DNA from: Bryobacterales bacterium
GTDB lineage: Bacteria > Acidobacteriota > Terriglobia > Bryobacterales > Bryobacteraceae
Assembly (NCBI GenBank): GCA_003164035.1
Contig: PLRS01000110.1
Span: 1-64,000 of the forward strand
Length of the DNA stretch: 64,000 nucleotides
Direction of reading: 5' to 3'
Position numbers and translations under genes: made by a program. Under the pieces are notes generated by a model that saw only the letters and a program-made list of their open reading frames with translations, was not told where the DNA came from and made no database searches. Numbering within the stretch: the first letter of the stretch is position 1; each line of letters begins with the position of its first letter. Shown here piece after piece: positions 1 to 64,000 of this stretch.

Positions 1-109
1 CCCTCCATTTCTATGTCGCGCACCCGGCCCAATGCACCCCTCCGACGCGCCGGCCGTCGATGACTTAAGATGGAGGTCGGGTCAATTCGGACATCGGGAG
101 GTGATTTCG

Positions 110-1177
110 GTGGGCTTTTCCAGACGTAGTTTTATGCAACTGGCTGGGGCGGGCGCCCTGGCCGGCACGGCCGGTCGTGGCCTTTTCGGGCAACAGCAGT
201 ACCCGGCGGCGGTGCCGGCTCCCAACATTTATCCTTATACGAAGCGCGCCACGGTGTCGCTCGTCCAGGGCGAGGAGCGGCGCAAGAATGTGTACAACGC
301 CCTGCTGGCCATCGACGACCAGGTCAGGCCGCTGCTTCAGGCGAAGAAATACGTGGTGCTCAAACCGAACATCGTACAACCTACGATACCCCTAGCCGGG
401 ACGCACGCCGACGCGCTGCTGGGGATCATGGACTACGTGGCGCCGCGCTTCAAGGGGCCGGTGATGATTGCCGAGGCCTCCGCGCACGACACCCTGCAGG
501 GTTACGACCTCAATCACTACGGCCGCGTGGGTACCGAGTTCAAGTCCCACCAGGTGAGCATGGTGGATCTGAACCGGGAGGGGAAATACGAGATCTTCTC
601 GATCGTCGACGCCAACATCCGGCCCACCCCCGTGCGGCTGGCCGCGAGGCTGCTGGACCCGGATGCCTTCGTGATTTGCTCGGCCATGCTCAAGACGCAC
701 AATGCCGTGGTGGCGACCATGTCGGTGAAGAACATGGTGATCGGGACGCCGCTGCACAGCCCGGGGGACGGCTCCGAGTGGCACGACAAGCACAAGTATC
801 ACGTCGGACCGCACCAGATGAACTACAACATGGCGATCAGCGCCGCCCACGAGAGGCCGCATTGGGGCGTGGCGGTGATCGACGGATACGAGGGAATGGA
901 AGGGAACGGCCCCTCGGAGGGCACGCCGGTACCCTCGCGCATCGCCCTGGCGTCGACCGATTTCTTCGCCGCCGACCGCGTGGCCCTGGAAACCATGGGG
1001 ATTCCCCCTTACGCGGTGGGTTACCTGCAATACGGGTCGCAGCTCGGGCTGGGTCAATACGACCTGGCCAAGATCGACGTGATCGGCCCGAAGCCGGAAA
1101 CGGTGAAGCGAACTTACCGCTTGCACGACCAGGTGCAGCAGCAGTTGAATTGGCTGCGCGATCTCCCCAAGGGGTAA
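110..1177 (+). CDS. DUF362 family protein with twin-arginine signal
   Basis: Exported protein of the DUF362 family, whose biochemical role is largely unknown; some members are associated with iron-sulfur or redox proteins. The N-terminus reads GFSRRSFMQLAGAG, a Tat signal (S-R-R-x-F-M followed by a hydrophobic stretch). The core has the DUF362 pattern of a KPN segment ('VVLKPNIVQP') and a 'MLKTHNAVVATMSVKNM' segment. I chose the GTG at 110 because GGGAGG lies 8 bases upstream and this start puts the twin arginines near the N-terminus. An in-frame ATG at 32 would add 26 non-signal-like residues. Convergent with cinA. Family assignment is secure; function is not. Confidence 0.8.
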   Translation: MGFSRRSFMQLAGAGALAGTAGRGLFGQQQYPAAVPAPNIYPYTKRATVSLVQGEERRKNVYNALLAIDDQVRPLLQAKKYVVLKPNIVQPTIPLAGTHADALLGIMDYVAPRFKGPVMIAEASAHDTLQGYDLNHYGRVGTEFKSHQVSMVDLNREGKYEIFSIVDANIRPTPVRLAARLLDPDAFVICSAMLKTHNAVVATMSVKNMVIGTPLHSPGDGSEWHDKHKYHVGPHQMNYNMAISAAHERPHWGVAVIDGYEGMEGNGPSEGTPVPSRIALASTDFFAADRVALETMGIPPYAVGYLQYGSQLGLGQYDLAKIDVIGPKPETVKRTYRLHDQVQQQLNWLRDLPKG

Positions 1178-1199
1178 CGCGGTTGGGCGACGCCAATGT

Positions 1200-2453
1200 C
1201 TACGGTTTGCCCAGCATCAGCCGCCGGAGCAGATCCAGCGCCTGTGTGGTGCTGAAGATGCGAATGCGTTTTCGGTCGCCGGGAAACTGGCGATGGGCGG
1301 TGCGCACACCCTCGGGGCCGGCAATGCCGATGTAGACGGTGCCGACGGGGAGAAGCTGACCGCCGGGTGCGGCCACCGGATCCGGGCCGGCGGCCCCGGT
1401 GATGGAGACTCCGTAAGCCGCTCCGGTACGGCGGGCGGCGCCCATCGCCATGGCCGCCGCGCATTCGGCGCTGACCGGCCCGAAACGTTCCAGAGTTTCC
1501 GGGCTCACCCCCAGCAGTTCCACCTTCATCTCGTTTTGATAGGTCACGAACCCGCCCAGGAAATAGCGCGAACTGCCGGCGGCCGAGGTGATGCGCTCGC
1601 CCAACATGCCGCCGGTGCAGCTCTCCGCCACGGCGAGGGTGGCATGAGCTTTGACGAGCAACTCGCCCACCACCACTTCCAAGGGATCGCCGTTGGCCGA
1701 ATACATGCGGTCGCCCAGCAAGAGCTGAATCGGACCGGCCAGTTCCGCCAGCAGGCGATCGGCTTCGGCGACGGTGGAGCAGCGCGCCCGCAAATGGATC
1801 TGAATGGTGCCGTCGCTGGCCAGGATGGTGGTGGCCGGGTTATCGTACTTTTTATAAACCGGCGCGATCAGTTGATCCAGCTCCGATTCGGTGATCCCGG
1901 TGGCGCGCATTTCACAGGTGCGGATGGCCAGCGGCGGGACGATCCGCGCCAGGCGCGGCCGGCATTGCCGCTCGAACATGGCGCGGAGTTCATAAGGCGG
2001 TCCGGGCAGCAGCATCACCACGCTGCCGGACTCCTCCAGCCACTGGCCGGGGGCGGTGCCGCGATCGTTGGGCAGCACGTCGGCCCCTTCGATGACGAAT
2101 GCCTGGCGCCGGTTGTTCTCCGCCATTTTCCGCTTGAGCTGGGCGAAGCGGCGTTCCAGGGCTACGCCGATGGCGGCGTCGAATACCAGCTTACGGTCGA
2201 GCGCCTGCGCCACCGCTTCGCGGGTGACGTCGTCTTCGGTCGGCCCCAGGCCGCCGGAGAGAATCAGCACCGGCGAACTCCGAAGGGCGCGCGCGACGGC
2301 CTCCGCCAGCCGGTCGCGGTCGTCGCCCACGATGGATTTCGACACCACCTCCACGCCCAGTTTATTCAGCTCGCCGGTCAGGTAGAGCGAGTTGGTATCG
2401 ACGCGATCCGGCGTGAGCATTTCCGAGCCAACCGCGATAATTTCGGCGTTCAT
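1200..2453 (-). CDS. cinA: CinA-family protein (nicotinamide-nucleotide amidase)
   Basis: Full-length CinA of 417 residues. The N-terminal half is a molybdopterin-binding-like (MoaB/MogA fold) domain, with 'IAVGSEML' and 'ILSGGLGPTEDD' as landmarks. The C-terminal half is the NMN/ADP-ribose pyrophosphatase-deamidase domain, with the conserved 'VAESCTGGMLGERIT' segment. The known role of the family is NMN salvage in the pyridine-nucleotide cycle. The start codon overlaps the stop of the upstream beta-propeller gene by four bases (ATGA), so the two are probably translationally coupled. Confidence 0.92.
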   Translation of the reverse strand: MNAEIIAVGSEMLTPDRVDTNSLYLTGELNKLGVEVVSKSIVGDDRDRLAEAVARALRSSPVLILSGGLGPTEDDVTREAVAQALDRKLVFDAAIGVALERRFAQLKRKMAENNRRQAFVIEGADVLPNDRGTAPGQWLEESGSVVMLLPGPPYELRAMFERQCRPRLARIVPPLAIRTCEMRATGITESELDQLIAPVYKKYDNPATTILASDGTIQIHLRARCSTVAEADRLLAELAGPIQLLLGDRMYSANGDPLEVVVGELLVKAHATLAVAESCTGGMLGERITSAAGSSRYFLGGFVTYQNEMKVELLGVSPETLERFGPVSAECAAAMAMGAARRTGAAYGVSITGAAGPDPVAAPGGQLLPVGTVYIGIAGPEGVRTAHRQFPGDRKRIRIFSTTQALDLLRRLMLGKP

Positions 2454-3481
2454 CCGATCAGTGTCCGCCCCTGAATGCCGGTGTCGACGCGGTACAGAGC
2501 GTTGGTGGTGGCGACAACCATGGCCCGCGAAGGGGTGAAGGCGAGACCGACGATGCCCGGTCCGGAGAGAAACAACTGCGCCTCGCGCTGGGGCGTAATC
2601 CGCACCACCCCCTTGCGGCCGCCGATGGAAGCGGCTACGTACAACCGCCCGTCCTGATCGAAGGCCATGCCCTGCGGACGGCCCAGGCCGCGATAGAAGA
2701 CCTCCACCTCGCCCTGAGTCGAGATGCGGTGGATGGCGTCGAAGCTGGAAGTGGTGGGGCCGGTCACGTACAGCCAGCCGTCCGGTCCGAACGCCAGGTG
2801 GTAGGCGGCGAGCGATGGTTCCAGCGTGGCAAATACGAAAATCTGGCGGTTGGGACTGATCTTGAAGACGGTGCCGCTGCGGTCGCCTACGTACAGGTTT
2901 CGGTCATGGTCGAAGGCAATGCCGGTAGCCACCCCCATGCCCTCGACGTAGACCGACATGCTGCCGTTGGCGGTCACCTGGTAGACGTAGCCCTCGTAGC
3001 GGCTGGAAATGTGCAGCCGCCCCTCGGGGTCGAAAGCCAAGCCGGTGGCGTTCATCAGTTCGTTGAGGAACGGCTTCATCTGGAAGTTCAGGTCGATGCG
3101 ATACACCGCGACGGGCACTTTCTGGCCGCGCGAGCCGCTGAAGGTGGTGTAGACGTTGCCCATCGCATCCACCGCGGGGTTAGCCACCGGGTGCAGGCTG
3201 TCGGCGATCTGCACGCCGATATCGCAGGCCCACGATTCGCTCGACTGTTTGCCGCTTTCGACGATCAGATCGCCCGCCACGGCGCCTTCCGGCACGCGGG
3301 CGATCAGGAACGAATCCGAGCCGATCACGATGGGCGCGCCCACTTCGCCGATGGTGACGCGAGGCCGTTCCGTCTTGGCGAAGCCCTTCCCTCGAATCTG
3401 AAGCTCGCCACCGGCGATGGCGGCGGGGGGGGTGACTTCGGCGATTTGGGGGCGCGCATCAGACGGTTTCCGGAGGGCCAT
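2450..3481 (-). CDS. IPT/TIG-domain plus NHL/SMP-30-like beta-propeller protein
   Basis: 343 residues. The first 85 or so look like an IPT/TIG immunoglobulin-like domain (a 'GGELQIRGKGF' strand, then 'VPEGAVAGDLIVESG'). The rest is a six-bladed NHL or SMP-30 type propeller with repeating 'G..fD..GrLYV' blades such as 'AFDPEGRLHISSRYEGYVY' and 'AFDQDGRLYVAASIGG'. No signal peptide is visible, so it may be cytoplasmic. It lies between pgpA and cinA and overlaps cinA by four bases. A lactonase-like or merely scaffolding role is possible; catalytic residues cannot be assigned with confidence. Confidence 0.75.
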   Translation of the reverse strand: MALRKPSDARPQIAEVTPPAAIAGGELQIRGKGFAKTERPRVTIGEVGAPIVIGSDSFLIARVPEGAVAGDLIVESGKQSSESWACDIGVQIADSLHPVANPAVDAMGNVYTTFSGSRGQKVPVAVYRIDLNFQMKPFLNELMNATGLAFDPEGRLHISSRYEGYVYQVTANGSMSVYVEGMGVATGIAFDHDRNLYVGDRSGTVFKISPNRQIFVFATLEPSLAAYHLAFGPDGWLYVTGPTTSSFDAIHRISTQGEVEVFYRGLGRPQGMAFDQDGRLYVAASIGGRKGVVRITPQREAQLFLSGPGIVGLAFTPSRAMVVATTNALYRVDTGIQGRTLIG

Positions 3482-3483
3482 AT

Positions 3484-3960
3484 TTACCTAAGATTGAAAC
3501 ATCCTGCCAGCCATAATACAAGTGCGGCGTAAATTCCCGCTAGCGCATCGTCGGCGTTGATGCCGATGCCGCCGGGAAGACGCTCCAGTTGGCGCACCGG
3601 AAAAGGCTTCCAAATGTCGAACAGGCGGAAGAGCAAGAACGCGGCCAAGACGCCGATACCGCTCCAGCGCGCCACCCCGGCCAAGGCAATCCATTGGCCG
3701 AGCACTTCGTCCACCACCACGAATCCGGGGTCCTCGATGCCGCTGTGTTCGGCGACCACCCCGGCGGCCCAAACCGCCGGCCAGGCCAACGCCGCCGCTA
3801 ATAGGGCGAAATGCCAAGGCGCGAAACCGGCATAGCGATGGAGCACCAAGGCAATGGCAACCGCGGCGGCGGACCCGGCCGTGCCCGGCCCCCACGGGAA
3901 GCGGCCGCAGCCAAACCAGGTGGCAATGGCGTAGGCGGCGCGAAGACGGGGAGTGTTCAC
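3484..3960 (-). CDS. pgpA: phosphatidylglycerophosphatase A
   Basis: Integral membrane phosphatase that removes phosphate from phosphatidylglycerophosphate in phosphatidylglycerol synthesis. Diagnostic segments are the N-terminal 'GCGRFPWGPGTAGSAAAV', the acidic 'VVDEVLGQ', and the C-terminal 'DIWKPFPVRQLERLPGGIGI' followed by 'DDALAG'. Three or four hydrophobic helices are evident and the length (about 158 residues) is normal. The frame stays open to 4038, but the extra 26 codons cross an inverted repeat, so the GTG at 3960 is the likelier start; part of the repeat (GGAGG) could serve as ribosome-binding site. Confidence 0.88.
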   Translation of the reverse strand: MNTPRLRAAYAIATWFGCGRFPWGPGTAGSAAAVAIALVLHRYAGFAPWHFALLAAALAWPAVWAAGVVAEHSGIEDPGFVVVDEVLGQWIALAGVARWSGIGVLAAFLLFRLFDIWKPFPVRQLERLPGGIGINADDALAGIYAALVLWLAGCFNLR

Positions 3961-3966
3961 GACGTG

Positions 3967-4034
3967 GACAGGCCTCCTGGCCTGTCTCCGGCTGCATGTT
4001 TCAACATTTGGCTTGACAGGCCAGGAGGCCTGTC
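3967..4034. repeat. paired palindromic element between pgpA and yacG
   Basis: Two 20-base hairpins, 3967-3986 (gacaggcc-tcct-ggcctgtc) and 4015-4034, are exact reverse complements of one another and are separated by 28 bases. This is the structure of a REP/BIME-like element. It sits exactly between the start of pgpA and the stop of yacG. Confidence 0.75.
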
Positions 4035-4037
4035 CCA

Positions 4038-4208
4038 CTAGGACTCTTCATCGTCATTGGCGTCGGCCGGCCCAAACTGAACCGGTTCATGGATCACGTA
4101 CTGGCCGGTCGCCCAGTTAGCCAGGTCCATCACACGGCAGCGCTCGCCGCAGAAGGGGAACTCCGGGTCGCCCGGCGACACCTCTTTCTTACAGATGGGG
4201 CACTTCAT
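4038..4208 (-). CDS. yacG: YacG-like zinc-ribbon protein (DNA gyrase inhibitor family)
   Basis: A 56-residue gene found by reading the minus strand between pgpA and rimO. It starts MKCPICKKEV and has the YacG zinc site C3-x2-C6 with C20-x3-C24 ('PFCGERC'), followed by 'MDLANWATGQYVI', which matches the family's conserved 'DLgxWaxgxYxI' segment, and an acidic tail. In E. coli YacG binds GyrB and inhibits gyrase. Its ATG overlaps the rimO stop (ATGA), so it is the second gene of a rimO-yacG unit. Confidence 0.9.
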   Translation of the reverse strand: MKCPICKKEVSPGDPEFPFCGERCRVMDLANWATGQYVIHEPVQFGPADANDDEES

Positions 4209-5590
4209 AGCGCCAGTTGTACCAGCTCCGATGCCGCCGGCGCCAGACCCGCGGGCTCGGTGACGTCGAGCAGCGTGCCTACCAGATCGTAATCGTGCGC
4301 CGCGGTCACGCGCAAGGGGCGAATTTCACCGCGGCGCGGCGCGGCCCCTTCGACGTCGTTGACCAGGGCGACCCCATCGATTTCGGGCGCCTGGGTCGCC
4401 AGCCGCGCCTTCCATAGCAGGTCGGTTTCCGGCGAAGTCCCTTCCACCAGAACCGGTAATTCCCGGCCCACCAGAGAGCGGTTGCGGGCGCGCGCGATGC
4501 GCCGCTGAATCGCCATCAGCCGCCGTCTCCGGTTCTGTTTGGCGCGGCCATCCACTTTCCCGTCCAGGGCGAAGCTGGCGCTGGTGTCCTCATCGGAATA
4601 AACAAACACGCCCAGGTTATCGAAGCGGGCGGCCTCCACAAATCGGCACAACTCGTCGAAATCCTCGCGAGTTTCGCCGGGAAAGCCCACGATGAAGCTG
4701 GTACGGATGGCCACGCCGGGAATGGTGCGCCGGATTCGCTCGATCAGCTTCAGGAAAATCTCGCCCGAGCCGCCGCGCTTCATGCGTTTCAGCACGGCCG
4801 CGCTCGCGTGCTGCAGCGGCATATCGATGTACTTGGTCAGGGAGTCGTGAGCGGCGATGGTGTCGAGCAGCCGCTGGGTAACCTTATTGGGATAGGCGTA
4901 CAGGAAGCGGATCCATTTTTCGCGCTGGGTGGGAATGCGGGCCAGCCGGTCGAGCAGGTCCGCCAGGCCGTCCTTCAGGCCGAGATCCTCGCCGTAGCAG
5001 GTGGTATCCTGCCCGATCAGGTTCAATTCGCGCACCCCCTGCCCGAGCAGGCGGGTGGCTTCGGCGATCACCGATTCGAAGCGGCGGCTGCGGAACTTGC
5101 CGCGATACTGCGGGATGACGCAGAAGGTGCAGGGGTGGTCGCAGCCCTCGGCGATCTTGATGTAGGCGTAATGGTTGGGCGTGGCCAGCACGCGCGGGGT
5201 CAGATCGTGATAAAGGTAGGCTTCGAGCGGATTCGAGTCCACCGGCGTGCCCTCGCACAAAGCCACGATGCGCTCCAGTTCGTTGGTGCCGACGATGGCG
5301 TCCACTTCCGGCATTTCCTTACGGATGTCGCCCCGGTAGCGCTCCACCAGGCAGCCGGCCACGATCAGGCGCCTGGCGCGGCCCACCTTCTTGTATTCCG
5401 CCATTTCCAGGATGGTGTCGACGGATTCCTTCTTGGCGGGGTCGATGAAGCTGCAGGTATTCACCACCAGGCAATCGGCCTGATCGGGGTGGGGCGTCAA
5501 CTCATGGCCCCTGGCCACCAGTTGCCCCATCATGATTTCGCTGTCCACCAGGTTCTTGGGGCAGCCCAAGCTGACAAAGCCGACTTTCAA
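4205..5590 (-). CDS. rimO: ribosomal protein S12 methylthiotransferase RimO
   Basis: 461-residue radical-SAM methylthiotransferase that modifies an aspartate of ribosomal protein S12. The N-terminal MTTase domain carries three cluster cysteines (C10 in 'LGCPKNLVDSE', C46, C80). The radical-SAM CxxxCxxC is C150/C154/C157 in 'GCDHPCTFC'. A TRAM-like domain closes the C-terminus. The 'SLGCPKN' start is the RimO rather than the MiaB version. No strong ribosome-binding site is obvious; the start fits family length. Confidence 0.95.
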   Translation of the reverse strand: MKVGFVSLGCPKNLVDSEIMMGQLVARGHELTPHPDQADCLVVNTCSFIDPAKKESVDTILEMAEYKKVGRARRLIVAGCLVERYRGDIRKEMPEVDAIVGTNELERIVALCEGTPVDSNPLEAYLYHDLTPRVLATPNHYAYIKIAEGCDHPCTFCVIPQYRGKFRSRRFESVIAEATRLLGQGVRELNLIGQDTTCYGEDLGLKDGLADLLDRLARIPTQREKWIRFLYAYPNKVTQRLLDTIAAHDSLTKYIDMPLQHASAAVLKRMKRGGSGEIFLKLIERIRRTIPGVAIRTSFIVGFPGETREDFDELCRFVEAARFDNLGVFVYSDEDTSASFALDGKVDGRAKQNRRRRLMAIQRRIARARNRSLVGRELPVLVEGTSPETDLLWKARLATQAPEIDGVALVNDVEGAAPRRGEIRPLRVTAAHDYDLVGTLLDVTEPAGLAPAASELVQLAL

Positions 5591-5814
5591 AGAGTGTACC
5601 TATTTGAATAAAAGGAGTGCTGGTTCCAGCATAGCAGGCTCGGTGGGGAGCGAATCTCGCCGGTCTGAGAAGGGGCACCTAACCGATCTTGGGATTTCGC
5701 GGTTCAGTCGCGGCAACCTCCCTGGCGGTCTCGGTGCGTAACGGAAACACGCGGCGGTCGTAACAACGTCAGGTTGAACCGCCCCTTCAACGTTCAACTA
5801 CGGTCGGGGCACCC

Positions 5815-6219
5815 TCACTCGACCGGCGTTCCGTACGGCACTAACACCTTCACGCCCTCGGTATTCTCTTGCCCCGTGATCCGCCATCGGGCGCCTGTCC
5901 GCTGCAAGAAATAAATCTGCGACTCATTGCGGTCGCTGTAAACAAACTCGACGCGCACGCGAACTTCGTCTTGAGAGACAAACTGCGGCTCCTGAAGAGC
6001 GACACCCTTGACCGAAGCATTGAAGTTGCGAATGTACTCGGCCATCGCGCTCTCCCCTTTCTCCTTCACGATCTGCCGGAGTGAGCCTTCCATTGCGCCA
6101 GTATAACAACGCAAGTATGCACCGACATTTCCTTCACGAGCGGCATCGAGCATGCGATACACCGTGTCTTGGGGGGGGGCTCGGGCGCGTTGCCCCGCAG
6201 AATTGCCGCCGATTGCCAC
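5815..6219 (-). CDS. NTF2-like (DUF4878-type) protein, probably frameshifted at a C9 tract
   Basis: The readable part (from 'QDTVYRMLDAAREG' to the end) has the look of a small NTF2-like lipoprotein or periplasmic domain: an N-terminal helix, then 'YIRNFNASVKGV' and strands such as 'VRVRVEFVYS' and 'ARWRITGQE'. Upstream, a different frame encodes a membrane anchor ('LVGALVMVAA') and 'ILRGNAPEPPP', which would join the domain seamlessly if the run of nine C (G9 at 6171-6179 on the plus strand) had ten. Follows the hflC remnant. Either a decayed gene or a homopolymer sequencing error. Confidence 0.5.
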   Translation of the reverse strand: MAIGGNSAGQRARAPPQDTVYRMLDAAREGNVGAYLRCYTGAMEGSLRQIVKEKGESAMAEYIRNFNASVKGVALQEPQFVSQDEVRVRVEFVYSDRNESQIYFLQRTGARWRITGQENTEGVKVLVPYGTPVE

Positions 6220-6270
6220 CCGCCCCGCTTCGCCGCAACCATAACCAGCGCACCGACCAAAATCAGGTGC

Positions 6271-6990
6271 TCATTGCGCCCCGCTTTCGCCCTTCATGAG
6301 GACCTTGAGCAGCTCCGAATCCGAGCTTAGAATGGCGGCCGTCTTATCGTCCAGGATCTTCTTGTAAGATTCCAGAGTCCGCATCAGCTTATAGAACTTC
6401 GGATTGCGGGAATACGCCTCGCTGTAAATGCGGGTCGACGCGGCATCGCCTTCGCCCCGGATTCTTTCAGCGTCCTTGTAAGCCGCGGCCAGAATCTCGT
6501 CGCGCTGCCGGTCGGCGTCCGCGCGGATCCGCAACGCCTCTTCCTCCCCTTCCGCCCGGTACTGCCGCGCGATGCGTTCGCGTTCGGCACGCATGCGCGC
6601 GTACACGCTCTGCTTGTTCTGTTCCGGGAGATTGACCCGCTTGATGCGCACATCCACGACCTCGATCCCATACTGAGCCAGCGCCGAACTTCCGGTCGAA
6701 GCGGTCAACTGATCGAAAAAGGCTTCCTGTTGCACGCTGTCGCCGTTCGGCGCCACAATCGATTCCAAGTCGTGCGTGCCCAGCACCGCGGAAAGCCCCG
6801 ACCAGACTACACCGTGCAGCCGCATTTCCGCCGAGATCGGGTCTCCGACGGTCTCCACGAAGTGCTGCGGATCGTGAATCCGCCACGCGACGTAGCTTTC
6901 CATCACCAGGTTCTTCTTGTCGCGGGTGAGGAACTCACTGGGGCGCGGATCGTAAATGCGCAGGCGCCGGCTCGATAATGTCTCTTCAAG
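6271..6990 (-). pseudogene. hflC: HflC remnant (SPFH/prohibitin family), N-terminus lost
   Basis: The frame from about 6990 encodes 'SSRRLRIYDPRPSEFLTRDKK' and onward, a good HflC sequence with SPFH domain, an alanine/glutamate-rich coiled coil ('AEGEEEALRIRADADRQRD') and a C-terminal helix. The normal start, membrane anchor and first strand are missing: before 6990 the homologous part belongs to HflK in another frame. Intact HflC partners HflK in the membrane as a regulator of FtsH protease. An in-frame ATG at 6906 could still give a 211-residue product without an anchor. Confidence 0.65.
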
Positions 6991-8209
6991 AAATCCATAG
7001 AAATCATGCCCCGGATGTTTCGCCCGCGCAGCCGCGTCAGCCGTTCGATCGGCCAGGGCAGCTTGTAGTGAAGACCGGGCTCGCGGTAAGGGAGAATCTT
7101 CCTCCCGAACCGCTCGATCACCCCCGTTTCATTCGGTGCCAGCGAATAGAAGCCGCTCAACGGCACGAGAGCCAACGCACCGCCCAGGACCGGGCGGACT
7201 AATGCGCGCCTCTGCGCTACCGCCCAATCGAACCAGATCTTCGGATCGATGCGATGCGAGAGGCGATGCAGTTGGTAGGAGAGTTCGCGCAGCAAGGCCG
7301 GCGAAATCCACGCGAAGCGCCCTTTGTGTGATTCCACCTGCAGCAGCCGCAGAGAATTCAGCACCACCAGCAGCGACGCGATCTGGTGCGTCACCGCCGC
7401 GCCGATCGGACCCAGCCTGCCCGTGGCCGCAGCGCCAATGGCAACCGCGTTCACGCCGCCCGCGAAGATAATGATGTTCTGCCAAACCGTCCGGATCGCA
7501 CGGCGGCTGACCTCGAAGAGCTTGGGCAACGCCTCCAGCGATTGGCCTAGCAGGACCACTCCCGCCGCTTCGGCCGTAATGTCGCTGGCGCCGCCAACGG
7601 CAATTCCCACCGCCGCCATGGCCAATGCCGGCGCGTCATTCAATCCGTCGCCGACCATCGCCACCGTATGGCCATGGGCGCCCAAATGCCGGATTCGCTC
7701 CAGCTTCTCTTCGGGCAGCAGCCCGGCGGCTACCTCATGCAGCCCCACCTGCTGGGCAATCGCTTCGGCGGCCCGCTTGCGGTCGCCCGTCAGCATTCCG
7801 AGATGCGTAATCCCCAACTGTTCGAGAGCATGGACGGCCTGCCGGGCGCCCTCGCGAACCTGGTCGCGAAGCAGCACACTGCCCACCACCTTATCGTCTT
7901 CCGCCACCAGCACGGCCGTCGCGCCGAAGCGGTCGGCCTCTTCCAGCAGCGCTTCCAGACCGGAAATCTTGTGCTCGGCCAGGAAGACTGCGTTCCCAGC
8001 CCGGATCGTGTGTCCCGCGATGCGCGCCATCGCGCCGCGGCCCGGCGCAATCCGCGCATCCTCCGCCGGCGCAACCGCCAGGCCTCGCCGCCGCGCTTCT
8101 TCCACGATGGCACGTGCCAGAACATGCTCGGAAGCGCATTCCGCGTCGGCCGCCAAAGCCAAAACCTCCGCCTCGCTGCGTCCCACCCCGGTAATCTTGG
8201 CGATGTCCC
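6903..8209 (-). pseudogene. fragment: C-terminal half of heavy-metal P-type ATPase joined to HflK N-terminus
   Basis: From 8209 to about 7160 the frame matches the P1B-type ATPase after the phosphorylation site: nucleotide-binding domain ('ECASEHVLARAIVEEA'), 'MLTGD', 'GDGLNDAPAL' and the last two membrane helices. The DKTGT phosphorylation motif, metal-binding domain and first six helices are absent, so it cannot pump. It continues in frame into an HflK start ('LAPNETGVIERFGRK', 'YREPGLHYKLPWPIERL'), then runs into unrelated sequence where hflC begins in another frame. Whether the ATPase-HflK joint is ancestral or a rearrangement cannot be told from this window. Confidence 0.7.
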
Positions 8210-8434
8210 GGCGCCCAAGGTCGCCAGTTGGATATAATTTCGCCCGTTGAGCGGCAGGTTCTGCATGGTTTCGTTTTCCACCACTTGCCCAACCGACGAA
8301 TCCTCGGTCTGCAAGATCGGGGCGCCCGCCTCTACCGCAACCGTGGTGTTGGTCTGGCCCGGCGAGAGGGTAAAGTCCAGATTCAGCCGATCCTGTACGC
8401 GCAGTTCGATGTCTTTCCTGGCTTCGGTATAGAT
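8210..8434 (-). pseudogene. fragment of a TonB-dependent receptor (Oar-like), minus strand
   Basis: The minus strand encodes 'RKDIELRVQDRLNLDFTLSP', then 'GAPILQTEDSSVGQVVENET' and 'NLPLNGRNYIQLATL'. This is the end of the carboxypeptidase-regulatory domain and the start of the plug of acidobacterial Oar-like receptors. In-frame stops lie just upstream, and at about 8210 the sequence switches abruptly to the P-type ATPase. Only about 75 codons of a protein normally around 1,000 residues remain. Confidence 0.7.
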
Positions 8435-8502
8435 TTACTAGCCTTGGTTGTCAACACCCACAGTTGCGTGGTGTATCGAACAGGACGGCAGGTCGGCGAC
8501 TA

Positions 8503-8819
8503 AACCAGGATCCCTCCGGATCCGCCGTGCCGAACGCCAGCGGGACGCAGGGCAACGTCCGAACCGTCTCCAGACCAACGTCGACGGCCTGTTCGCCGCG
8601 CCCGCCCTATTGCCCGGCCAAGGGTACTCGGTCAACGTGACGGCGCCGGGCTTCGCCCCGTATGACGCCAAGGACATCGATCTGCAGGTTGGCCAGAGCC
8701 TGAACCTGACCGTAACGCTGGCGCTTGGGCAGACCAGCACGTCGGTCGAGGTGAGCGCGGTCGCTCAACTTCTGGAAGATACAGAGGCCGATGTTGACAC
8801 GCCCGCGCTTCAGTGCTAA
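8503..8819 (+). pseudogene. fragment of a TonB-dependent receptor (Oar-like), plus strand
   Basis: Plus-strand remnants of a carboxypeptidase-regulatory domain: 'DPSGSAVPNA' in one frame (near 8510-8540), then in another frame 'TNVDGLFAAPALLPGQGYSV' and 'VGQSLNLTVTLALGQTSTSV'. The match ends at a stop at 8819. It faces the minus-strand fragment of the same family, and the internal frame change shows it is not functional. Confidence 0.65.
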
Positions 8820-8824
8820 TTTTT

Positions 8825-8837
8825 TAGCATGATGCTA
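8825..8837. promoter_or_regulatory. candidate BlaI operator palindrome
   Basis: A perfect 13-base palindrome (tagcatgatgcta) lies 20 bases upstream of the blaI-like start and just after a short hairpin (gctaa-tttt-ttagc, 8815-8828). BlaI/MecI dimers bind dyads upstream of their own operon, so position and symmetry fit autoregulation. The AGGAG ribosome-binding site follows at 8848-8852. Confidence 0.5.
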
Positions 8838-8857
8838 GATCTCCAGCAGGAGAGCCG

Positions 8858-9244
8858 ATGCTGAGCGGGCACGCGTCCCTCAGCCGCCGCGAGCGGCAGA
8901 TCATGGATATCCTCTACCGCCAGGGGCGCGCTTCGGCGGCCGAAGTCCGAGAGGGGATGGGCGACGCTCCCAGCTATTCGGCCGTGCGCGCCATGCTCCG
9001 CGTGCTGGAGGAAAAGGGGCACGTCAAACACGTGGAGGCGGGACTAAAGTACGTCTACCTGCCTACGGTGACGCAGGAAAGAGCCAAGCGGTCGGCGGTA
9101 AAGCACCTGTTGGACACGTTTTTCCAGGGAGCCCCGGACCAGATTGTGGCTACCCTGCTGGACGTTTCTTCCACTCGCCTCACCGGCGAAGAACTGGGGC
9201 GAATGGCGGCGTTGATCGAACAAGCCCGCAAGGAGGGCAAATAA
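8858..9244 (+). CDS. blaI: BlaI/MecI/CopY-family transcriptional repressor
   Basis: 128-residue winged-helix repressor. The segment 'LSRRERQIMDILYRQGRASA' and the recognition region 'SYSAVRAMLRVLEEKGHV' are typical of BlaI/MecI. The C-terminal dimerisation helices end in 'LIEQARKEGK'. AGGAG is placed 5 bases before the ATG. It ends immediately before the M56 peptidase start (the next ATG follows its stop directly), the classic blaI-blaR1 order. It probably represses both genes until the membrane peptidase is activated. Confidence 0.9.
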   Translation: MLSGHASLSRRERQIMDILYRQGRASAAEVREGMGDAPSYSAVRAMLRVLEEKGHVKHVEAGLKYVYLPTVTQERAKRSAVKHLLDTFFQGAPDQIVATLLDVSSTRLTGEELGRMAALIEQARKEGK

Positions 9245-11203
9245 ATGTCGATCGGGAACGAATCGGCGTGGGCGGCGATGGCTGCCTCGGCCGCGGTGAA
9301 GAGCATGGTGATTCTGGCCGCGGCCTGGCTGGCGGCGAAGTGTATGCGGCGCTCGTCGGCGGCAACGCGCCACTTGCTGTGGATGGTGGCGTGGGCGGCC
9401 ATCGTTGCCGTGCCGGTGCTGTCGGTGGCATTGCCGGCGTGGCGCCTGCCATTCGCGATGGTGCCCGGCATCACGTTTGACGTGAGGGCGTCCGGGTCGG
9501 TGCCCTCGCCGGCCCATTCACTGGCCGCTTCCAGCGCTCCGGTTCACGTGCCGCCAGCCTTGCCCGCGAGTCCGCGCCCGGACTGGGTGCTCGGGCTGCT
9601 GCTGCTGTGGGGCGCCGGCGCGGCGATCATGATGGCGCGAACGCTGGCAGCCGGCCTGGCGCTGTCGCATCTCGGGCCGGCCTCCAGTTGGCAAGCCCAG
9701 GCCGAGGAGGCGGCGCGTGCTATGGACATTCCGACAACGCCGCGCGCACGCCAATCCGCGTCCGGTAGCATGCCGATGGCCTTCGGAATTCTCCGCCCCG
9801 CCGTTTGCCTGCCAGAGGATGCCGCAAGTTGGAGCGAAGAGCGCCGGCGCATGGTGCTGGTGCATGAGATGGCGCACATTCGCCGCGGCGATACGGTATG
9901 GCACGCGGCGGCGCGCTTCGCCCTGAGCATCTATTGGTGGAATCCGCTGGCGTGGACCGCGTGGCGCGAGTGCCTGAAGGAAGCCGAGACGGCGGCTGAC
10001 GACCTGGTGCTGGCGGCCGGCGCCCGCGCTTCCGACTATGCTGCGCTGCTGCTCGATGTCGCCCGCGAGTTCACGGCGCTCGCGGCTGGCGCACCGGCGG
10101 CGCTGGCCATGGCGCGTCGCTCACAGTTGGAGGGCCGGCTGATCGCGATACTGGACGAGCGCGCCAATCGGCGGCCGCGCACGCGGGCGGCCGCGGCTGT
10201 CGCGATCCTGGCCGCGGTGCTGGTGGTGCCCTTGGCCGCTGTGCACGGGCAGGACGATGCCGCGTCGGCGCAGGTTCCCGCCGATATCGACGCCACCATC
10301 CGCAAGGCGATCGAACAGAAGACCCACGACGTGCTCGACCAAGCGGCAAGGGCCGCCGAACGCCAGCGCCAGTACGATGTCGCGCAAAAGCTGCTTGACT
10401 CTTCCCTGCAAATTCGCCAGCAACAGGCCGGCGCCAACAGCGCGGAATATGCCGAAGGCTTGATACAGCTTGGCGAGTTGGCGATGCGGCGGGGCGATCA
10501 GGCCGAGTCTTACTTCGGGCAAGCGGCCCAGGTGTTCGGCGACACACTCGCCGCGGCCCGCCCGCTCCTGTCATTGGGAATCGCTCAGCTCGTGAGAAAG
10601 AACTACGACCAGGCACTCGAAACCTTTCAGCGGGCGGAAGTGCTTGACCCCGGGCGCGCCGCAATGGCGACCGCCTGGATGGCGGTAGCTCGTTCGCACC
10701 AATCCGATGACGCCGAGCAGGCCGAAACGCTGTATCGCCAGGCGCTGTCCCTGGCTACGCCCGATTCCACCGATGCCGCCGTGATTTCGCGGATGCTGGC
10801 CGGATACCTCGCGAACCAGGGTCGCACAGCCGAAGCCGACGAGCTGAAGGCCAGTGTGAACAAGCCTCTCGCACTCCCCCGGGCCACCTATGAGGTCCTG
10901 GGACCAGGCGGCGGCGTCTATAGAGTCGGCGGAGGGGTTTCCCCGCCCACACTCACGTACAAGGTCGAGCCGGAGTACAGCCAGGAAGCCCGCGTCGCCA
11001 AGTACCAGGGGACGGTCACGCTCTACGTCGAGATCGGCCCCGACGGACTGGGGCACAACATGCAAGTGACTCAGGGCTTGGGACTGGGGCTGGACGAACG
11101 CGCGGTGGAAGCCGTCAGCCAGTGGAAGTTCCAGCCGGGCACCAAGGACGGCCAGGCGGTAACCGTGGCGGCGACGATTCAGGTGAATTTCAGACTGCTG
11201 TAA
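9245..11203 (+). CDS. BlaR1-type M56 metallopeptidase with TPR segment and TonB C-terminal domain
   Basis: 652 residues. The N-terminal third has membrane helices and the M56 zinc-peptidase motif H207-E-M-A-H211, followed by 'EAETAADDLVL', which contributes the third ligand. A further hydrophobic helix ('AAAVAILAAVLVVPLAAV') leads to a periplasmic part with TPR-like helices (about residues 350-550) and a TonB-C/energy-transducer domain at the end ('PEYSQEARVAKYQGTVTLYV', 'WKFQPGTKDG'). The known role of M56 BlaR1 proteins is to sense a ligand and cleave BlaI. Here a TonB-like domain replaces the penicillin-binding sensor, so the signal is probably not a beta-lactam. Confidence 0.87.
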   Translation: MSIGNESAWAAMAASAAVKSMVILAAAWLAAKCMRRSSAATRHLLWMVAWAAIVAVPVLSVALPAWRLPFAMVPGITFDVRASGSVPSPAHSLAASSAPVHVPPALPASPRPDWVLGLLLLWGAGAAIMMARTLAAGLALSHLGPASSWQAQAEEAARAMDIPTTPRARQSASGSMPMAFGILRPAVCLPEDAASWSEERRRMVLVHEMAHIRRGDTVWHAAARFALSIYWWNPLAWTAWRECLKEAETAADDLVLAAGARASDYAALLLDVAREFTALAAGAPAALAMARRSQLEGRLIAILDERANRRPRTRAAAAVAILAAVLVVPLAAVHGQDDAASAQVPADIDATIRKAIEQKTHDVLDQAARAAERQRQYDVAQKLLDSSLQIRQQQAGANSAEYAEGLIQLGELAMRRGDQAESYFGQAAQVFGDTLAAARPLLSLGIAQLVRKNYDQALETFQRAEVLDPGRAAMATAWMAVARSHQSDDAEQAETLYRQALSLATPDSTDAAVISRMLAGYLANQGRTAEADELKASVNKPLALPRATYEVLGPGGGVYRVGGGVSPPTLTYKVEPEYSQEARVAKYQGTVTLYVEIGPDGLGHNMQVTQGLGLGLDERAVEAVSQWKFQPGTKDGQAVTVAATIQVNFRLL

Positions 11204-11274
11204 CAGGGCCTGCCGAGCGTGCGGCGTACCGTCGGTTAGTACCCCATTTCGCAGTTACGGCCACGTATGAAGAA

Positions 11275-11340
11275 AACCGCTCCCTGGCGGTTGCGGCTCG
11301 GTAACGCTCGTTTCCGAGCCGCGACCGCCAGTGAGCGGTT
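11275..11340. repeat. large GC-rich hairpin, dispersed family copy 1
   Basis: Arms 11275-11301 and 11314-11340 (27 bases each) are near-perfect inverted repeats around a 12-base loop. The core 'ccgagccgcgaccgc' recurs at 28574 and, inverted, near 28650, so this is a dispersed element rather than a simple terminator. It fills the gap after the M56 gene. Confidence 0.7.
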
Positions 11341-11378
11341 GCCCGGAAATACGTTAACGAACTTATGAAGCTGTGTAC

Positions 11379-11663
11379 TTAATGAGTTTTCTGCTGAACT
11401 TTGTCCGCGCCCTTTCCAACTTCTTTCGCACCTTTGTTGGCGGCCGACTTCGCGCCCTTTTTCGCTTTCTGTCCGGCCTTCGTGGCTTCTTTTGTGCCGG
11501 CTTTGCCCGCGTTCTTACCGGCTTTGGTGGCATCCTTGCCGGCAGCTTTTGCGTCGTGTCCGGCCTGGTGAGCGTCCTGGGAAGCTGTCTGGGCGCGGGA
11601 GAGCACGGCCGACGGGCCGGCGAGAAGAAGCAAGGCGAAGCTGAATGTGAACAGTTGTCTCAT
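11379..11663 (-). CDS. secreted lysine/alanine-rich (histone H1-like) small protein
   Basis: 94 residues from the ATG at 11663: a signal peptide (MRQLFTFSFALLLLAGPSAV) followed by a low-complexity tail of K-A-G-x repeats ('AGKDATKAGKNAGKAGTKEA'). The composition resembles histone H1 or AlgP C-terminal tails, but the signal peptide predicts export. The frame extends eight codons upstream; the start chosen gives a clean signal peptide. Function unknown. Confidence 0.6.
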   Translation of the reverse strand: MRQLFTFSFALLLLAGPSAVLSRAQTASQDAHQAGHDAKAAGKDATKAGKNAGKAGTKEATKAGQKAKKGAKSAANKGAKEVGKGADKVQQKTH

Positions 11664-11800
11664 ACCGCTGGTAGAGCAGGAACGCAACCAATGTGCGTTT
11701 CATCACGGCTGCTCACCAGAGGAGGGGCGCAGTCCGGGGCAGCGAGGCGGGGACCCATCCGCCCCAGGAACCACTCGGGCGCTGCGGTGTCAATATCTTT

Positions 11801-12208
11801 ATGATTCCATCGGCCAAGCACATCCTGATCGCTGGATTGTTATTCCAAGTGGCCTTTGCGTCCGAACCGGGTCCCCCGAGACAAATGCGGGCCCTTGGCT
11901 CGCGGGAGCTTGAGGCGAGGGCGACCTCCTGCGTGGGGCCGAGATTTCCAGCACAGGCTCGTGAAGCAAAAATCGAGGGATACGTTGGATTGAGTCTACT
12001 GGTCGGCGTTGAGGGGAACGTCCTTCACGTCGATCCGATCAGAAGGCGCTCAATCCTGATTGGCTCGGCTGTCGATGCAGCCCGCCAGTGGACCTTCCGA
12101 CCGATTGTGCTGAACGGCAAAGCCATCGAGTACTGTGGCACGCTGGAATTTCACTACGCGACGAGCGGCGAGCGGAAGCAGGCTGACTCGTGCTTGGAAG
12201 CACGATGA
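11801..12208 (+). CDS. small exported protein with TonB-C-like domain
   Basis: 135 residues from the ATG at 11801. The first 20 or so form a signal peptide ('HILIAGLLFQVAFA'). The rest resembles the TonB C-terminal/energy-transducer fold: 'FPAQAREAKIEGYVGLSLLV', then 'AVDAARQWTFRPIVLNGKAI'. The same fold ends the M56 protein just upstream. The frame stays open upstream to 11693, but that part shows no signal-like character. No clear ribosome-binding site. Function unknown. Confidence 0.6.
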   Translation: MIPSAKHILIAGLLFQVAFASEPGPPRQMRALGSRELEARATSCVGPRFPAQAREAKIEGYVGLSLLVGVEGNVLHVDPIRRRSILIGSAVDAARQWTFRPIVLNGKAIEYCGTLEFHYATSGERKQADSCLEAR

Positions 12209-12428
12209 TGGGTAGATCTTGAGGCGTCCTTCGGCGCAGCCTCCGATATGCTCCCGATAGCTGGGCATGCCGGAAACCTGCCGCTTGACCGCATCGCGTC
12301 GCATGCGAAGGGTTGCGCCGGTGGCAGGTCCGTCCTCCGTCGACCACTCGGAAGCCTGCCCATACCACTGCAATGCAACTCAGGGCAGACCACGAAACGC
12401 GATGGTCTGCCCCACGGAGCCATGGAGG

Positions 12429-13217
12429 CTATTCCTCGAAAGTCGCCACGGCGCGGCCGAAGTGAATCTCGTCGCCGGGCTCCAGCTTGGCGCCGCGGGA
12501 GTTGCGATGGACTTCGTGGCTCATGCCGTCGCGCACGATCCAGGTGCCGCATTCGGGGGTGCGAGCGCCGCCGCGGGGATACCAGCGGTCGTTGTAGAGG
12601 CGGTATTCGCCGGTCAATTTGTCGTAACGGATGTGGGCGTGTTCGCGCGAGACGGAGCGGTTGATTTCGTTGTCGTCTTCAAACGCCAGGTCGTTGCGGC
12701 GGAACAGTCCTTCGTTGCGGTAGACATCCACGGTGCGGCCGACGTTGACGCGGGCCTTGTCCAGGCGCAGTTCGGCCAGGTTGGCTTTGCCTTCGCGAAC
12801 CACCAGGCGGGCCGGAGCGCGATCGGCGGCGGCGCGCTCCTGGGAGCGGGCTTCCACCTGGAACCAGTCTTCGCCGCGCTGCGGCAGGCCGGCGACGGCG
12901 TTCACTTCCACGCGCAGGTTGTCCGGATAGCGGCAGCCGGCATCGCGCAGGGCGTTGCGGGCTTCCCGCTCCAGGTAACGGCGAAAGAAGCGGCCGGCGA
13001 AGACGTCTTGCCCTTCTTCATCCACGCCGCGCAGTTCCACCAGCAGCAGGTCGAACGGAAATACTTTCTTGCCGCCGGAGCGATAGCTCTTGGAATGGAT
13101 ATGGTCGATCACCGCCAGGCGGATTTCGGCCACCTCCGGCGGTTCGTCCCGCTTCTGCGCCAGAGGCGCTTCGAAAACTGTCTGGCCGAAACGTTCCAGA
13201 AAATCGCCCAGCTTCAT
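12429..13217 (-). CDS. FHA-domain protein
   Basis: 262 residues. The N-terminal 120 or so are of unknown type, starting MKLGDFLERF. The C-terminal half is a forkhead-associated phosphothreonine-binding domain: 'VNVGRTVDVY', the S-x-x-H of 'SVSREHAHIRYD', and a final 'LEPGDEIHFGRAVATF'. GGAGG lies 8 bases before the ATG. It lies downstream of the kinase/SEDS-PBP cluster on the same strand, so it is a plausible phospho-dependent partner of the kinase, though a 450-base repeat-rich gap separates them. Confidence 0.8.
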   Translation of the reverse strand: MKLGDFLERFGQTVFEAPLAQKRDEPPEVAEIRLAVIDHIHSKSYRSGGKKVFPFDLLLVELRGVDEEGQDVFAGRFFRRYLEREARNALRDAGCRYPDNLRVEVNAVAGLPQRGEDWFQVEARSQERAAADRAPARLVVREGKANLAELRLDKARVNVGRTVDVYRNEGLFRRNDLAFEDDNEINRSVSREHAHIRYDKLTGEYRLYNDRWYPRGGARTPECGTWIVRDGMSHEVHRNSRGAKLEPGDEIHFGRAVATFEE

Positions 13218-13347
13218 GATTGGGACCTCCGAAATGCGGCATTGCGCGGCCGAAAAATACCGGCGACGAGATCGCCGGCGCTACGAAGAAAAACAACGTC
13301 GGCCCGGAAGCCGACGTTGCAGACTGCCAAGCCCGCCTGCGTAAATA

Positions 13348-13467
13348 GTGGGGCGGGCAATTCTGCCCGCAGCCGCCTTTTTAGGCGGCTCGTTCGAGGT
13401 GCAACGAGTCTTCCCGCCAGGCGGGAGCCGGCTAAAAGCCGGCCGCAGCCAGAATTGGCTGCCCCAC
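13348..13467. repeat. cluster of consecutive hairpins bounded by an outer inverted repeat
   Basis: Within the 13218-13674 gene-free gap, at least four hairpins follow one another: gcgggc-aattct-gcccgc (13353-13370), agccgcc-tttttt-ggcggct type (13371-13390), gccggc-ttaaa-gccggc type (13427-13443) and cagcca-gaat-tggctg (about 13446-13461). All lie between gtggggc (13348) and gccccac (13461). This looks like a composite REP/MITE-like element. No gene is visible in the gap. Confidence 0.65.
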
Positions 13468-13556
13468 GATCTGTGCGGAACGTCGCCCTAATGGAAAAGT
13501 ATGCGGCATTGGACTGAAGACTGAGAACCTGTGAGAGAAACTCGCCAAAACACCCT

Positions 13557-13630
13557 GGGCAGGCGGAACCGCCTGCCCCACCATTGAGAGCGCGGCACTT
13601 GCTTTGGTGGCGCAGGCGGTTCCGCCTGCG
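13557..13630. repeat. second palindromic element in the same gap
   Basis: Two hairpins with related stems, gggcaggcgg-aa-ccgcctgccc (13557-13578) and cgcaggcgg-tt-ccgcctgcg (13611-13630), are separated by about 32 bases. This is the same paired-palindrome layout as the element at 3967-4034 but with a different stem. Confidence 0.65.
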
Positions 13631-13674
13631 ATTTGTGATTTTTTCACAAGTACTGAGAGTCCGATCCACGATCC

Positions 13675-16600
13675 TCATGGCAAAATCCCCAATTGCGCGG
13701 CGGCTTCCATGACTTCGCGCGCCACCGGGGCGGCTACGCGGGCGCCGTAGCCGCCGCGTTCCACCACCACGGCAAAGGCGATGCGCCGCGAGGCGTCGCC
13801 ATCGTAGGGGGCGAAGCCGGCGAACCAGGAGTGCGGCATGCCTTCGTCGAGCTGCGCCGTTCCGGTCTTGCCGGCGAAAGCGATGGTGGCTCCGGCCATA
13901 GCGTTGCGCGCGGTGCCTTCGGTGACGACGCGGCGCATGGCGCCGGCCAGAAAATCGGCCTGCGCGGGGGGCAGCACGTCGAGCGGCGCGTCGTTACGGG
14001 GATTGGCGGCGCCCGAGATCCAGCGGCCCTCCGGCATGCGTCCGCCGGCGGCGATAGTGGCGGCCACGCGCGCCATCTTGAAGGGCGAAATCAGCACCGG
14101 GCCCTGCCCGTAAGCGGCAAAAGGCAGCGCTTTGCGCAATTCGCGGATGTCGCCGGTGTCGATGCCGAGGCGCGCGGCGGTCGCGGCCAGCGCATCGCTG
14201 CCCACGTCATGCACGCCCAACTGGGCGAAATACGCGTTGCAGGAAACCGCGATGGCCTGCCCCATATCGAGCGTGCCGTGGGCGTGGTCGCCGATATCAT
14301 CTTTGATTGGACGGTTCCAGCCGGGAATGGTATTGCCGGCGCGCCCGTCGGGCAGGGTGTGGCACAGGTAGGTGCGACGGGTCAGACCGGGATTGGCGCG
14401 CAGGGCGGCCATGGCTGTAACCAATTTGAAAGTCGAGCCAGGCGGGTATTCACCGTAGCGGGCGCGGTCCAGCAGTTCGTCCGGCGTGGGCGCGGCGGTG
14501 CGCGTGCCCGGCGGCGCGGGTTCGGGTTCGCTCACCAGCGCCAGCACGTCGCCGGTGGCGGCCGACATCACCACCACGGCGCCTTTTGTCTCCCCGGTCG
14601 CGGCCATGTGTTTGAGCAGGATTTCGCGCGCCTTCAGTTGCAGCCGCGCATCCAGCGTCAGATGCACGTTCCGGTCGCGAGCGAGCACGCGCGCCATGGC
14701 CGGGTTGCCGGGCTCGTGCCGGTAGCGCACCAGGCCGGCCAGTTCGGCAAAATCGTAGCCCTGGAGGGTGCGGTTCGAATCGTGCTCGACGAGCGAGGCG
14801 TTGGTGGCGTGAAAGTTTTCGGCGGTGCGCAGGTCGCCGGTGACGTGCTCGACAGCGGGTCCGATGGGATAGTGGCGGCTGTCCAGACGGGCGCAGACGG
14901 CCTCGATGGATATCCCCATACCTTCATATTCGGCGCGATGGCGCACCAGTTCGTCCCAACTGCTGGTGGCAAGTGGAATGCCGTTGCGGTCGTAAATCGT
15001 GCCGCGAGGGATCTCACGGGCGATCGAGTTGAGCCGCGGATTGTGCTGCGGACGCTTGACGCCGTCCTCCTCGAAAGAGTTGGCGTCGCGCGCCAGGAAT
15101 TGGCGGTCTTCGAAGACCTGGTAACGGGCCGCCGCGGCCACCAGCACCACGGCCATCCCTGCGAGAGCCAGCTTGAGCGAGCGAAGCGGCAGGCGCAGCA
15201 GGTCGTCGAGCGGTTCCTGGCGGAGATCGGCCGAGATGGAGGCGACGACGGCGAAGATCAGGAAATTGGCCAGCATGGCGGTATTGCCGGAGCTGAGAAA
15301 CGGCGACACCACGCCAGAGAGCGGCAACAGGCCCAACACACCGGAGCTGATCAGCAGCATTTCATAGGCGATGAGGCAGGCCAGGCCCAACGCCAGAAAG
15401 AAGCCGAAATGGGTTTCGGCGCGAGACGCCGCGCGCAGGGCACGGGCCACCAGGAAGCCGACGAGCAGAATCACGGCGACCACGCCGGCGAATCCCCATT
15501 CTTCCCCAACCGCCGGCAGCACCAGGTCTGTATTGCCCGCCGGAATCATTTCCGGATCGCCCCATCCAGGGCCGGAACCGGTAGGCCCGCCGGTGGAGAA
15601 CGCCCAGATGGCGTGGGCCAGTTGGTTCCCGCCATGAACGTCGTTATCCCACGGCGCCAGCCACATATCGATGCGCTCGACGACGGTTTTCGGCTGGCCC
15701 ATCCGGTAGCCCACGAAGACCGCGCCGGTCATCAGCACCAGCCCCGCTAGCGCCAGAGGCAAACGGCCGCGAGCTACGCTGAACATGGAAAGGAACAGGA
15801 AGATGGTGACCAGCGCGGGCCCAAGATCTTTCAGGACGAAGAACATGGCGACGGCGGCGGCGACGCCCACCACCACCGGCGCGACGTGCTCCAGCCGGGG
15901 TACGCCGAAGCGGCGGAACAGCTTCGGGAACAGACGCCGCTCGCGCAGGTCGCGCAGGCGTTCCCAGTTGCGCGTGCAATAGCCGGCCAGAAAGAGCACC
16001 AGCAGGATCTTGATCAGCTCCACCGGCTGGAAGATGCCGAGATTCACTTTGGCGTCGTTGCCGGCCGGGCCGCGGCCGAAGCGCAGCAGCAAGCCGAACA
16101 GAGCGATCGCCGCGAACAGCGGCGTGTAGCACCAATCCGAGAGACGGCGATAATCGCTCCACGGCAGCGCGGCCGCGGCCAGCAGCAGGCAGCCCAGAAA
16201 GACGCCGAGGGCGAACTTGTGAAACTCGAGGGTATCGCGCAGCGGGTCGCGCATGCTGGTCATGAGCATCAAGCCGATGCCGGTGAGAAGGTGTAAGGCC
16301 GGCAACAGGGCGCGGTCGCCGCCGAAGCGTCCCGCCCGCCACGCCAACGCCACCAGGTAGAACCCGGCGAAATAGAGCGCCACCCAGCGCAGATATTGCG
16401 CGCGGAATTGGGCCGGGGTGCGGACGATCATGAACGGTTTCAGCTTGGCGATAGGCAGCAGGGCAATGCGTTGCGGCGGATGAGGGCGCGCGGCGAGCTG
16501 CTGGAAGCGCTGGCGCAGGCTGTCCCAGCGAGGGTCGGCATCGATTTCCTGGCGGGTCACGCGCAGCGCGGCCAGCGCACCGACGTTCGCCAGCGGCCTG

Positions 16601-16920
16601 GTTCGCTGGAGGAATTCGAAGGTCTTTTCCGCCGCCAGGGCGCGCTCGTCGCGATTGGGAAACGGTTCAAGCAGCGGCAGCAGCTCGTCCGCCGTAGCGA
16701 CGGTATTCAAATTCACCAGCCGCTCGGCGCCCGCGAAGGAGTACGACTTGGAAGCGAAGACCATGGCGAGGCCGGCGGCCACCAGCAGCGAGGCGCCGAC
16801 GAGCCAGACCATTTCGCCTTTCGCCGGCTTCTGTTTTCGGGCGGCCTGAACGCGGGCTGCCACCCGGCTTTGCTCCAGGCGGTGCTCGCCGCTTTCGGCC
16901 CAACTACGGGTTACCGCCAT
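13675..16920 (-). CDS. SEDS peptidoglycan polymerase fused to class B penicillin-binding protein
   Basis: 1081 residues in one chain. Roughly residues 35-590 are a multi-helix SEDS protein (FtsW/RodA family glycosyltransferase that polymerises lipid II), including 'FQPVELIKILLVLFLAGY', 'KDLGPALVTIFLF' and 'VFVGYRMGQPKTVVERIDMW'. After a last helix, residues about 620-1081 are a transpeptidase with S829-T-F-K832, S893-C-N895 and K1018-T-G-T. In most bacteria these are two partner proteins (RodA-PBP2, FtsW-PBP3). It overlaps the kinase stop by 10 bases, so synthesis is likely coupled to the signalling genes upstream. Confidence 0.93.
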   Translation of the reverse strand: MAVTRSWAESGEHRLEQSRVAARVQAARKQKPAKGEMVWLVGASLLVAAGLAMVFASKSYSFAGAERLVNLNTVATADELLPLLEPFPNRDERALAAEKTFEFLQRTRPLANVGALAALRVTRQEIDADPRWDSLRQRFQQLAARPHPPQRIALLPIAKLKPFMIVRTPAQFRAQYLRWVALYFAGFYLVALAWRAGRFGGDRALLPALHLLTGIGLMLMTSMRDPLRDTLEFHKFALGVFLGCLLLAAAALPWSDYRRLSDWCYTPLFAAIALFGLLLRFGRGPAGNDAKVNLGIFQPVELIKILLVLFLAGYCTRNWERLRDLRERRLFPKLFRRFGVPRLEHVAPVVVGVAAAVAMFFVLKDLGPALVTIFLFLSMFSVARGRLPLALAGLVLMTGAVFVGYRMGQPKTVVERIDMWLAPWDNDVHGGNQLAHAIWAFSTGGPTGSGPGWGDPEMIPAGNTDLVLPAVGEEWGFAGVVAVILLVGFLVARALRAASRAETHFGFFLALGLACLIAYEMLLISSGVLGLLPLSGVVSPFLSSGNTAMLANFLIFAVVASISADLRQEPLDDLLRLPLRSLKLALAGMAVVLVAAAARYQVFEDRQFLARDANSFEEDGVKRPQHNPRLNSIAREIPRGTIYDRNGIPLATSSWDELVRHRAEYEGMGISIEAVCARLDSRHYPIGPAVEHVTGDLRTAENFHATNASLVEHDSNRTLQGYDFAELAGLVRYRHEPGNPAMARVLARDRNVHLTLDARLQLKAREILLKHMAATGETKGAVVVMSAATGDVLALVSEPEPAPPGTRTAAPTPDELLDRARYGEYPPGSTFKLVTAMAALRANPGLTRRTYLCHTLPDGRAGNTIPGWNRPIKDDIGDHAHGTLDMGQAIAVSCNAYFAQLGVHDVGSDALAATAARLGIDTGDIRELRKALPFAAYGQGPVLISPFKMARVAATIAAGGRMPEGRWISGAANPRNDAPLDVLPPAQADFLAGAMRRVVTEGTARNAMAGATIAFAGKTGTAQLDEGMPHSWFAGFAPYDGDASRRIAFAVVVERGGYGARVAAPVAREVMEAAAQLGILP

Positions 16921-18632
16921 CGGAGCCTCCGCGCGACTTTGCGGCCGAAACGCAGTTGCGCCAACTCGCGCAGGTGTTGATCCACGCGGTCGAAACCGCG
17001 AATCCGCTGGTAGAATCGTCGAGCGGTATCGGCGTCGCGCAGCGCGAGCTGCGGCTGCGCGGCTGCCAGACGCGCGGCGCGCAGGCGGTAGGCATCGCCC
17101 TGCTGTTCGATCTCGCGCCGGCCCGGCGCGGCGCCCAACCGGGCCGCCTCCGCGAATTCGTGCATGGCTTGATCCACGTTCGGCTGGAAGTATACGTAGA
17201 GGCGCGCCAGGCCGAGATGCGGCGCGGGGTCGGCCGGCATGCGGCGGGCGGCCTGGCTGAAATCGTCGCGGGCCGAGCCAGCGAGGCGGGCCGCCGCGGT
17301 GGCGGAATAGCCGTCGCCCTCCAGCCGCTCGACGGTAGCGTAGCCTTTGCTGAGAGCCAACTCGCCCAGAACGCGGTCGCCGTTCGATCCCGCCTTGGCG
17401 GCGCGCTCAAGAAGGATCTCGGCCTGGTACCAATCGAAGTCGTCCAGCAGCGGGTCGCCGCTGGTGCGATAGTCGTTCAAAATCCGCTCGGCGGCGGCGG
17501 CGAAGGGTGCGCCCGGCGCTTCCGCAACGGGGGCAGCCGGGTGCGGGTCCAAGGCCACGCGCGGCGCTGGCGGAGGGGCGGGCTTCGGCAGGACGAGCCG
17601 CACCTGGCGGTCGCGCCACAACTGCCAGCCGAGGGTGCCGCCGATCCACAGCGCCATGCCCAGCGCGAACCACGCCGCGGCACTGCCCAGCTTGACCATC
17701 TGGCGCACGCGGGCGATGGTGCGCGTGGCTTTGCGCAGATAATCGCGGGCCGCTTCCATGGTGGCGGTGTGGCCGCGCGCGGCGCGCTGCTCTTTTTCGG
17801 CGGCGGTGGGCTGGTGCTCGAGCGCGGCCTGCAGATCGGCCAGAAATTCGTAGGCGGAGCGGTAGCGCGCCTCCGGATCCGAAGCCAGCGCCTTGGTGAC
17901 GATGGCTCGCAGCGCCCGCGGGCAACTAAGCGGAAGGGCCCGCGGCGGCCGGCGCGAGCGAATCAGATTTTCCAGCTTGCGGGTGTCTTCGGCGCGATAC
18001 GGCGGCGCGCCGGCCAGCATTTCGTACAGCGTCGCGCCCACCGCCCAGAGGTCCGATTGTTGATCCACCTGAGATCGCGAGAGCCGCTCCGGGGCGCAAT
18101 AGCCGGGACTGCCGAACTGCAGCGCGGTAGCTTCGCCGGAAGCGCGCAGCGTCTTGGCGATACCGAAATCGAGCAGGCGCACGGTATCGTTGGGTCCCAG
18201 GTGGATATTGGATGGTTTGATATCACCGTGGACCACCGCCGATTGCCAGGTGTGGAACTTGGCCAACTGCTCGCAGATTTCCAGAGCGATGACGGTGGCG
18301 CGGTCGGGATCCATCACGTGCTCGCGCTCCAGCACCTCGGCCAGATTGCGTCCCTCCACGTACTGCATGGCGACGAAGAAGAAGCCATCCTTCTCGCCAA
18401 AGTCGTAGATTTCAACCACGCGCGGATCGAGCGCCTGCATCTCGCGCTGAATGGCCGCGCCGCGCCTCTCGGCTTCGACCATCATCTGGGTAACCGCGTC
18501 GTCGCCGGGGCGGATGAGCTTGAGCGCGGTCCGCCGGTTCTCCACCGTATCGATGGCCAGGTAGACATCGGTCATGCTGTGGCCGATCCGCCGCACGATT
18601 TCGTAGCGTCCGATTTTTTGCGGGGTTGTCAC
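16911..18632 (-). CDS. membrane Ser/Thr protein kinase (Hanks type) with TPR-like extracytoplasmic part
   Basis: 573 residues from the GTG at 18632, which follows the phosphatase stop by two bases and is preceded by GGGGGA. Kinase domain residues 8-270: invariant K38 ('ALKLIRPG'), catalytic loop 'VVHGDIKPSN' with D137, D155-F-G157, 'GSPGYCAPE'. The loop has HGD rather than HRD, and the Gly-rich loop is degenerate ('IGHSMTDVY'). A single membrane helix lies at about 314-337. The outer part has alanine-rich TPR-like helices ('PHLGLARLYVYFQPNVDQAM') instead of PASTA repeats. An ATG 30 bases upstream lies inside the phosphatase gene. Confidence 0.9.
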   Translation of the reverse strand: MTTPQKIGRYEIVRRIGHSMTDVYLAIDTVENRRTALKLIRPGDDAVTQMMVEAERRGAAIQREMQALDPRVVEIYDFGEKDGFFFVAMQYVEGRNLAEVLEREHVMDPDRATVIALEICEQLAKFHTWQSAVVHGDIKPSNIHLGPNDTVRLLDFGIAKTLRASGEATALQFGSPGYCAPERLSRSQVDQQSDLWAVGATLYEMLAGAPPYRAEDTRKLENLIRSRRPPRALPLSCPRALRAIVTKALASDPEARYRSAYEFLADLQAALEHQPTAAEKEQRAARGHTATMEAARDYLRKATRTIARVRQMVKLGSAAAWFALGMALWIGGTLGWQLWRDRQVRLVLPKPAPPPAPRVALDPHPAAPVAEAPGAPFAAAAERILNDYRTSGDPLLDDFDWYQAEILLERAAKAGSNGDRVLGELALSKGYATVERLEGDGYSATAAARLAGSARDDFSQAARRMPADPAPHLGLARLYVYFQPNVDQAMHEFAEAARLGAAPGRREIEQQGDAYRLRAARLAAAQPQLALRDADTARRFYQRIRGFDRVDQHLRELAQLRFGRKVARRLRWR

Positions 18633-18634
18633 GT

Positions 18635-19537
18635 TTATCCCCCGGCCCGCAACACGATCCAAACCAGCATGCCGATCAGCAGGCCATAGGCAAGAAACGC
18701 CCAGCGGCTGGTAAAGCGGCGTACCGTGCGCCGGGCGCGGGTGGTGGCCAGACGGGGGCGCGTGGCGCCGGCCGAGCCGCGAAACTTTGGGCCCGGCACG
18801 AACAGCACGGTGATGTTATCGGCGCCGCCTCGGGCATTGGCCGCTTCCACCAGTTCGGACGCGACGCGGTCCGGGTCGCCCTCGAAGCGATCCACGATTT
18901 CGCGCACTTCGGCGGCGGTGAGTTGATCGGTGAGGCCGTCGCTGCAAAGTAGAATCGCGGCTTCCGGACGGAAGCGGCAACGGCGGATCTCGACGAATCC
19001 AGGTTCGCCGGCGGTGCGCGGCCGCGAGCCCACGTCGCGAAAAACTTCGTTGCGGCGCGGGTGGCGCATGGCTTCGAGCTCGCTCAGCTCGCCGGCATCT
19101 TCGTCCTCTCCCACCGGCGAGTGGTCGCTGGTAAGCTTGCGGATGGAGCCGTTCCAGATCAGGTAGAGGCGGGAATCGCCCACGTGCCCGATGGTGATCT
19201 CGTCGCGCTCCACCAGCGCCAGGGTGAGCACGCAGGCCATGCCGTGGAGCGGCGCTTCGGTCTGGGACCGGGAGTAGATGCGGTTGTTGGCGTGGGCAAT
19301 GGCGCGGCGCACGCGCTCGTCGGGCGAGCCTTCCTGGAACACCGACTCGCGGATGGCGGCCACGGCGGTTTCGGCCGCAATTTCGCCGGCGGCCTGCCCG
19401 CCCACCCCATCCACCACCAGGAACACGCCGCGCTCGGCATCGGCCCAATAACGGTCTTCGTTGCGCGCGCGCACCAGGCCGGTATCGGTGGCAGCGGCCG
19501 GCCGGCAAACGCCCGAGCTTAGGATTCGCGTTTCCAC
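18635..19537 (-). CDS. PP2C-family Ser/Thr phosphatase with C-terminal membrane anchor
   Basis: 300 residues. PP2C motifs with metal-binding aspartates: 'ATDTGLVRARNEDRYWAD', 'VFLVVDGVGGQAAGE', 'IGHVGDSRLYLI', 'LLCSDGLTDQL' and 'GGADNITVLFV'. A hydrophobic helix at the end ('FLAYGLLIGMLVWIVL') anchors it, as in mycobacterial PstP. The GTG start at 19537 overlaps the small membrane gene. It presumably reverses the neighbouring kinase's phosphorylations. Confidence 0.93.
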   Translation of the reverse strand: METRILSSGVCRPAAATDTGLVRARNEDRYWADAERGVFLVVDGVGGQAAGEIAAETAVAAIRESVFQEGSPDERVRRAIAHANNRIYSRSQTEAPLHGMACVLTLALVERDEITIGHVGDSRLYLIWNGSIRKLTSDHSPVGEDEDAGELSELEAMRHPRRNEVFRDVGSRPRTAGEPGFVEIRRCRFRPEAAILLCSDGLTDQLTAAEVREIVDRFEGDPDRVASELVEAANARGGADNITVLFVPGPKFRGSAGATRPRLATTRARRTVRRFTSRWAFLAYGLLIGMLVWIVLRAGG

Positions 19538-19617
19538 AGATGCGCCACGACGAACAGCAAAGCAAAAACCAGGAACAGGACAACGAAGCCCGTATGCAGA
19601 CGGTACAAATGCTCCAT
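19519..19617 (-). CDS. 32-residue single-helix membrane peptide
   Basis: A short gene between the two signalling genes, starting MEHLYRLHTG, with a strongly hydrophobic middle ('FVVLFLVFALLFVVAHLW') and a basic/acidic tail KRES. GGAG precedes the ATG by about 9 bases. Its stop lies 18 bases inside the PP2C gene, an overlap suggesting coupling. The position, between FhaA-like and PstP-like genes, is where actinobacteria carry fhaB, itself a membrane-anchored protein. No homologue is recognised by eye. Confidence 0.6.
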   Translation of the reverse strand: MEHLYRLHTGFVVLFLVFALLFVVAHLWKRES

Positions 19618-19623
19618 GGGGAA

Positions 19624-20427
19624 TTATCTCCGCGCTTGAAACGTCAGCTTGATTACTTCGGCCACACCGATCTCGGCGCGGTCCGGCAACTTTTCTTCCT
19701 CGCCGCGGGCGAGGCGCCGGCCGTTCACCCAGGTGCCGTTACGGCTCTGGTCGACGATGGCGAAAACCCCGCTGGCGGGGTCCCGCCGCAGCCTGAGGTG
19801 CTCGCGCGAAACTTCTTCGCTGGAATAGAGCGGCACGTCCACCCACAAATCCTCGCCGCCGCGCCCGACGCTGACCTCGTTTTGGGTGATGTAATAGGTC
19901 TGCGGCCCGGAATCGTCCCGGTATTGAATCTCGGCGTAGACGCGATCCGGCTGGCGGCGGGTACTGGCGCGGTCGCGCTCCACGCGTGCCGAAGTCACCG
20001 ACGGTTCGCGGTCGATGAGCGTGGTCTTGGCGCCGCGATAGCCCGGCTGCACCGAGTCGTTCAGCTCGGAGTGGATCTCCACGTCGCCCGCCGGAACCGA
20101 GCCTTCGCTGTCGGCGAACCATTCGATCCAGAAGTCGTTTTGTGCGATTCGATACTGTTTACGCGCCGAACCGCGGCGGAACAAAACGCCTTTGCGGTTC
20201 CGCTCCGCCATGCGCGCCGCCAGCGCCTTGCGCGCGTCTTCCTTGACCAAATCACCCACGCCCGCCAGCCGCGCGTAGTCGTCGGGGTGGAGATAAACGC
20301 TGAAAATGCACGGTAACAGGATGCTGTAAGCCATCTCCAGACGGCCCAATTCCATGTTGCGCGTCAGCTCGTCGATGATGGTCTGCCCGCTGATGCGGGC
20401 CGCCGGCCGCATCCCGCTCCGTGCCAT
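19624..20427 (-). CDS. FhaA-like protein: DUF3662-like domain plus FHA domain
   Basis: 267 residues from the ATG at 20427 (the frame is open to 20535). N-terminal DUF3662-like region ('AARISGQTIIDELTRNMELG', then 'VYLHPDDYARL'), a linker, and a C-terminal FHA domain with 'VGRGG', S-x-x-H in 'EEVSREHLRLRRD' and 'QSRNGTWVNGRRL'. This matches mycobacterial FhaA, which binds phosphorylated cell-wall proteins such as MviN. It is the first gene of the fha-peptide-PP2C-kinase-SEDS/PBP run. Confidence 0.85.
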   Translation of the reverse strand: MARSGMRPAARISGQTIIDELTRNMELGRLEMAYSILLPCIFSVYLHPDDYARLAGVGDLVKEDARKALAARMAERNRKGVLFRRGSARKQYRIAQNDFWIEWFADSEGSVPAGDVEIHSELNDSVQPGYRGAKTTLIDREPSVTSARVERDRASTRRQPDRVYAEIQYRDDSGPQTYYITQNEVSVGRGGEDLWVDVPLYSSEEVSREHLRLRRDPASGVFAIVDQSRNGTWVNGRRLARGEEEKLPDRAEIGVAEVIKLTFQARR

Positions 20428-20540
20428 ATGCTCACCCAATCGATACGGTAGACGAAGAGCGGTACTGGTGGTTACAGAATCCGTACTGGACCGCGCATTA
20501 AAGTTCGCTAAGGACTTGTGGGGCAGGTTGTTCAACCCGC

Positions 20541-20561
20541 GGACCGATTGCCAATCGGTCC
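20541..20561. repeat. short perfect hairpin
   Basis: ggaccgatt-gcc-aatcggtcc is a perfect 9-base stem upstream of the FhaA-like gene. It is followed by further GC-rich intergenic sequence and could belong to the dispersed hairpin family or act on transcription in the 20536-20613 gap. Confidence 0.5.
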
Positions 20562-20613
20562 AACTAGGCGTAGCCCAGCCGCCCGCGGCTCGGACTAAAC
20601 CCGGGTACTACTG

Positions 20614-20868
20614 TCAGCGGCGCTCGGCCGCGACGCAGGCCACAATCTCCTGTGCCCTGGTTGTGAGATTGTTTATCGAATAGGATTGAGCGCGGCCGAG
20701 AGCCTCGATTTGCGCCAGGACACCAATCTGCTGCAGAAGCAAGTCGTTCGTCAGTTTCATTTCGCGGTGAATGCCGTAGAGCTTTAACGGCGCTACGAAG
20801 AGCATGACCAGTAAAACAAGCCCGATCACCAACAGTCCCAGGAAAGCCATTCCGCCGGCTGCCGCCAT
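20614..20868 (-). CDS. small membrane protein of unknown function
   Basis: 84 residues. Starts MAAAGGMAFLGLLVIG, followed by a long hydrophobic helix ('LVLLVMLFVAPLKL'), then an amphipathic soluble tail ('HREMKLTNDLLLQQIGVLAQ'). The composition is natural and the reading frame ends cleanly. Not recognised. Confidence 0.55.
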   Translation of the reverse strand: MAAAGGMAFLGLLVIGLVLLVMLFVAPLKLYGIHREMKLTNDLLLQQIGVLAQIEALGRAQSYSINNLTTRAQEIVACVAAERR

Positions 20869-20998
20869 AATCCAGTTCCTCCGCCTTGAACTAAGATCGT
20901 GGCGGCCGCCCTCAGGATCTCTCAGGATCTTAGGTGGGTGCCGACCTCAATACGCCAAGCCCCGTGCCCACCGACCCATGCGATACCACGTTCTCACC

Positions 20999-21127
20999 AT
21001 GGCAGAAGATGAACTCACTCCCGCCCAGAAGGCCGCACTGACACGCAAGCGCAAAGCTGCTGGCAAGAAAGCCGCGGAAACCCGTAAACGCAGGGCCGCG
21101 GGAAAAAAGGCCGCGGAGAACCCGTAA
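20999..21127 (+). CDS. basic KRKAAGKKAA-repeat peptide, apparently truncated by a frameshift
   Basis: 42 residues: 'MAEDELTPAQKAALTRKRKA' then two copies of a K/R-A-A-G-K-K-A-A-E unit. A third repeat unit continues out of frame after 21115 ('TRKRRAAGRKAAATRAKNQP', to 21185). Comparing the DNA repeats (gcggaaacccgt versus gcggagaacccgt) shows one extra base that creates the stop. The intact peptide would be about 60 residues. Such lysine/alanine-rich peptides are usually DNA-binding. An upstream in-frame ATG lies at 20978. Confidence 0.5.
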   Translation: MAEDELTPAQKAALTRKRKAAGKKAAETRKRRAAGKKAAENP

Positions 21128-21280
21128 GAGGCGGGCCGCGGGCCGAAAAGCCGCTGCAACAAGGGCGAAAAACCAGCCTGGATGAGCCAGGCCCCATGCC
21201 CGCCAGTTCCGGCCGGGTTGGCGGCGGCTGGACCGATCGGTATCATCATGACAGCATCGGAGCTGATGCTATGATGAATC

Positions 21281-21541
21281 ATGAGGACGACAATCACGCT
21301 GGAGCCTGACGTACAGGCTCTCATACGGACGGCCATGAAGGAGCGTGGGATCTCGTTTAAGGAGGCTCTTAATTCCGCCGTGAGGGCTGGCCTGACTCAA
21401 GCCAGACAGAGGAAGCGGCCTTTTGTGCAAAAAACCTTCCCGCTTGGCGGCGAACGGAATTTCCGGTGGGACAAGGCGCTGGAGTCCGCTGCCGCAATCG
21501 AGGATGAAGAGTCGAGCCGAAAGCTATCGCTCCGAAAATGA
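21281..21541 (+). CDS. ribbon-helix-helix antitoxin (VapB-like)
   Basis: 86 residues. Starts MRTTITLEPDVQALI, the basic beta strand and first helix of a ribbon-helix-helix DNA-binding antitoxin, followed by a toxin-binding tail ('FPLGGERNFRWDKALES'). Its stop overlaps the start of the PIN-domain gene (ATGA). Normally it would neutralise the toxin and repress the pair. Confidence 0.8.
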   Translation: MRTTITLEPDVQALIRTAMKERGISFKEALNSAVRAGLTQARQRKRPFVQKTFPLGGERNFRWDKALESAAAIEDEESSRKLSLRK

Positions 21542-21966
21542 TCGTCGTAGACGTCAATCTTCTCATTTACGCCGTCAATGAAGACGCTCCATTCCACCGG
21601 AAAGCGAAATCGTGGCTGGAAACCGCGCTCTCGGGAACGGAAACAGTGGGTCTGGCTTGGATGGTTCTTCTTGCCTTCCTCCGCTTGACGACCCGGGCCT
21701 GACTTTTCCAGAAGCCCCTGGACGTGCAAACCGCCTTTGATATTGTCGACGAATGGTGCGACCAGCCGGCGGTTGCTCTGGCCGAACCGACCGCAAATCA
21801 CTTGCGCACGCTTCGCGACCTGGTTCTGCCTTTCGGGACGGGCGGCAATCTAACCTCCGACGCTCACCTGGCGGCTCTGGCGATTGAGCATGGCGCTGAG
21901 CTTTGCTCGGCGGACAATGACTTTGCGCGATTTCGTGGGCTTCGCTGGCGAAATCCGCTAGTTTGA
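21538..21966 (+). pseudogene. VapC-like PIN-domain toxin interrupted by an in-frame TGA
   Basis: The frame opens MIVVDVNLLIYAVNEDAPFH (catalytic D5 of the PIN fold) and closes with 'NLTSDAHLAALAIEHG' and 'CSADNDFARF', the remaining acidic residues. Codon 55 (21700-21702) is TGA, and both sides are otherwise in the same frame and full length (about 142 codons). The usual family sequence has a glycine near this point, one base from TGA. So the toxin is inactivated by a single substitution, or the base is an error. Confidence 0.75.
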
Positions 21967-21981
21967 CTGCAGGCCCGGATA

Positions 21982-22566
21982 TCAGCCGCTGACGAATCGA
22001 TTCCCCCGCGCGATGAAGCGGTAGGGCAGCTCGGTGCAATGGTTGATGTTGATGCGCGGCGTGGCGACGACGTCGATTATCCGCGGTTCGGCGGGTTGTC
22101 GGACCACCAGCGGGCCGCGGGTCACGTCAGCGCCGTAATGAGCCAGAGTCACGCCCAGCGCGCGGGTCAGTTTGCCTGGGCCTGAAGCCAGTTCCTCGAT
22201 CTTGCGCGCGGCCGGCCGGCGGCGCCTCATCAGTTCGACGCCGCTCACCGGTTCAATGGCGCGCAGGAGCACGCAGCCCGGTTGGCCATCCGGTTCGGCT
22301 ACCAGGTTGAGGCATTCGTACATGCCATAAATCAGATAGACGTAAGCATGCCCCGGCGGCCCGAAAATCACGCGTGTGCGGTCGGTGATGCCGCGAGCCG
22401 AGTGGGAAGCCAGGTCGTCGCGCCCGGGGTAAGCCTCTGTTTCCACAATGACTCCGGCCGCCGCCCCGTGAACGAGCACTTTGCCCACCAGGTCGCGGGC
22501 GACTTCGAGGGTAGGGCGCTCGTAGAAAGCGCGGCGCAAAATAGGACCGAATCGCACGATTACCAT
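21982..22566 (-). CDS. 3-methyladenine DNA glycosylase (AAG/MPG family)
   Basis: 194 residues. Base-excision repair glycosylase that removes alkylated purines. Landmarks: 'ARDLVGKVLVHG', the catalytic 'VETEAYPGRDDLASHSARG', 'GHAYVYLIYGMYECLN' and 'ELASGPGKLTRALG'. The ATG at 22566 gives family length; the frame stays open far upstream, but those codons lie on top of the divergently read thpR. Head-to-head with thpR. Confidence 0.92.
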   Translation of the reverse strand: MVIVRFGPILRRAFYERPTLEVARDLVGKVLVHGAAAGVIVETEAYPGRDDLASHSARGITDRTRVIFGPPGHAYVYLIYGMYECLNLVAEPDGQPGCVLLRAIEPVSGVELMRRRRPAARKIEELASGPGKLTRALGVTLAHYGADVTRGPLVVRQPAEPRIIDVVATPRININHCTELPYRFIARGNRFVSG

Positions 22567-22591
22567 CTTCGCGCGGATACAATGAGCGTTC

Positions 22592-23137
22592 ATGCGACTG
22601 TTCACGGCCCTGGAACTCGAACCCGCCACGATGGAAAACGTCAAGCGGTTGATCGAGAGGCTCAGGCCCACGGCGGCGATCGGATGGAGTCCTGCCGGCA
22701 ATTTGCACATCACCACCAAGTTCATCGGCGAGTGGCCACCGGAGCGGCTGCCCGAGTTGCGGACCGCGCTGGCCGGATTGCCGCGCCGCTCCCCAATCCA
22801 GGTTTCGCTCCGCAAGGTCGGGTTTTTTCCCAATCCCCGTTCCCCGGGGGTGTTTTGGTGCGGCATCGAAGCGCCGGGGCTGGCGGAATTGGCGACTGAC
22901 GCCGATAACGCAACCGCCGGGCTCGGCATCCCGCGAGAAACCCGGCCGTTCTCGCCCCATCTCACCCTGGCACGCATCCGCGAGCCGGCTGCGCTGGACA
23001 AGCTGCACACGGCCGCCGGCGCGTTGCCCAGCCTGGAGTTCGGGCAGTTTGAGTCGCGTAGTTTCTTTCTTTACGAAAGCCAGTTACGGCGTGGTGGTTC
23101 CGTGTACACTAAACTTGCGGAGTTTGCCCTAACTTGA
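22592..23137 (+). CDS. thpR: RNA 2',3'-cyclic phosphodiesterase (LigT/ThpR)
   Basis: 181 residues of the 2H phosphoesterase superfamily, with both catalytic motifs H39-I-T41 ('LHITTKFIG') and H123-L-T125 ('SPHLTLARIR'). The family opens 2',3'-cyclic phosphates on RNA ends. First of three overlapping genes: its stop shares bases with the TTG start of plsY. Confidence 0.92.
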   Translation: MRLFTALELEPATMENVKRLIERLRPTAAIGWSPAGNLHITTKFIGEWPPERLPELRTALAGLPRRSPIQVSLRKVGFFPNPRSPGVFWCGIEAPGLAELATDADNATAGLGIPRETRPFSPHLTLARIREPAALDKLHTAAGALPSLEFGQFESRSFFLYESQLRRGGSVYTKLAEFALT

Positions 23138-23742
23138 CGATCCCGCTGGCAGTTTTACTGGTGGCCTATTTACTGGGCTCGATTCCTTTCGGCTATTTGC
23201 TGGTGCGATGGAAGACCGGCAGCGATGTGCGTGCCACTGGTAGCGGCAATATCGGCGCCACCAATGTCTTACGGACGACCGGCAGGTTGGCCGGGGTGGC
23301 TACTTTGCTGCTCGATATCGGCAAGGGATATCTGGCGGTTTGGATCGCCGGGCGATGGACCGGCGAGAATGCACTATGGATGTCGTTGGCCGCGCTGACC
23401 GTGATGGCTGGCCACGCCTATTCCGTATTCCTGGGTTTCAAGGGGGGGAAAGCCGTCGCCAGCTTTGTGGGCGCATTCCTGTGCCTGACCCCATTTGCGC
23501 TGGGGGTCGAAACCATTGTCTTCGTTGCCGCAGTAGCCTGGACCCGCTACATTTCGCTGGGCTCGATCATTGGTGCGGCGACCTTCCCCTTGGCGGTGTG
23601 GCTGCTGCTGCAACCGCCGGCGCCGATTTGGACCGCTAGTATCATTGGGTCCGCATTCATAATTTACAAACATAGTAGCAATATCGAGCGGCTTCGCCAG
23701 GGACGCGAGCACGTGTTCCGTTTCGGAGCCCACAAGTCTTGA
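23134..23742 (+). CDS. plsY: glycerol-3-phosphate acyltransferase PlsY
   Basis: 202-residue polytopic membrane enzyme that transfers acyl from acyl-phosphate to glycerol-3-phosphate, the first step of phospholipid synthesis. The motif 'DVRATGSGNIGATNVLRT' and 'LGFKGGKAVASFVG' are diagnostic. The start is TTG overlapping the thpR stop, and its own stop overlaps the TTG start of gpsA. Followed by gpsA, which makes its substrate. Confidence 0.95.
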   Translation: MTIPLAVLLVAYLLGSIPFGYLLVRWKTGSDVRATGSGNIGATNVLRTTGRLAGVATLLLDIGKGYLAVWIAGRWTGENALWMSLAALTVMAGHAYSVFLGFKGGKAVASFVGAFLCLTPFALGVETIVFVAAVAWTRYISLGSIIGAATFPLAVWLLLQPPAPIWTASIIGSAFIIYKHSSNIERLRQGREHVFRFGAHKS

Positions 23743-24737
23743 AAAACCTGGCAGTCATTGGCGGCGGAAGCTGGGGAACGGCTCTCGCTATCGTGCTGGC
23801 GCCGCGCTTTGCCCGGACCAGCCTGTGGATCTTCGAGCCGGATTTGGCCCAGCGGGTGCGCGCCACCAGGATCAACGATACCTACCTACCTTCTTGCGAA
23901 ATTCCTTCGAATGTGGATGTTACCAGCGATCTGGAGATCACTCTAGCGGATGCCGACGTAGTACTGAGTGTAGTGCCATCGCACCTGGTACGCTCGGTCT
24001 ACGAGCGGATGCTGCCTTTCCTGCGAGAATCCATGCTCTTCGCCAGCGCCACGAAGGGGCTTGAAAACGGCACATTACTACAAATGTCATCAGTAATTCG
24101 ACAAGTAGTGCGACAAAGTTTCGACCCGCGGGTGGCCGTGATCTCCGGGCCGACCTTCGCGAAGGAGGTGGCGCGTCTCGATCCTACGGCACTTGTAGTA
24201 GCATCGGACGACCCGGCCATCGGCACGGCTATCCAGTCGGCCTTTTCGGGTCCCACCTTTCGGCTGTACACCAGTTTAGATACTATTGGAGTAGAAATTG
24301 GTGGCTCGATTAAGAATGTCGTGGCCATCGCAGCGGGCGTGTTAGAAGGCATGGGCCTCGGCCACAACGCCACGGCGGCGCTGATCACGCGTGGCTTGGC
24401 GGAGATGACACGGCTGGCGGTGGCCATGGGCGGCCGGAACTCGACCCTCGCTGGATTGGCGGGGTTGGGCGATCTGGTTTTGACGTGCACCGGGGACTTG
24501 AGCCGCAACCGTAACGTAGGCATAGAGTTGGCCAAGGGTCGGAAGCTGGAGGAGATTGTCGGCTCGATGCGCATGGTGGCGGAGGGCGTCAAGACGACCA
24601 ACGCAGCCAGGGAATTAGCCGAGCGCCACGGCGTGGAAATGCCCATCACGGAGCAAATGCACCAGATTCTGAATTTAGGGATTTCGCCCGGCGACGCGGT
24701 GAGGCGCCTGATGGTTCGCGCACTTAAAGGCGAGTAG
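23739..24737 (+). CDS. gpsA: NAD(P)-dependent glycerol-3-phosphate dehydrogenase
   Basis: 332 residues. Makes glycerol-3-phosphate from dihydroxyacetone phosphate, supplying PlsY. The Rossmann motif 'AVIGGGSWGTALA' is at the N-terminus. 'SATKGLENG', 'VISGPTFAKEVA', 'IGGSIKNVVAIAAG' and 'GLGDLVLTCTGDLSRN' are the catalytic and substrate-binding segments. TTG start coupled to the plsY stop. Confidence 0.96.
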   Translation: MKNLAVIGGGSWGTALAIVLAPRFARTSLWIFEPDLAQRVRATRINDTYLPSCEIPSNVDVTSDLEITLADADVVLSVVPSHLVRSVYERMLPFLRESMLFASATKGLENGTLLQMSSVIRQVVRQSFDPRVAVISGPTFAKEVARLDPTALVVASDDPAIGTAIQSAFSGPTFRLYTSLDTIGVEIGGSIKNVVAIAAGVLEGMGLGHNATAALITRGLAEMTRLAVAMGGRNSTLAGLAGLGDLVLTCTGDLSRNRNVGIELAKGRKLEEIVGSMRMVAEGVKTTNAARELAERHGVEMPITEQMHQILNLGISPGDAVRRLMVRALKGE

Positions 24738-24867
24738 GATATAGTACTTCTAGGCCGTCACTGGCCGAGATGACCGCTCTAACAGGATTTCACGCGGCAT
24801 TTTCACGCGGCATTTTTCGCAACCCAGAATGGCGCAAAGGGTTAATAAAGATATGGGGGGAGCCGCA

Positions 24868-25434
24868 GTGGCTCTGGATTATGACGCGGAGCTGATGCTT
24901 CGCGTCAAGGAAGGGGATGGTGCGAGCTTCGCCGTTCTGCTGGAAAAGCATCGCTCGTCGGTCATCCACTTTGTGTATCGGATGGTCCAGAATCAGGCAG
25001 TCGCGGAAGAATTGGCGCAGGAAGTTTTTCTGCGGGTTTATCGTTCGCGGTCTACCTACGAGCCCACGGCGAAATTCACCACCTGGTTGTTCCGGATCGC
25101 GACGCATCTGGCGCTAAACTCCTTGCGGGACGGCAAGAACCAGCGGTATGAAGACCGTCTGGACGAGCAGACCGAGGACCAGCCGGCGCGTCAGTTGGCC
25201 GACCGGCGTCCGTCGGTGGAGCAGTCCATGGTACTGGAGGCGAGGCTCGACGAGGTTCGCCGGGCGGTAGCGTCGCTGCCGGCAAAACAGCGCGCCGCCG
25301 TGCTCATGCACAAGTATGAAGAGCTCGAATATTCACAGATCGCAAGAGTGCTAAACTGTTCGGAATCAGCGGTGAAGTCGTTACTTTTCCGGGCCTATGA
25401 AACACTCCGTGCCCGGTTGGCCTATATGGCGTAG
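24868..25434 (+). CDS. ECF-type RNA polymerase sigma factor
   Basis: About 188 residues. Region 2 ('YRMVQNQAVAEELAQEVFLR' and 'FTTWLFRIATHLALNSLRD') and region 4 ('LPAKQRAAVLMHKYEELEYS', 'SESAVKSLLFRAYETLRARL') are complete. I prefer the GTG at 24868 (product MALDYDAEL) because GGGGGAG lies just upstream; an ATG at 24829 in the same frame lacks a ribosome-binding site. A tandem 'tttcacgcggcat' repeat (about 24788-24815) precedes the gene and may be a promoter element. Downstream are its anti-sigma factor and a DUF3106 protein. Confidence 0.92.
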   Translation: MALDYDAELMLRVKEGDGASFAVLLEKHRSSVIHFVYRMVQNQAVAEELAQEVFLRVYRSRSTYEPTAKFTTWLFRIATHLALNSLRDGKNQRYEDRLDEQTEDQPARQLADRRPSVEQSMVLEARLDEVRRAVASLPAKQRAAVLMHKYEELEYSQIARVLNCSESAVKSLLFRAYETLRARLAYMA

Positions 25435-25450
25435 GGAAGAAGAGGAAGGT

Positions 25451-25948
25451 ATGAACTGTCCTTTGGAAACAAGGGAGAATGCGGCCCTGCTGGTATCGCA
25501 TGCCGCGCGGGAGTTGGCTCCCGATATGGCGGTCCGGCTCGACCGCCATGTCGCCCAGTGTGCCGCGTGCAGCCAATTCATCGAGCGGCAGCAGGCCGTA
25601 TGGGAGGCTCTCGATCGATGGCGGCCGGAGCCGATTTCGCCGGACTTCAACCGCCGTCTATACGCTCGCATCGAAGAGCTTGATCGCCAGGCTAGCTGGT
25701 GGCATCGCCTGACCAGTCCGCTTCGCCCCATGCCGGCCCGCCACGCCATGCCGATTGCGGCCACCGCCATGTTGCTGCTCGCCGCCGGCGTGCTGATGGA
25801 TCGCAGCCGCGTGCCGGCGGCCAGACCGGTACAGGCGCAGGTCGAGATGTTACAGCCCGAGCAGGTGGAGCACGCTCTCGACGACATGGAAACGATCCGC
25901 CAGTTCGACCGTGCGATGCGTTCCGATAGTCCCGATCCGAAGATGTAA
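25451..25948 (+). CDS. zinc-finger anti-sigma factor
   Basis: 165 residues. The N-terminal ZAS/zf-HC2 motif is H33-x3-C37-x2-C40 ('RHVAQCAACSQF'), then a linker, one membrane helix ('MPIAATAMLLLAAGVLM') and a periplasmic tail. It lies 16 bases after the sigma gene, with GGAAG before the ATG. It should hold the sigma factor at the membrane until a signal releases it. Confidence 0.87.
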   Translation: MNCPLETRENAALLVSHAARELAPDMAVRLDRHVAQCAACSQFIERQQAVWEALDRWRPEPISPDFNRRLYARIEELDRQASWWHRLTSPLRPMPARHAMPIAATAMLLLAAGVLMDRSRVPAARPVQAQVEMLQPEQVEHALDDMETIRQFDRAMRSDSPDPKM

Positions 25949-25951
25949 GGG

Positions 25952-26569
25952 ATGCGAGCCTTGCTCCAAGCCCGCTTTCTCAGAGTCGGAAGCCTGGCAC
26001 TGATTTGCGCGCTCGCCGGCTGGTGCGCTCAAAAGGAAAACAAAACCGAAGCGCCGCCGAAACCCGCCCCGGCCAAACCGGCGGAGGCTAATCCCAACGC
26101 CGCTGCGGGCGGAGCTCCTAAGCAGTCGCCCAGACTCTATGTGCCGCTAAGCCCGGTGCAGCGCTTCCTGATGATGACTCCGGAGGAACAGGAAAGGGTG
26201 ATCGAGAAAGCTCCACCGGCTGAGCAGGCGCGTTTGCGGCAGGCGATCGATCGCTTTAACCTGATGCCGTCGGCGGCGCGAGCACGGATCTTCCAGGTCT
26301 ACCAGGAGCTGTCGTCCTTGCCCCCCGCCCAGCAAGCGCTGGTGACGCGCCAGATGAACGCCTTCAACAAGCTGCCCGACGAACGGCGGGAAACCCTGCG
26401 GGACGAACTGAAGCTGCTGCTGCGAATGTCCGCCGCCTCCCGCGAGAGCCGGTTTGACGGCGATGAATTCAAGAGCAAGTACACGCCCGAAGAGCAGCAA
26501 ATGCTTCGCGACCTTGCCTGGAATTTACCGCCCGATTACCCCGTACCCGGGAAACCCGCGCCGAAATAA
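25952..26569 (+). CDS. DUF3106 exported protein
   Basis: 205 residues: an N-terminal signal-like segment ('VGSLALICALAGWCAQ'), a proline/alanine linker, then a helical DUF3106-type region with repeated 'mtpeEqerv' helices ('SPVQRFLMMTPEEQERVIEK', 'YQELSSLPPAQQALVTRQMN', 'LPDERRETLRDELKLLL'). The gene follows the anti-sigma stop by three bases. It may be a periplasmic input or partner for the sigma/anti-sigma pair; this is inferred from position only. Confidence 0.78.
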   Translation: MRALLQARFLRVGSLALICALAGWCAQKENKTEAPPKPAPAKPAEANPNAAAGGAPKQSPRLYVPLSPVQRFLMMTPEEQERVIEKAPPAEQARLRQAIDRFNLMPSAARARIFQVYQELSSLPPAQQALVTRQMNAFNKLPDERRETLRDELKLLLRMSAASRESRFDGDEFKSKYTPEEQQMLRDLAWNLPPDYPVPGKPAPK

Positions 26570-26571
26570 AG

Positions 26572-26593
26572 CGGAGCCCCTCCCGAGGCTCCG
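26572..26593. terminator. hairpin between convergent DUF3106 and trxA genes
   Basis: cggagcc-cctcccga-ggctccg forms a 7-base GC stem directly after the DUF3106 stop and 30 bases from the trxA stop. There is no T-run, so it would be a weak intrinsic terminator, possibly bidirectional. Confidence 0.45.
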
Positions 26594-26622
26594 ACTGGCT
26601 ACCAGAGCGCTACGTTCGCCGA

Positions 26623-26982
26623 TCAGACGTGGCTATCGACCATCTTCTGGACGTCAGACTTGCCCACGGCGCCTACGCGCTGCTCCACCACGTTCCCGCC
26701 CTTGAACAGCAACAGGGTGGGGATGCCGCGGATGTTGTAGCGCATGGCAGTATTGCCGTTGGCGTCGACATCCAGCTTGCCGACCTTCAGTTTGCCGGCA
26801 TACTCGTTCGCCACTACGTCAATGGTTGGCGCCATCTGGCGGCACGGGCCGCACCATTCCGCCCAAAAATCAACCAATACCGGTACGTCCGACCGCAGCA
26901 CATCCTGATCGAAGGAAGCGTCGGTAAAGGTTAGCGTATTGTGAACCGTCGTCTTATCGGTTAGCGTATTCTGACCTGCCAT
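26623..26982 (-). CDS. trxA: thioredoxin
   Basis: 119 residues with the active site W43-C-G-P-C47, cis-proline 'RGIPTLLLF' and normal thioredoxin length plus a 10-residue N-terminal extension. AGGAG lies 5 bases before the ATG. Cytosolic disulfide reductase. Downstream of glgA on the same strand with a 45-base gap. Confidence 0.95.
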   Translation of the reverse strand: MAGQNTLTDKTTVHNTLTFTDASFDQDVLRSDVPVLVDFWAEWCGPCRQMAPTIDVVANEYAGKLKVGKLDVDANGNTAMRYNIRGIPTLLLFKGGNVVEQRVGAVGKSDVQKMVDSHV

Positions 26983-27027
26983 CTTTTCTCCTACCAGCTA
27001 TTAGAATGTTGCCAGGTACGGAAGGAT

Positions 27028-28458
27028 TCACACCCGGCCTAGCAGCTTGGCGTACAGCGCCGAATATGCCCGGGCGGAAACCGTCCAGGAGAAATCGCGC
27101 GACATCGCCCGCCGCATCGTCTCCCGCCAGGAATCCCCGCCATAGGCCGCCACGGCAGCCCGCACGGCACCGCTCAGCGCGGCCGCCGAATACTCCCGGA
27201 ACTTAAACCCCGTACCGTCTTCGATAGTATCATCCAGCCCACCGGTGGCGCGAACCACCGGAACCGTGCCGTACTTCAGGCTGTAGATCTGGTTCAACCC
27301 GCACGGTTCATAGTGGCTGGGCATCAGGAACATATCGGCGCCGGCCTCGATGCGGTGCGCCAGAGGTTCGTCGAAACCGATCCGTACGGCGACGCGGCCG
27401 GGGAAGTCGGATGCCAGGCTTCGGAAGAACTCCTCGTACTCGGGGTCGCCGGTGCCCAGCGCGACCAGGTACACGTCCTGGGCAAAAATATCGGCCGCCG
27501 CCTCCACCAGGATGTCGGCGCCCTTCTGGCGGGTGAAACGGGACACCATGCCGATGAGCGGCCGGTTCATGGCCTCGGCCGGCAATCCGAATTCGCGTAG
27601 TAACTGTTCCTTGCAGACCGCCTTCCCGCTCAAGTCGGCGGCGGAATAGCGGGCCGGCAGATGCGGGTCGGTCTCCGGGTTCCATTGGCTGTAATCGACG
27701 CCGTTCAAAATGCCGGTCAGAACGCCGGTGCGCGCGCGCAAGGCGCCATCCAGGCCGAATCCGAATTCCGGAGTTTGAATCTCCCGCGCATAGGTCGGGC
27801 TGACGGTGGACAGCGCATCGGCGTACGCAATGCCGCCCTTGATGTAGCTTACCTGCCCGAAAAACTCCATTCCCTCGGGAACAAAAAGGGCGGGATCGAG
27901 ATCGGCTTCGGCCAGGGCGGTTTTGGGAAACAGCCCCTGGTAGCCCAGGTTGTGAATGGTGAACAGCGTTTTGGCGCCCAGGAAGGTGGGGTCGTTGGCG
28001 TAGGTGGTGCGCAGGTAAGGAGCCACCAGGCCGGCTTGCCAGTCGTGGCAGTGGAACACTTCGGTCTGGAACACATAGCGCGCCACGGCCACGGCGGCGC
28101 GCGCCAGCACGGCAAAGCGGACGTGGTTATCGGGATAGTCCACGCCCGCTTCCCCGTAGAAGCCTTTGCGGGCGTATAGAGGCGGGCAATCCACCAGGTA
28201 AATGGGCGGCTGGGGCGGGTCGCCGAGCTCGGCGAGGTAGATCGAGACACTGTGGCGAACCAACCCGAGGTGGATTCCTGGCGAATCGTACACGCGGCGC
28301 GCCTTCTTCAGATCGATGGACCCGTACCGCGGGATCACCACCGCCACGTCGTCGCCCAATTCCCGCAACGCCGCCGGCAGCGCGCCCACAACATCCGCCA
28401 GGCCGCCTGTTTTGGCCAGCGGCGCAGCCTCGGAAGACACCATCAGCACCTTTGCCAC
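27028..28458 (-). CDS. glgA: glycogen synthase
   Basis: 476-residue GT5 glycosyltransferase that extends alpha-1,4-glucan from ADP-glucose. The ADP-glucose-binding KTGGL motif is near residue 17 ('APLAKTGGLADVVGAL'), 'FHCHDWQAGLV' follows, and the C-terminal catalytic 'MPSHYEPCGLNQIYSLKYGT' is intact. Start is GTG at 28458. No other glycogen genes are adjacent. Confidence 0.95.
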   Translation of the reverse strand: MAKVLMVSSEAAPLAKTGGLADVVGALPAALRELGDDVAVVIPRYGSIDLKKARRVYDSPGIHLGLVRHSVSIYLAELGDPPQPPIYLVDCPPLYARKGFYGEAGVDYPDNHVRFAVLARAAVAVARYVFQTEVFHCHDWQAGLVAPYLRTTYANDPTFLGAKTLFTIHNLGYQGLFPKTALAEADLDPALFVPEGMEFFGQVSYIKGGIAYADALSTVSPTYAREIQTPEFGFGLDGALRARTGVLTGILNGVDYSQWNPETDPHLPARYSAADLSGKAVCKEQLLREFGLPAEAMNRPLIGMVSRFTRQKGADILVEAAADIFAQDVYLVALGTGDPEYEEFFRSLASDFPGRVAVRIGFDEPLAHRIEAGADMFLMPSHYEPCGLNQIYSLKYGTVPVVRATGGLDDTIEDGTGFKFREYSAAALSGAVRAAVAAYGGDSWRETMRRAMSRDFSWTVSARAYSALYAKLLGRV

Positions 28459-28571
28459 ACTGGAATTGTAGCAAGGGCCCGGCGCGAGTTGGATGGCGCC
28501 GCACCGGGATCGGCTTCAGACGACAGGGAAGACGTCCGGGGGGCGACATAGAAGTGGAGACCAACGTCTGT

Positions 28572-28676
28572 TACCGAGCCGCGACCGCAAGGGAGCGGAC
28601 ATCTGTGGTCGCGTCAAACCTCCTCAGGGTGATGAGATACCCCAAAGACCGTTCCCTGGCGGCCGCGGCTCAGCCT
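28572..28676. repeat. dispersed hairpin family copy 2, in the 28459-28760 gap
   Basis: An inverted pair: 28574-28598 (ccgagccgcgaccgcaagggagcgg) and about 28648-28675 (accgttccctggcggccgcg...) are imperfect reverse complements, with the same core as 11275-11340 but a longer 50-base loop. The remaining intergenic sequence between glgA and padR shows no gene; it must hold the padR promoter. Confidence 0.65.
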
Positions 28677-28760
28677 GGCCGCGAGAGAATTAAAGCACCG
28701 CGCCTGGACTCTGGTAGATTGACTCTGGTAGACAATCTGCTATAGTGGGGTTCGACCGAT

Positions 28761-29096
28761 ATGCGCGACCGCATCGAACTCATGCAAGGCACCCTCGACC
28801 TGCTCATCCTTCAGGTGCTCCAATGGGGCGCCCAACATGGCCACGGCATTGGACAGGCGATCCGCGTCCGGACCGAGGACGCGCTGCAGATCGAGCACGG
28901 CTCGCTCTATCCGGCGCTGCATCGGCTGGAGCGGCAAGGCTGGGTCGCGTCCGATTGGAAGATGTCGGAAGCCAACCGCCGCGCCCGCTACTACAAGCTC
29001 ACGGCTAAGGGCAGGCGGCAATTGGTCGAGGAACAATCCAGGTGGAAACAACTGGTGCGCGCGGTGGCCCGCACGATGAAACCCGTCAAGGAGTGA
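28761..29096 (+). CDS. PadR-family transcriptional regulator
   Basis: 111 residues, winged helix. 'LMQGTLDLLILQVLQWG', 'EHGSLYPALHRLERQGWV' and 'NRRARYYKLTAKGRRQL' are typical of PadR. It lies five bases upstream of the ADOP permease, the standard pairing in acidobacteria, and probably controls that permease. Confidence 0.93.
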   Translation: MRDRIELMQGTLDLLILQVLQWGAQHGHGIGQAIRVRTEDALQIEHGSLYPALHRLERQGWVASDWKMSEANRRARYYKLTAKGRRQLVEEQSRWKQLVRAVARTMKPVKE

Positions 29097-29100
29097 ACCC

Positions 29101-31716
29101 ATGTGGCGGCGCTTCTTTCATAGACAGACGACCGATGCCGATCTCGAAGAGGAGCTCGAAGCCCATCTCGCCATCGAAACCAAACGCTTGATGGAGAGCG
29201 GCCAACTCCGCGCGCAAGCCGAAAGGGAAGCTCGCCGCCAGCTCGGCAGCCAGGCTCTGGTCATGGAACTCACCCGCGAGGCGTGGGGATGGTCCGGCTT
29301 GGCCCGCGCCTGGCAGGACATCCGATATGCCGCGCGCGTTTTGCGCCGCGAGCCCGCCTTCACCGGCGCGGCGGTGTTCTCGCTGGCGCTGGGAATTGCC
29401 GCCACCACGGCGGTCTTCAGCATTGCCGATACCATCTTCCTGCGCCCCCTGCCCTACGCCGATGCCGAACGACTCGTCTGGCTGGGGGTCAGTTTCCCCA
29501 GCATCCACGGCGAGTTCCTGCCTTCGCCCGATTATGTGGCCTGGCGCCGCGACAACCATGTATTCCAGCAACTCGCCGCCACCCAGGTCAGTCTCAGCAA
29601 CATCATGATCCTAGGAGCGCCCGACCCCGCCGAGGTCCACGCCATTCGCGTTTCCGCCAATTTCCTCAGTGCCTTTGCCGTAACCCCACTCCTGGGTCGC
29701 ACCTTCACCGCTCAGGAAGAGCTTCCCAACGGGCCCAAAGCGGTTCTGTTGACGTACCAGTTCTGGCGCGATCGGTTTCAAGGGCGGCGCGATATCGTTG
29801 GCTCCATCATCAGGCTTGACTCACAGCCTTACACCGTCGTTGGCGTGCTGCCGCGATCGTTCGTCTATCCGGCCGACGCCAAGATCGAACTACTCGCCAC
29901 GCTTCCGGTTTCACCCACCGCCAGCCATCGCGATCGCAGCATGGCCGCCTGGGCCGCCTACGGCCGCCTCAAACCCGGCATTACGCTGCCGCGAGCACGA
30001 GCCGATCTCGAAACGCTGTATGCGGCCAGCAAAGCGGACCTCCCGGGATTTTTTCGCGCCGATAACCCGCTCGTGTTGCAGCCGCTGCGCGATCATCGCG
30101 TGGGCAACGTACACACGCTGTTATTCGTATTGATGGGCGCGGCCGGCTGTTTGCTCGCCATTGCCTGTGCCAATGTCGCCAACCTGCTTTTGGCCCGCTG
30201 GTCGGCGCGCACCCAGGAACTGGCGGTCAGGGCGGCGATTGGCGCCGGCCGAGGGCGCCTGGCTCGCCAGTTGTTCACCGAAATCGCGCTACTGATCGCG
30301 TCTGGCACCGCCGCAGCCATGATCCTGGTCGCCCTGGCCTTGCAGGGGTTCGTCCACTTTGCCACCCGCGACCTGCCGCGGCTGAGCGAAGTCACTACCG
30401 ATTTCCGGGTCTTCGGCATCGCCTTGCTGATGGCGTTCACGACAGCTCTCCTATTCGGCGCCCTCCCCGCCCTGCGCACCGGACGCATCGATTTGCAATC
30501 GGTTTTGCAACAGGCTGGCCGCACCGGCGCCTCCGGTGGACGCCGGCGCGCGCGGCGGATTCTGGTGGCAGTCGAAGTGGCTCTGTCGGTGGTGCTGCTC
30601 TCCGGTGCGGCGCTGCTGTTCGAAACGCTGTGGCACATGCGGAACGACCATCTCGGTTTCCAGCCGGAGCACGTGCTTGCCGTTTCCATACCGGTGCGCG
30701 GCAAGAGCATCGACGACTCCACTCGCGCGGCGCTGGCTTCGGAAGTGTTGACGAATTTGCGTCGCATGCCCGGCACCGAAGCAGCCGCGCTCACCCAGTG
30801 CACGCCGCTGGTGGCGGGAGTATCCCTTAACACGTTTTCGCGCTCCGACCGCCCTCTGCCGGAGCCATTTCATCACGGCGACAATATCAGCGTTTGCGGC
30901 GCCGGCCCGGATTATTTGAAGGCCGCGGGCACACGGCTGCTCGAGGGCCGCTTCTTCACCGAACCTGATTTCGCGCATCCCGGCACGGTCGCCGTCATCA
31001 ACGAAGCCGCCGCGCGCGCCTACTTCCCCGGGGAGAGCGCCATCGGCAGGCAAATCCTCGGTAGCCGCGCCGGACCGTGGAAAACCGTGGTGGGGGTGGT
31101 GGCGGACACGAAGAACCAGGGATTGAATCGCCCAGCAGCACCCGAGGCATTCGTCAACGATACGGGGCCGGCTGGCATAAGCGACCTCCTCTTCCTGGTC
31201 CGCACCCTGGCCGACGAGGACTTCGTGGCGCGCGCGCTTGGCGACGAACTGCGCGCCAACCATCCCGGCCTGTTCACCAAAACCGAGACGCTGGACCACG
31301 CCATTGGCCAATTGAGCGCCAGCCCACGCTTCAACACCGTTCTGCTCTCCAGCTTTGCCGCGGTCGCATTCCTGATGGCCATCGTCGGTGTCTATGGCGT
31401 GCTGGCCTTTTCGGTGGCGCAGCGCCGGCAGGAGATCGGCATCCGCATGGCACTGGGGGCAACACCGGGCACCGTGCTCGCGCTGGTGATGAAAGAAGGG
31501 GCGGCTTTAGTGGTTTCAGGCGCGGTTGCGGGCGTGGCCGGAGCGCTGCTTCTGACACGCTATCTCGCCACGCTGCTCTATGGCGTCAAGGCGGATGACC
31601 CACGTACGTATGCGGCAGTAGTCTTTGGCCTGGCGCTTACCGCCGCGGCCGCGAGTTTTCTGCCCGCGCGCAGGGCTGCGGCGCTCGATCCCGCCGTTGC
31701 GTTGCGGCACGAATAG
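29101..31716 (+). CDS. ADOP-type permease (FtsX/MacB-like)
   Basis: 871 residues. N-terminal 'DADLEEELEAHLAIETKRL' region as in acidobacterial duplicated orphan permeases, then a first helix ('FSLALGIAATTAVFSIAD'), a MacB-type periplasmic domain, an FtsX core with three helices ('LFVLMGAAGCLLAIACANVA'), a second periplasmic domain ('VIDEAAARAYFPGE'-like segment) and a last FtsX core ending 'RRAAALDPAVALRHE'. No ATPase gene is adjacent, as usual for this family. Substrate unknown; presumably works with a shared ATPase. Confidence 0.92.
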   Translation: MWRRFFHRQTTDADLEEELEAHLAIETKRLMESGQLRAQAEREARRQLGSQALVMELTREAWGWSGLARAWQDIRYAARVLRREPAFTGAAVFSLALGIAATTAVFSIADTIFLRPLPYADAERLVWLGVSFPSIHGEFLPSPDYVAWRRDNHVFQQLAATQVSLSNIMILGAPDPAEVHAIRVSANFLSAFAVTPLLGRTFTAQEELPNGPKAVLLTYQFWRDRFQGRRDIVGSIIRLDSQPYTVVGVLPRSFVYPADAKIELLATLPVSPTASHRDRSMAAWAAYGRLKPGITLPRARADLETLYAASKADLPGFFRADNPLVLQPLRDHRVGNVHTLLFVLMGAAGCLLAIACANVANLLLARWSARTQELAVRAAIGAGRGRLARQLFTEIALLIASGTAAAMILVALALQGFVHFATRDLPRLSEVTTDFRVFGIALLMAFTTALLFGALPALRTGRIDLQSVLQQAGRTGASGGRRRARRILVAVEVALSVVLLSGAALLFETLWHMRNDHLGFQPEHVLAVSIPVRGKSIDDSTRAALASEVLTNLRRMPGTEAAALTQCTPLVAGVSLNTFSRSDRPLPEPFHHGDNISVCGAGPDYLKAAGTRLLEGRFFTEPDFAHPGTVAVINEAAARAYFPGESAIGRQILGSRAGPWKTVVGVVADTKNQGLNRPAAPEAFVNDTGPAGISDLLFLVRTLADEDFVARALGDELRANHPGLFTKTETLDHAIGQLSASPRFNTVLLSSFAAVAFLMAIVGVYGVLAFSVAQRRQEIGIRMALGATPGTVLALVMKEGAALVVSGAVAGVAGALLLTRYLATLLYGVKADDPRTYAAVVFGLALTAAAASFLPARRAAALDPAVALRHE

Positions 31717-31764
31717 GCCGCTCCAATCTTGATTTGGTATGAATTTCGAATCATACTCGAAAAT

Positions 31765-31995
31765 ATGAAAGTAGGCGAGCGTGGCCAGGTGACAATTCCC
31801 AAAGAGATACGGGTCCGTTTCGGCCTCGGACCGGCCGCCGAAGTAGAATTTCGGGTTGAGAACGGGTCTATCGTTCTGAAAAAGGCCCGCAAACCTCTGC
31901 ACCTGGACAAGTGGAAGGGGCGCTGTAAGAACAGCCTGGCAGCGGCGGGCTACAGGTCGGTCGACCAGTTCATGGAAGACGTTCGCGGGCGATGA
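31765..31995 (+). CDS. AbrB/MazE-type antitoxin
   Basis: 76 residues from the ATG at 31765. 'VGERGQVTIPKEIRVRFGL' is the SpoVT/AbrB swapped-hairpin DNA-binding domain; the C-terminal part ('LHLDKWKGRCKNSLAAAGYR') would wrap the toxin. Overlaps the PIN toxin by four bases. Confidence 0.88.
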   Translation: MKVGERGQVTIPKEIRVRFGLGPAAEVEFRVENGSIVLKKARKPLHLDKWKGRCKNSLAAAGYRSVDQFMEDVRGR

Positions 31996-32408
31996 TCACT
32001 GCTATCGACACGAACATTCTTCTGGACATTCTGATACCGAACCCGAATTTCTGCGACGCGGCGGTGACGGCCATCGAAGACTCCGCGGCGGCGGGTTCTT
32101 TGGTTATCTGCGACCTGGTGTACGCGGAGCTCTGCGTTTCCTTCCCCAGTCAGCGAGCCTGCGACGAGTTTCTGGAAGACAGTGACATCGGAGTGGAATC
32201 TCCGACTCGCGCGGCCAGTTTCGCGGCAAGCCGCGCCTGGAGACAATGCCGCCGGCAGGGTGGTCCAAGAACGCGCATCCTGGCCGACTTTCTGATCGGC
32301 GCTCACGCCCAATTCCAGGCGAACTGCCTGCTTTCGAGAGACCGCGGCTTTTATCGAAAATTCTTCCCATCCTTAACACTGATCGATCCGACCGCGCGTA
32401 TGGCGTGA
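31992..32408 (+). CDS. VapC-like PIN-domain toxin
   Basis: 138 residues. The PIN RNase core has 'MITAIDTNILLDILIP' (D6), 'VYAELCVSF' and 'RILADFLIGAHAQ' with the late acidic residue, and 'LLSRDRGFYRKFFP'. Complete, in contrast to the broken PIN gene at 21.5 kb. Partner of the AbrB-type antitoxin, as a type II pair. Confidence 0.9.
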   Translation: MITAIDTNILLDILIPNPNFCDAAVTAIEDSAAAGSLVICDLVYAELCVSFPSQRACDEFLEDSDIGVESPTRAASFAASRAWRQCRRQGGPRTRILADFLIGAHAQFQANCLLSRDRGFYRKFFPSLTLIDPTARMA

Positions 32409-32462
32409 ATGCGAAGGCTCGCCATTAGGTACTTCGAACCCGGGTGCGGAGGAGTAAACTGG

Positions 32463-33302
32463 GTGACGGTCACCACGAAAGGCTGGCTTCCCCTGGTGCA
32501 AAAGCCTCGTTTGATTGATGTCGATGCGGCGAGCTTCGGCACACTGCCCTGCTGTGGGATTAAGAGCCCCACTCATCCCGGCCGCCAGCAGAAGAGCTGC
32601 TGGCTGGAAGCGAACGCCAGGTTCGGTCTGCGGGCTAAGATGCTTCTTGCCTTGGACGGACAACCGAGCGGCTACATTGAATACCTTCCGGGCGAGTTCG
32701 CATGGCGCGGTGTTGAGGCCGGCGGCTTCATGTTTATCCACTGCGTTTGGGTCTTCTTCAGGCAGCATCAGCGAAAAGGCTGGGGGAGCATCATGGTTGA
32801 AGCCTGCTTGGACGATGCGCGAAAGGCCGGCATGCGTGGCGCCGCGGTAATGGTCCGGGACGGGCCATGGCTGGCCGACCGCCGCCTGTTTTTGACAAAC
32901 GGTTTCGAACCCGTCGATACCGCGCCGCCGGACTACCAATTGCTTGTTCGGAAGTTCGATAGGGGCGCGATCAACCCGGTTTTCAAGAAAGGTTGGGATC
33001 GGAAACTCGAGCAGTACAGCCGGGGCCTGACCATCATTCACTCAAGCCAGTGCCCGCACATAGCGAACTTCGCGGCTGAAATCGCCGAGACGGCGGAGGC
33101 GGAGTACGGGATCAGGCCCACGGTGGTCGATCTCGAATCGTGGAGCGATGCCCAGAATGCGCCAACTTTCTACGCGGTTTTTGCGCTGATTCACAACGGC
33201 CGGTTGCTGGCCGATCACCAGATCAGCCGCACCCGCTTCCGTAACATCATGAGCAATTGCGTAGCGGGCGGTCCCGTCAGGGTGGGAGAGCACCAATCCT
33301 AA
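32463..33302 (+). CDS. GNAT acetyltransferase with YoaP-like C-terminal domain
   Basis: About 279 residues from the GTG at 32463, supported by GGAGGAG 8 bases upstream; an ATG at 32409 directly after the toxin stop is an alternative. The N-terminal GNAT domain includes the acetyl-CoA loop 'RQHQRKGWGSIMVEACLDDA'. The C-terminal part ('LTIIHSSQCPHIANFAAEIA', 'NAPTFYAVFALIHNGRLLAD') matches the YoaP domain. Substrate unknown. Confidence 0.82.
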   Translation: MTVTTKGWLPLVQKPRLIDVDAASFGTLPCCGIKSPTHPGRQQKSCWLEANARFGLRAKMLLALDGQPSGYIEYLPGEFAWRGVEAGGFMFIHCVWVFFRQHQRKGWGSIMVEACLDDARKAGMRGAAVMVRDGPWLADRRLFLTNGFEPVDTAPPDYQLLVRKFDRGAINPVFKKGWDRKLEQYSRGLTIIHSSQCPHIANFAAEIAETAEAEYGIRPTVVDLESWSDAQNAPTFYAVFALIHNGRLLADHQISRTRFRNIMSNCVAGGPVRVGEHQS

Positions 33303-33808
33303 AGGTCCAGGAACCACACTGTCGATCCGCCGGCGATGCGGCCTGGTTCGAGTGTTGAATTGGGATCGTACACATATCTCACATTTGAGAGGCCAATTTT
33401 GAGTGACTCCCCAGTCTGACAACTCGACAGGGGAGCCCGGCTAAGTTCCGGATAGGCCGTAAACCAGGACCTGGGCGCTTCCCGAATGGGTAAACCGAGT
33501 TGGTTCACTCGCATGCCGCTCTCTGGCAGAACCCGTCGGATTCGCACTTGAGCTCGGCCCAAGCGTGGGAAGAATAGAAAGGTAGAGAATGTGCGACGAC
33601 TGCTGCCGGTGCCGATGATTCTCGGAACGATGGGTACCACCTGAATTATGCACGCAACCAGCCTCCAGAGCACTGCCTCGCGGTTGATGTCGCTCGTGCC
33701 TGAATAGGTCAGGTCGATTTTCGCTGCTTCACCGTCCTCCCCCAGAGTCCGTTCCCGCCACGGCCCGCGCCGAAGTGACTTGCTTCGTTGCGCTTGCGAG
33801 CCGCGCAT
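33299..33808 (-). CDS. hypothetical protein, weakly supported
   Basis: An open frame of up to 169 codons overlapping the end of the GNAT gene by four bases. The composition is plausible ('SSRRTFSTFLFFPRLGRAQV', 'GRIAGGSTVWFLDL'), but there is no recognisable domain or good ribosome-binding site, and the region around it is full of fragments. It also contains a partial copy of the dispersed ccccagtctg motif (about 33405-33427). May be non-coding. Confidence 0.25.
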   Translation of the reverse strand: MRGSQAQRSKSLRRGPWRERTLGEDGEAAKIDLTYSGTSDINREAVLWRLVACIIQVVPIVPRIIGTGSSRRTFSTFLFFPRLGRAQVRIRRVLPESGMRVNQLGLPIREAPRSWFTAYPELSRAPLSSCQTGESLKIGLSNVRYVYDPNSTLEPGRIAGGSTVWFLDL

Positions 33809-33814
33809 AAACTT

Positions 33815-34033
33815 CTATGCACAGCGCGGCAGGCCCGGCCGGGGGTCCATGCAGCGCAAGGCTGGCAGCATCACCGGCTCTTTATTCCTGAGCGCAAGCC
33901 CGAAGGAGATGGTGTTCCAGACGTCGTCCATGATCCGGGCGATATTGGCGCGCACGTCGTCCCGATCGGCGTCAGTGAGCACGGCTTTGTTGCCGCAGCC
34001 GATGTCGTAGCCGACACCGGACGGGCTACTGCG
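33815..34033 (-). pseudogene. RtcB (RNA ligase) internal fragment
   Basis: The minus strand encodes 'SPSGVGYDIGCGNKAVLTDA', then 'DVRANIARIMDDVWNTISFG', the conserved region of RtcB where the 'GVGYDIGCG' loop contributes a metal-binding cysteine. It is cut off on the upstream side at about 34033 and degenerates into 'PALRCMDPRPGLPRCA' and a stop on the other side. Only about 70 of roughly 400-480 codons remain. Confidence 0.7.
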
Positions 34034-34833
34034 CGCAGCGGGACGTGCAGGCTTACGTGACCCTGGCTGAGCAGACCGGCGTCAAACCGGAGGACTGCCT
34101 GGTCGCCAAACTGATCGCCGCACAAAACCCGGACGAGGCGCTTGCCTGGGCCGAGCGTGGGCGCGACCTCGACCGGGAGAAACACTTCCGCTCCACCGCA
34201 GGCTATGACTTGGATAAGCTCCACCGCGAACTACTGACGCGGCTCGGCCGGCAGCACGAAGCGCTGGAAGCGGCGTGGGCGGAATATAGGCAGCATCCCT
34301 CCAAGTTCACCTACGATGACCTGATGAAGTTCGTGCCCGAGACCGAGCGTCGGGAATGGCATGACAAAGAGCTGAACGCCGCCGAGGGCGCGGACTTGCA
34401 TTCGCAGCTGGAACTGTTCATCGAAACTGGAGAGATGGAGCGGCTAGCAGCATTGGTGAGCAGCTCGACCGATCAAGCTCTTGAAGCCATGAGCCACTAC
34501 GCCACTGAACCCGCGGCGAAGCGCCTCGAGGACGGTTATCCGGGTCTTGCCGCCCGGCTTTGGCGGGCCCAGGGGCTCCGCATCGTTGATGCCAAGAAGA
34601 GCAAGTACTACGACGCCGCGCTTTCGAATTTCGAACGCGCCAGGAATTGCTATCTGAGGGCCGGGCTGGCGGTCGAGTGGGAAAAGACAGTGCGGCAGGT
34701 CTCAGCGGCTCACTTCCGCAAGAGTGGATTCATCACGGGCTTTCAGACGTTGGCGGCCGGCACGAAGCATGCCGCGCCGAGTTCCTTTCTGGAGCGCGCC
34801 AAGACGCGTTGGGGCGAGCGGCACGGAGGATGA
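34021..34833 (+). pseudogene. C-terminal part of a DUF6880-like helical repeat protein
   Basis: 262 residues from a GTG at 34045, but similarity appears to begin upstream at the junction with the RtcB fragment ('YCAQRDVQAYVTLAEQTGVK'). Helical-repeat protein: 'NPDEALAWAERGRDLDREKH', 'LHRELLTRLGRQHEALEAAW', 'YPGLAARLWRAQGLRIVDAK'. It resembles the C-terminal half of SWIM/DUF6880-type proteins. The N-terminal half is missing, so it is probably not functional, although a product could be made from 34045. Confidence 0.55.
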
Positions 34834-35355
34834 CCGGGGGCATGACGCTGTCAACCGCATAAATCGGATTTATGCGGAGGCCAGCGCGCATTCAACCGTT
34901 TTCGCCGGTTTTCGGCCTTTTTTGGGCTCCGGCATGATTTCTGCGTAGGGCTATAAATGTCGATGTTTCAGTAACTTCCGAGCGCGGCAAGACTTGTTGA
35001 CGGTCCCGTCCAACGTGCTCCCCAGTCTGGACACGTTTCGAACTCTTGCGGGTCAGTTGGCCGTCTGATCGAACAGGCAGACGTCTATTGCTTTCAGAGC
35101 GATTCGAGCGCACCGCCGACGCTTGTCCACAGTGGGCGCCCAGTCTGGACACGTCTCGAACTCGCCAAGGGAGCCCAAGGTAACTCCCGCATGGCGCGTG
35201 ATTCGCTCACAACCAGCGAACAATAGGCGACAGTGCGGGACTGAGGTGTTTCGGCGTCGCGCGCCCGGGTCTGGGAAACGTTACCCCAGCCCAACCTTAT
35301 TTCGCGATATAATTGGCGGCCACGAGCAACCGAGGGCTCCCGTGCTTCGGAGGAC
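34834..35355. other. gene-free stretch with two copies of a dispersed motif
   Basis: No convincing gene. Holds two copies of a motif of about 28 bases, gctccccagtctggacacgt-ttcgaactc at 35017-35045 and a one-to-three-mismatch copy at 35136-35163; a third copy is at about 37188-37216. Base composition drops visibly in G+C compared with the flanks. Confidence 0.6.
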
Positions 35356-35452
35356 ATGATCGGTAGCATGCGAAGATCACCTGAAACATCATTCCACGCT
35401 CTCGTTCTATCGGTCACGCTCGTGATTATGGCGATGATCATGAGGTTTCTGA

Positions 35453-36064
35453 TTGAACGCCCAAACGCAGAGGCGCTGGAGAAGGTCCCTAAGCGTCGCA
35501 ATAGGAGCTATTTCAGGGCTTGGACTGTATGAAACGATCTGCAGGCTTGTGGAGTTCTTGCTTGGAAAATGGGAATGGGTAAAGTGCGCGGTCCTAGGAA
35601 GAAACTTCGTCGAGGGGAAGTGGTACGGATTCTATACCTACACGTATGAAGAAAGCGGCCAGACGCACGTCGTCGTGCATCTACTCATTGAGAACATTAC
35701 CCAAGAATGGGAAAACGTTTCGATTAACGGACGCGCGTTTTCACGAACCGGAGATCCGCACGGCCAGTGGTCTTCCATCTCAGCGCGCGCGTTTGGAGAC
35801 CAATCCCAACTTGAGATTCGCGCTGTCGCGGATCTTTCGAGCGGTCACTTTGACTCTGCACGTACTATGCAACTAGAAGGGAGGCCGCCTGACCATATGT
35901 GCGGATACGTGTTGGACACAGTTGGCTCCCAACGGCCAGGCAAAGCGTGGTGGGAGGCCTGGAAGACGAACGCTCCGCTTCCCGACGCGGAAGCGTTGGT
36001 TGAGGCGGAAAAGCGGTACAAGAAGTTTTTGTCGAACGCTCAAAAACTTCCGGCCGCGCAGTAA
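35453..36064 (+). CDS. membrane protein with beta-rich domain, resembling S-2TMbeta (Cap15-like) effectors; N-terminus frameshifted
   Basis: The readable frame gives one hydrophobic helix ('RSLSVAIGAISGLGLYETIC') and then a beta-strand-rich domain beginning 'FVEGKWYGFYTYTYEESGQT', with 'LLIENITQEWENVSINGRAF'. Two helices followed by a 'GxWxGxxxy...ieQxw' barrel is the architecture of Cap15/S-2TMbeta effectors that attack the inner membrane in CBASS. The first helix is present but in another frame (35368-35532, 'FHALVLSVTLVIMAMIMRFL'). No CD-NTase gene is adjacent. The family link is by eye and uncertain. Confidence 0.5.
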   Translation: MNAQTQRRWRRSLSVAIGAISGLGLYETICRLVEFLLGKWEWVKCAVLGRNFVEGKWYGFYTYTYEESGQTHVVVHLLIENITQEWENVSINGRAFSRTGDPHGQWSSISARAFGDQSQLEIRAVADLSSGHFDSARTMQLEGRPPDHMCGYVLDTVGSQRPGKAWWEAWKTNAPLPDAEALVEAEKRYKKFLSNAQKLPAAQ

Positions 36065-36103
36065 GTTTTTCGTTCGGGCGCGTCGTCCGACGGTCTTGAT
36101 AGA

Positions 36104-36985
36104 GTGAACTTGAGTGAACTATTCGCGAGGTGCGACATCGTGGATGCGTTTGATTTCGTGAATGACCCCATCACGGCCGCTCAGGCCGATACCGTCAGAA
36201 ACTTGCTCGGTGAGCAATGGTCGGAAAGAGCCCGAGACGGTTTCCTGGTCACATCAGGAAGGTTCGTGGACGAAATGGGAAATGACAGGACAGCGGAATT
36301 AGCTGCTCTGTACAAAACGCACCTGCCCAGCGGAAGACTTGCCCTTCGGCGGAGTCTGGAAACACTGCTCGAATTCGTTGGAAGCCTGCGTCAGTTCGAA
36401 GCGAACTATCCTGTCTACATTAACGATCCGCAACGTGGCTCGGTCCCGGCGTTTCCTCAGCTGCCTATTCTCGGAATCGCGGAAATTGCGCCACGTCTTT
36501 ATCGGGTTATGGATTCGAAGTCAATAGCGCACGAAACGGGCGAGCTATTGCTTGACTTTATTTCGCGAGAAGGAAGGCTTCCGCACTTACCGCCTCCGCG
36601 AGGGCTCGTTTTGCGAGTGAAGCCGCGAATTCATTGGTGCTCCTATGAGCGCTACAAGAGTCCCGCCGCTACGGCCGCCGCGCTGCAGATCCTGCCAGAA
36701 TATCGCAACGACTGCGGTCTTCGAGCAACGCTGCCAACGGCAGAACTGGAAGGTCTGGTCTTTGTGGCGTTCAACGGCGACACCAAGTATCCTGAGCACG
36801 AACTGGGAGAGTCCATGGGATTCGTTGGCTACTATGTGGAAATGAAGACCCAAGACCACCCTGATCTTCCAGGAGGGGGCCTTCAGGTTGGAGTGTTCGG
36901 CAGCCCGAAGGTCGGAGAACTTGAGGCGTGGTTAGAGGCCGAGAGACGATGGTCTACAATTTGGCGTGAGCCAACTCTGACCTGA
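36104..36985 (+). CDS. hypothetical protein of the accessory region
   Basis: 293 residues from a GTG at 36104, 40 bases after the preceding gene. Not recognised. Sequence landmarks: 'FVNDPITAAQADTVRNLLGE', a helical middle ('LALRRSLETLLEFVGSLRQF'), 'RLPHLPPPRGLVLRVKPRIH' and a strand-rich C-terminal part ('GLVFVAFNGDTKYPEHELGE'). Soluble, no signal. Low G+C and codon use like the Cap15-like neighbour suggest the two were acquired together. Confidence 0.65.
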   Translation: MNLSELFARCDIVDAFDFVNDPITAAQADTVRNLLGEQWSERARDGFLVTSGRFVDEMGNDRTAELAALYKTHLPSGRLALRRSLETLLEFVGSLRQFEANYPVYINDPQRGSVPAFPQLPILGIAEIAPRLYRVMDSKSIAHETGELLLDFISREGRLPHLPPPRGLVLRVKPRIHWCSYERYKSPAATAAALQILPEYRNDCGLRATLPTAELEGLVFVAFNGDTKYPEHELGESMGFVGYYVEMKTQDHPDLPGGGLQVGVFGSPKVGELEAWLEAERRWSTIWREPTLT

Positions 36986-37379
36986 TCTCTTGCCGCTCCT
37001 TGGGTGACCCGTGGGGATGCACCACTCAAGAGCCGGGATTCGATGCGATTGTCCGCAAGTCTTCTTCGGAGGTTGCGGAAGCTGAATCCGGTAGCTTCCC
37101 TAAACACCAGCAAGGATTCGAACCTGAAAGCAAAGGCTTTAACGTCTTCTCGCGAGCGTGCTTCAATGGAATCAATACGTTGTGATCTGGCTCCCCATCG
37201 TGGACACATTTCGAACTTTGGTGGCATGCCCACCGTCGGGGATCATTGCGGTTTTCCAACAGATTCAGACCCAAGCGAGTGCATGAGCACACGGGTGGCA
37301 CTGCGCAACGCCGGTTGTCGCCGCCCACTGCCGTCCTGAACAGGTGCTAATATCTGAGACTGGGTGTTGCGTTCTCAAT
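36986..37379. other. gene-free stretch with the third motif copy
   Basis: No gene is supported. A copy of the dispersed motif (ggctccccatcgtggacaca-tttcgaact) lies at about 37187-37216. The promoter of the downstream three-gene operon must lie here or just inside. Confidence 0.55.
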
Positions 37380-38672
37380 ATGATAGCCTCCACCTTCTGG
37401 TTCTCACCCGCGTCCAGCGAGGTCTCGTCATCTCGGATCTCCCTCGACTTCGGTCTGCGCTCGGCCGACTTCTTCTTCCGAGAGCTTGTCGTGCCAGAAT
37501 TAGGGCGGATCTGGTTCGTCCGGCAGTTTTCGTGGCCCCTGGCATCGCTCGCACTTCACGAGTCCATGCAGAACCAGGGATCAAACGCCCCAAGACCCAC
37601 TGCAATCTGCCATGGCATCGAGGCCCTCGCATGCAAGTTGGCGTACCAGATCAACCCGCAGGGCCCGTTTGAGCGGATACTTGGAAGCCGAGCCTTCGGT
37701 CGTGATCCCGAGATGAGAGTCCGGAGCTTTCAGCAGCTTCGGCAGCCGAGCAACTATGTTCGCAACACGCATCGTCAAGCCGCAACGCGCGCTATCCGAC
37801 AGGACGGTGGCCTGGGCTTCGCAACGGGTACCAGATTCGATCTCCTTGATCTCGAGCCCGTAGGAAGGGCTCTTGCAGAGGCGTTCCTCGACCAACGTGT
37901 CGGACTGGGCGGGACGAGTCTGCGCAAGTGGCTGCTTGGGTGGCTCCGGGACGAACAAGAACTGCCCGGCTGGTCCGACACCCTCGCAAGAGCGCTGGTC
38001 CCCGAACGCCCGACTTCAGAAGAGCGCGAACTTGTTCGCTCGCGGGTGCTCGATACGCGGACACCGGAGTGCGCGACGCGACAGCACCTCGCGCCGGCGA
38101 TTGGCCGTGCGGCAGATCTGCCGGACATCAGAAGCGTCGTTGTTCCCCGCTTGCGCGACGCGGGTCACCGAAAGCAGGCCGACGAGGTTATTGCAGCACT
38201 CGCATTCGGCGCCGTGCTCGACCGCGCGCGTGACGCAACCGCCGATCTCACGCAAGCGGTTGACGCCGCCCGCGGTGGCGTTCCAGCAGCCACGCTCGCG
38301 CGGGACGCGGCGATCCGGAAATCCCTCGGTGGCCTCAGGGCCGCAGCGAAGAACTTCTCCTCGAAGGTGAGCACTGTCGGCATCACCGAGCCGACAAGTC
38401 GGGTATTCGTGGATGCCCTCTTGGGACGAGACGACGAGTTGCAGACAATCAGGTTTCTGGTCGGGAGAGTCGCACAGGTTCTCTGTCTTTCGGACGACTC
38501 CGTGCATCGCGGCGCCCTATTCCGCGTAGTCGACCAAAGCGAGTCGCTGGACGGTCTAGAGGAGGGCGCGGCAAGCATCGAACCCGACCGGACGAATCGG
38601 ACGGGGCGGACATTTCGCATCGCGAACTTGCACTCATTACTGCGCGATGTCGTACAGCGAGGCGCGGCATGA
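37380..38672 (+). CDS. unknown protein, first gene of a three-gene candidate defence operon
   Basis: 430 residues from the ATG at 37380 (a GTG at 37344 is possible). No family recognised. Soluble and mostly helical, with arginine-rich segments ('ELVVPELGRIWFVRQFSWPL', 'AAIRKSLGGLRAAAKNFSSK', 'LQTIRFLVGRVAQVLCLSDD'). Its stop overlaps the start of the Tdp1/PLD-like gene by four bases (ATGA), so the three genes are translationally coupled and probably form one complex or pathway. Confidence 0.75.
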   Translation: MIASTFWFSPASSEVSSSRISLDFGLRSADFFFRELVVPELGRIWFVRQFSWPLASLALHESMQNQGSNAPRPTAICHGIEALACKLAYQINPQGPFERILGSRAFGRDPEMRVRSFQQLRQPSNYVRNTHRQAATRAIRQDGGLGFATGTRFDLLDLEPVGRALAEAFLDQRVGLGGTSLRKWLLGWLRDEQELPGWSDTLARALVPERPTSEERELVRSRVLDTRTPECATRQHLAPAIGRAADLPDIRSVVVPRLRDAGHRKQADEVIAALAFGAVLDRARDATADLTQAVDAARGGVPAATLARDAAIRKSLGGLRAAAKNFSSKVSTVGITEPTSRVFVDALLGRDDELQTIRFLVGRVAQVLCLSDDSVHRGALFRVVDQSESLDGLEEGAASIEPDRTNRTGRTFRIANLHSLLRDVVQRGAA

Positions 38673-40564
38673 GCGACGCCGACACTCTCCTCGACGTGTT
38701 TGTGCCACCCGAGGACATGGTGGGTCACAGTGCTGCGCTCGTTGCGATGACGGGCGCAGAGGACTTCCTGGAGGCCGCCGTCCAGCGGTTCTCAGGTCTT
38801 CGCCCCCGACAACGCGCTGAGCTTGGCAATGTTCTCGTGTACCTGATGCTCGACGGTCACGCGTCGGCGTCCCGGCAAAGCGTGCGGCCACCCGGCCGCG
38901 TGCCGGGACTGCACGAGTTACAACCGCGCAGTGTAGATGCGAGGTCGCTACTGCACGCCAAGCTGGCGCTACTCGCGTTTGCTCCGAATCGCAGTGCCGA
39001 CCCCGATTATCTGCGGCTTGCTGTCCTCACGGCCAACTTCACGAATGCATCTGCCAGGCAGCAATTGGAGCTCGTCTGGATCATCAACATCCCTCGTATT
39101 GGCAGCGCCAGGGCGGCAGACCGCGCTGAGGTGTCGGCCGCCGGCAAATTCATCGAACAGCTTCTCGATCGGCGTTATTACCGCGACGAGCAAGGGCTGC
39201 CGAGCAAGCAACATGGACTTACTGCGCGGCTTGACACATTACTGGAGACGGCCAGGAGTCTCACGCCTTCGAATGCCAAACCGCGTTTCATTCACTCCCT
39301 GGATCGGCCGCTCTACGAGCAGATTCGTCAGCGCTTTCGCAGTAAGATCCATTCACCACGGAACCTCCTCCTCTGCGGCTCGGGTTTCTATGAGGAGCCG
39401 TCAGGGAAGGCGCGAAAGCCTGCCGTCTTCGCAAAGCTTGAAAACATTGCAAGATTCACCGCCAACGTACGTCGCGTTGCCCTTGTCGAGCCCGGCGAGG
39501 CAGGTGCGGTCGCGCCCTGGGCGGCACACGGCACCACGGAGGGCTGGGAGATTGCGCGGCCCTCGGACGCGCTGGGCCTCAACCGCTGCCTGCACGCAAA
39601 GTTCGTGTACGCCGGCTATCTCCGCGACGATCACGCCAGTAACGGTTGGGTATACCTCGGCTCGGGCAACCTCTCGCACCGGGGCCTTCTCACCTCCGGC
39701 ACCATGGCGGCGGGGAATGTGGAATGCGGTGTCATCATCCCGGTGAACGAGCGGCTGGATAAAGAGGAGATTAAGAGCAAGTTGTTCTGGAACCCGGATG
39801 CCAAAGACATCGGCGCCGATGAGTGGAAGGTAGGGCAGGTAGGCGACGCCCCGGAAATGATGACCTTAATCGAGGCGCCGCCGATTCTCTCGGCGTTGAT
39901 CGAGCTTTCACCCGAGCCTGCGCTCCGATTGCTCTGGCGAGAAGACGTGCCGCAGGATGCGCGAACCAGCATCTGCTGGACGGGGCGTGATTGGCAGGCA
40001 GTGGCTCGTGGCGAACACAGCGTCGTGCTCCTGGATACCGAACAACCGAGCGCTCTTTGCGTGCGTGACGACGGCTCCGGGAAGGACTGGACCGTCCCCG
40101 TGGTTGATCCGGCTGGACGCGTATGTTGGCAGCCTCCGCGCTTCGCCACGTATGCCGATGCGCTCGCCGCGCTTCTGGACTTCCCGATTCGCCCGGCCGA
40201 AGCCGCGGACGATGATGAGGACGCAGACGGTGATGGCACGGGTGCGCCGGCCGCCGGCTCGGGTGGCGGCATTGACGACGAGAAGAGCTACGCCTTGCAC
40301 CATGCGGCGGAACTTATCGAGAGAGTTTCCGCGTTACAGGTGGCGCTTCCAACATCGATGCTCGACGACTGGCTGGACCACCTTGATCGCATGTTCCGCG
40401 CATCGTTCCCGGAGGTGCTCGTCTCGACGTGGCGGGAACATCAGATCGATGTCTTCTCGCACCTCCGTGAAACGGCGCTTCGCCCTCCGCAATTCACAGA
40501 GAAGCAGTGCGCTCGCTACTTCGAGGTTCTCGACGGTGCCGAACACTTGTGGGGGCTGCGATGA
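38669..40564 (+). CDS. phospholipase D superfamily protein, Tdp1-like
   Basis: 631 residues. Two half-sites of the H-x-K ... N type used by tyrosyl-DNA phosphodiesterase: H96-A-K98 with N123 ('LLHAKLALLAF', 'LTANFT') and H309-A-K311 with N334 ('LHAKFVYAGY', 'YLGSGNLSHRG'). Classic PLDs have HKD; the late Asp is replaced by Asn context as in Tdp1. An acidic linker ('DDDEDADGDG') and a helical tail follow. The family includes nucleases and DNA-end processing enzymes. Overlaps both neighbours by four bases. Confidence 0.82.
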   Translation: MSDADTLLDVFVPPEDMVGHSAALVAMTGAEDFLEAAVQRFSGLRPRQRAELGNVLVYLMLDGHASASRQSVRPPGRVPGLHELQPRSVDARSLLHAKLALLAFAPNRSADPDYLRLAVLTANFTNASARQQLELVWIINIPRIGSARAADRAEVSAAGKFIEQLLDRRYYRDEQGLPSKQHGLTARLDTLLETARSLTPSNAKPRFIHSLDRPLYEQIRQRFRSKIHSPRNLLLCGSGFYEEPSGKARKPAVFAKLENIARFTANVRRVALVEPGEAGAVAPWAAHGTTEGWEIARPSDALGLNRCLHAKFVYAGYLRDDHASNGWVYLGSGNLSHRGLLTSGTMAAGNVECGVIIPVNERLDKEEIKSKLFWNPDAKDIGADEWKVGQVGDAPEMMTLIEAPPILSALIELSPEPALRLLWREDVPQDARTSICWTGRDWQAVARGEHSVVLLDTEQPSALCVRDDGSGKDWTVPVVDPAGRVCWQPPRFATYADALAALLDFPIRPAEAADDDEDADGDGTGAPAAGSGGGIDDEKSYALHHAAELIERVSALQVALPTSMLDDWLDHLDRMFRASFPEVLVSTWREHQIDVFSHLRETALRPPQFTEKQCARYFEVLDGAEHLWGLR

Positions 40565-43308
40565 CGTTCTCATGGGCGGGCGCGGCAATCGCGATCCGAA
40601 GGCTCGTCGCGCAGGATGAGGCGAGACCGCCGCATAGCCGGCGCCTCGACGACGGCCAACGCGCATCTCTGAGTTGGATAGCGCGACGTATCCAACAAGA
40701 CGGCGTAGTGCTGGCCGATGAGGTCGGCACCGGAAAGACACGCATCGCCTGTGCGGTGGTGCACGCGGTGTTCGAAGCAGGAGGACGCGCAGCCGTCGTT
40801 GTGCCGCACGGCCTGATGCACCAGTGGGCCGCCGAGTCGCGCGAGTTGAGCGTCGAGGACCCGATACCGATACCCAAGCGCCTCACTACGTTCACCGAGT
40901 TCCTCCGCGAGTCGACTGAGGCTGCTTGGAAGGACTGCAGCCCGCAACCGGATCAGCCCGAATGGTGGTTGATTTCGCACGGGTTTCGAGCCCCGCTGAT
41001 TCGCAGCAACTCTCAACCCTGGCGCGCGGCGTTACCAGCCCTCGTCAAGTTGCATCTCGCGTCACGTGCCGAACGCGAGGACGGACGCACCCAGTTGGGT
41101 AAACTTCAGAGCGATATCGACAACACAAGTCCGTCGTGGCGGGATTGGAACGGCATGGTGCGCATCGCCAGAGATGTCGCCCCGCGCATTCGCGGCCGTC
41201 GCGACTTACGCAAGAAGATCGGCCTTCTTCCACCGTTTAAGGTTCAGAGCGTAAACAATGACGACCTACTCTCAGCATCCGCAAGCGATGGTGAGGCGCG
41301 GCAGGTGACCGAGGAGATCCTTGGTCTCTGGCTCGGTGAATTCGACCTCATCGTGATCGACGAGGCACACAAAGGCCGTGTCGAGGTGGACATCGATAGC
41401 GCCGCTCTCGGAGCGATTGAGGGCTCTGTGCTGGCGCGACTCGTCGACGTGGTACTGAGGCAGCCCGAAGGCGGGCGGCGGCTCTGTCTCACTGCCACCC
41501 CGATGGAATTGGAGCTGGAGCAATGGCTCAGCCTGATCAAGCGCGCACGCCGCGGGCTCGACCTTGAGCGCGGACAAGCGGTTGTTGAGAGACTGCGCGA
41601 TGCGGCGCATTGGGCGAGTATTGTTCCAGACGCATCGAACCGGCTCGATGAGTTGTGCGCAGCTGCCCGGGACTTCACGCGGGAACTCTCCCCCTACGTG
41701 ACGCGGCGCCGACGGGACGAGGACCCGCTCATCAAGAAGTTCCGTGCCGCCGCGCAACGGCCAGAAGAGCTTCCACATCCGCATCGCAATCTGGAGAAGG
41801 TGAAGATCGGATGGACGCAAACCGTGGGTAGCAACTCGGCGTGGCTCGATGTGCTTTTCGCTACCGAGTGCATGAGCCAGAGCGCTCGTGGCCTATCACT
41901 GGCGGACACCAAGGGCTGGCCTGACGCCGTGCGGGACGCCTACACCAAGCTTCCGGCGGGTCACGTCAGTATCGAATTGATGGAGACCAGCGACCCGATC
42001 CCTGTTCCCAAACCAGACGCCGGAGACGACGACGCCAGAAGAGCTAAGATCGCAAAACTCGCCCGCGTCGCATACTGGTACCACCAGTTCGGCGCTGCAC
42101 GTAGCAGAGTTGTCGGGGAGTTCGAGCATGTTCCAGGCGTCGAGCTTAATCCCGATGCTGAGCACCCGCGAATCCTCGCCGCGGTGAAGGAGATCGAGAA
42201 GTGGACCGCGCAGCAGGAAAAAGTGCTGGTATTCGGGGTGTTTCTGCAGCCGCTTCGTCTACTCTGCGACGTGCTCAACGTTCGGCACGCGCTACGCGCG
42301 GCCGACGCAGAGCGGCCTATCGCCTACGCGGTGCACAAGGACAAAGCGTTGCTCGGGATTGCAGTTCGCCAAGTTCATCGGTTGCGTGATGAAGGTGTGC
42401 TGATAGGTCGGCTGGTGGCGGGAAAGTACACGAAAATCAAGCACGCCTTGCGGGACAGCCACACGGCGTATGACAAGCTGCGCCGACAGGTCCGTGAGGG
42501 AGCCAAGAAGCCGATCGAGGCATGGTTCGCTGACCGAACCATTCTGGGCGGTGCATCGGCGGATGGAAAGCTCGAACGGGCGATCCACGACCACCTAGTC
42601 ACATTTTTGCTTGACGACCTCCTTGCCACCAATTTGAAATCCGACGAGCTGACTCCGGCATGGATCGAGGAGCGGGCGGCAGGTTTTCTTGAGCGCCACG
42701 TACGCCCGGTCCTCGGCGAATCTGGCGACGACGATGGAGGAGATGAGGAGCAGGCTGAGTTACACCAAGAGCTGCGAAGAACCTTCCTGGAAGACGAAGC
42801 CAATACTGGGCGCCAGAGTCTTCATGCACGACTCCTGCAGGGTTCAACCCGATGGGAGACTCGGCGGTATCTGCAGGCGGCTTTCAACAGACGCGACGCG
42901 TCTCCCTGGGTGCTAGTCGCCCAGAGCCAGGTTGGTAGGGAGGGCCTCAACCTCCACGAGTCTTGTCGGGTCGTCGTGCAATTCCACGCCGAGTGGAACC
43001 CCGCCGTCCTCGAACAACAGATCGGTCGCGTTGACCGCAAGGGGAGCCTCTGGGAGGAATGCGCGCAGAAGTGGCGAGAGGGAGGAACGGAGCCTCCCCC
43101 GTTTGTGGAAGTTCGGCAACTGGTCTTCGAGGGCACCTACGATGCGTTCCAGTGGGACCGCGTAATGGCGCGACAGCACGTTTTTGACGCCAGCTTGTTC
43201 GGCGCGCTTCTGCCAGTGAGCGCTTGGGATCGCGTGCCGATCAACCAGAGGAAGAAGCTCATCGACGCGGCCCCCTCCTTCAGCCCCGATGGCTCTTCGC
43301 GAAAATAA
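40561..43308 (+). CDS. SNF2-like superfamily 2 helicase
   Basis: 915 residues from the ATG at 40561, which overlaps the PLD gene stop. Motif I 'VLADEVGTGKTRIA' (K59), motif II D267-E-A-H, motif III 'LCLTATPMELE', and the C-terminal lobe with 'QSQVGREGLNLHESCRVVVQ' and 'EQQIGRVDRKG' (motifs V/VI). A large insertion separates the lobes. Helicases of this type pair with PLD proteins in DISARM (DrmD/DrmC) and Dpd systems, but neither a methylase nor DrmA/B or DpdA is present here. Confidence 0.88.
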   Translation: MTFSWAGAAIAIRRLVAQDEARPPHSRRLDDGQRASLSWIARRIQQDGVVLADEVGTGKTRIACAVVHAVFEAGGRAAVVVPHGLMHQWAAESRELSVEDPIPIPKRLTTFTEFLRESTEAAWKDCSPQPDQPEWWLISHGFRAPLIRSNSQPWRAALPALVKLHLASRAEREDGRTQLGKLQSDIDNTSPSWRDWNGMVRIARDVAPRIRGRRDLRKKIGLLPPFKVQSVNNDDLLSASASDGEARQVTEEILGLWLGEFDLIVIDEAHKGRVEVDIDSAALGAIEGSVLARLVDVVLRQPEGGRRLCLTATPMELELEQWLSLIKRARRGLDLERGQAVVERLRDAAHWASIVPDASNRLDELCAAARDFTRELSPYVTRRRRDEDPLIKKFRAAAQRPEELPHPHRNLEKVKIGWTQTVGSNSAWLDVLFATECMSQSARGLSLADTKGWPDAVRDAYTKLPAGHVSIELMETSDPIPVPKPDAGDDDARRAKIAKLARVAYWYHQFGAARSRVVGEFEHVPGVELNPDAEHPRILAAVKEIEKWTAQQEKVLVFGVFLQPLRLLCDVLNVRHALRAADAERPIAYAVHKDKALLGIAVRQVHRLRDEGVLIGRLVAGKYTKIKHALRDSHTAYDKLRRQVREGAKKPIEAWFADRTILGGASADGKLERAIHDHLVTFLLDDLLATNLKSDELTPAWIEERAAGFLERHVRPVLGESGDDDGGDEEQAELHQELRRTFLEDEANTGRQSLHARLLQGSTRWETRRYLQAAFNRRDASPWVLVAQSQVGREGLNLHESCRVVVQFHAEWNPAVLEQQIGRVDRKGSLWEECAQKWREGGTEPPPFVEVRQLVFEGTYDAFQWDRVMARQHVFDASLFGALLPVSAWDRVPINQRKKLIDAAPSFSPDGSSRK

Positions 43309-43312
43309 GCGC

Positions 43313-44845
43313 TCAGCCGTCGCGGCGAGGATTTGGTCCGCAAGCCCCTGGCGCTCTTAGCTTGCCCGTACGCAGTACTTCCAAAATCTTGGCCATCGCC
43401 AACGTATCCTGTCGACAATAAACGAGGAGTGCAGCCTTGAGACGTCGGCGTTCCTCCAAGTCCAGATTGCCCCGAACCATCTGGTCCCAAGCCAACCCCG
43501 CCTCGCCGCCGTGCGACACCTCCATGCCTTCGTAGCTGTACCCCGGCACCAGCGCCGGAAGAACGGCTTTCAACGAAAATGACCCTTGAAACTGCGGGTG
43601 ATATACGTGTTTCTTCACGAACGGCCAGAGGTCCCACAGGCGAGCCTGAATTCTTGCAATTTTGCCGGCATGTTCCGGCATCCACTTGGCCAGATCACTA
43701 AGGCGCTGCGATTCAAAGCCGGCGTTGTAGACGACAGTCAGCCCGCGCTTGCCCAGCGCCTCGCTCAACGAATCAAGGAAAGCACGACGAGGATCCTCTT
43801 CGTCCTCAGCAAGGAACTCAAAATGTTCCAATTCGCTATCGACGGACATCTGCCGGTGAATCGACCATTGAAAAGGGATGTGCGAGTATGGCCACATTCC
43901 ATCGAACCGCGGAATCGCTGGGTAAAGCGTTTCGAAGTCCATGAAATATAGCGGATACTTCAACCGGGACAATTCTCTGGCGAGGGTGTCGCTTACCCAC
44001 GGATGTCCAGTTTTGACGGAAGTCCAAACCCGGATCTGGTTCTCTGTGAGGGAGAACCCCTCGGGGATTTCGTGGATGAGCGTTATTCCCTGACCCAGCA
44101 GTTCCGCTTGTGTCTTGTCGCTCAGCCTCGGCAGGAACGAGATGTGGTGATCGGGCACAGGCGCATTGCAGCAAGCATAGAACTCGCAAGCTACCGGTTC
44201 GGAGCAGTGCCGGCCCGGCGCTATTTCGGGCGGGTGTTCCAGCGCCAGCGCCTTCCGCTGGGACCGCAGCAACTTCGGGACTTCGGCGTCAAGCTTCCGG
44301 ATCTGCCCCGTCAGGTTCCGAATGGCGAAGAGTCCCGCTGGGTCATACCGCCGCCCATCATAAACGTAGTCGCGGTTGAGGTGCATGAGGCAACAGGAGG
44401 AGAGATCGAGACCACAGCCCCTCAGAACATGAGCCTGGATCGCGACATCGTAGAGGTGGTATTCCTTCACGTCGACGGAAGACTTCACCTCGAGCAGCCG
44501 CCATCGACTCGCCGGGCGCCGCTGGAGAATATCCACGCGGACCAAAACCCCTTGATGCTGGAATGTTGCTTCAAATATTGCCGGAACAGAGGAATCGTCC
44601 AACAAGCAGGCCGTCTGCGCCAAGGCGCCATCCGATCCGTGTTCAAAGCCAACGAACACGCCGCCCGGAAAACGGGATTGAGCGAGCAGGCCAACTTCAT
44701 TCCCTTGCTGAAGCCGAGCTTGCTGACTCTCGTCCGGCTGCCCAGCGAGTTCGGGCTCATAAATCTGGTAGTAGAGCCGCTTCAAGCACTGGACACCTGC
44801 CACGAACTTGGATTTTGAGAGGCGTACTGGAGCGGGCGCAATCAT
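43313..44845 (-). CDS. Cas4-like/RecB nuclease fused to DUF2779 exonuclease-like domain
   Basis: About 510 residues from the ATG at 44845. N-terminal Cas4/Dna2-type nuclease: a cysteine at C20 ('VAGVQCLKRLYYQ'), PD-(D/E)xK residues in 'LVRVDILQRR' and 'LLEVKSSVDVKEY', and three cysteines near residue 214 ('HCSEPVACEFYACC') that could complete an iron-sulfur cluster. The C-terminal DUF2779 part begins with an RNase H-like 'LYFMDFETLYPAIPRFDG' and ends 'LVYCRQDTLAMAKILEVL'. Convergent with the helicase operon, stops five bases apart. Known members are scattered in defence islands. Confidence 0.87.
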   Translation of the reverse strand: MIAPAPVRLSKSKFVAGVQCLKRLYYQIYEPELAGQPDESQQARLQQGNEVGLLAQSRFPGGVFVGFEHGSDGALAQTACLLDDSSVPAIFEATFQHQGVLVRVDILQRRPASRWRLLEVKSSVDVKEYHLYDVAIQAHVLRGCGLDLSSCCLMHLNRDYVYDGRRYDPAGLFAIRNLTGQIRKLDAEVPKLLRSQRKALALEHPPEIAPGRHCSEPVACEFYACCNAPVPDHHISFLPRLSDKTQAELLGQGITLIHEIPEGFSLTENQIRVWTSVKTGHPWVSDTLARELSRLKYPLYFMDFETLYPAIPRFDGMWPYSHIPFQWSIHRQMSVDSELEHFEFLAEDEEDPRRAFLDSLSEALGKRGLTVVYNAGFESQRLSDLAKWMPEHAGKIARIQARLWDLWPFVKKHVYHPQFQGSFSLKAVLPALVPGYSYEGMEVSHGGEAGLAWDQMVRGNLDLEERRRLKAALLVYCRQDTLAMAKILEVLRTGKLRAPGACGPNPRRDG

Positions 44846-45074
44846 GCGGTTTGTGTGATGCGATCCAACTACTTCTTCTACGATGGCACAAAACAACGTG
44901 ATAGAGCGTCCGCTCTCTTGTGTTTCCGCGCAGTTTTCGGCGCCTCCGTGGCCCCGCGCGCGCAACTCGCCGGTTCCGAAACGTGGAAGAGAGAAATCTC
45001 GGATTCTCCTGATTGTTGACTGGGCGGAGGAATTCCAGCATGAGCTCGCCCGAGAGGAGAAGATCCCGCTTTGC

Positions 45075-45614
45075 TCATTGCTGCCTGGTCCGTTTCTTCG
45101 GCTTGGATTTCTTCAAGGTATCTGAGGCGAGTTTGTCGGCCAAGGCGCGAGACGCCATTGCATCGGCGTAGGGTCCGGAGCAACTCATTTTGCTTTGAAT
45201 TGCTCTTCCGATTTCTGTCTTAGCGGGCGTGCGTTTAGCTGATTTCGACCTGAGCCGGCTCTGCTCGGCTTTCGCGGCCCTACAGACGTTCTTGATTGTT
45301 TCGACTCCCAACTCACATTGGGATTCACGAGTCGCGTCTGTGATCGCATATTCCGGGGACAGCTCCTTTGCTAATGCTTTCCGGAGGCTTGGATAGCCTC
45401 TTTTGAGGATTTCGGCTGCGGTCTCTTCGCCCATTTCAATCAAGCGGAAGGTACCGCTGTCCGTGAGAGCGAAGTCGAGCAGGCATGACTGCATCTCCCA
45501 GACTTCGGCAGGCTCGTCCGCTATTTCGTCGAGCTGAACATACGCGTCGGTTTCATCCACCGCGCTAACAATCGAGAAGCTACCGTCGGGCCACCGCGCA
45601 AAGAATACCGGCAT
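45075..45614 (-). CDS. hypothetical protein
   Basis: 179 residues from the ATG at 45614 (GGAGAG just upstream). N-terminal half is a compact domain ('MPVFFARWPDGSFSIVSAVD', 'YVQLDEIADEPAEVWEMQSC'); C-terminal half is lysine/arginine-rich and ends KKSKPKKRTRQQ. Not recognised. It lies between the DUF2779 gene and the mobile element. Confidence 0.65.
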   Translation of the reverse strand: MPVFFARWPDGSFSIVSAVDETDAYVQLDEIADEPAEVWEMQSCLLDFALTDSGTFRLIEMGEETAAEILKRGYPSLRKALAKELSPEYAITDATRESQCELGVETIKNVCRAAKAEQSRLRSKSAKRTPAKTEIGRAIQSKMSCSGPYADAMASRALADKLASDTLKKSKPKKRTRQQ

Positions 45615-45929
45615 AAACTCTCCTACACAGTCGTTTATAGCAGAAGTAGCAGAAGCAGAAAGGGTTGCGCGGGGCAGCGGGCGGACGTGGGCTTTATTCG
45701 CGCGTTCTGGGACACGTCCCGGAGCGCGTGCCAGGAGTAGCCAGCGTCCGCTGGGTTCATCCATCTCCCACCCACAGCCGGTCTGGCGGCTTCTTCCCTT
45801 CTTGGGCCTTGGTGCGCGACACGGGTGCCAGGGACGCGTCGTGCCGCCTGGGTGGTATGTCGGGTGGCCGGACGCCGCCTCGGGCGGCCCCGAATGGCGT
45901 TCGGAACCCCTACGATCAACAAGGAGTGG
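45615..45929. other. region without a secure gene at the presumed element edge
   Basis: Several frames are open here, and one (45635-45922, minus) starts close to the end of the preceding small gene, but its composition is arginine-rich and it ends in a run of leucines encoded by ctt/ctg repeats. I could not support a gene. This is where the left edge of the integrated element probably lies. Confidence 0.4.
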
Positions 45930-46151
45930 TTATCGAATCCCGCCCATGAACTCGCGATTCGTGAGTTCCGCGCGCGGCGGCGCCACTTTCGGGATGTCCG
46001 GCACGGTCACCCGGAACCGGACCCGGCCGCGCCCCGCAGACAGATCGGATCGGCGCCAGCCAGCATTGATCGGGTGGCGGGGATCGCTGAGATCATACTG
46101 CGGCTGACGTCGCTCAGCCTGACGAAAGAGATCTTTCAAAATGGTCAACAC
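45930..46151 (-). CDS. small unknown protein of the mobile element
   Basis: 73 residues from a GTG at 46151 with a good GGAGG about 9 bases before it. Sequence 'VLTILKDLFRQAERRQPQYD', then 'DPRHPINAGWRRSDLSAGRG'. Not recognised. The quality of the ribosome-binding site is the main support. Confidence 0.55.
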   Translation of the reverse strand: MLTILKDLFRQAERRQPQYDLSDPRHPINAGWRRSDLSAGRGRVRFRVTVPDIPKVAPPRAELTNREFMGGIR

Positions 46152-46255
46152 TGTTCACCCTCCAGGGCGGGTGCGAGGCAGGAGGGGCCTCGGGACCGCC
46201 CTCCCGGCCACTGCGAAGAAGGACAGCGGCCCGGCCCCAACATTTTGCTCAGCGC

Positions 46256-46504
46256 TCAACGCTGGACGATCTGAATACCGGCAGCCCGCAGCGTGTTTAC
46301 CAACACGCGGGCATTGTGCTCGGCCCGGTAGCGCGCGTAGACGTCCGGATCGGCTTCGAGTGCCCGCGCGATGGCCTGTTCCTGTGTAGGTGCAGCGGCA
46401 GCGCCCGGCACATACAACGCCGGAAGGCTGGCACCGCGGAACTTGAGGACCACCGCATCGCGCATGGCCTCGGCTTCAATCTGCTTGAACGTTTTACTTT
46501 CCAC
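46256..46504 (-). CDS. small unknown protein of the mobile element
   Basis: 82 residues from a GTG at 46504, with AAGGAGA 7 bases upstream; the frame extends eight codons further to 46528. 'VESKTFKQIEAEAMRDAVVL' and 'EQAIARALEADPDVYARYRA' suggest a helical protein. No family recognised. Follows the coiled-coil gene by 27 bases. Confidence 0.65.
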   Translation of the reverse strand: MESKTFKQIEAEAMRDAVVLKFRGASLPALYVPGAAAAPTQEQAIARALEADPDVYARYRAEHNARVLVNTLRAAGIQIVQR

Positions 46505-46531
46505 TTCGATTCTCCTTTCGTGATCCAACTG

Positions 46532-47122
46532 CTATGCCAGCGCCGCCAGTTGTTCGGCCAGCGGACGAAGGTGTTCATGACCGCCGACGAACGCCGTCTC
46601 GATGTATGGGCGCATGCCGGTAGCAAGCGTCGCCCGCGTCGTACAGCCCTTGAGCGACCGATGGAATGCTCCACCGGCCAGCCGGTATTCGTTGAGCATG
46701 CCTTCGATGACCTGAAGGTGTTCCGCCACCTGCTCGAAGAGCCCATCCACTGCGGCGGCATGCTGCCGAATGGTGGTGGCCACGGCAGCGCGTCGGGCAA
46801 GCTGGGCTTCCAGCTTCACGCGGTGTTCGGCATCCTGCAGTTTCTTGAGTTCGGCCTGGCCGAGTTCGATTGCCGCGCGGAGCGAATCGGCGCGCCGCTC
46901 CAGTTCCCGTTCTTCCACCTCGAGGGCGACGGCAACATCGGCATCGCCCCCGAAAATCAGTGCGGTGCCAGCAGCCGTGCGCCGCTGACCGCGCTTCTCC
47001 ACGAGCGCCTGCTCGGCACCAGTCGCTTCACGTTCCAGTTCGCCGATCCGCTCGCGCCACTCGGCGACGGTCGAGGGCGTCTGCATCACAGGCTCATCCG
47101 TTCTTGCTTGTTTCGTTCTCAT
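46532..47122 (-). CDS. coiled-coil protein of the mobile element
   Basis: 196 residues from the ATG at 47122 (AAGGAG upstream). Long helices rich in E, A, R and Q ('WRERIGELEREATGAEQALV', 'VEERELERRADSLRAAIELG') predict a coiled coil. It overlaps the end of the TerS-like gene by 29 bases. Its place after a terminase small subunit suggests a scaffolding or packaging accessory role, but that is only positional. Confidence 0.65.
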   Translation of the reverse strand: MRTKQARTDEPVMQTPSTVAEWRERIGELEREATGAEQALVEKRGQRRTAAGTALIFGGDADVAVALEVEERELERRADSLRAAIELGQAELKKLQDAEHRVKLEAQLARRAAVATTIRQHAAAVDGLFEQVAEHLQVIEGMLNEYRLAGGAFHRSLKGCTTRATLATGMRPYIETAFVGGHEHLRPLAEQLAALA

Positions 47123-47600
47123 CTGCACTCTTCTCCTTTTCAAAACTGTCCGACAACATGCTCAACACCGTCCGAATCTCGCCCGAGAGAATGGTCTCCA
47201 TCGCGGCCAAATTCAGCCTGGCCGACATGTTGGCTACCATCTCGCCGGGCATGCCGGTCTCCTCAATGGCGGTGCGGATCTCGGCCGCGACCGCCCCGCA
47301 GCAGCGCGTGGGAATGTTCATGCAGGCGTCGCGGATGCGCCTGGACGCGTTGAAGGCGGCGATCTTCACCTCGGCAGCCGGGAGTAGCTCGCCGGAAAGC
47401 CGCTTGAGCTGCATGTCCGCGAGGCGCGCCTTTGACACCATGTAGATGGTCCGTGCCCGCAGCAGCTTGCTGCCGTCGCCCTCGGGCGCGATGGTGTTGC
47501 GCTCCCACTCGGTGTCGGCCAAGGCGGCATCGATCCGCCCGTCCGGCGAGGTGGAAATGCGGCCTTCGTTGATGGCGCGCTGGACGGCGGAACGGGCCAC
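47094..47600 (-). CDS. terminase small subunit-like protein (Nu1 type)
   Basis: 168 residues from a GTG at 47600. An N-terminal DNA-binding-like part ('ARSAVQRAINEGRISTSPDG') leads to a helical region with 'GELLPAAEVKIAAFNASRRI' and 'CMNIPTRCCGAVAAE', the pattern of phage Nu1-type small terminases ('G.Ll...eV......r.ard.ll.iP.r.a'). In phage satellites this protein redirects helper packaging. A large terminase gene is not visible. Assignment is by eye. Confidence 0.6.
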   Translation of the reverse strand: MARSAVQRAINEGRISTSPDGRIDAALADTEWERNTIAPEGDGSKLLRARTIYMVSKARLADMQLKRLSGELLPAAEVKIAAFNASRRIRDACMNIPTRCCGAVAAEIRTAIEETGMPGEMVANMSARLNLAAMETILSGEIRTVLSMLSDSFEKEKSADENETSKNG

Positions 47601-47658
47601 TCCCCGATGCGCGGTACTTTGCAGAAAGTGCTGTGACGCGCTGTTACGCAGTTACGCA

Positions 47659-50169
47659 TCATTCGCCCGCCCTCAGTCCGATGCCGGTCCAGCCCCGCGT
47701 GGGATCGCCGTCGATGCGCCGCAAAAAGGGCTGGCAACCCTTGGAGCGCAGGCGGTCGGCGAAGGCATTGCGGCCGAGCATGTAGCGCTCGCCGTTCTGC
47801 TTGGCCCATTCCTCGTACTCCCGCCAGAGCCGCGCCGCACTGATCCAGGCGTCGGCGTGGAGCACGCAGCAATCGGAGACGAAATCCTTGATCGGGTCCA
47901 TGTCGCGGCGGTACTCGTCGGTGGCCTCGCGGATGACCTCGGGCACGTGGAGCCGTTCCTCGCGCCAGCGCAGCGCGCCTTCCACGGCCCAGGCGAGGAT
48001 GGCCGGTCCAGAGATGGCGGGATTGCGCAGCGTTGCTTTGACAAATGGCTGGCGCTTCTCCGGCGGGATAGTCTGATCGAACGGGATGCGCAGGATGCGC
48101 CGCCACATGGCGGTGTCGTCGTCCTTGACGCGGGGCGCGTGGTTGGCCGCCAGCCACAGCTTGAATACCGGGGTGAACTCGAAGGACTCGTGGTACAGGA
48201 AGCGCGCCCGCACGGTGTCGCCGCCGGTGAGCAGCTTGACCAGGCCCTCAGCGAGCTTCTTGCCTTGGTCCACCTCGATGGAGACGACGAAGCGGCGGCC
48301 GGCCAGTTCGGCGATGTCGTTGCGGACCGCGCCCGCCTCGCGGCGTTGGACAAACGATTCGAAGTCGGCGGTCTTGGCGTAGTCGCCGAGGGTGGCCTTG
48401 AGAGCTTCCAGGAAGGTGCTTTTGCCGGAGGCCGCCGGACCGTGCACGAAGAACAGGACCTCCTCGTCGGTGGCGCCGGTGATGGAGTAGCCGGCGGCTG
48501 CTTGCAGGAAGTTCAGCAGGTCGCGGTTACCGCCGGTGGCGTCGTGGAGCGTCTTTTCCCACAACTCGGAGCGGGCCGCGGCGTCATAATGCACGGGGCA
48601 CAGGCGGCTGAGCAGGTCTTCGCGGCGGTGGGGGCGCAACTCGCCCGTGGTGAGATCGACGACGCCGTTGAGGCAGTTGAGCAGCCAGGGCGAGGCATCG
48701 AGTTCGGACTGCCGGACGGGGACGCTGGGCTCGCTGCGGGCCAGCATTACCATGGCGTTGATGGCGCTCCTGGACTCGCTGGCGAGAGCGTGTTTCACCA
48801 GTGCCTCGCGCTCATCGGCCTTCAGCTTGGCGGCCGTGCGGTACATCTCTCCGACGGTGCGCTTGGCCAGCAGTTCGATCCCGCCGGTAGCGTCGACTTC
48901 CCATCGCGCTCCAGACCACAAGAAGACCTTGCCGGATTCGTGGCAGTAACGGAAATCGCTACCGTGGCGGGAGACCAGCCGGCGGGCGTTGCCGAGGTCG
49001 GTGAAGTTGATGGCGCTCTCGACGGCCTGGCTAAGCACTTCTTCGACGGTGCGGGCTCGGGCTTCGCGGCGTTCCTTGCGGCGGTCGCGGTCTTCCTGTT
49101 TGCGTTCGGCCTGCCACTGTTCCTGCGCGACATACTCGGGGTCCAGGTGGCGGCGCACATCTTTCCAGCCTTTGCCGTTGCATCCGTTGTGCTGGCACTT
49201 GAAGCCGAGCACGCCGTCTTTACTCTCGAAGATGGCGGCGCTACCGCCGGTGTGGCTATTGTCGAAAGGGCAGGCGGCAAGCGTCCAGCGGCGGCCACCG
49301 CGATATGCGGATGGGCACTTCTCGACGACGATGCCGACCTTGGCCATCCACGCCTCCATGTCGAACTCGAACATCTTCATGGTGGCTTCGGTCGCAGTGG
49401 CGCGGCGGGTTTCAGCAGCCTCGGCTGCCAGTTGTTCGAGCAGTTCGATGGAAACCGGTGTGACGGACTCGGGCACCTCGAGCATGCGGGAAAGCCGGTA
49501 GGGGCGGTCGGGCGTGTGGTCGCCTTTGCGGGCGAACGTGCCGTAGGCTTTCGAGATGCGGGCTGCGTTGAACACGGTCTCGTCGATGTGGACCGTATCG
49601 CTGGAGAATTTACCGGACAGCGCCTTGAGAGCCCGGCTGATCAGGCTGGTGGAGGCGTCGTTGTTCGCGAGATCGGGCAGGCGGCAGAGGAGATGGAAGC
49701 CGTTGCCGGAAAGGCTCAATACCGGCTCGGGCCACTGGCGGCTGCGCAGATGTTCACGGACCTTTTCGGCCACACCTAGGGCGGCCTGGAGTTCGGAACG
49801 GCTGCTGGAGATGCCGGCGGGACGGACGGGATCGCAGTCCACTAGCATCCAGCGGCGCTCCAATATGTCGGAATCGCTGGTGGTAGTCTCTGCGAAGGCC
49901 TTCACGCGATTGCTGGCGCGAGCGAGCAGATCGGGCTTGACCGGGTTCAGGGTGACGTAGACTCCCGGCCCTTTTCCATCCATCTCGCGGATCGCCTCGA
50001 CCAGCGCGGCCGGATCGTTGAAGTAGCCCGAGATGGTGCGGTTCCGCCCCGCCTTGGGAACGCGCAGTTCTACCACGTCGCCGGGACGGAACATGATGGC
50101 GACAGCCTGCGCGGCTTCTTTGTGCGCCTTCACACCGCTGTTTTCCGTGGGGACCGGCGCCGCGCTCAT
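47659..50169 (-). CDS. D5/P4-type primase-helicase
   Basis: About 836 residues from the ATG at 50169. The N-terminal part resembles a virus-type primase-polymerase ('RRWMLVDCDPVRP', 'VLSLSGNGFHLLCRLP', 'HIDETVFNAARISKAYGTFA'), followed by a zinc-like segment ('CQHNGCNGKGW') and the D5_N plus SF3 helicase: Walker A 'VHGPAASGKST' near residue 578 and 'WLAANHAPRV'. It ends with a winged-helix-like domain. Such proteins start replication of phages, satellites and plasmids. Overlaps the upstream acidic gene by four bases. Confidence 0.9.
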   Translation of the reverse strand: MSAAPVPTENSGVKAHKEAAQAVAIMFRPGDVVELRVPKAGRNRTISGYFNDPAALVEAIREMDGKGPGVYVTLNPVKPDLLARASNRVKAFAETTTSDSDILERRWMLVDCDPVRPAGISSSRSELQAALGVAEKVREHLRSRQWPEPVLSLSGNGFHLLCRLPDLANNDASTSLISRALKALSGKFSSDTVHIDETVFNAARISKAYGTFARKGDHTPDRPYRLSRMLEVPESVTPVSIELLEQLAAEAAETRRATATEATMKMFEFDMEAWMAKVGIVVEKCPSAYRGGRRWTLAACPFDNSHTGGSAAIFESKDGVLGFKCQHNGCNGKGWKDVRRHLDPEYVAQEQWQAERKQEDRDRRKERREARARTVEEVLSQAVESAINFTDLGNARRLVSRHGSDFRYCHESGKVFLWSGARWEVDATGGIELLAKRTVGEMYRTAAKLKADEREALVKHALASESRSAINAMVMLARSEPSVPVRQSELDASPWLLNCLNGVVDLTTGELRPHRREDLLSRLCPVHYDAAARSELWEKTLHDATGGNRDLLNFLQAAAGYSITGATDEEVLFFVHGPAASGKSTFLEALKATLGDYAKTADFESFVQRREAGAVRNDIAELAGRRFVVSIEVDQGKKLAEGLVKLLTGGDTVRARFLYHESFEFTPVFKLWLAANHAPRVKDDDTAMWRRILRIPFDQTIPPEKRQPFVKATLRNPAISGPAILAWAVEGALRWREERLHVPEVIREATDEYRRDMDPIKDFVSDCCVLHADAWISAARLWREYEEWAKQNGERYMLGRNAFADRLRSKGCQPFLRRIDGDPTRGWTGIGLRAGE

Positions 50170-50372
50170 CCAAACGTCTCCATGTTGCGGTTCGTCCACA
50201 ACTCGAAGATGTCTTCGAAGTCATCGGCATCGTCGTCATCGTCGGCAGGCGCATCGGCTTCGATGTGTTGGGTTTGCTGTTCGGTATCGGGAACGTGCTG
50301 CCCTTCCTCAGCCGGATTCTCGGCTTTCTCTTCTCGGTACCGCCGCCAGGCTTCAAGACTGTAGATGCTCAC
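50166..50372 (-). CDS. small acidic protein of the mobile element
   Basis: 68 residues from a GTG at 50372, with GGAGG 6 bases upstream. 'VSIYSLEAWRRYREEKAENP' then a strongly acidic stretch ('DDDDDADDFEDIFELW'). Its stop overlaps the primase start and its own start overlaps the excisionase-like gene. Acidic phage proteins of this size often mimic DNA or bind host regulators; nothing more can be said. Confidence 0.7.
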   Translation of the reverse strand: MSIYSLEAWRRYREEKAENPAEEGQHVPDTEQQTQHIEADAPADDDDDADDFEDIFELWTNRNMETFG

Positions 50373-50590
50373 AGCGAACCTCCAGTCCTGCCGTGAACCA
50401 CCACCGGAGAGAGCAATTCCGAGACGGAAACCAGGTAACAGCGGCGCGTGCCCCACGCCCGCAGCTTGCCGCTGCGGATGTCGCGCCAGATGGTACGCTC
50501 CGTCTTTCGGGCGATACTGGCTCCCTCCTTCACGTTGACCAAATCACTGGGGATGGTCGGAACCACTTCCGCGAAGTACCTGCGCTTCAT
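50369..50590 (-). CDS. excisionase/HTH-like DNA-binding protein
   Basis: 73 residues. 'VKEGASIARKTERTIWRDIR' and 'SGKLRAWGTRRCYLVSVSEL' form a MerR/Xis-like helix-turn-helix with wing, the kind used by AlpA-type regulators and excisionases. It overlaps neighbours on both sides by four bases, so it is part of the primase operon. Confidence 0.72.
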   Translation of the reverse strand: MKRRYFAEVVPTIPSDLVNVKEGASIARKTERTIWRDIRSGKLRAWGTRRCYLVSVSELLSPVVVHGRTGGSL

Positions 50591-50775
50591 GCAGCCTCCC
50601 TGTCTGCTTCGGGTTGAACTTGGCGGGTATCTGCCGCTGCGGACCAGCCCTGGAGTGTCGTGAAGAAACCGGTGACGTTCTCAACCATTTGGCGCGCGTC
50701 TTCGGCCGTCAACTGGCGCGAAGAGCGCGGCTGCCAAAACCGGATCGTTTCTTCTAACAGCGGCAACCGCACCAT
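50587..50775 (-). CDS. small protein, first gene of the leftward operon
   Basis: 62 residues from the ATG at 50775. 'LLEETIRFWQPRSSRQLTAE' and 'MVENVTGFFTTLQGW'. The phrase 'sRqLTaEDArqMveNvtGFf.tL..W' is a helical motif I have seen named only as unknown in phage-like elements. The four-base overlap with the next gene supports it. Confidence 0.65.
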   Translation of the reverse strand: MVRLPLLEETIRFWQPRSSRQLTAEDARQMVENVTGFFTTLQGWSAAADTRQVQPEADREAA

Positions 50776-50834
50776 ACTGACCTTCAGTGTGGGCTATTGA
50801 CTCTAACGTAGAAAGCTGTAGACTATAAATTGAG
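50776..50834 (+). promoter_or_regulatory. divergent control region of the element
   Basis: The 59 bases between the leftward and rightward operons are A+T-rich for this genome. TATAAA at 50824-50829 ends five bases before the ATG at 50835, and no Shine-Dalgarno is present there, which fits a leaderless transcript. TTGACT at 50797-50802 is a possible -35 but is spaced 21 bases away. Confidence 0.4.
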
Positions 50835-51854
50835 ATGTCAACACAGGATTGGGACCTCGGCGGATTGACCGATATCAATGGCAACCTGGGCAAACCCGTG
50901 CCGTCCGGCCAGGTTCTCGTGCCGGGAAAGATCGAGTTGGATGGCGATGCCATTCGCTGGGAATTAGGGGGACCGGCGCGATGGCAGGAAGTTTCGCGAT
51001 CCACCCTGAACGAGTTCGTGAAACTGTGGGATCTGGATTCGGCGGCCATCCTGAGGTTTGCGAAGAAGTGGGGCGTCCTGGCGATGCAGCCCATTCGTGC
51101 GAAGGAGACGCCGGTCTACCGGCCGTGCGGCGAGTCCATGACGGAGGGAGCCGATCCGGTCAGCGCCTGGAATTACTTCTCCCGCCGCGCATGCGCGGTC
51201 CTCAACATCGCGGCTGCGCTGAGGCAGGAAAAGCTTGGAGATCTCGCCGACTGGGGAATCATCGCTTCCATCGAAGACACGCCGGAATCATACAAGGTAG
51301 CTATTGAACAGCACCGGTACGGCATGGGGTGGTATCTGTTCCCGAAGCCCATGCCGAACCGCAATCCGGTGGACCAGGGCAGGCAGGTGATCGCGACCGA
51401 AGTCGGCTCGTGGTTGAGCTTCTGGCGGGCCCGGCGTATGCAGGGCCTGTCGGACTTCGCGGTGGAGTGGAATCCGAACAGCGCACGATGGGAGCTACAG
51501 GTCGATTATCACGGCTTCCTGTTCGCGGCGCTGGGTCTGCAACTCGGCCTGAGCCTCGCTGGGGCAGAGAGCCTCTACACATGTTCCGGGTGCGGCTTCC
51601 CATATGTTCGGGAACTGAAGCGGCCGAAACCGGGGACGGCGAACTACTGCCCGAAGTGCAGCCAGAAAGGAGTTGCCCAGCGGCGGGCCGTGGATGCCTA
51701 CCGCGAAAAGAAAGCCGAGGCGATCCGGCTCGAGGCGAAGGGCACACCTGTGGACGAGATCGCGCGGAAGCTGAGCACGCCCCTGTCCCGGATCAGGAAG
51801 TGGCTGGGCAAAGAAAGCCCGACGGGAAAGAAGCAGCGGAAACGTGGGAGGTGA
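50835..51854 (+). CDS. zinc-ribbon protein next to the recombinase
   Basis: 339 residues. The N-terminal 240 are not recognised. Then comes a zinc ribbon C250-x2-C253 ... C272-x2-C275 ('YTCSGCGFPY', 'NYCPKCSQ') and a helix-turn-helix-like tail ('RLEAKGTPVDEIARKLSTPL', 'SRIRKWLG'). Proteins of this layout precede serine recombinases in several elements and may regulate them. The next gene begins two bases after its stop. Confidence 0.72.
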   Translation: MSTQDWDLGGLTDINGNLGKPVPSGQVLVPGKIELDGDAIRWELGGPARWQEVSRSTLNEFVKLWDLDSAAILRFAKKWGVLAMQPIRAKETPVYRPCGESMTEGADPVSAWNYFSRRACAVLNIAAALRQEKLGDLADWGIIASIEDTPESYKVAIEQHRYGMGWYLFPKPMPNRNPVDQGRQVIATEVGSWLSFWRARRMQGLSDFAVEWNPNSARWELQVDYHGFLFAALGLQLGLSLAGAESLYTCSGCGFPYVRELKRPKPGTANYCPKCSQKGVAQRRAVDAYREKKAEAIRLEAKGTPVDEIARKLSTPLSRIRKWLGKESPTGKKQRKRGR

Positions 51855-51855
51855 A

Positions 51856-53634
51856 ATGAAGAAAAGATCAGACGTCCAAATCGATACTGGATCGGCCGCC
51901 AGCGTTTGCCATCCTGCCGTGATTTACGCCCGCGTCAGCAGCAAGGATCAGGAGAAGGAGGGCTACTCGATTCCGTCCCAACTGGAACTGCTGCGCGGGT
52001 ATGCCGGCGCTCACGGCTTCGACGTGTTCAAGGAGTTCACCGACGTGGAGACGGCGAAGGCGGTGGGCCGCACCAGCTTCGGCGAAATGATCGCTCTTCT
52101 GGAGAAGTCAAAGACGTGCCGGACCGTCCTGGTGGAGAAGACCGACCGCCTCTACCGAAATCTGAAGGACTGGGTGACCATCGAAGACCTCGGGCTTGAG
52201 ATCCACTTTGTGAAGGAGAACGTCATCCTGGCACCTGACTCCCGCTCCTCGGAGAAGTTCATGCACGGCATCAAAGTGCTGATGGCGAAGAACTACATCG
52301 ACAATCTGTCTGAGGAGACGCGGAAGGGCATGCTGGAGAAGGCACGGCAGGGGATCTGGCCGTCCTTCGCGCCGCTGGGCTACATCAACGTCGACGGCAC
52401 GAACGGCAAGCGGACCATTATCCCCGACAGCAATCTGGCACCGGTCATCACCAGGATGTTCGAGCAGTACGCCACCGGCAAATTCTCGCTGAAGCAGATG
52501 GCCAAGACAGCGCGCGCAGACGGACTGGCTTATCGGAAGAGCGGTGAGATGGTGCCCACCTCCACGGTGCACAAGATCCTGCGCAACCGGATCTACTCCG
52601 GCGACTTCGATTTTGACGGCACGATGTACCACGGAGCCTACGAGCCGGTTGTCTCCCACGAGCTATGGGATCAGGTCCAGGCGATCCTCGACGGGCGCGG
52701 TGCCAAGAAGACCCGCAAGACGAAAGAGCAGTTTGCGTTCAGCGGCCTGATCACCTGCGGGCACTGCGGATGCGCCATGGTGGGCGAGATCAAGAAAGGC
52801 CGCTACATCTACTACCACTGCACCGGCTTCAAGGGAAAGTGCCCGGAGCCATACACGCGCGAGGAAGTGCTGGAGGAGAGGTTCACCGGCTTGCTGAAGG
52901 GCATCGCGTTCGGCGACGAGACGCTGTCTTGGGTGCGGCAGGCGCTCCGGGAAAGCCACCGCGACGAACGCCAGTTCCACGACGACGCCATTGCCAAGCT
53001 CCAGCGCGAACATCGCCGCCTCCAGGACCGCATCGACGCCATGTACGAGGACAAACTGGACGGCAGGATCGCCAACGACTTCTTCGACACCAAGGCCGCT
53101 GAGATGCGAGCGGCGCAGGCGGCCATAATTCGCGACTTGGGGGCGCACCAGACCGCCAACCGCAGCTATATCGAGGAAGGCGTCCAACTCCTGGAACTGG
53201 CGCACAACGCGCACGCACTGTTCGAGAGTCAGCCCGCAACGGCAAAACGCAAACTCCTGGATTTTGTACTGTCGAACTGCACCTGGAAAGGCGGCGAACT
53301 GACCGCGAAATATCGGCAACCCTTTGACGTGTTGGCAGTTGCGGTCGCGTCGGAACAACAGCGAGTGGGAGGGGGAATGGCGGATACGGCCAGAATTGAT
53401 ATCTGGCTCCCCAAAAACATCGGTATAAAACGACCTCTCCTGTACTTTCTTCATGTTGCAGTCAGGCGGTTTGAGTATTCGAGTCCTCAGAATGGACCGA
53501 CCTATTCCGCCGCGAGATCCGGCACGGAGGGCCGGAGCCCACATCTCATCCAGGAATATGGCGGGCGTCCTCCGGGAAAGGCGGCTTCCCCTCGTTCCAA
53601 TGGAATCAGGGCTGCCCATCATTGCCTGCGCTAG
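51856..53634 (+). CDS. large serine recombinase (integrase)
   Basis: 592 residues from the ATG at 51856, with GGAGGTGAA directly upstream. Catalytic domain 'AVIYARVSSKDQEKEGYS' with nucleophile S28 and 'VEKTDRLYRNLKDW'; recombinase domain ('GYINVDGTNGKRTIIPDSNL', 'VHKILRNRIYSGDF'); zinc ribbon ('ITCGHCGCAMVGE' ... 'YYHCTGFKGKC'); and a coiled coil ('KLQREHRRLQDRIDAMYEDK'). The last 75 or so residues after 'RIDIWLPKNIG' have no family look and may be host sequence read through at the attachment site. Confidence 0.93.
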   Translation: MKKRSDVQIDTGSAASVCHPAVIYARVSSKDQEKEGYSIPSQLELLRGYAGAHGFDVFKEFTDVETAKAVGRTSFGEMIALLEKSKTCRTVLVEKTDRLYRNLKDWVTIEDLGLEIHFVKENVILAPDSRSSEKFMHGIKVLMAKNYIDNLSEETRKGMLEKARQGIWPSFAPLGYINVDGTNGKRTIIPDSNLAPVITRMFEQYATGKFSLKQMAKTARADGLAYRKSGEMVPTSTVHKILRNRIYSGDFDFDGTMYHGAYEPVVSHELWDQVQAILDGRGAKKTRKTKEQFAFSGLITCGHCGCAMVGEIKKGRYIYYHCTGFKGKCPEPYTREEVLEERFTGLLKGIAFGDETLSWVRQALRESHRDERQFHDDAIAKLQREHRRLQDRIDAMYEDKLDGRIANDFFDTKAAEMRAAQAAIIRDLGAHQTANRSYIEEGVQLLELAHNAHALFESQPATAKRKLLDFVLSNCTWKGGELTAKYRQPFDVLAVAVASEQQRVGGGMADTARIDIWLPKNIGIKRPLLYFLHVAVRRFEYSSPQNGPTYSAARSGTEGRSPHLIQEYGGRPPGKAASPRSNGIRAAHHCLR

Positions 53635-53646
53635 GTTCCAAGACTG

Positions 53647-54276
53647 CTACTCAATCGCAAAACAGTACATCCGATAACGGCCCAGGTTCTTCAGATTGAC
53701 CTTTGAGGTTTGATACCGTTGATTAGTGTCTTCATGAACCTCATCGAGGATTGACATAAAGGCATATTCGCCAGGTAACAGCGGCAGCACCTTAGGCGTG
53801 ATTTTGGCAGTATGGTCGTCATACTGGCTAACGTCCACAGTCAGCAAGGGCGAACTCTCCTTGTTTCGCGTGTAGACCACGGTCGTCTTGACGTCCATAG
53901 TCACGTACTGCCTGGCCTTGCCCTTTTTTACGACGAGAAGCCGAAGCGCTTCAGTTGGAGCAAACCCAGCAAGAGTCCCATCCGACCAAGAATTCTCTGA
54001 GTGGATGAGGAACCCCTGAACGTCGCCCGCCTTCAGCCGCACTGAGGACTGGTCCCCAGGCAATTCAACCAGCATAGTTGAGCTAGCAACGCCAAACCCG
54101 GCTTTTAGGGGGTTAGATCCTTTTGCCTGGGAGGTCCCAACGGACGATTCCAGAGGAATCTCGCCGCGGGCCGAAATGGCAGAGATGCTGGTTATCTTGA
54201 TCTGCTGAGCGTGGAGCACGAGGGCCAGTGTCAACGAAGCACCCGCCCGCAACAGAAAACCCGTCGAAAGTTTCAC
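53647..54276 (-). CDS. exported protein of unknown function
   Basis: 209 residues from a GTG at 54276 (AGGAGA upstream). Signal peptide ('TGFLLRAGASLTLALVLHAQ') and a beta-rich body ('GDVQGFLIHSENSWSDGTLA', 'KITPKVLPLLPGEYAFMSIL'). Not recognised, though such proteins are common in Solibacter-type genomes. It flanks the mobile element; its stop lies 13 bases from the recombinase stop. Confidence 0.75.
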   Translation of the reverse strand: MKLSTGFLLRAGASLTLALVLHAQQIKITSISAISARGEIPLESSVGTSQAKGSNPLKAGFGVASSTMLVELPGDQSSVRLKAGDVQGFLIHSENSWSDGTLAGFAPTEALRLLVVKKGKARQYVTMDVKTTVVYTRNKESSPLLTVDVSQYDDHTAKITPKVLPLLPGEYAFMSILDEVHEDTNQRYQTSKVNLKNLGRYRMYCFAIE

Positions 54277-54456
54277 AATGTTCTCCTGTTCATGCCGTGA
54301 ATGGGATCGTATGCATCTTGGGTGAGCCGGAGTGTGACAGGCGTGCACGATCTGCTCCGTGTTTCAGTTTCGTCGCCGACACTCGCGCTTGGGCCCTTCT
54401 CTTGAGCCAGGCTGGCCCGGCGAAGCAGCGGTATGGCTTCGATGATGGCCATAGGG

Positions 54457-56979
54457 TCATGGGACAAGAACGATTCTGCGAATGCGCAGATTGCTGGAGT
54501 CCAGCACATACAGCGCCCCATCAGGCCCGATGGCCAGATTCGTCGGACAGCTCAGCTGCGCTTGATTGGGGGCCCCATTGTCACCGGAGAAACCTGCCAC
54601 ACCAGTGCCGGCGACCGGGATCATCGTCAGCGTGCCCAATGAGATCATGCTGATCTGCTGATTCAAACAGTCACTAAAGAACACGTTGCCGGTAGCGTCC
54701 GTGGCGATTCCAGTTGCGAGGCCTATTGCCACCTGTGAAGCCGGCCCTCCGCTCGCAGTAAAACCGTTCGAGCCGTTGCCAGCGAATGTCGAGATGGTGC
54801 CGTTCTTGTCTACCTCGCGGATTCGGTAGTTCAATTCGTCCGCGATGTACAGAAGGCTGGCGCTGCCGGCGACCCCAGATGGCGCATACAAGCAGGCTTG
54901 CGGCGCCGGGCCTCCGTCGCCTCGAAATCCACCGCCGGTACATGACGGGTCGCCCGCAATGGTGGTGATATTCCCATTGGTGTCGATCCGCCTCACGGTC
55001 AAAGCCGTAACCACGAAAACGTTTCCCTGGCTGTCCACCGAAACGTTCTTCAACTCCCGGAATGCCGCGCTCGTGGCAGGGCCGCCGTCGCCACTGTCAG
55101 CGTATTGCCCATTGCCTGCAAAGGTCGTAATCGTGCCGTGTATATCCACCTTCCGGATCCTGGCGTTCGAATAGTCTGCTATGTAGATGTTTCCAGCTTG
55201 ATCCACGGCTACGCCCAGTGGGGAATGCAGCTGCGCGGATGTTGCGGGACCGCCATCGCCGCTGAAGCCGGCAGTGCCATTTCCTGCAACGACGGTGACT
55301 GTGCCTGAGGTTGAAATCCGCTTAATCGTGTTGTTGTCGCCGTAGTAAACGTTGCGAGCGGAATCCACGGCCAGTCCTTGGGCAAGAGCGCTCAGCCCGG
55401 AACCCACAGTGCCTATCCCAGACGCGGCGGGTGCCACGAAATGGACAACCCCGCTCCAGCTTAGCCCGGTGTGACCGTTGTCATCGTTCCCGGTGAGCTG
55501 CCAAGTTGCATCCCACGGCGGATTGCAGCCGCAGGTTGCTATGAAATTTCCCAGCAATTGCCCCTTCGCAGCCAACCGGGTCGACCCAAACCAGCTTGCG
55601 ATCGAACTCGTGTAGTCGATGCCATTCCAAATCAGTTTTGTGAACGTCACACCGACGCCGCCGTTCTCCTGCAAGGCCACCGAATAATACCACTTGCCGT
55701 CGGGCGATTGATTCACTGTACTCGGTGTGAACGTGTACTGCACGTTCGCCGTGCCTGTCGTTGTGCCCGATCCTGAACCAATCGCAAGATTCACTGGTTG
55801 GCTCATGACGCCATTGAAATTGATTACGAGCGGCAGCGAGGAGCCAGATGGCAGAGAGCTGGGAAGTTGAATATTGAACTGCGCCAAGCCGATTCCGCCC
55901 GGCGTTAGGCCAGCAAAGCCCACCGTCGCATTCACACCTCCGATCGTGGCCGTGGGTGTCACCTTGGCGGTAGCCGGGGGGCTCGTTGGACTAGGGGCGT
56001 CGGTTGCAGGGACCACAGTAAGATCGCCGATGCCCGTGCCGTAAACGACGACGTATTCTCCCGCAACGGCAGGATCGGCCGGAGTCACCAATTGGTTATC
56101 AGTGGCGTGGACAATGATCGGATCGAACACTCCGGGCGAACGCTGATACGTGAACACGGACGGCGCATAGGGCGTCAGCGTGACGTTCATCGGCGAACTC
56201 GCAACACCGCTGTGTGTGACTACAACCGAAGCTTGGCCCTGAAGAGGAGACTCAAAGGGAACCTGGAAATTGATCTGGCTGGAGTCGGCATACCAGAGCG
56301 GTGCGCTCACCCCATTGACGGCGACCTGCGTGTTGCCAAGGGTTCGCGGCAGAGGCGCGGAAGTCGCCGGTGACGGGCCATCGGCCAAGGATGTGCCGTA
56401 CAATGACGCCACCGAACCACGGGCGATTCCCGGACTGGATCCGGCTGCGCTCACAATACCGCCGCTACTAATCGAGGGATTCCCCTGGGCTGGCGTCACC
56501 GTGAAGATCACCGGTATCGTCACGGCGGGGCTTGAAGCTGCCGCCAAAATCATCACGTTGGCGTTGTACGTGCCTGTTGACATGCCAGCCGCCGATGCGG
56601 TCACGTTAACCGCTCCCGAATTCGTTCCGCTTGCAGGCGTCACCGAGAGCCAAGTCGCTGTCGCAATGGCGTTCCACTGGAGGGTGCCACCACCAGCATT
56701 GGTCACCGCAATTGCTTGGCTGCCCGACGCCTGCCCAGTCGCAGCGGAGAGCGTGATACCGCTCTTGTCCACACCGACCTTCGGTAACGGTATTGACGGG
56801 TTCGAGATTACCTGCGAAAGGCGATTGCCCGCGGAGTCGTAGGTATACGAAACAGTTGTGCCGTCAGGATATGTAACCCGAGCCAAGCGGTTCAGCGCAT
56901 CATAGTTGTAGCCCACTTGTGCCGCCAAGTGGATCGTCAGAGCCACTGCCACGACGCACAGCTTGCACGATACACCCAT
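54457..56979 (-). CDS. secreted YD-repeat / BACON-like / TIGR03437-like / NHL-repeat protein
   Basis: 840 residues from the ATG at 56979. Signal peptide ('LCVVAVALTIHLAAQ'), then two YD repeats of RHS type ('VGYNYDALNRLARVTYPDGT', 'VSYTYDSAGNRLSQV'), a BACON-like Ig domain ('ATATWLSVTPASGTNSGAVN'), the Solibacter-type domain ('PGIARGSVASLYGTSLADGP', 'YADSSQINFQVPFE', 'YVVVYGTGIGDLT'), and an NHL propeller ('GTAGFSGDGGPATSAQLHSP' repeated four times). Its ATG shares a base with the RHS stop (TGATG), so it is translated after the RHS gene. Likely an extracellular partner. Confidence 0.88.
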   Translation of the reverse strand: MGVSCKLCVVAVALTIHLAAQVGYNYDALNRLARVTYPDGTTVSYTYDSAGNRLSQVISNPSIPLPKVGVDKSGITLSAATGQASGSQAIAVTNAGGGTLQWNAIATATWLSVTPASGTNSGAVNVTASAAGMSTGTYNANVMILAAASSPAVTIPVIFTVTPAQGNPSISSGGIVSAAGSSPGIARGSVASLYGTSLADGPSPATSAPLPRTLGNTQVAVNGVSAPLWYADSSQINFQVPFESPLQGQASVVVTHSGVASSPMNVTLTPYAPSVFTYQRSPGVFDPIIVHATDNQLVTPADPAVAGEYVVVYGTGIGDLTVVPATDAPSPTSPPATAKVTPTATIGGVNATVGFAGLTPGGIGLAQFNIQLPSSLPSGSSLPLVINFNGVMSQPVNLAIGSGSGTTTGTANVQYTFTPSTVNQSPDGKWYYSVALQENGGVGVTFTKLIWNGIDYTSSIASWFGSTRLAAKGQLLGNFIATCGCNPPWDATWQLTGNDDNGHTGLSWSGVVHFVAPAASGIGTVGSGLSALAQGLAVDSARNVYYGDNNTIKRISTSGTVTVVAGNGTAGFSGDGGPATSAQLHSPLGVAVDQAGNIYIADYSNARIRKVDIHGTITTFAGNGQYADSGDGGPATSAAFRELKNVSVDSQGNVFVVTALTVRRIDTNGNITTIAGDPSCTGGGFRGDGGPAPQACLYAPSGVAGSASLLYIADELNYRIREVDKNGTISTFAGNGSNGFTASGGPASQVAIGLATGIATDATGNVFFSDCLNQQISMISLGTLTMIPVAGTGVAGFSGDNGAPNQAQLSCPTNLAIGPDGALYVLDSSNLRIRRIVLVP

Positions 56980-59900
56980 CAATGGCCTCCCATCGCTTGA
57001 GCCGGACCACTTATGCATCCGGCGATCACATCGTTCGACTTGCCACTAAGCAATTGGTTCGTACCATAAAGATTGAACGGGGCGTCGTACAACTGTGTCC
57101 CGCCGAGATTACTCTTCAGACCGCCGACGACGCCCACAATATCTGAGCCGGCTGTTACGCAGTTGGCGGCGGATTTGACAGTGGTGCTCTTCACGGTGTT
57201 TTGGATGACAAAGTTTGCATTATCGACTTGGCTGGTGACAACTCCCTTGCAAGCGTCGGAATCGATACCGAGTGAGCCGGTACAGAAGAACAGATCTACG
57301 ACCCCCTGAGCCGCATTAACTGTTGCATCCACCACTTGTTGTTGCGCTGTCGCATAAGCATCATTCTCGGCCGCACTGACTTCCGCGTCGGCTTGCGCCT
57401 GAGCCATTTGTACCCGCAACGCAGTTGTGTTGCTAGTAGTCACGACCGGGGTGGGCGTGGAAGATGGTAAGGGTCCAAGGAGGCTCGTTGGAGTTGAGTA
57501 CGACACCGGAGACGCGATTAGGCCGGACGGATCAACGCCTCCTAGCGGAGACTGGCTCGCATATATGTACGGGCTCACAGCGCCCTGCTTGAAATACACT
57601 GGATCAAGGCCGGAAAACCTGCCGAGACGCGAATCGTAGATGCGGTACGACATCACTGAGTACGGTCCGGTGCTGGGAACTGAAAAGCCTCCAAGGAACG
57701 TGAATGGGTTAGCTACCTGTTCGGTGGACGACGGCAGTCTTTGGCCAAAAGAATCATAGCGATAGCTGTTCTTCAGGGATCCCGTAGAATCCACAAGGGC
57801 CACTGTGGAACGCTGAAGATTGTGGAAATAGAAGTAGGTCTGGCTTCCCGATATCTGAGAAAGGAGGTCCCGTGGCCCATAGACATAAGCGATTTGCACA
57901 CCGCCGGCAGCATCCAGTTCGGCTAGAATCCGATTTCCTAGACCGATGGGGTCAACCAAGTACCGATGCGGCGCGCCCGCGCTATCCAATTCGGCGAGCC
58001 GCCCGTCACCAAAATATTTCATCGTCGCATTCACGGAAGGACCAGAGATGCTTGTCGCGCGATTGCTCAAATCGTAGGTGAACACTGTCGGTCCACCGAA
58101 TCCGGGTTGAACCGTGAGATTCCCATTCTTGTCGGATACTGGAGAGCCATACGTGGAACTCACGAGCTCATTTGCGTCATTGTAGGCGTAGGCCGTGCTC
58201 TCCGAGGCGAACCCCGGCGCGGCTAAGCCGGAAATGTTGCTAGAGGCTGGGTTCCCGTTCGGCAACCATGCAGTAGTTTCTGAATAGAGTGTGGTACCCC
58301 CAGTGCCGTGCTGGATAGTGAGAGTCTGCCCGACGGAGTTATAAGTGTACTGGCTCGTGAGTCCGTTCGGGTACGTGACTCCGGAGATCCTTCCGGCCCT
58401 GTCGTAGGAATACGACGCAGCCATGGAGTTCCAATCAGTTGCCTTCGAAATCCTATTGTCTGCATCATAAGTGTATTGGACCGTTTTGCTTCCTGGAAAC
58501 TGAATGGCCGTGCGGTTGGAACCAGCATCATAGGTAAAGGCGAGTGCGGCACTGGCTGGGTTGGTGTAGCTCTGGAGGCGATTCAAGTCGTCGTAGGAAT
58601 AGGTGGATGTGCCGACGAGATCCACCATCTTTATCCGATTGCCATTTACGTCATAGGCAAACTGGACGGAGCCGCCTGTTGAATACGTGATTTTAATTGG
58701 CCTCCGATCCGCGTCGTACTGGTAAGCCTTCGAGTTTCCATTCCCATCCGTCGTCTGCGTGAGGTTTCCGACGCTGTCATACTGATTCTTCGTGGCGTTT
58801 CCAAGTGGGTCCGTCGTCGTTAGGAGCCGGTTCATGCCGTCGTAGGCGAACTGCGTGACCTTCCCGCGAGAATCGGTGATTTGAGTCCTGTTCCCCACTT
58901 TGTCGTACTGGAAAGTGACCTGACCGCCGGCGGCATCGACAATCGACGCTTGCCGGCCGGCGGCGTCGTAAGAATAGGTCGTGACGGTCCCGACAGCGTC
59001 GGTCTTCTTGACGACGTGGCTGGCGGCGTCGTACCAGGTCGCCGTCTGGTTTCCCAGTGCATCCTTTACCGAGATCTGGCGGTTGAGCGAATCGTACCCG
59101 TAGGCCGTTACGTTGCTGAGCGGATCCGTCACCTGGATTCGATTGCCCGCGGCGTCGTACGCATAGCTCGTGGTATTCCCGAGCGGGTCCGTTGTGCCGG
59201 TCGGCCGATTCTCAGAATCGTAACTGTATCGAGTCGTGTTCCCCCTCTGGTCGCTGACGGATGCGAGGTTCCGAAGCTTGTCGTAGGTGTTGCTAACCTT
59301 GTTGCCAAGGGCGTCCGTCGTCGTGACCAGCTTTTGATTGCCGTCGTAAGCGTAAGCAGTCACCTTGCCACGAGGATCTGTCACCTTGGTCCTGTTGTTG
59401 TTTCCGTCGTAGGCATACTGCGTCTTGTTTCCAAGTGCATCCGTCACGCTCACAATGTTGCTGTTCGCGTCGTACGCCGTGTTGGTCGTGAATCCATTGG
59501 CGTCGGTCGTCGAAGTTCGCCTTCCAAGAGCGTCGTAGGCGTATGCTGTCTTGTTGCCCAGCGGATCGAGCACCTGGGTCAGGTTGCCAGTGGCGTCATA
59601 GGTGTACTGGATAGTTCGCCCGAGAGCGTCGGTTTTGGACGTGAGTTGCCCGTAGGAATTGTAGGCGTAAGCCGTCTTGTTGCCCAGCGGATCGACGCTT
59701 GTGACCAGATTCCCCTTGGAGTCGTAAGCGAAGGTTGCCTGATTTCCGAGTGCATCGGTGCGGGTTAAGGGATTGCTTTGCGCATCATAGGCGGCGGCCT
59801 GGGTGTTCGACTGCGCGTCCGTGGCGGCGATGAGGTTTCCGTTCGGATCGTAGCTCAGCCGGGTTGTGTTGCCATTGCGGTCCTGGACGGAGATACGATT

Positions 59901-62900
59901 CCCCAAGGAATCGTATTGATATTGATCGTTCTTTCCGAAAGTATCCGTGGCGCGGAGCAGTTCAAAGTTGGAATCGTGCAGATGTGAACTGACCTTGCCG
60001 TTCGGATCGGTAATGGTGGTGATGAGGGTGTTCGCGTCATACGCATATGTCCAGCGATTGCCCAAGCCGTCTGCTTGGGTGCTCACACGGCCGGAACCGT
60101 CGTACGTGTTCGTCAGGAAAGTGTTGCCCACAGGATCGACGGCCGTGAGCATTTCGTGAGAGCCGTCGTACGTGTATGCGAAGGTTCCGCCGTTGGCGTC
60201 CTTGAACGAGATCAGGTTGCCGGCCCCATCATACTGGTATTGCAGAGAGAGGCCAGCAGGACCGAGAAGTTGGGTGATCCGGCCCGCAGGATCGGCGGAG
60301 ACGGCGAACTGGCGTCCCACGGTATCAGTGATCGCAGTCAGGATTCCGTTCGAATACGTGAGCTGGATCGTGGTGCCGTTGCGATCCGAAACGGCTGTTA
60401 GCTGGCCGCTAGAGAAGCGGTACGAGAACTGATTCTTTGTCGTCAGGACAAAGACGCCGGAAGAGGGTGACTGGAGCGTGCTGTAAACACTGTTGAAACG
60501 GGAGACGTAGCCGCCACCGGCGGGATCAAAGATCAGCAACTGGCCGTCAGGTGTGCGAATGGTGATCGAACTGTCCGAATTCTGGACGAACGAAGCCATA
60601 TAGGAATGGGTCCATCCCGCGCCCATCGGCCCAGGCGTCCCGTCTTGCGAGTTGTAGGTCCGCGTAAACACAAACGGCATTCCGCGGCCAACGATCGTGA
60701 GATCCGTATGCTGGTAAGTGTAGTTGCCGGTGGCGGTGTTAATCGGGTCGCCATTGCAGCCGGAGGTGGTCGTATTGCTTTGGCACGTCGGAATGCTGGC
60801 GGGAGTTGGTTGATAGAGAGTGAACGTTCCGGACGAGGATTTCTTGCTGGAGCTATCAATTGCCCAGGCCGTGTAGATGCCGGTCGCGCTCGATGCCTGA
60901 GTCGTAAAGGGGAAATTGAAGGTCCCATCCGAGCCGACGGTGGTTTGTCCTACAGCATTGCCCGAGGCCCCAGGCGGCTGCACGTAAACCGTTGCCTGGC
61001 CGGGGGCCAGTGCGCTGCCGTAGATCTTGAAAGTGCTGCCTGGCGTGTTTCGAGATGGGTCCACGCTGACACTCGGCGTGCCAGACGACGCGCTTGGCCC
61101 GGTAGCTGAGACGGCCACACTGGCTAGTTGCGCACCCTGTCTGCCACCTGTGTAATCCCACAAGTAGAATGTGTAATGTTGCGGAAGCGCCTGCAACCAG
61201 GGAATGGGCTGTGTGCCGCTAGCTCCGGTGACAGGGTTCACCACCTTCTGATTCCCGAGCGCATCAGTTACCGTGATCAGCCCGGAGGTCGTGTTTTGAA
61301 GTGTCCAAGGAAGGGAAATCGCACAGGTTCCGCCCACCGCGGTGACCTGGCAGGTCGTAGGGCTGGCTTTGAGTGTGCCAGAAGTTGGACCGGTTGGCCC
61401 AGGCACCGACACGTTCACTGAGGCCATCGCGGCGCCCTGGCTGCCGCTGGAGTAGTCGTAGAGGTTGAAGGTGTAGTGCTGGGGCAGAGCCTGAATCCAG
61501 TTCAGAGACTGGCTGCCGCTCAGACCGCTGAACAGAAACTGCGTCACGCCGGTGTTGTCCGTGACCCACACTTGGGCTGCCGTGGCACCCGAGGAAGACC
61601 AGCTCAAGGTCAATGTGCAAGTCCCGCCCGGCGTAGCCACGGTGCACGGGTTGGGACTGGCGCTGATCGTGCCGGAATGGGAGCCCGTGGGCGCAGGCAC
61701 AGAGACAGTCACCGAAGACAGCAGCGCGCCCTGGCTGCCGCTAGAGTAATCGTAAAGACTGAAGGTGTAGCGCTGCGGCAAGGCCTGAATCCAGTTCAGG
61801 GATTGGCTGCCACTCAGGCCGCTGAACAGGAACTGGGTGACACCGGTGTTGTCCGTGACCCACACCTGCGCCGCAGTTGCCGCTGATGAAGACCAGCTCA
61901 GGGTCAACGTGCAGGTTCCGCCCGGCGTGGTGACCGTGCACGGGTTGGGACTGGCGCTGATCGTACCGGTATGGGAGCCTGTGGGCGCCGGCACCGATAC
62001 GTTCACTGAGGAAAGCAAGGCGCCCTGGGTGCCGCCGGAGTAGTCGTAGAGGTTGAAGGTGTAGTGCTGTGGCAGGGCCTGAATCCAGTTGAGGGACTGG
62101 CTGCCGCTCAGACCGCTGAACAGGAACTGGGTAACGCCGGTGTTGTCCGTGACCCATACTTGGGCTGCCGTCGCACCCGACGAAGACCAGTTCAGGGTCA
62201 ACGTGCAAGTACCGCCTGGCGTGGTCACTGTGCAGGGGTTGGGGCTGGCGCTGATCGTGCCGGTATGAGCGGTCGGTGCCGGCACTGACACGTTCAGCGA
62301 CGATAGCAATGCCCCCCGGCTGCCGCTGGAATAGTCGTATAGGTTGAAGGTGTAGTGCTGCGGCAACGCTTGAATCCAGTTCAACGATTGGCTGCCACTC
62401 AGACCGCTGAAGAGAAACTGCGTCACGCCGGTGTTGTCCGTGACCCACACCTGCGCCGTCGTCGCGCCTGATGTAGACCAGCTCAACGTCAAGGTGCAGG
62501 TCCCGCCCTGCGTAGTCACCGTGCACGGGTTGGGACTGGCGCTGATGGTACCGGTATGGCCACCCGTGGGTGCGGGCACCGAGACATTGACCGAAGACAG
62601 CAAGGCGCCCTGACTGCCGCTGGAGTAATCGTAAAGATTGAAGGTGTAGTGTTGCGGCAACGCCTGAATCCAGTTCAAGGACTGGCTGCCGCTCAGACCA
62701 GTGAACAGGAACTGCGTCACGCCGGTGTTGTCCGTGACCCACACTTGGGCTGCCGTGGCGCCAGACGTGGACCAACTAAGCGTCAATGTGCAAGTCCCAC
62801 CCGGTGTGGTCACCGTGCAGGGGTTGGGACTGGCGCTGATCGTGCCGGTATGGGAGCCGGAGGGCGCAGGCACAGAGACATTGACCGAAGACAACGCGGC

Positions 62901-64000
62901 GCCCTGGCTGCCGCTAGAGTAATCGTAGAGGTTGAAAGTGTAGTGCTGCGGCAAGGCCTGAATCCAGTTCAAGGACTGGCTGCCGTTCAGACCGCTGAAC
63001 AGGAACTGCGTGACTCCGGTGTTGTCGGTCACCCACACCTGAGCCGCAGTCGCCCCCGACGTGGACCAGTTTAGGGTCAACGTGCAGGTCCCCCCTGGCG
63101 TGGCAACCGTGCACGGGTTGGGACTCGCACTGATGGTCCCGGTATGGCCACCCGTTGGCGCGGGCACCGAGACGTTCACCGAGGCCAACACGCTGCCCTG
63201 ACTGCCGCTGGAATAGTCGTAGAGGTTGAACGTGTAATGCTGGGGGAGAGCCTGAATCCAGTTCAAAGATTGACTGCCATTGAGACCTGTGAACAAGTAC
63301 TGCGTGACGCCGGTGTTATCTGTCACCCAGACCTGGGCTGCTGTAGCCCCCGAGGTTGACCAAGTCAACGTCAGGGTGCACGTTCCTCCGGGCGTAGTCA
63401 CCGTACAGGGGTTGGGATTGGCGCTAATCGTCCCGGTATGGGAACTGGGTGCAGGCACCGACACACTCACCGAAGCCAGCAGCGCCCCTTGGCTGCCGCT
63501 CGAATAATCGTACAGGTTGAACGTGTAGTGCTGGGGCAGGGCCTGAATCCAGTTCAACGACTGGCTCCCGTTGAGACCGGTGAACAGGTACTGCGTGACG
63601 CCGGTATTGTCCGTTACCCACACCTGAGCTGCGGTGGCGCCCGAGGTAGACCACGTCAACGTCAACGTGCAGGTTCCGCCTGGCGTTGTAACGGTGCATG
63701 GATTGGGACTGGCGCTAATCGTTCCGGTACGGGAGGTGGGCGCAGGCACCGACACATTCACCGAAGCCAGCAGCGCCCCCTGGCTGCCGCTCGAATAATC
63801 GTACAGGTTGAACGTGTAGTGCTGGGGCAGAGCCTGAATCCAATTCAGAGACTGGCTCCCGTTGAGACCGGTGAATAGGTACTGCGTGACGCCGGTATTG
63901 TCTGTTACCCACACCTGGGCTGCTGTAGCCCCTGAAGTAGACCAGGTTAGAGACAACGTGCAGGTTCCACCCGGTGTGGTCACCGTGCAGGGGTTGGGAC
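56979..64000 (-). CDS. giant RHS/YD-repeat protein with tandem N-terminal repeats (5' end beyond window)
   Basis: At least 2334 residues; the start lies outside the window. From the N-terminal side: nine near-identical 97-residue repeats and one diverged copy, a linker Ig-like domain ('VSVDPSRNTPGSTFKIYGSA'), a DUF6531-like cap ('DPINTATGNYTYQHTDLTIV', 'FTRTYNSQDGTPGPMGAGWT'), about 40 YD repeats, and the RHS core ('SYRIYDSRLGRFSGLDPVYF', 'GGVDPSGL'). The roughly 165-residue tip after DPSGL is alanine/serine-rich with four cysteines and no known toxin motif. Such proteins encapsulate and deliver a C-terminal payload or act as adhesins. Confidence 0.93.
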   Translation of the reverse strand, partial: PNPCTVTTPGGTCTLSLTWSTSGATAAQVWVTDNTGVTQYLFTGLNGSQSLNWIQALPQHYTFNLYDYSSGSQGALLASVNVSVPAPTSRTGTISASPNPCTVTTPGGTCTLTLTWSTSGATAAQVWVTDNTGVTQYLFTGLNGSQSLNWIQALPQHYTFNLYDYSSGSQGALLASVSVSVPAPSSHTGTISANPNPCTVTTPGGTCTLTLTWSTSGATAAQVWVTDNTGVTQYLFTGLNGSQSLNWIQALPQHYTFNLYDYSSGSQGSVLASVNVSVPAPTGGHTGTISASPNPCTVATPGGTCTLTLNWSTSGATAAQVWVTDNTGVTQFLFSGLNGSQSLNWIQALPQHYTFNLYDYSSGSQGAALSSVNVSVPAPSGSHTGTISASPNPCTVTTPGGTCTLTLSWSTSGATAAQVWVTDNTGVTQFLFTGLSGSQSLNWIQALPQHYTFNLYDYSSGSQGALLSSVNVSVPAPTGGHTGTISASPNPCTVTTQGGTCTLTLSWSTSGATTAQVWVTDNTGVTQFLFSGLSGSQSLNWIQALPQHYTFNLYDYSSGSRGALLSSLNVSVPAPTAHTGTISASPNPCTVTTPGGTCTLTLNWSSSGATAAQVWVTDNTGVTQFLFSGLSGSQSLNWIQALPQHYTFNLYDYSGGTQGALLSSVNVSVPAPTGSHTGTISASPNPCTVTTPGGTCTLTLSWSSSAATAAQVWVTDNTGVTQFLFSGLSGSQSLNWIQALPQRYTFSLYDYSSGSQGALLSSVTVSVPAPTGSHSGTISASPNPCTVATPGGTCTLTLSWSSSGATAAQVWVTDNTGVTQFLFSGLSGSQSLNWIQALPQHYTFNLYDYSSGSQGAAMASVNVSVPGPTGPTSGTLKASPTTCQVTAVGGTCAISLPWTLQNTTSGLITVTDALGNQKVVNPVTGASGTQPIPWLQALPQHYTFYLWDYTGGRQGAQLASVAVSATGPSASSGTPSVSVDPSRNTPGSTFKIYGSALAPGQATVYVQPPGASGNAVGQTTVGSDGTFNFPFTTQASSATGIYTAWAIDSSSKKSSSGTFTLYQPTPASIPTCQSNTTTSGCNGDPINTATGNYTYQHTDLTIVGRGMPFVFTRTYNSQDGTPGPMGAGWTHSYMASFVQNSDSSITIRTPDGQLLIFDPAGGGYVSRFNSVYSTLQSPSSGVFVLTTKNQFSYRFSSGQLTAVSDRNGTTIQLTYSNGILTAITDTVGRQFAVSADPAGRITQLLGPAGLSLQYQYDGAGNLISFKDANGGTFAYTYDGSHEMLTAVDPVGNTFLTNTYDGSGRVSTQADGLGNRWTYAYDANTLITTITDPNGKVSSHLHDSNFELLRATDTFGKNDQYQYDSLGNRISVQDRNGNTTRLSYDPNGNLIAATDAQSNTQAAAYDAQSNPLTRTDALGNQATFAYDSKGNLVTSVDPLGNKTAYAYNSYGQLTSKTDALGRTIQYTYDATGNLTQVLDPLGNKTAYAYDALGRRTSTTDANGFTTNTAYDANSNIVSVTDALGNKTQYAYDGNNNRTKVTDPRGKVTAYAYDGNQKLVTTTDALGNKVSNTYDKLRNLASVSDQRGNTTRYSYDSENRPTGTTDPLGNTTSYAYDAAGNRIQVTDPLSNVTAYGYDSLNRQISVKDALGNQTATWYDAASHVVKKTDAVGTVTTYSYDAAGRQASIVDAAGGQVTFQYDKVGNRTQITDSRGKVTQFAYDGMNRLLTTTDPLGNATKNQYDSVGNLTQTTDGNGNSKAYQYDADRRPIKITYSTGGSVQFAYDVNGNRIKMVDLVGTSTYSYDDLNRLQSYTNPASAALAFTYDAGSNRTAIQFPGSKTVQYTYDADNRISKATDWNSMAASYSYDRAGRISGVTYPNGLTSQYTYNSVGQTLTIQHGTGGTTLYSETTAWLPNGNPASSNISGLAAPGFASESTAYAYNDANELVSSTYGSPVSDKNGNLTVQPGFGGPTVFTYDLSNRATSISGPSVNATMKYFGDGRLAELDSAGAPHRYLVDPIGLGNRILAELDAAGGVQIAYVYGPRDLLSQISGSQTYFYFHNLQRSTVALVDSTGSLKNSYRYDSFGQRLPSSTEQVANPFTFLGGFSVPSTGPYSVMSYRIYDSRLGRFSGLDPVYFKQGAVSPYIYASQSPLGGVDPSGLIASPVSYSTPTSLLGPLPSSTPTPVVTTSNTTALRVQMAQAQADAEVSAAENDAYATAQQQVVDATVNAAQGVVDLFFCTGSLGIDSDACKGVVTSQVDNANFVIQNTVKSTTVKSAANCVTAGSDIVGVVGGLKSNLGGTQLYDAPFNLYGTNQLLSGKSNDVIAGCISGPAQAMGGH
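61390..64000. repeat. tandem direct repeats of about 290 bp inside the RHS gene
   Basis: Blocks recur every 285-298 bases; the phrase cgccggtgttgtccgtgaccca appears near 61549, 61841, 62129, 62426, 62719, 63014, 63308, 63602 and 63890, with few differences. Each block encodes 'VWVTDNTGVTQFLFSGLSGS' and 'LNWIQALPQHYTFNLYDYSS'. The array continues past the window end. Variation is concentrated at synonymous sites. Confidence 0.9.

Follow-up and report, generated by a model that had tools for sequence, protein, structure and literature searches.

Does a gene cluster with a large serine recombinase, a phage-type primase and a small terminase in an acidobacterial genome represent a decaying prophage, a plasmid-like element or a satellite that lives on phages? 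Most known phage satellites come from Proteobacteria, Firmicutes and Actinobacteria, and no such element from Acidobacteriota was found described in the literature. For the locus analyzed here, situated in a stretch of 64,000 nucleotides (the window), we put the probability at about 0.7 that it is an integrated satellite resembling phage-inducible chromosomal islands (PICIs). A preliminary description had already suggested this reading, which is newly supported here because a gene corresponding to the tail of a capsid protease matches prophages residing in the same genome.

The element covers positions 37,187–53,413 (16.2 kb), of which about 8 kb are cargo. In the preliminary description it was shorter than 8 kb, with limits at about 45,930 and at 53,634, and both of them have to be corrected. 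The large serine integrase was recognized properly: it reveals Resolvase, Recombinase and zinc ribbon domains and matches phrog_95 (E 1.8e-78). Its element-encoded part (51856–53415, plus strand) ends with the homology to a sister element on contig C181 of G020, a genome from another genus of the same family. DNA similarity between both elements breaks off at 53,415, so that the last ~74 codons of the integrase reading frame (53416–53634, plus strand) are flanking DNA, read through by the frame but located outside the element. Next to this break lies the right attachment core (53401–53413, plus strand), and its sequence ATCTGGCTCCCCA has one further exact copy in the window, the left core at 37185–37197 (plus strand), forming a direct repeat of 13 bp. 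The left end that follows (37188–37286, plus strand) is similar in the window and G020 over the first ~100 bases inside the element. Translated in the frame set by the core's TGG it yields WLPIVDTFRTLVACPPSGIIAVFQQIQTQASA in the window (WLPIVDTFRTL...QASA) and WLPVVDTFRTL...GAA* in G020, which evidently is the missing C-terminus of the integrase, i.e. its last 32 codons. This tail is found at the far end because attP is located inside the integrase gene and integration therefore swaps the last integrase codons; circularization would restore the displaced tail to its gene. The G020 element has the same two-ended layout with a precise 13-bp repeat, its core GGGGAGCCAAATC at 12,269 being repeated at ~26,582. 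Since repeat, homology end and integrase tail coincide in both elements, we consider these ends as firm.

The left half between these ends comprises the cargo. It starts with a gene of no known family (37371–38672, plus strand), an open reading frame with no Pfam, PADLOC or NCBIfam match. Two candidate defence genes follow, namely a PLD/tyrosyl-DNA-phosphodiesterase-like protein (38669–40564, plus strand; PF06087, E 1.8e-6, and a weak ZacB match) and a SNF2-type helicase (40507–43308, plus strand; PF00271 and PF00176) that stays far below the cut-off of the DrmD and BrxHI profiles. A DUF2779/TM0106-type nuclease (43313–44845, minus strand; PF11074, E 1.1e-41) has a counterpart of 84% identity at the end of a prophage on contig C40 of the window genome. 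The PLD protein, helicase and nuclease may protect the host. A 179-aa protein with no family assigned (45075–45614, minus strand) is indicated by its coding score; the 73-aa reading frame at 45930–46151, listed previously as a gene, has no coding support.

It could be argued that the window contains two units, a short integrase–primase unit (~46–53.4 kb) beside an unrelated defence island, with the core at 37,187 left by another insertion. Att-like tails are indeed also found singly and in arrays, and a degenerate copy is located at 35,015, outside the element. We regard such an arrangement as unlikely, as there is no further att tail between 37,188 and 53,413, the ends of the G020 element enclose 14.3 kb with different cargo in the same layout, and the chance of a 13-bp direct repeat for a 40-nt anchor in the window sequence is only ~2.5%.

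The integrase of the PICI-like satellite belongs to a wider family. Among 257 genomes of the order, 21 contain members of it with E values of 1e-100 or better, with 23 loci altogether. At 12 of these loci the integrase gene extends into a complete tRNA-Gln gene (anticodon TTG in 11 of the 12) and several further ones end in partial tRNA-Gln sequence. The same is true for two phage contigs from IMG/VR, G261 and G262, and the core TGGCTCCCC corresponds to the 3' end of the tRNA. To judge from these junctions, the family targets the tRNA-Gln 3' end for insertion and is used by phages and satellites alike. The elements of the window and G020 both reside at non-tRNA sites. No tRNA gene was found within the 64-kb window and a native tRNA-Gln of this genome is located on contig C132, which means that insertion took place at another site. 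The left flank of the element shows only a weak match (~70% over 103 bp, E 0.04) to the sequence beside the tRNA-Gln on C132, and a search for the empty site via the right-flank gene (53647–54276) yielded no useful orthologue.

A serine integrase in itself, presented before as an unusual trait of this satellite, has precedents in PLE (PMC6002521) and in a mycobacterial candidate PICI (PMC10654092). The serine-integrase PICIs described in the latter work do not use tRNA genes, and the uncommon feature is rather that a family of serine integrases has a tRNA gene as its target, which is atypical in comparison with these examples (PMC10654092). With attP inside the gene the C-terminus of the integrase is exchanged at integration, and the displaced tail can serve as a tag by which elements of this kind are detected in sequences.

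The integrase tail motif occurs in 35 of the 257 genomes, and a reversed-pattern control gave no matches. On contig C34 of genome G080 eight att tails in one orientation are spread over ~11.5 kb, separating small units with toxin–antitoxin pairs and other genes, and G067 contains three copies. The G080 array can be likened to an integron-like array of integrase-less cassettes. In synteny comparison its neighbours were not conserved, no integrase of the satellite's family passed the threshold of E 1e-100 in G080, and the exact tail pattern was not found in IMG/VR. Tentatively, and with the odds rather against it, the integrase family of the satellite and its likely helpers might also move integrase-less cassettes in trans, each with the att core and the 3' tail of the integrase gene first; these would have accumulated into integron-like arrays of one orientation as in G080, and the window satellite would adjoin a single cassette of this kind (35,015–37,187). 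Integron-like arrays bounded by an integrase att tail may be more novel than the satellite.

Adjacent to the integrase gene a zinc-ribbon/HTH protein is encoded (50835–51854, plus strand), divergently from the replication operon as already described. It is found in all three satellites, G226 being the third (85% identity in G020 and 59% in G226), and has no match in the phage collection. The next gene, coding for 62 aa (50587–50775, minus strand), is conserved in satellites (87% in G020, 44% in G226) and related phages (45–58%). It is followed by a HTH_17/Cox/AlpA-like regulator or excisionase (50369–50590, minus strand; PF12728, E 9e-5) whose sister copy scores above the Pfam cut-off. A comparison of this protein with AlpA had been suggested in the preliminary description; the HTH_17 match agrees with an AlpA/Cox-like protein, while its identity as a true AlpA is not proven. 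An acidic small protein comes next (50166–50372, minus strand), its reading frame of 96 aa most likely starting at 50372 in a GTGA overlap with the gene upstream, which gives 68 aa. As proposed from the beginning, the small genes are tightly coupled: four-base ATGA/GTGA overlaps at 50587–50590, 50369–50372 and 50166–50169 link the 62-aa, HTH, 68-aa and primase genes. The P4-family D5 primase–helicase itself (47659–50169, minus strand; PF08706, E 1.8e-36; TIGR01613, E 6.6e-84) fully agrees with its former annotation and is 84% identical to the primase of L018, a contig that appears circular from a 247-bp end overlap. Directly after the primase gene L018 and L022 contain three direct and three inverted iterons flanking an AT-rich stretch, a layout as expected of a putative primase-dependent origin. 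In the window the first iterons only (GCGTAAC.., 47616–47662, minus strand) are present when compared with L018 and L022; they make up the left half of the putative origin of replication, the right half of which is missing, and DNA similarity to L018 breaks off at 47,616, where the small terminase gene begins. The gene set typical of PICIs, i.e. integrase, HTH_17/Cox-like regulator, pri-rep and putative origin (half missing in the window), is nevertheless recognizable.

The terminase small subunit (TerS; 47094–47600, minus strand) lacks ~14 N-terminal residues but matches phrog_57 (E 1.7e-19) and is 44% identical over 126 positions to the TerS of G261, which adjoins the large subunit (TerL). 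G020 encodes a TerS of a different subtype in full length (phrog_57, E 7e-20), so that both elements possess a terS homologue as found in some PICIs, that of the window in truncated form. At the sequence level the PHROG profile and TerL adjacency in relatives confirm its identity. The preliminary description had proposed a Nu1-like small terminase and had named a missing terminase fold as an argument against a satellite: profile and synteny support the assignment, whereas the fold is not confirmed. Structure models of TerS and the HTH protein (pLDDT 66 and 47) were too poor for fold comparison and neither sequence gave a meaningful match to solved structures. In the window TerS the first HTH helix is missing and the N-terminal DNA-binding domain, complete in the G020 copy, is incomplete. 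With half of the origin and the beginning of TerS absent, this copy may be impaired, and it may be damaged or mis-assembled at the TerS/origin junction. Downstream a coiled-coil protein of 203 aa (46532–47143, minus strand; start possibly at 47086 or 47122) is supported by its reading frame and coding score, as noted before, and shows no similarity to the coiled-coil proteins of the sister elements.

The integrase of G020 is 94% identical to that of the window, its HTH protein 73% and the C-terminal half of its primase 61%, and the units of G020 and G226 show integrase, zinc-ribbon, 62-aa and HTH genes in the window order. On the phage side, the order in G261 is integrase, 62-aa gene, primase and TerS, then TerL (phrog_15, E 1.7e-253), portal (phrog_21) and head maturation protease (phrog_53). 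In the window genome the C40 prophage encodes a portal 81% identical to that of G261 together with capsid-region and tail genes but has no recognizable TerL in place; TerS, TerL and a part of the portal are located on a separate contig, C138. A prophage of the G261/C40 group is also present in the genome of G020, where it encodes TerS, TerL, portal and protease. Profile scans between the ends of the window element (Pfam, PHROG and NCBIfam) found no capsid, portal, tail or lysis genes, in line with the original claim. In the G020 satellite unit no virion genes were detected either, and it stands alone; a position within a larger prophage or plasmid, named in advance as speaking against a satellite, does not apply to it. 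Both elements are discrete and equipped with integrase and replication genes in the absence of virion structural genes, as is generally characteristic of satellites.

A site upstream of TerS, putatively cos or a promoter, is conserved in the phages, 20 of 25 loci showing no more than one mismatch, and is absent from both satellites. This lack of a cos-like site in common with the phages would fit an integrative plasmid-like or mobilizable element that replicates via its P4-type primase and transfers otherwise, with TerS and the gene c90 (see below) as accidental passengers. P4-family primases are common on plasmids and the circular-looking L018 contains no TerS match. However, no relaxase, plasmid replication or partition gene was seen in the unit, two separate packaging or morphogenesis genes derive from one phage group, and the G020 sister has a TerS too, all of which render this origin improbable.

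A connection of the PICI-like satellite with resident phages is provided by c90 (46256–46528, minus strand), encoding 90 aa that correspond to a stand-alone C-terminal tail of the head maturation protease from one group of soil phages. In G261 its match lies at the very C-terminal end of the protease, and scanning IMG/VR with c90 and the phage protease tail revealed 70 loci. For those loci that include the start of the gene, the matching part forms the end of reading frames of mostly 540–680 aa and finishes 0–2 residues before the stop. The proteases of the C40 prophage and of a fragment on C162, both of the same genome, carry such a tail, that of C40 being closest (E 2.8e-17, ~50% identity) and that of C162 showing ~48% identity. 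Relatives of TerS are found on many contigs that carry c90 relatives; neither c90 nor the phage protease tail was found in cultured phages, nor a stand-alone c90 in G020.

Could c90 be the relic of a deletion in a phage? The element would then be a decayed G261-type prophage that kept integrase, primase, TerS and the protease tail after losing terL, the portal, capsid and tail genes and most of the protease. The parallel order of integrase, 62-aa gene, primase, TerS and protease tail in G261 as well as the absence of the TerS start and of half the origin can be explained in this way. But c90 is only 35–51% identical to phage tails, although these are mostly near-identical among themselves, and between c90 and TerS lies an unrelated coiled-coil gene; both observations argue against a recent deletion scar. 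Moreover, G020 as closest relative is virion-free as well with intact TerS, and shares with the window the zinc-ribbon gene not found in phages. Decay of a prophage is thus a rather unlikely origin.

For the satellite a function of c90 can be proposed. A part of the phage head protease acting as scaffold is known from lambda C/Nu3. CpmB and Rcm of SaPIs are reported to act by mimicking the scaffold of the helper (PMC12409344), and from both analogies c90 is a candidate mimic of that protease part which would act as scaffold. Sequence mimicry of a helper scaffold or protease, as in CpmB, is represented here by the match to the C-terminal protease tail. In the complete cycle, with a helper of the G261/C40 group active, the integrase and a directionality factor (either the own HTH protein or supplied by the helper) would excise the element, the primase would replicate the element from the iterons, and the satellite TerS would divert the helper TerL to satellite DNA. 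c90 would compete with the helper protease/scaffold for the capsid protein, leading to altered (small) or blocked capsid assembly like SaPI CpmB.

Among known satellites, PICIs of Gram-negative bacteria (EcCI type, PMC6092414) are similar in having integrase, small HTH (AlpA/MerR-like) regulator, pri-rep with adjacent origin, TerS, interference genes and accessory genes at one end, and no virion genes. They usually possess a tyrosine integrase, whereas the window element has a serine integrase with attP inside its gene, an extra divergent zinc-ribbon gene, and no cos-like site common to it and related phages. SaPI CpmB/Rcm (PMC12409344) are likewise small mimics encoded near a packaging gene, but of a separate scaffold protein; the candidate mimic c90 matches the head-protease C-terminus of a lambda-type phage. 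PLE of Vibrio cholerae (PMC6002521) is also a satellite with a large serine recombinase and differs in parasitizing the lytic phage ICP1, in its phage-encoded RDF, in the genes it carries and in its attachment site. P4-like satellites share a P4-family primase–helicase with origin and a Cox/AlpA-like regulator, but their Sid/Psu/Delta and P4-type order were not matched here (Pfam, PHROG, NCBIfam) and the window element encodes TerS.

New features are the host from Acidobacteriota, the serine integrase of a tRNA-targeting family and the candidate protease-tail mimic. The element is delimited at both ends and has a sister in a different genus; prophages residing in the same genome are candidate helpers, and one specific gene is a candidate for capsid interference.

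In the window's own genome a second cluster of genes for TerS, a coiled-coil protein and a HEAGH protein is present on contig C4 (L278, G000:C4 9214-11462); the cluster matches in gene order the sister satellite of G020, a genome from another genus of the family, and is adjoined by a phage tape-measure gene. A 16-kb contig binned as Phycisphaerae (L018, JAGPEO010000045.1) carries a primase 84% identical to that of the window besides coiled-coil and HEAAH proteins; since its two ends overlap by 247 bp, it may be circular. The prophage on contig C40 of the window's genome (19603-41207; L263, L269) comprises head and tail genes, with no recognisable TerL beside its portal. In phage loci (e.g., L237) CGCGCATGACGATTCATCACTCCGG is strongly conserved about 53-75 bp before TerS and is possibly a cos site or promoter.

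The satellite's cargo row (37371-43308) encodes a protein with no Pfam, PADLOC or NCBIfam match, a PLD-like protein and an SNF2 helicase and, on weak profile matches, is a possible undescribed defence system. Right of the element two large RHS/NHL-repeat proteins are encoded (54457-63983), the larger having long, near-identical internal repeats. Immediately left of the element there may be a separate cassette of 2.2 kb (35015-37187; ORFs of 203 and 293 aa), as suggested by a degenerate version of the satellite's att tail that lies at 35,015.

The same tail is found in arrays from other genomes of the order (L106, G080:C34 15651-27166; L108, G067:C70; and further loci). In their units of 1-3 kb, all in one orientation, the att core of the integrase and the int 3' tail stand at the start, followed by toxin–antitoxin pairs and other genes. 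No integrase lies close by, and the arrays resemble integrons.
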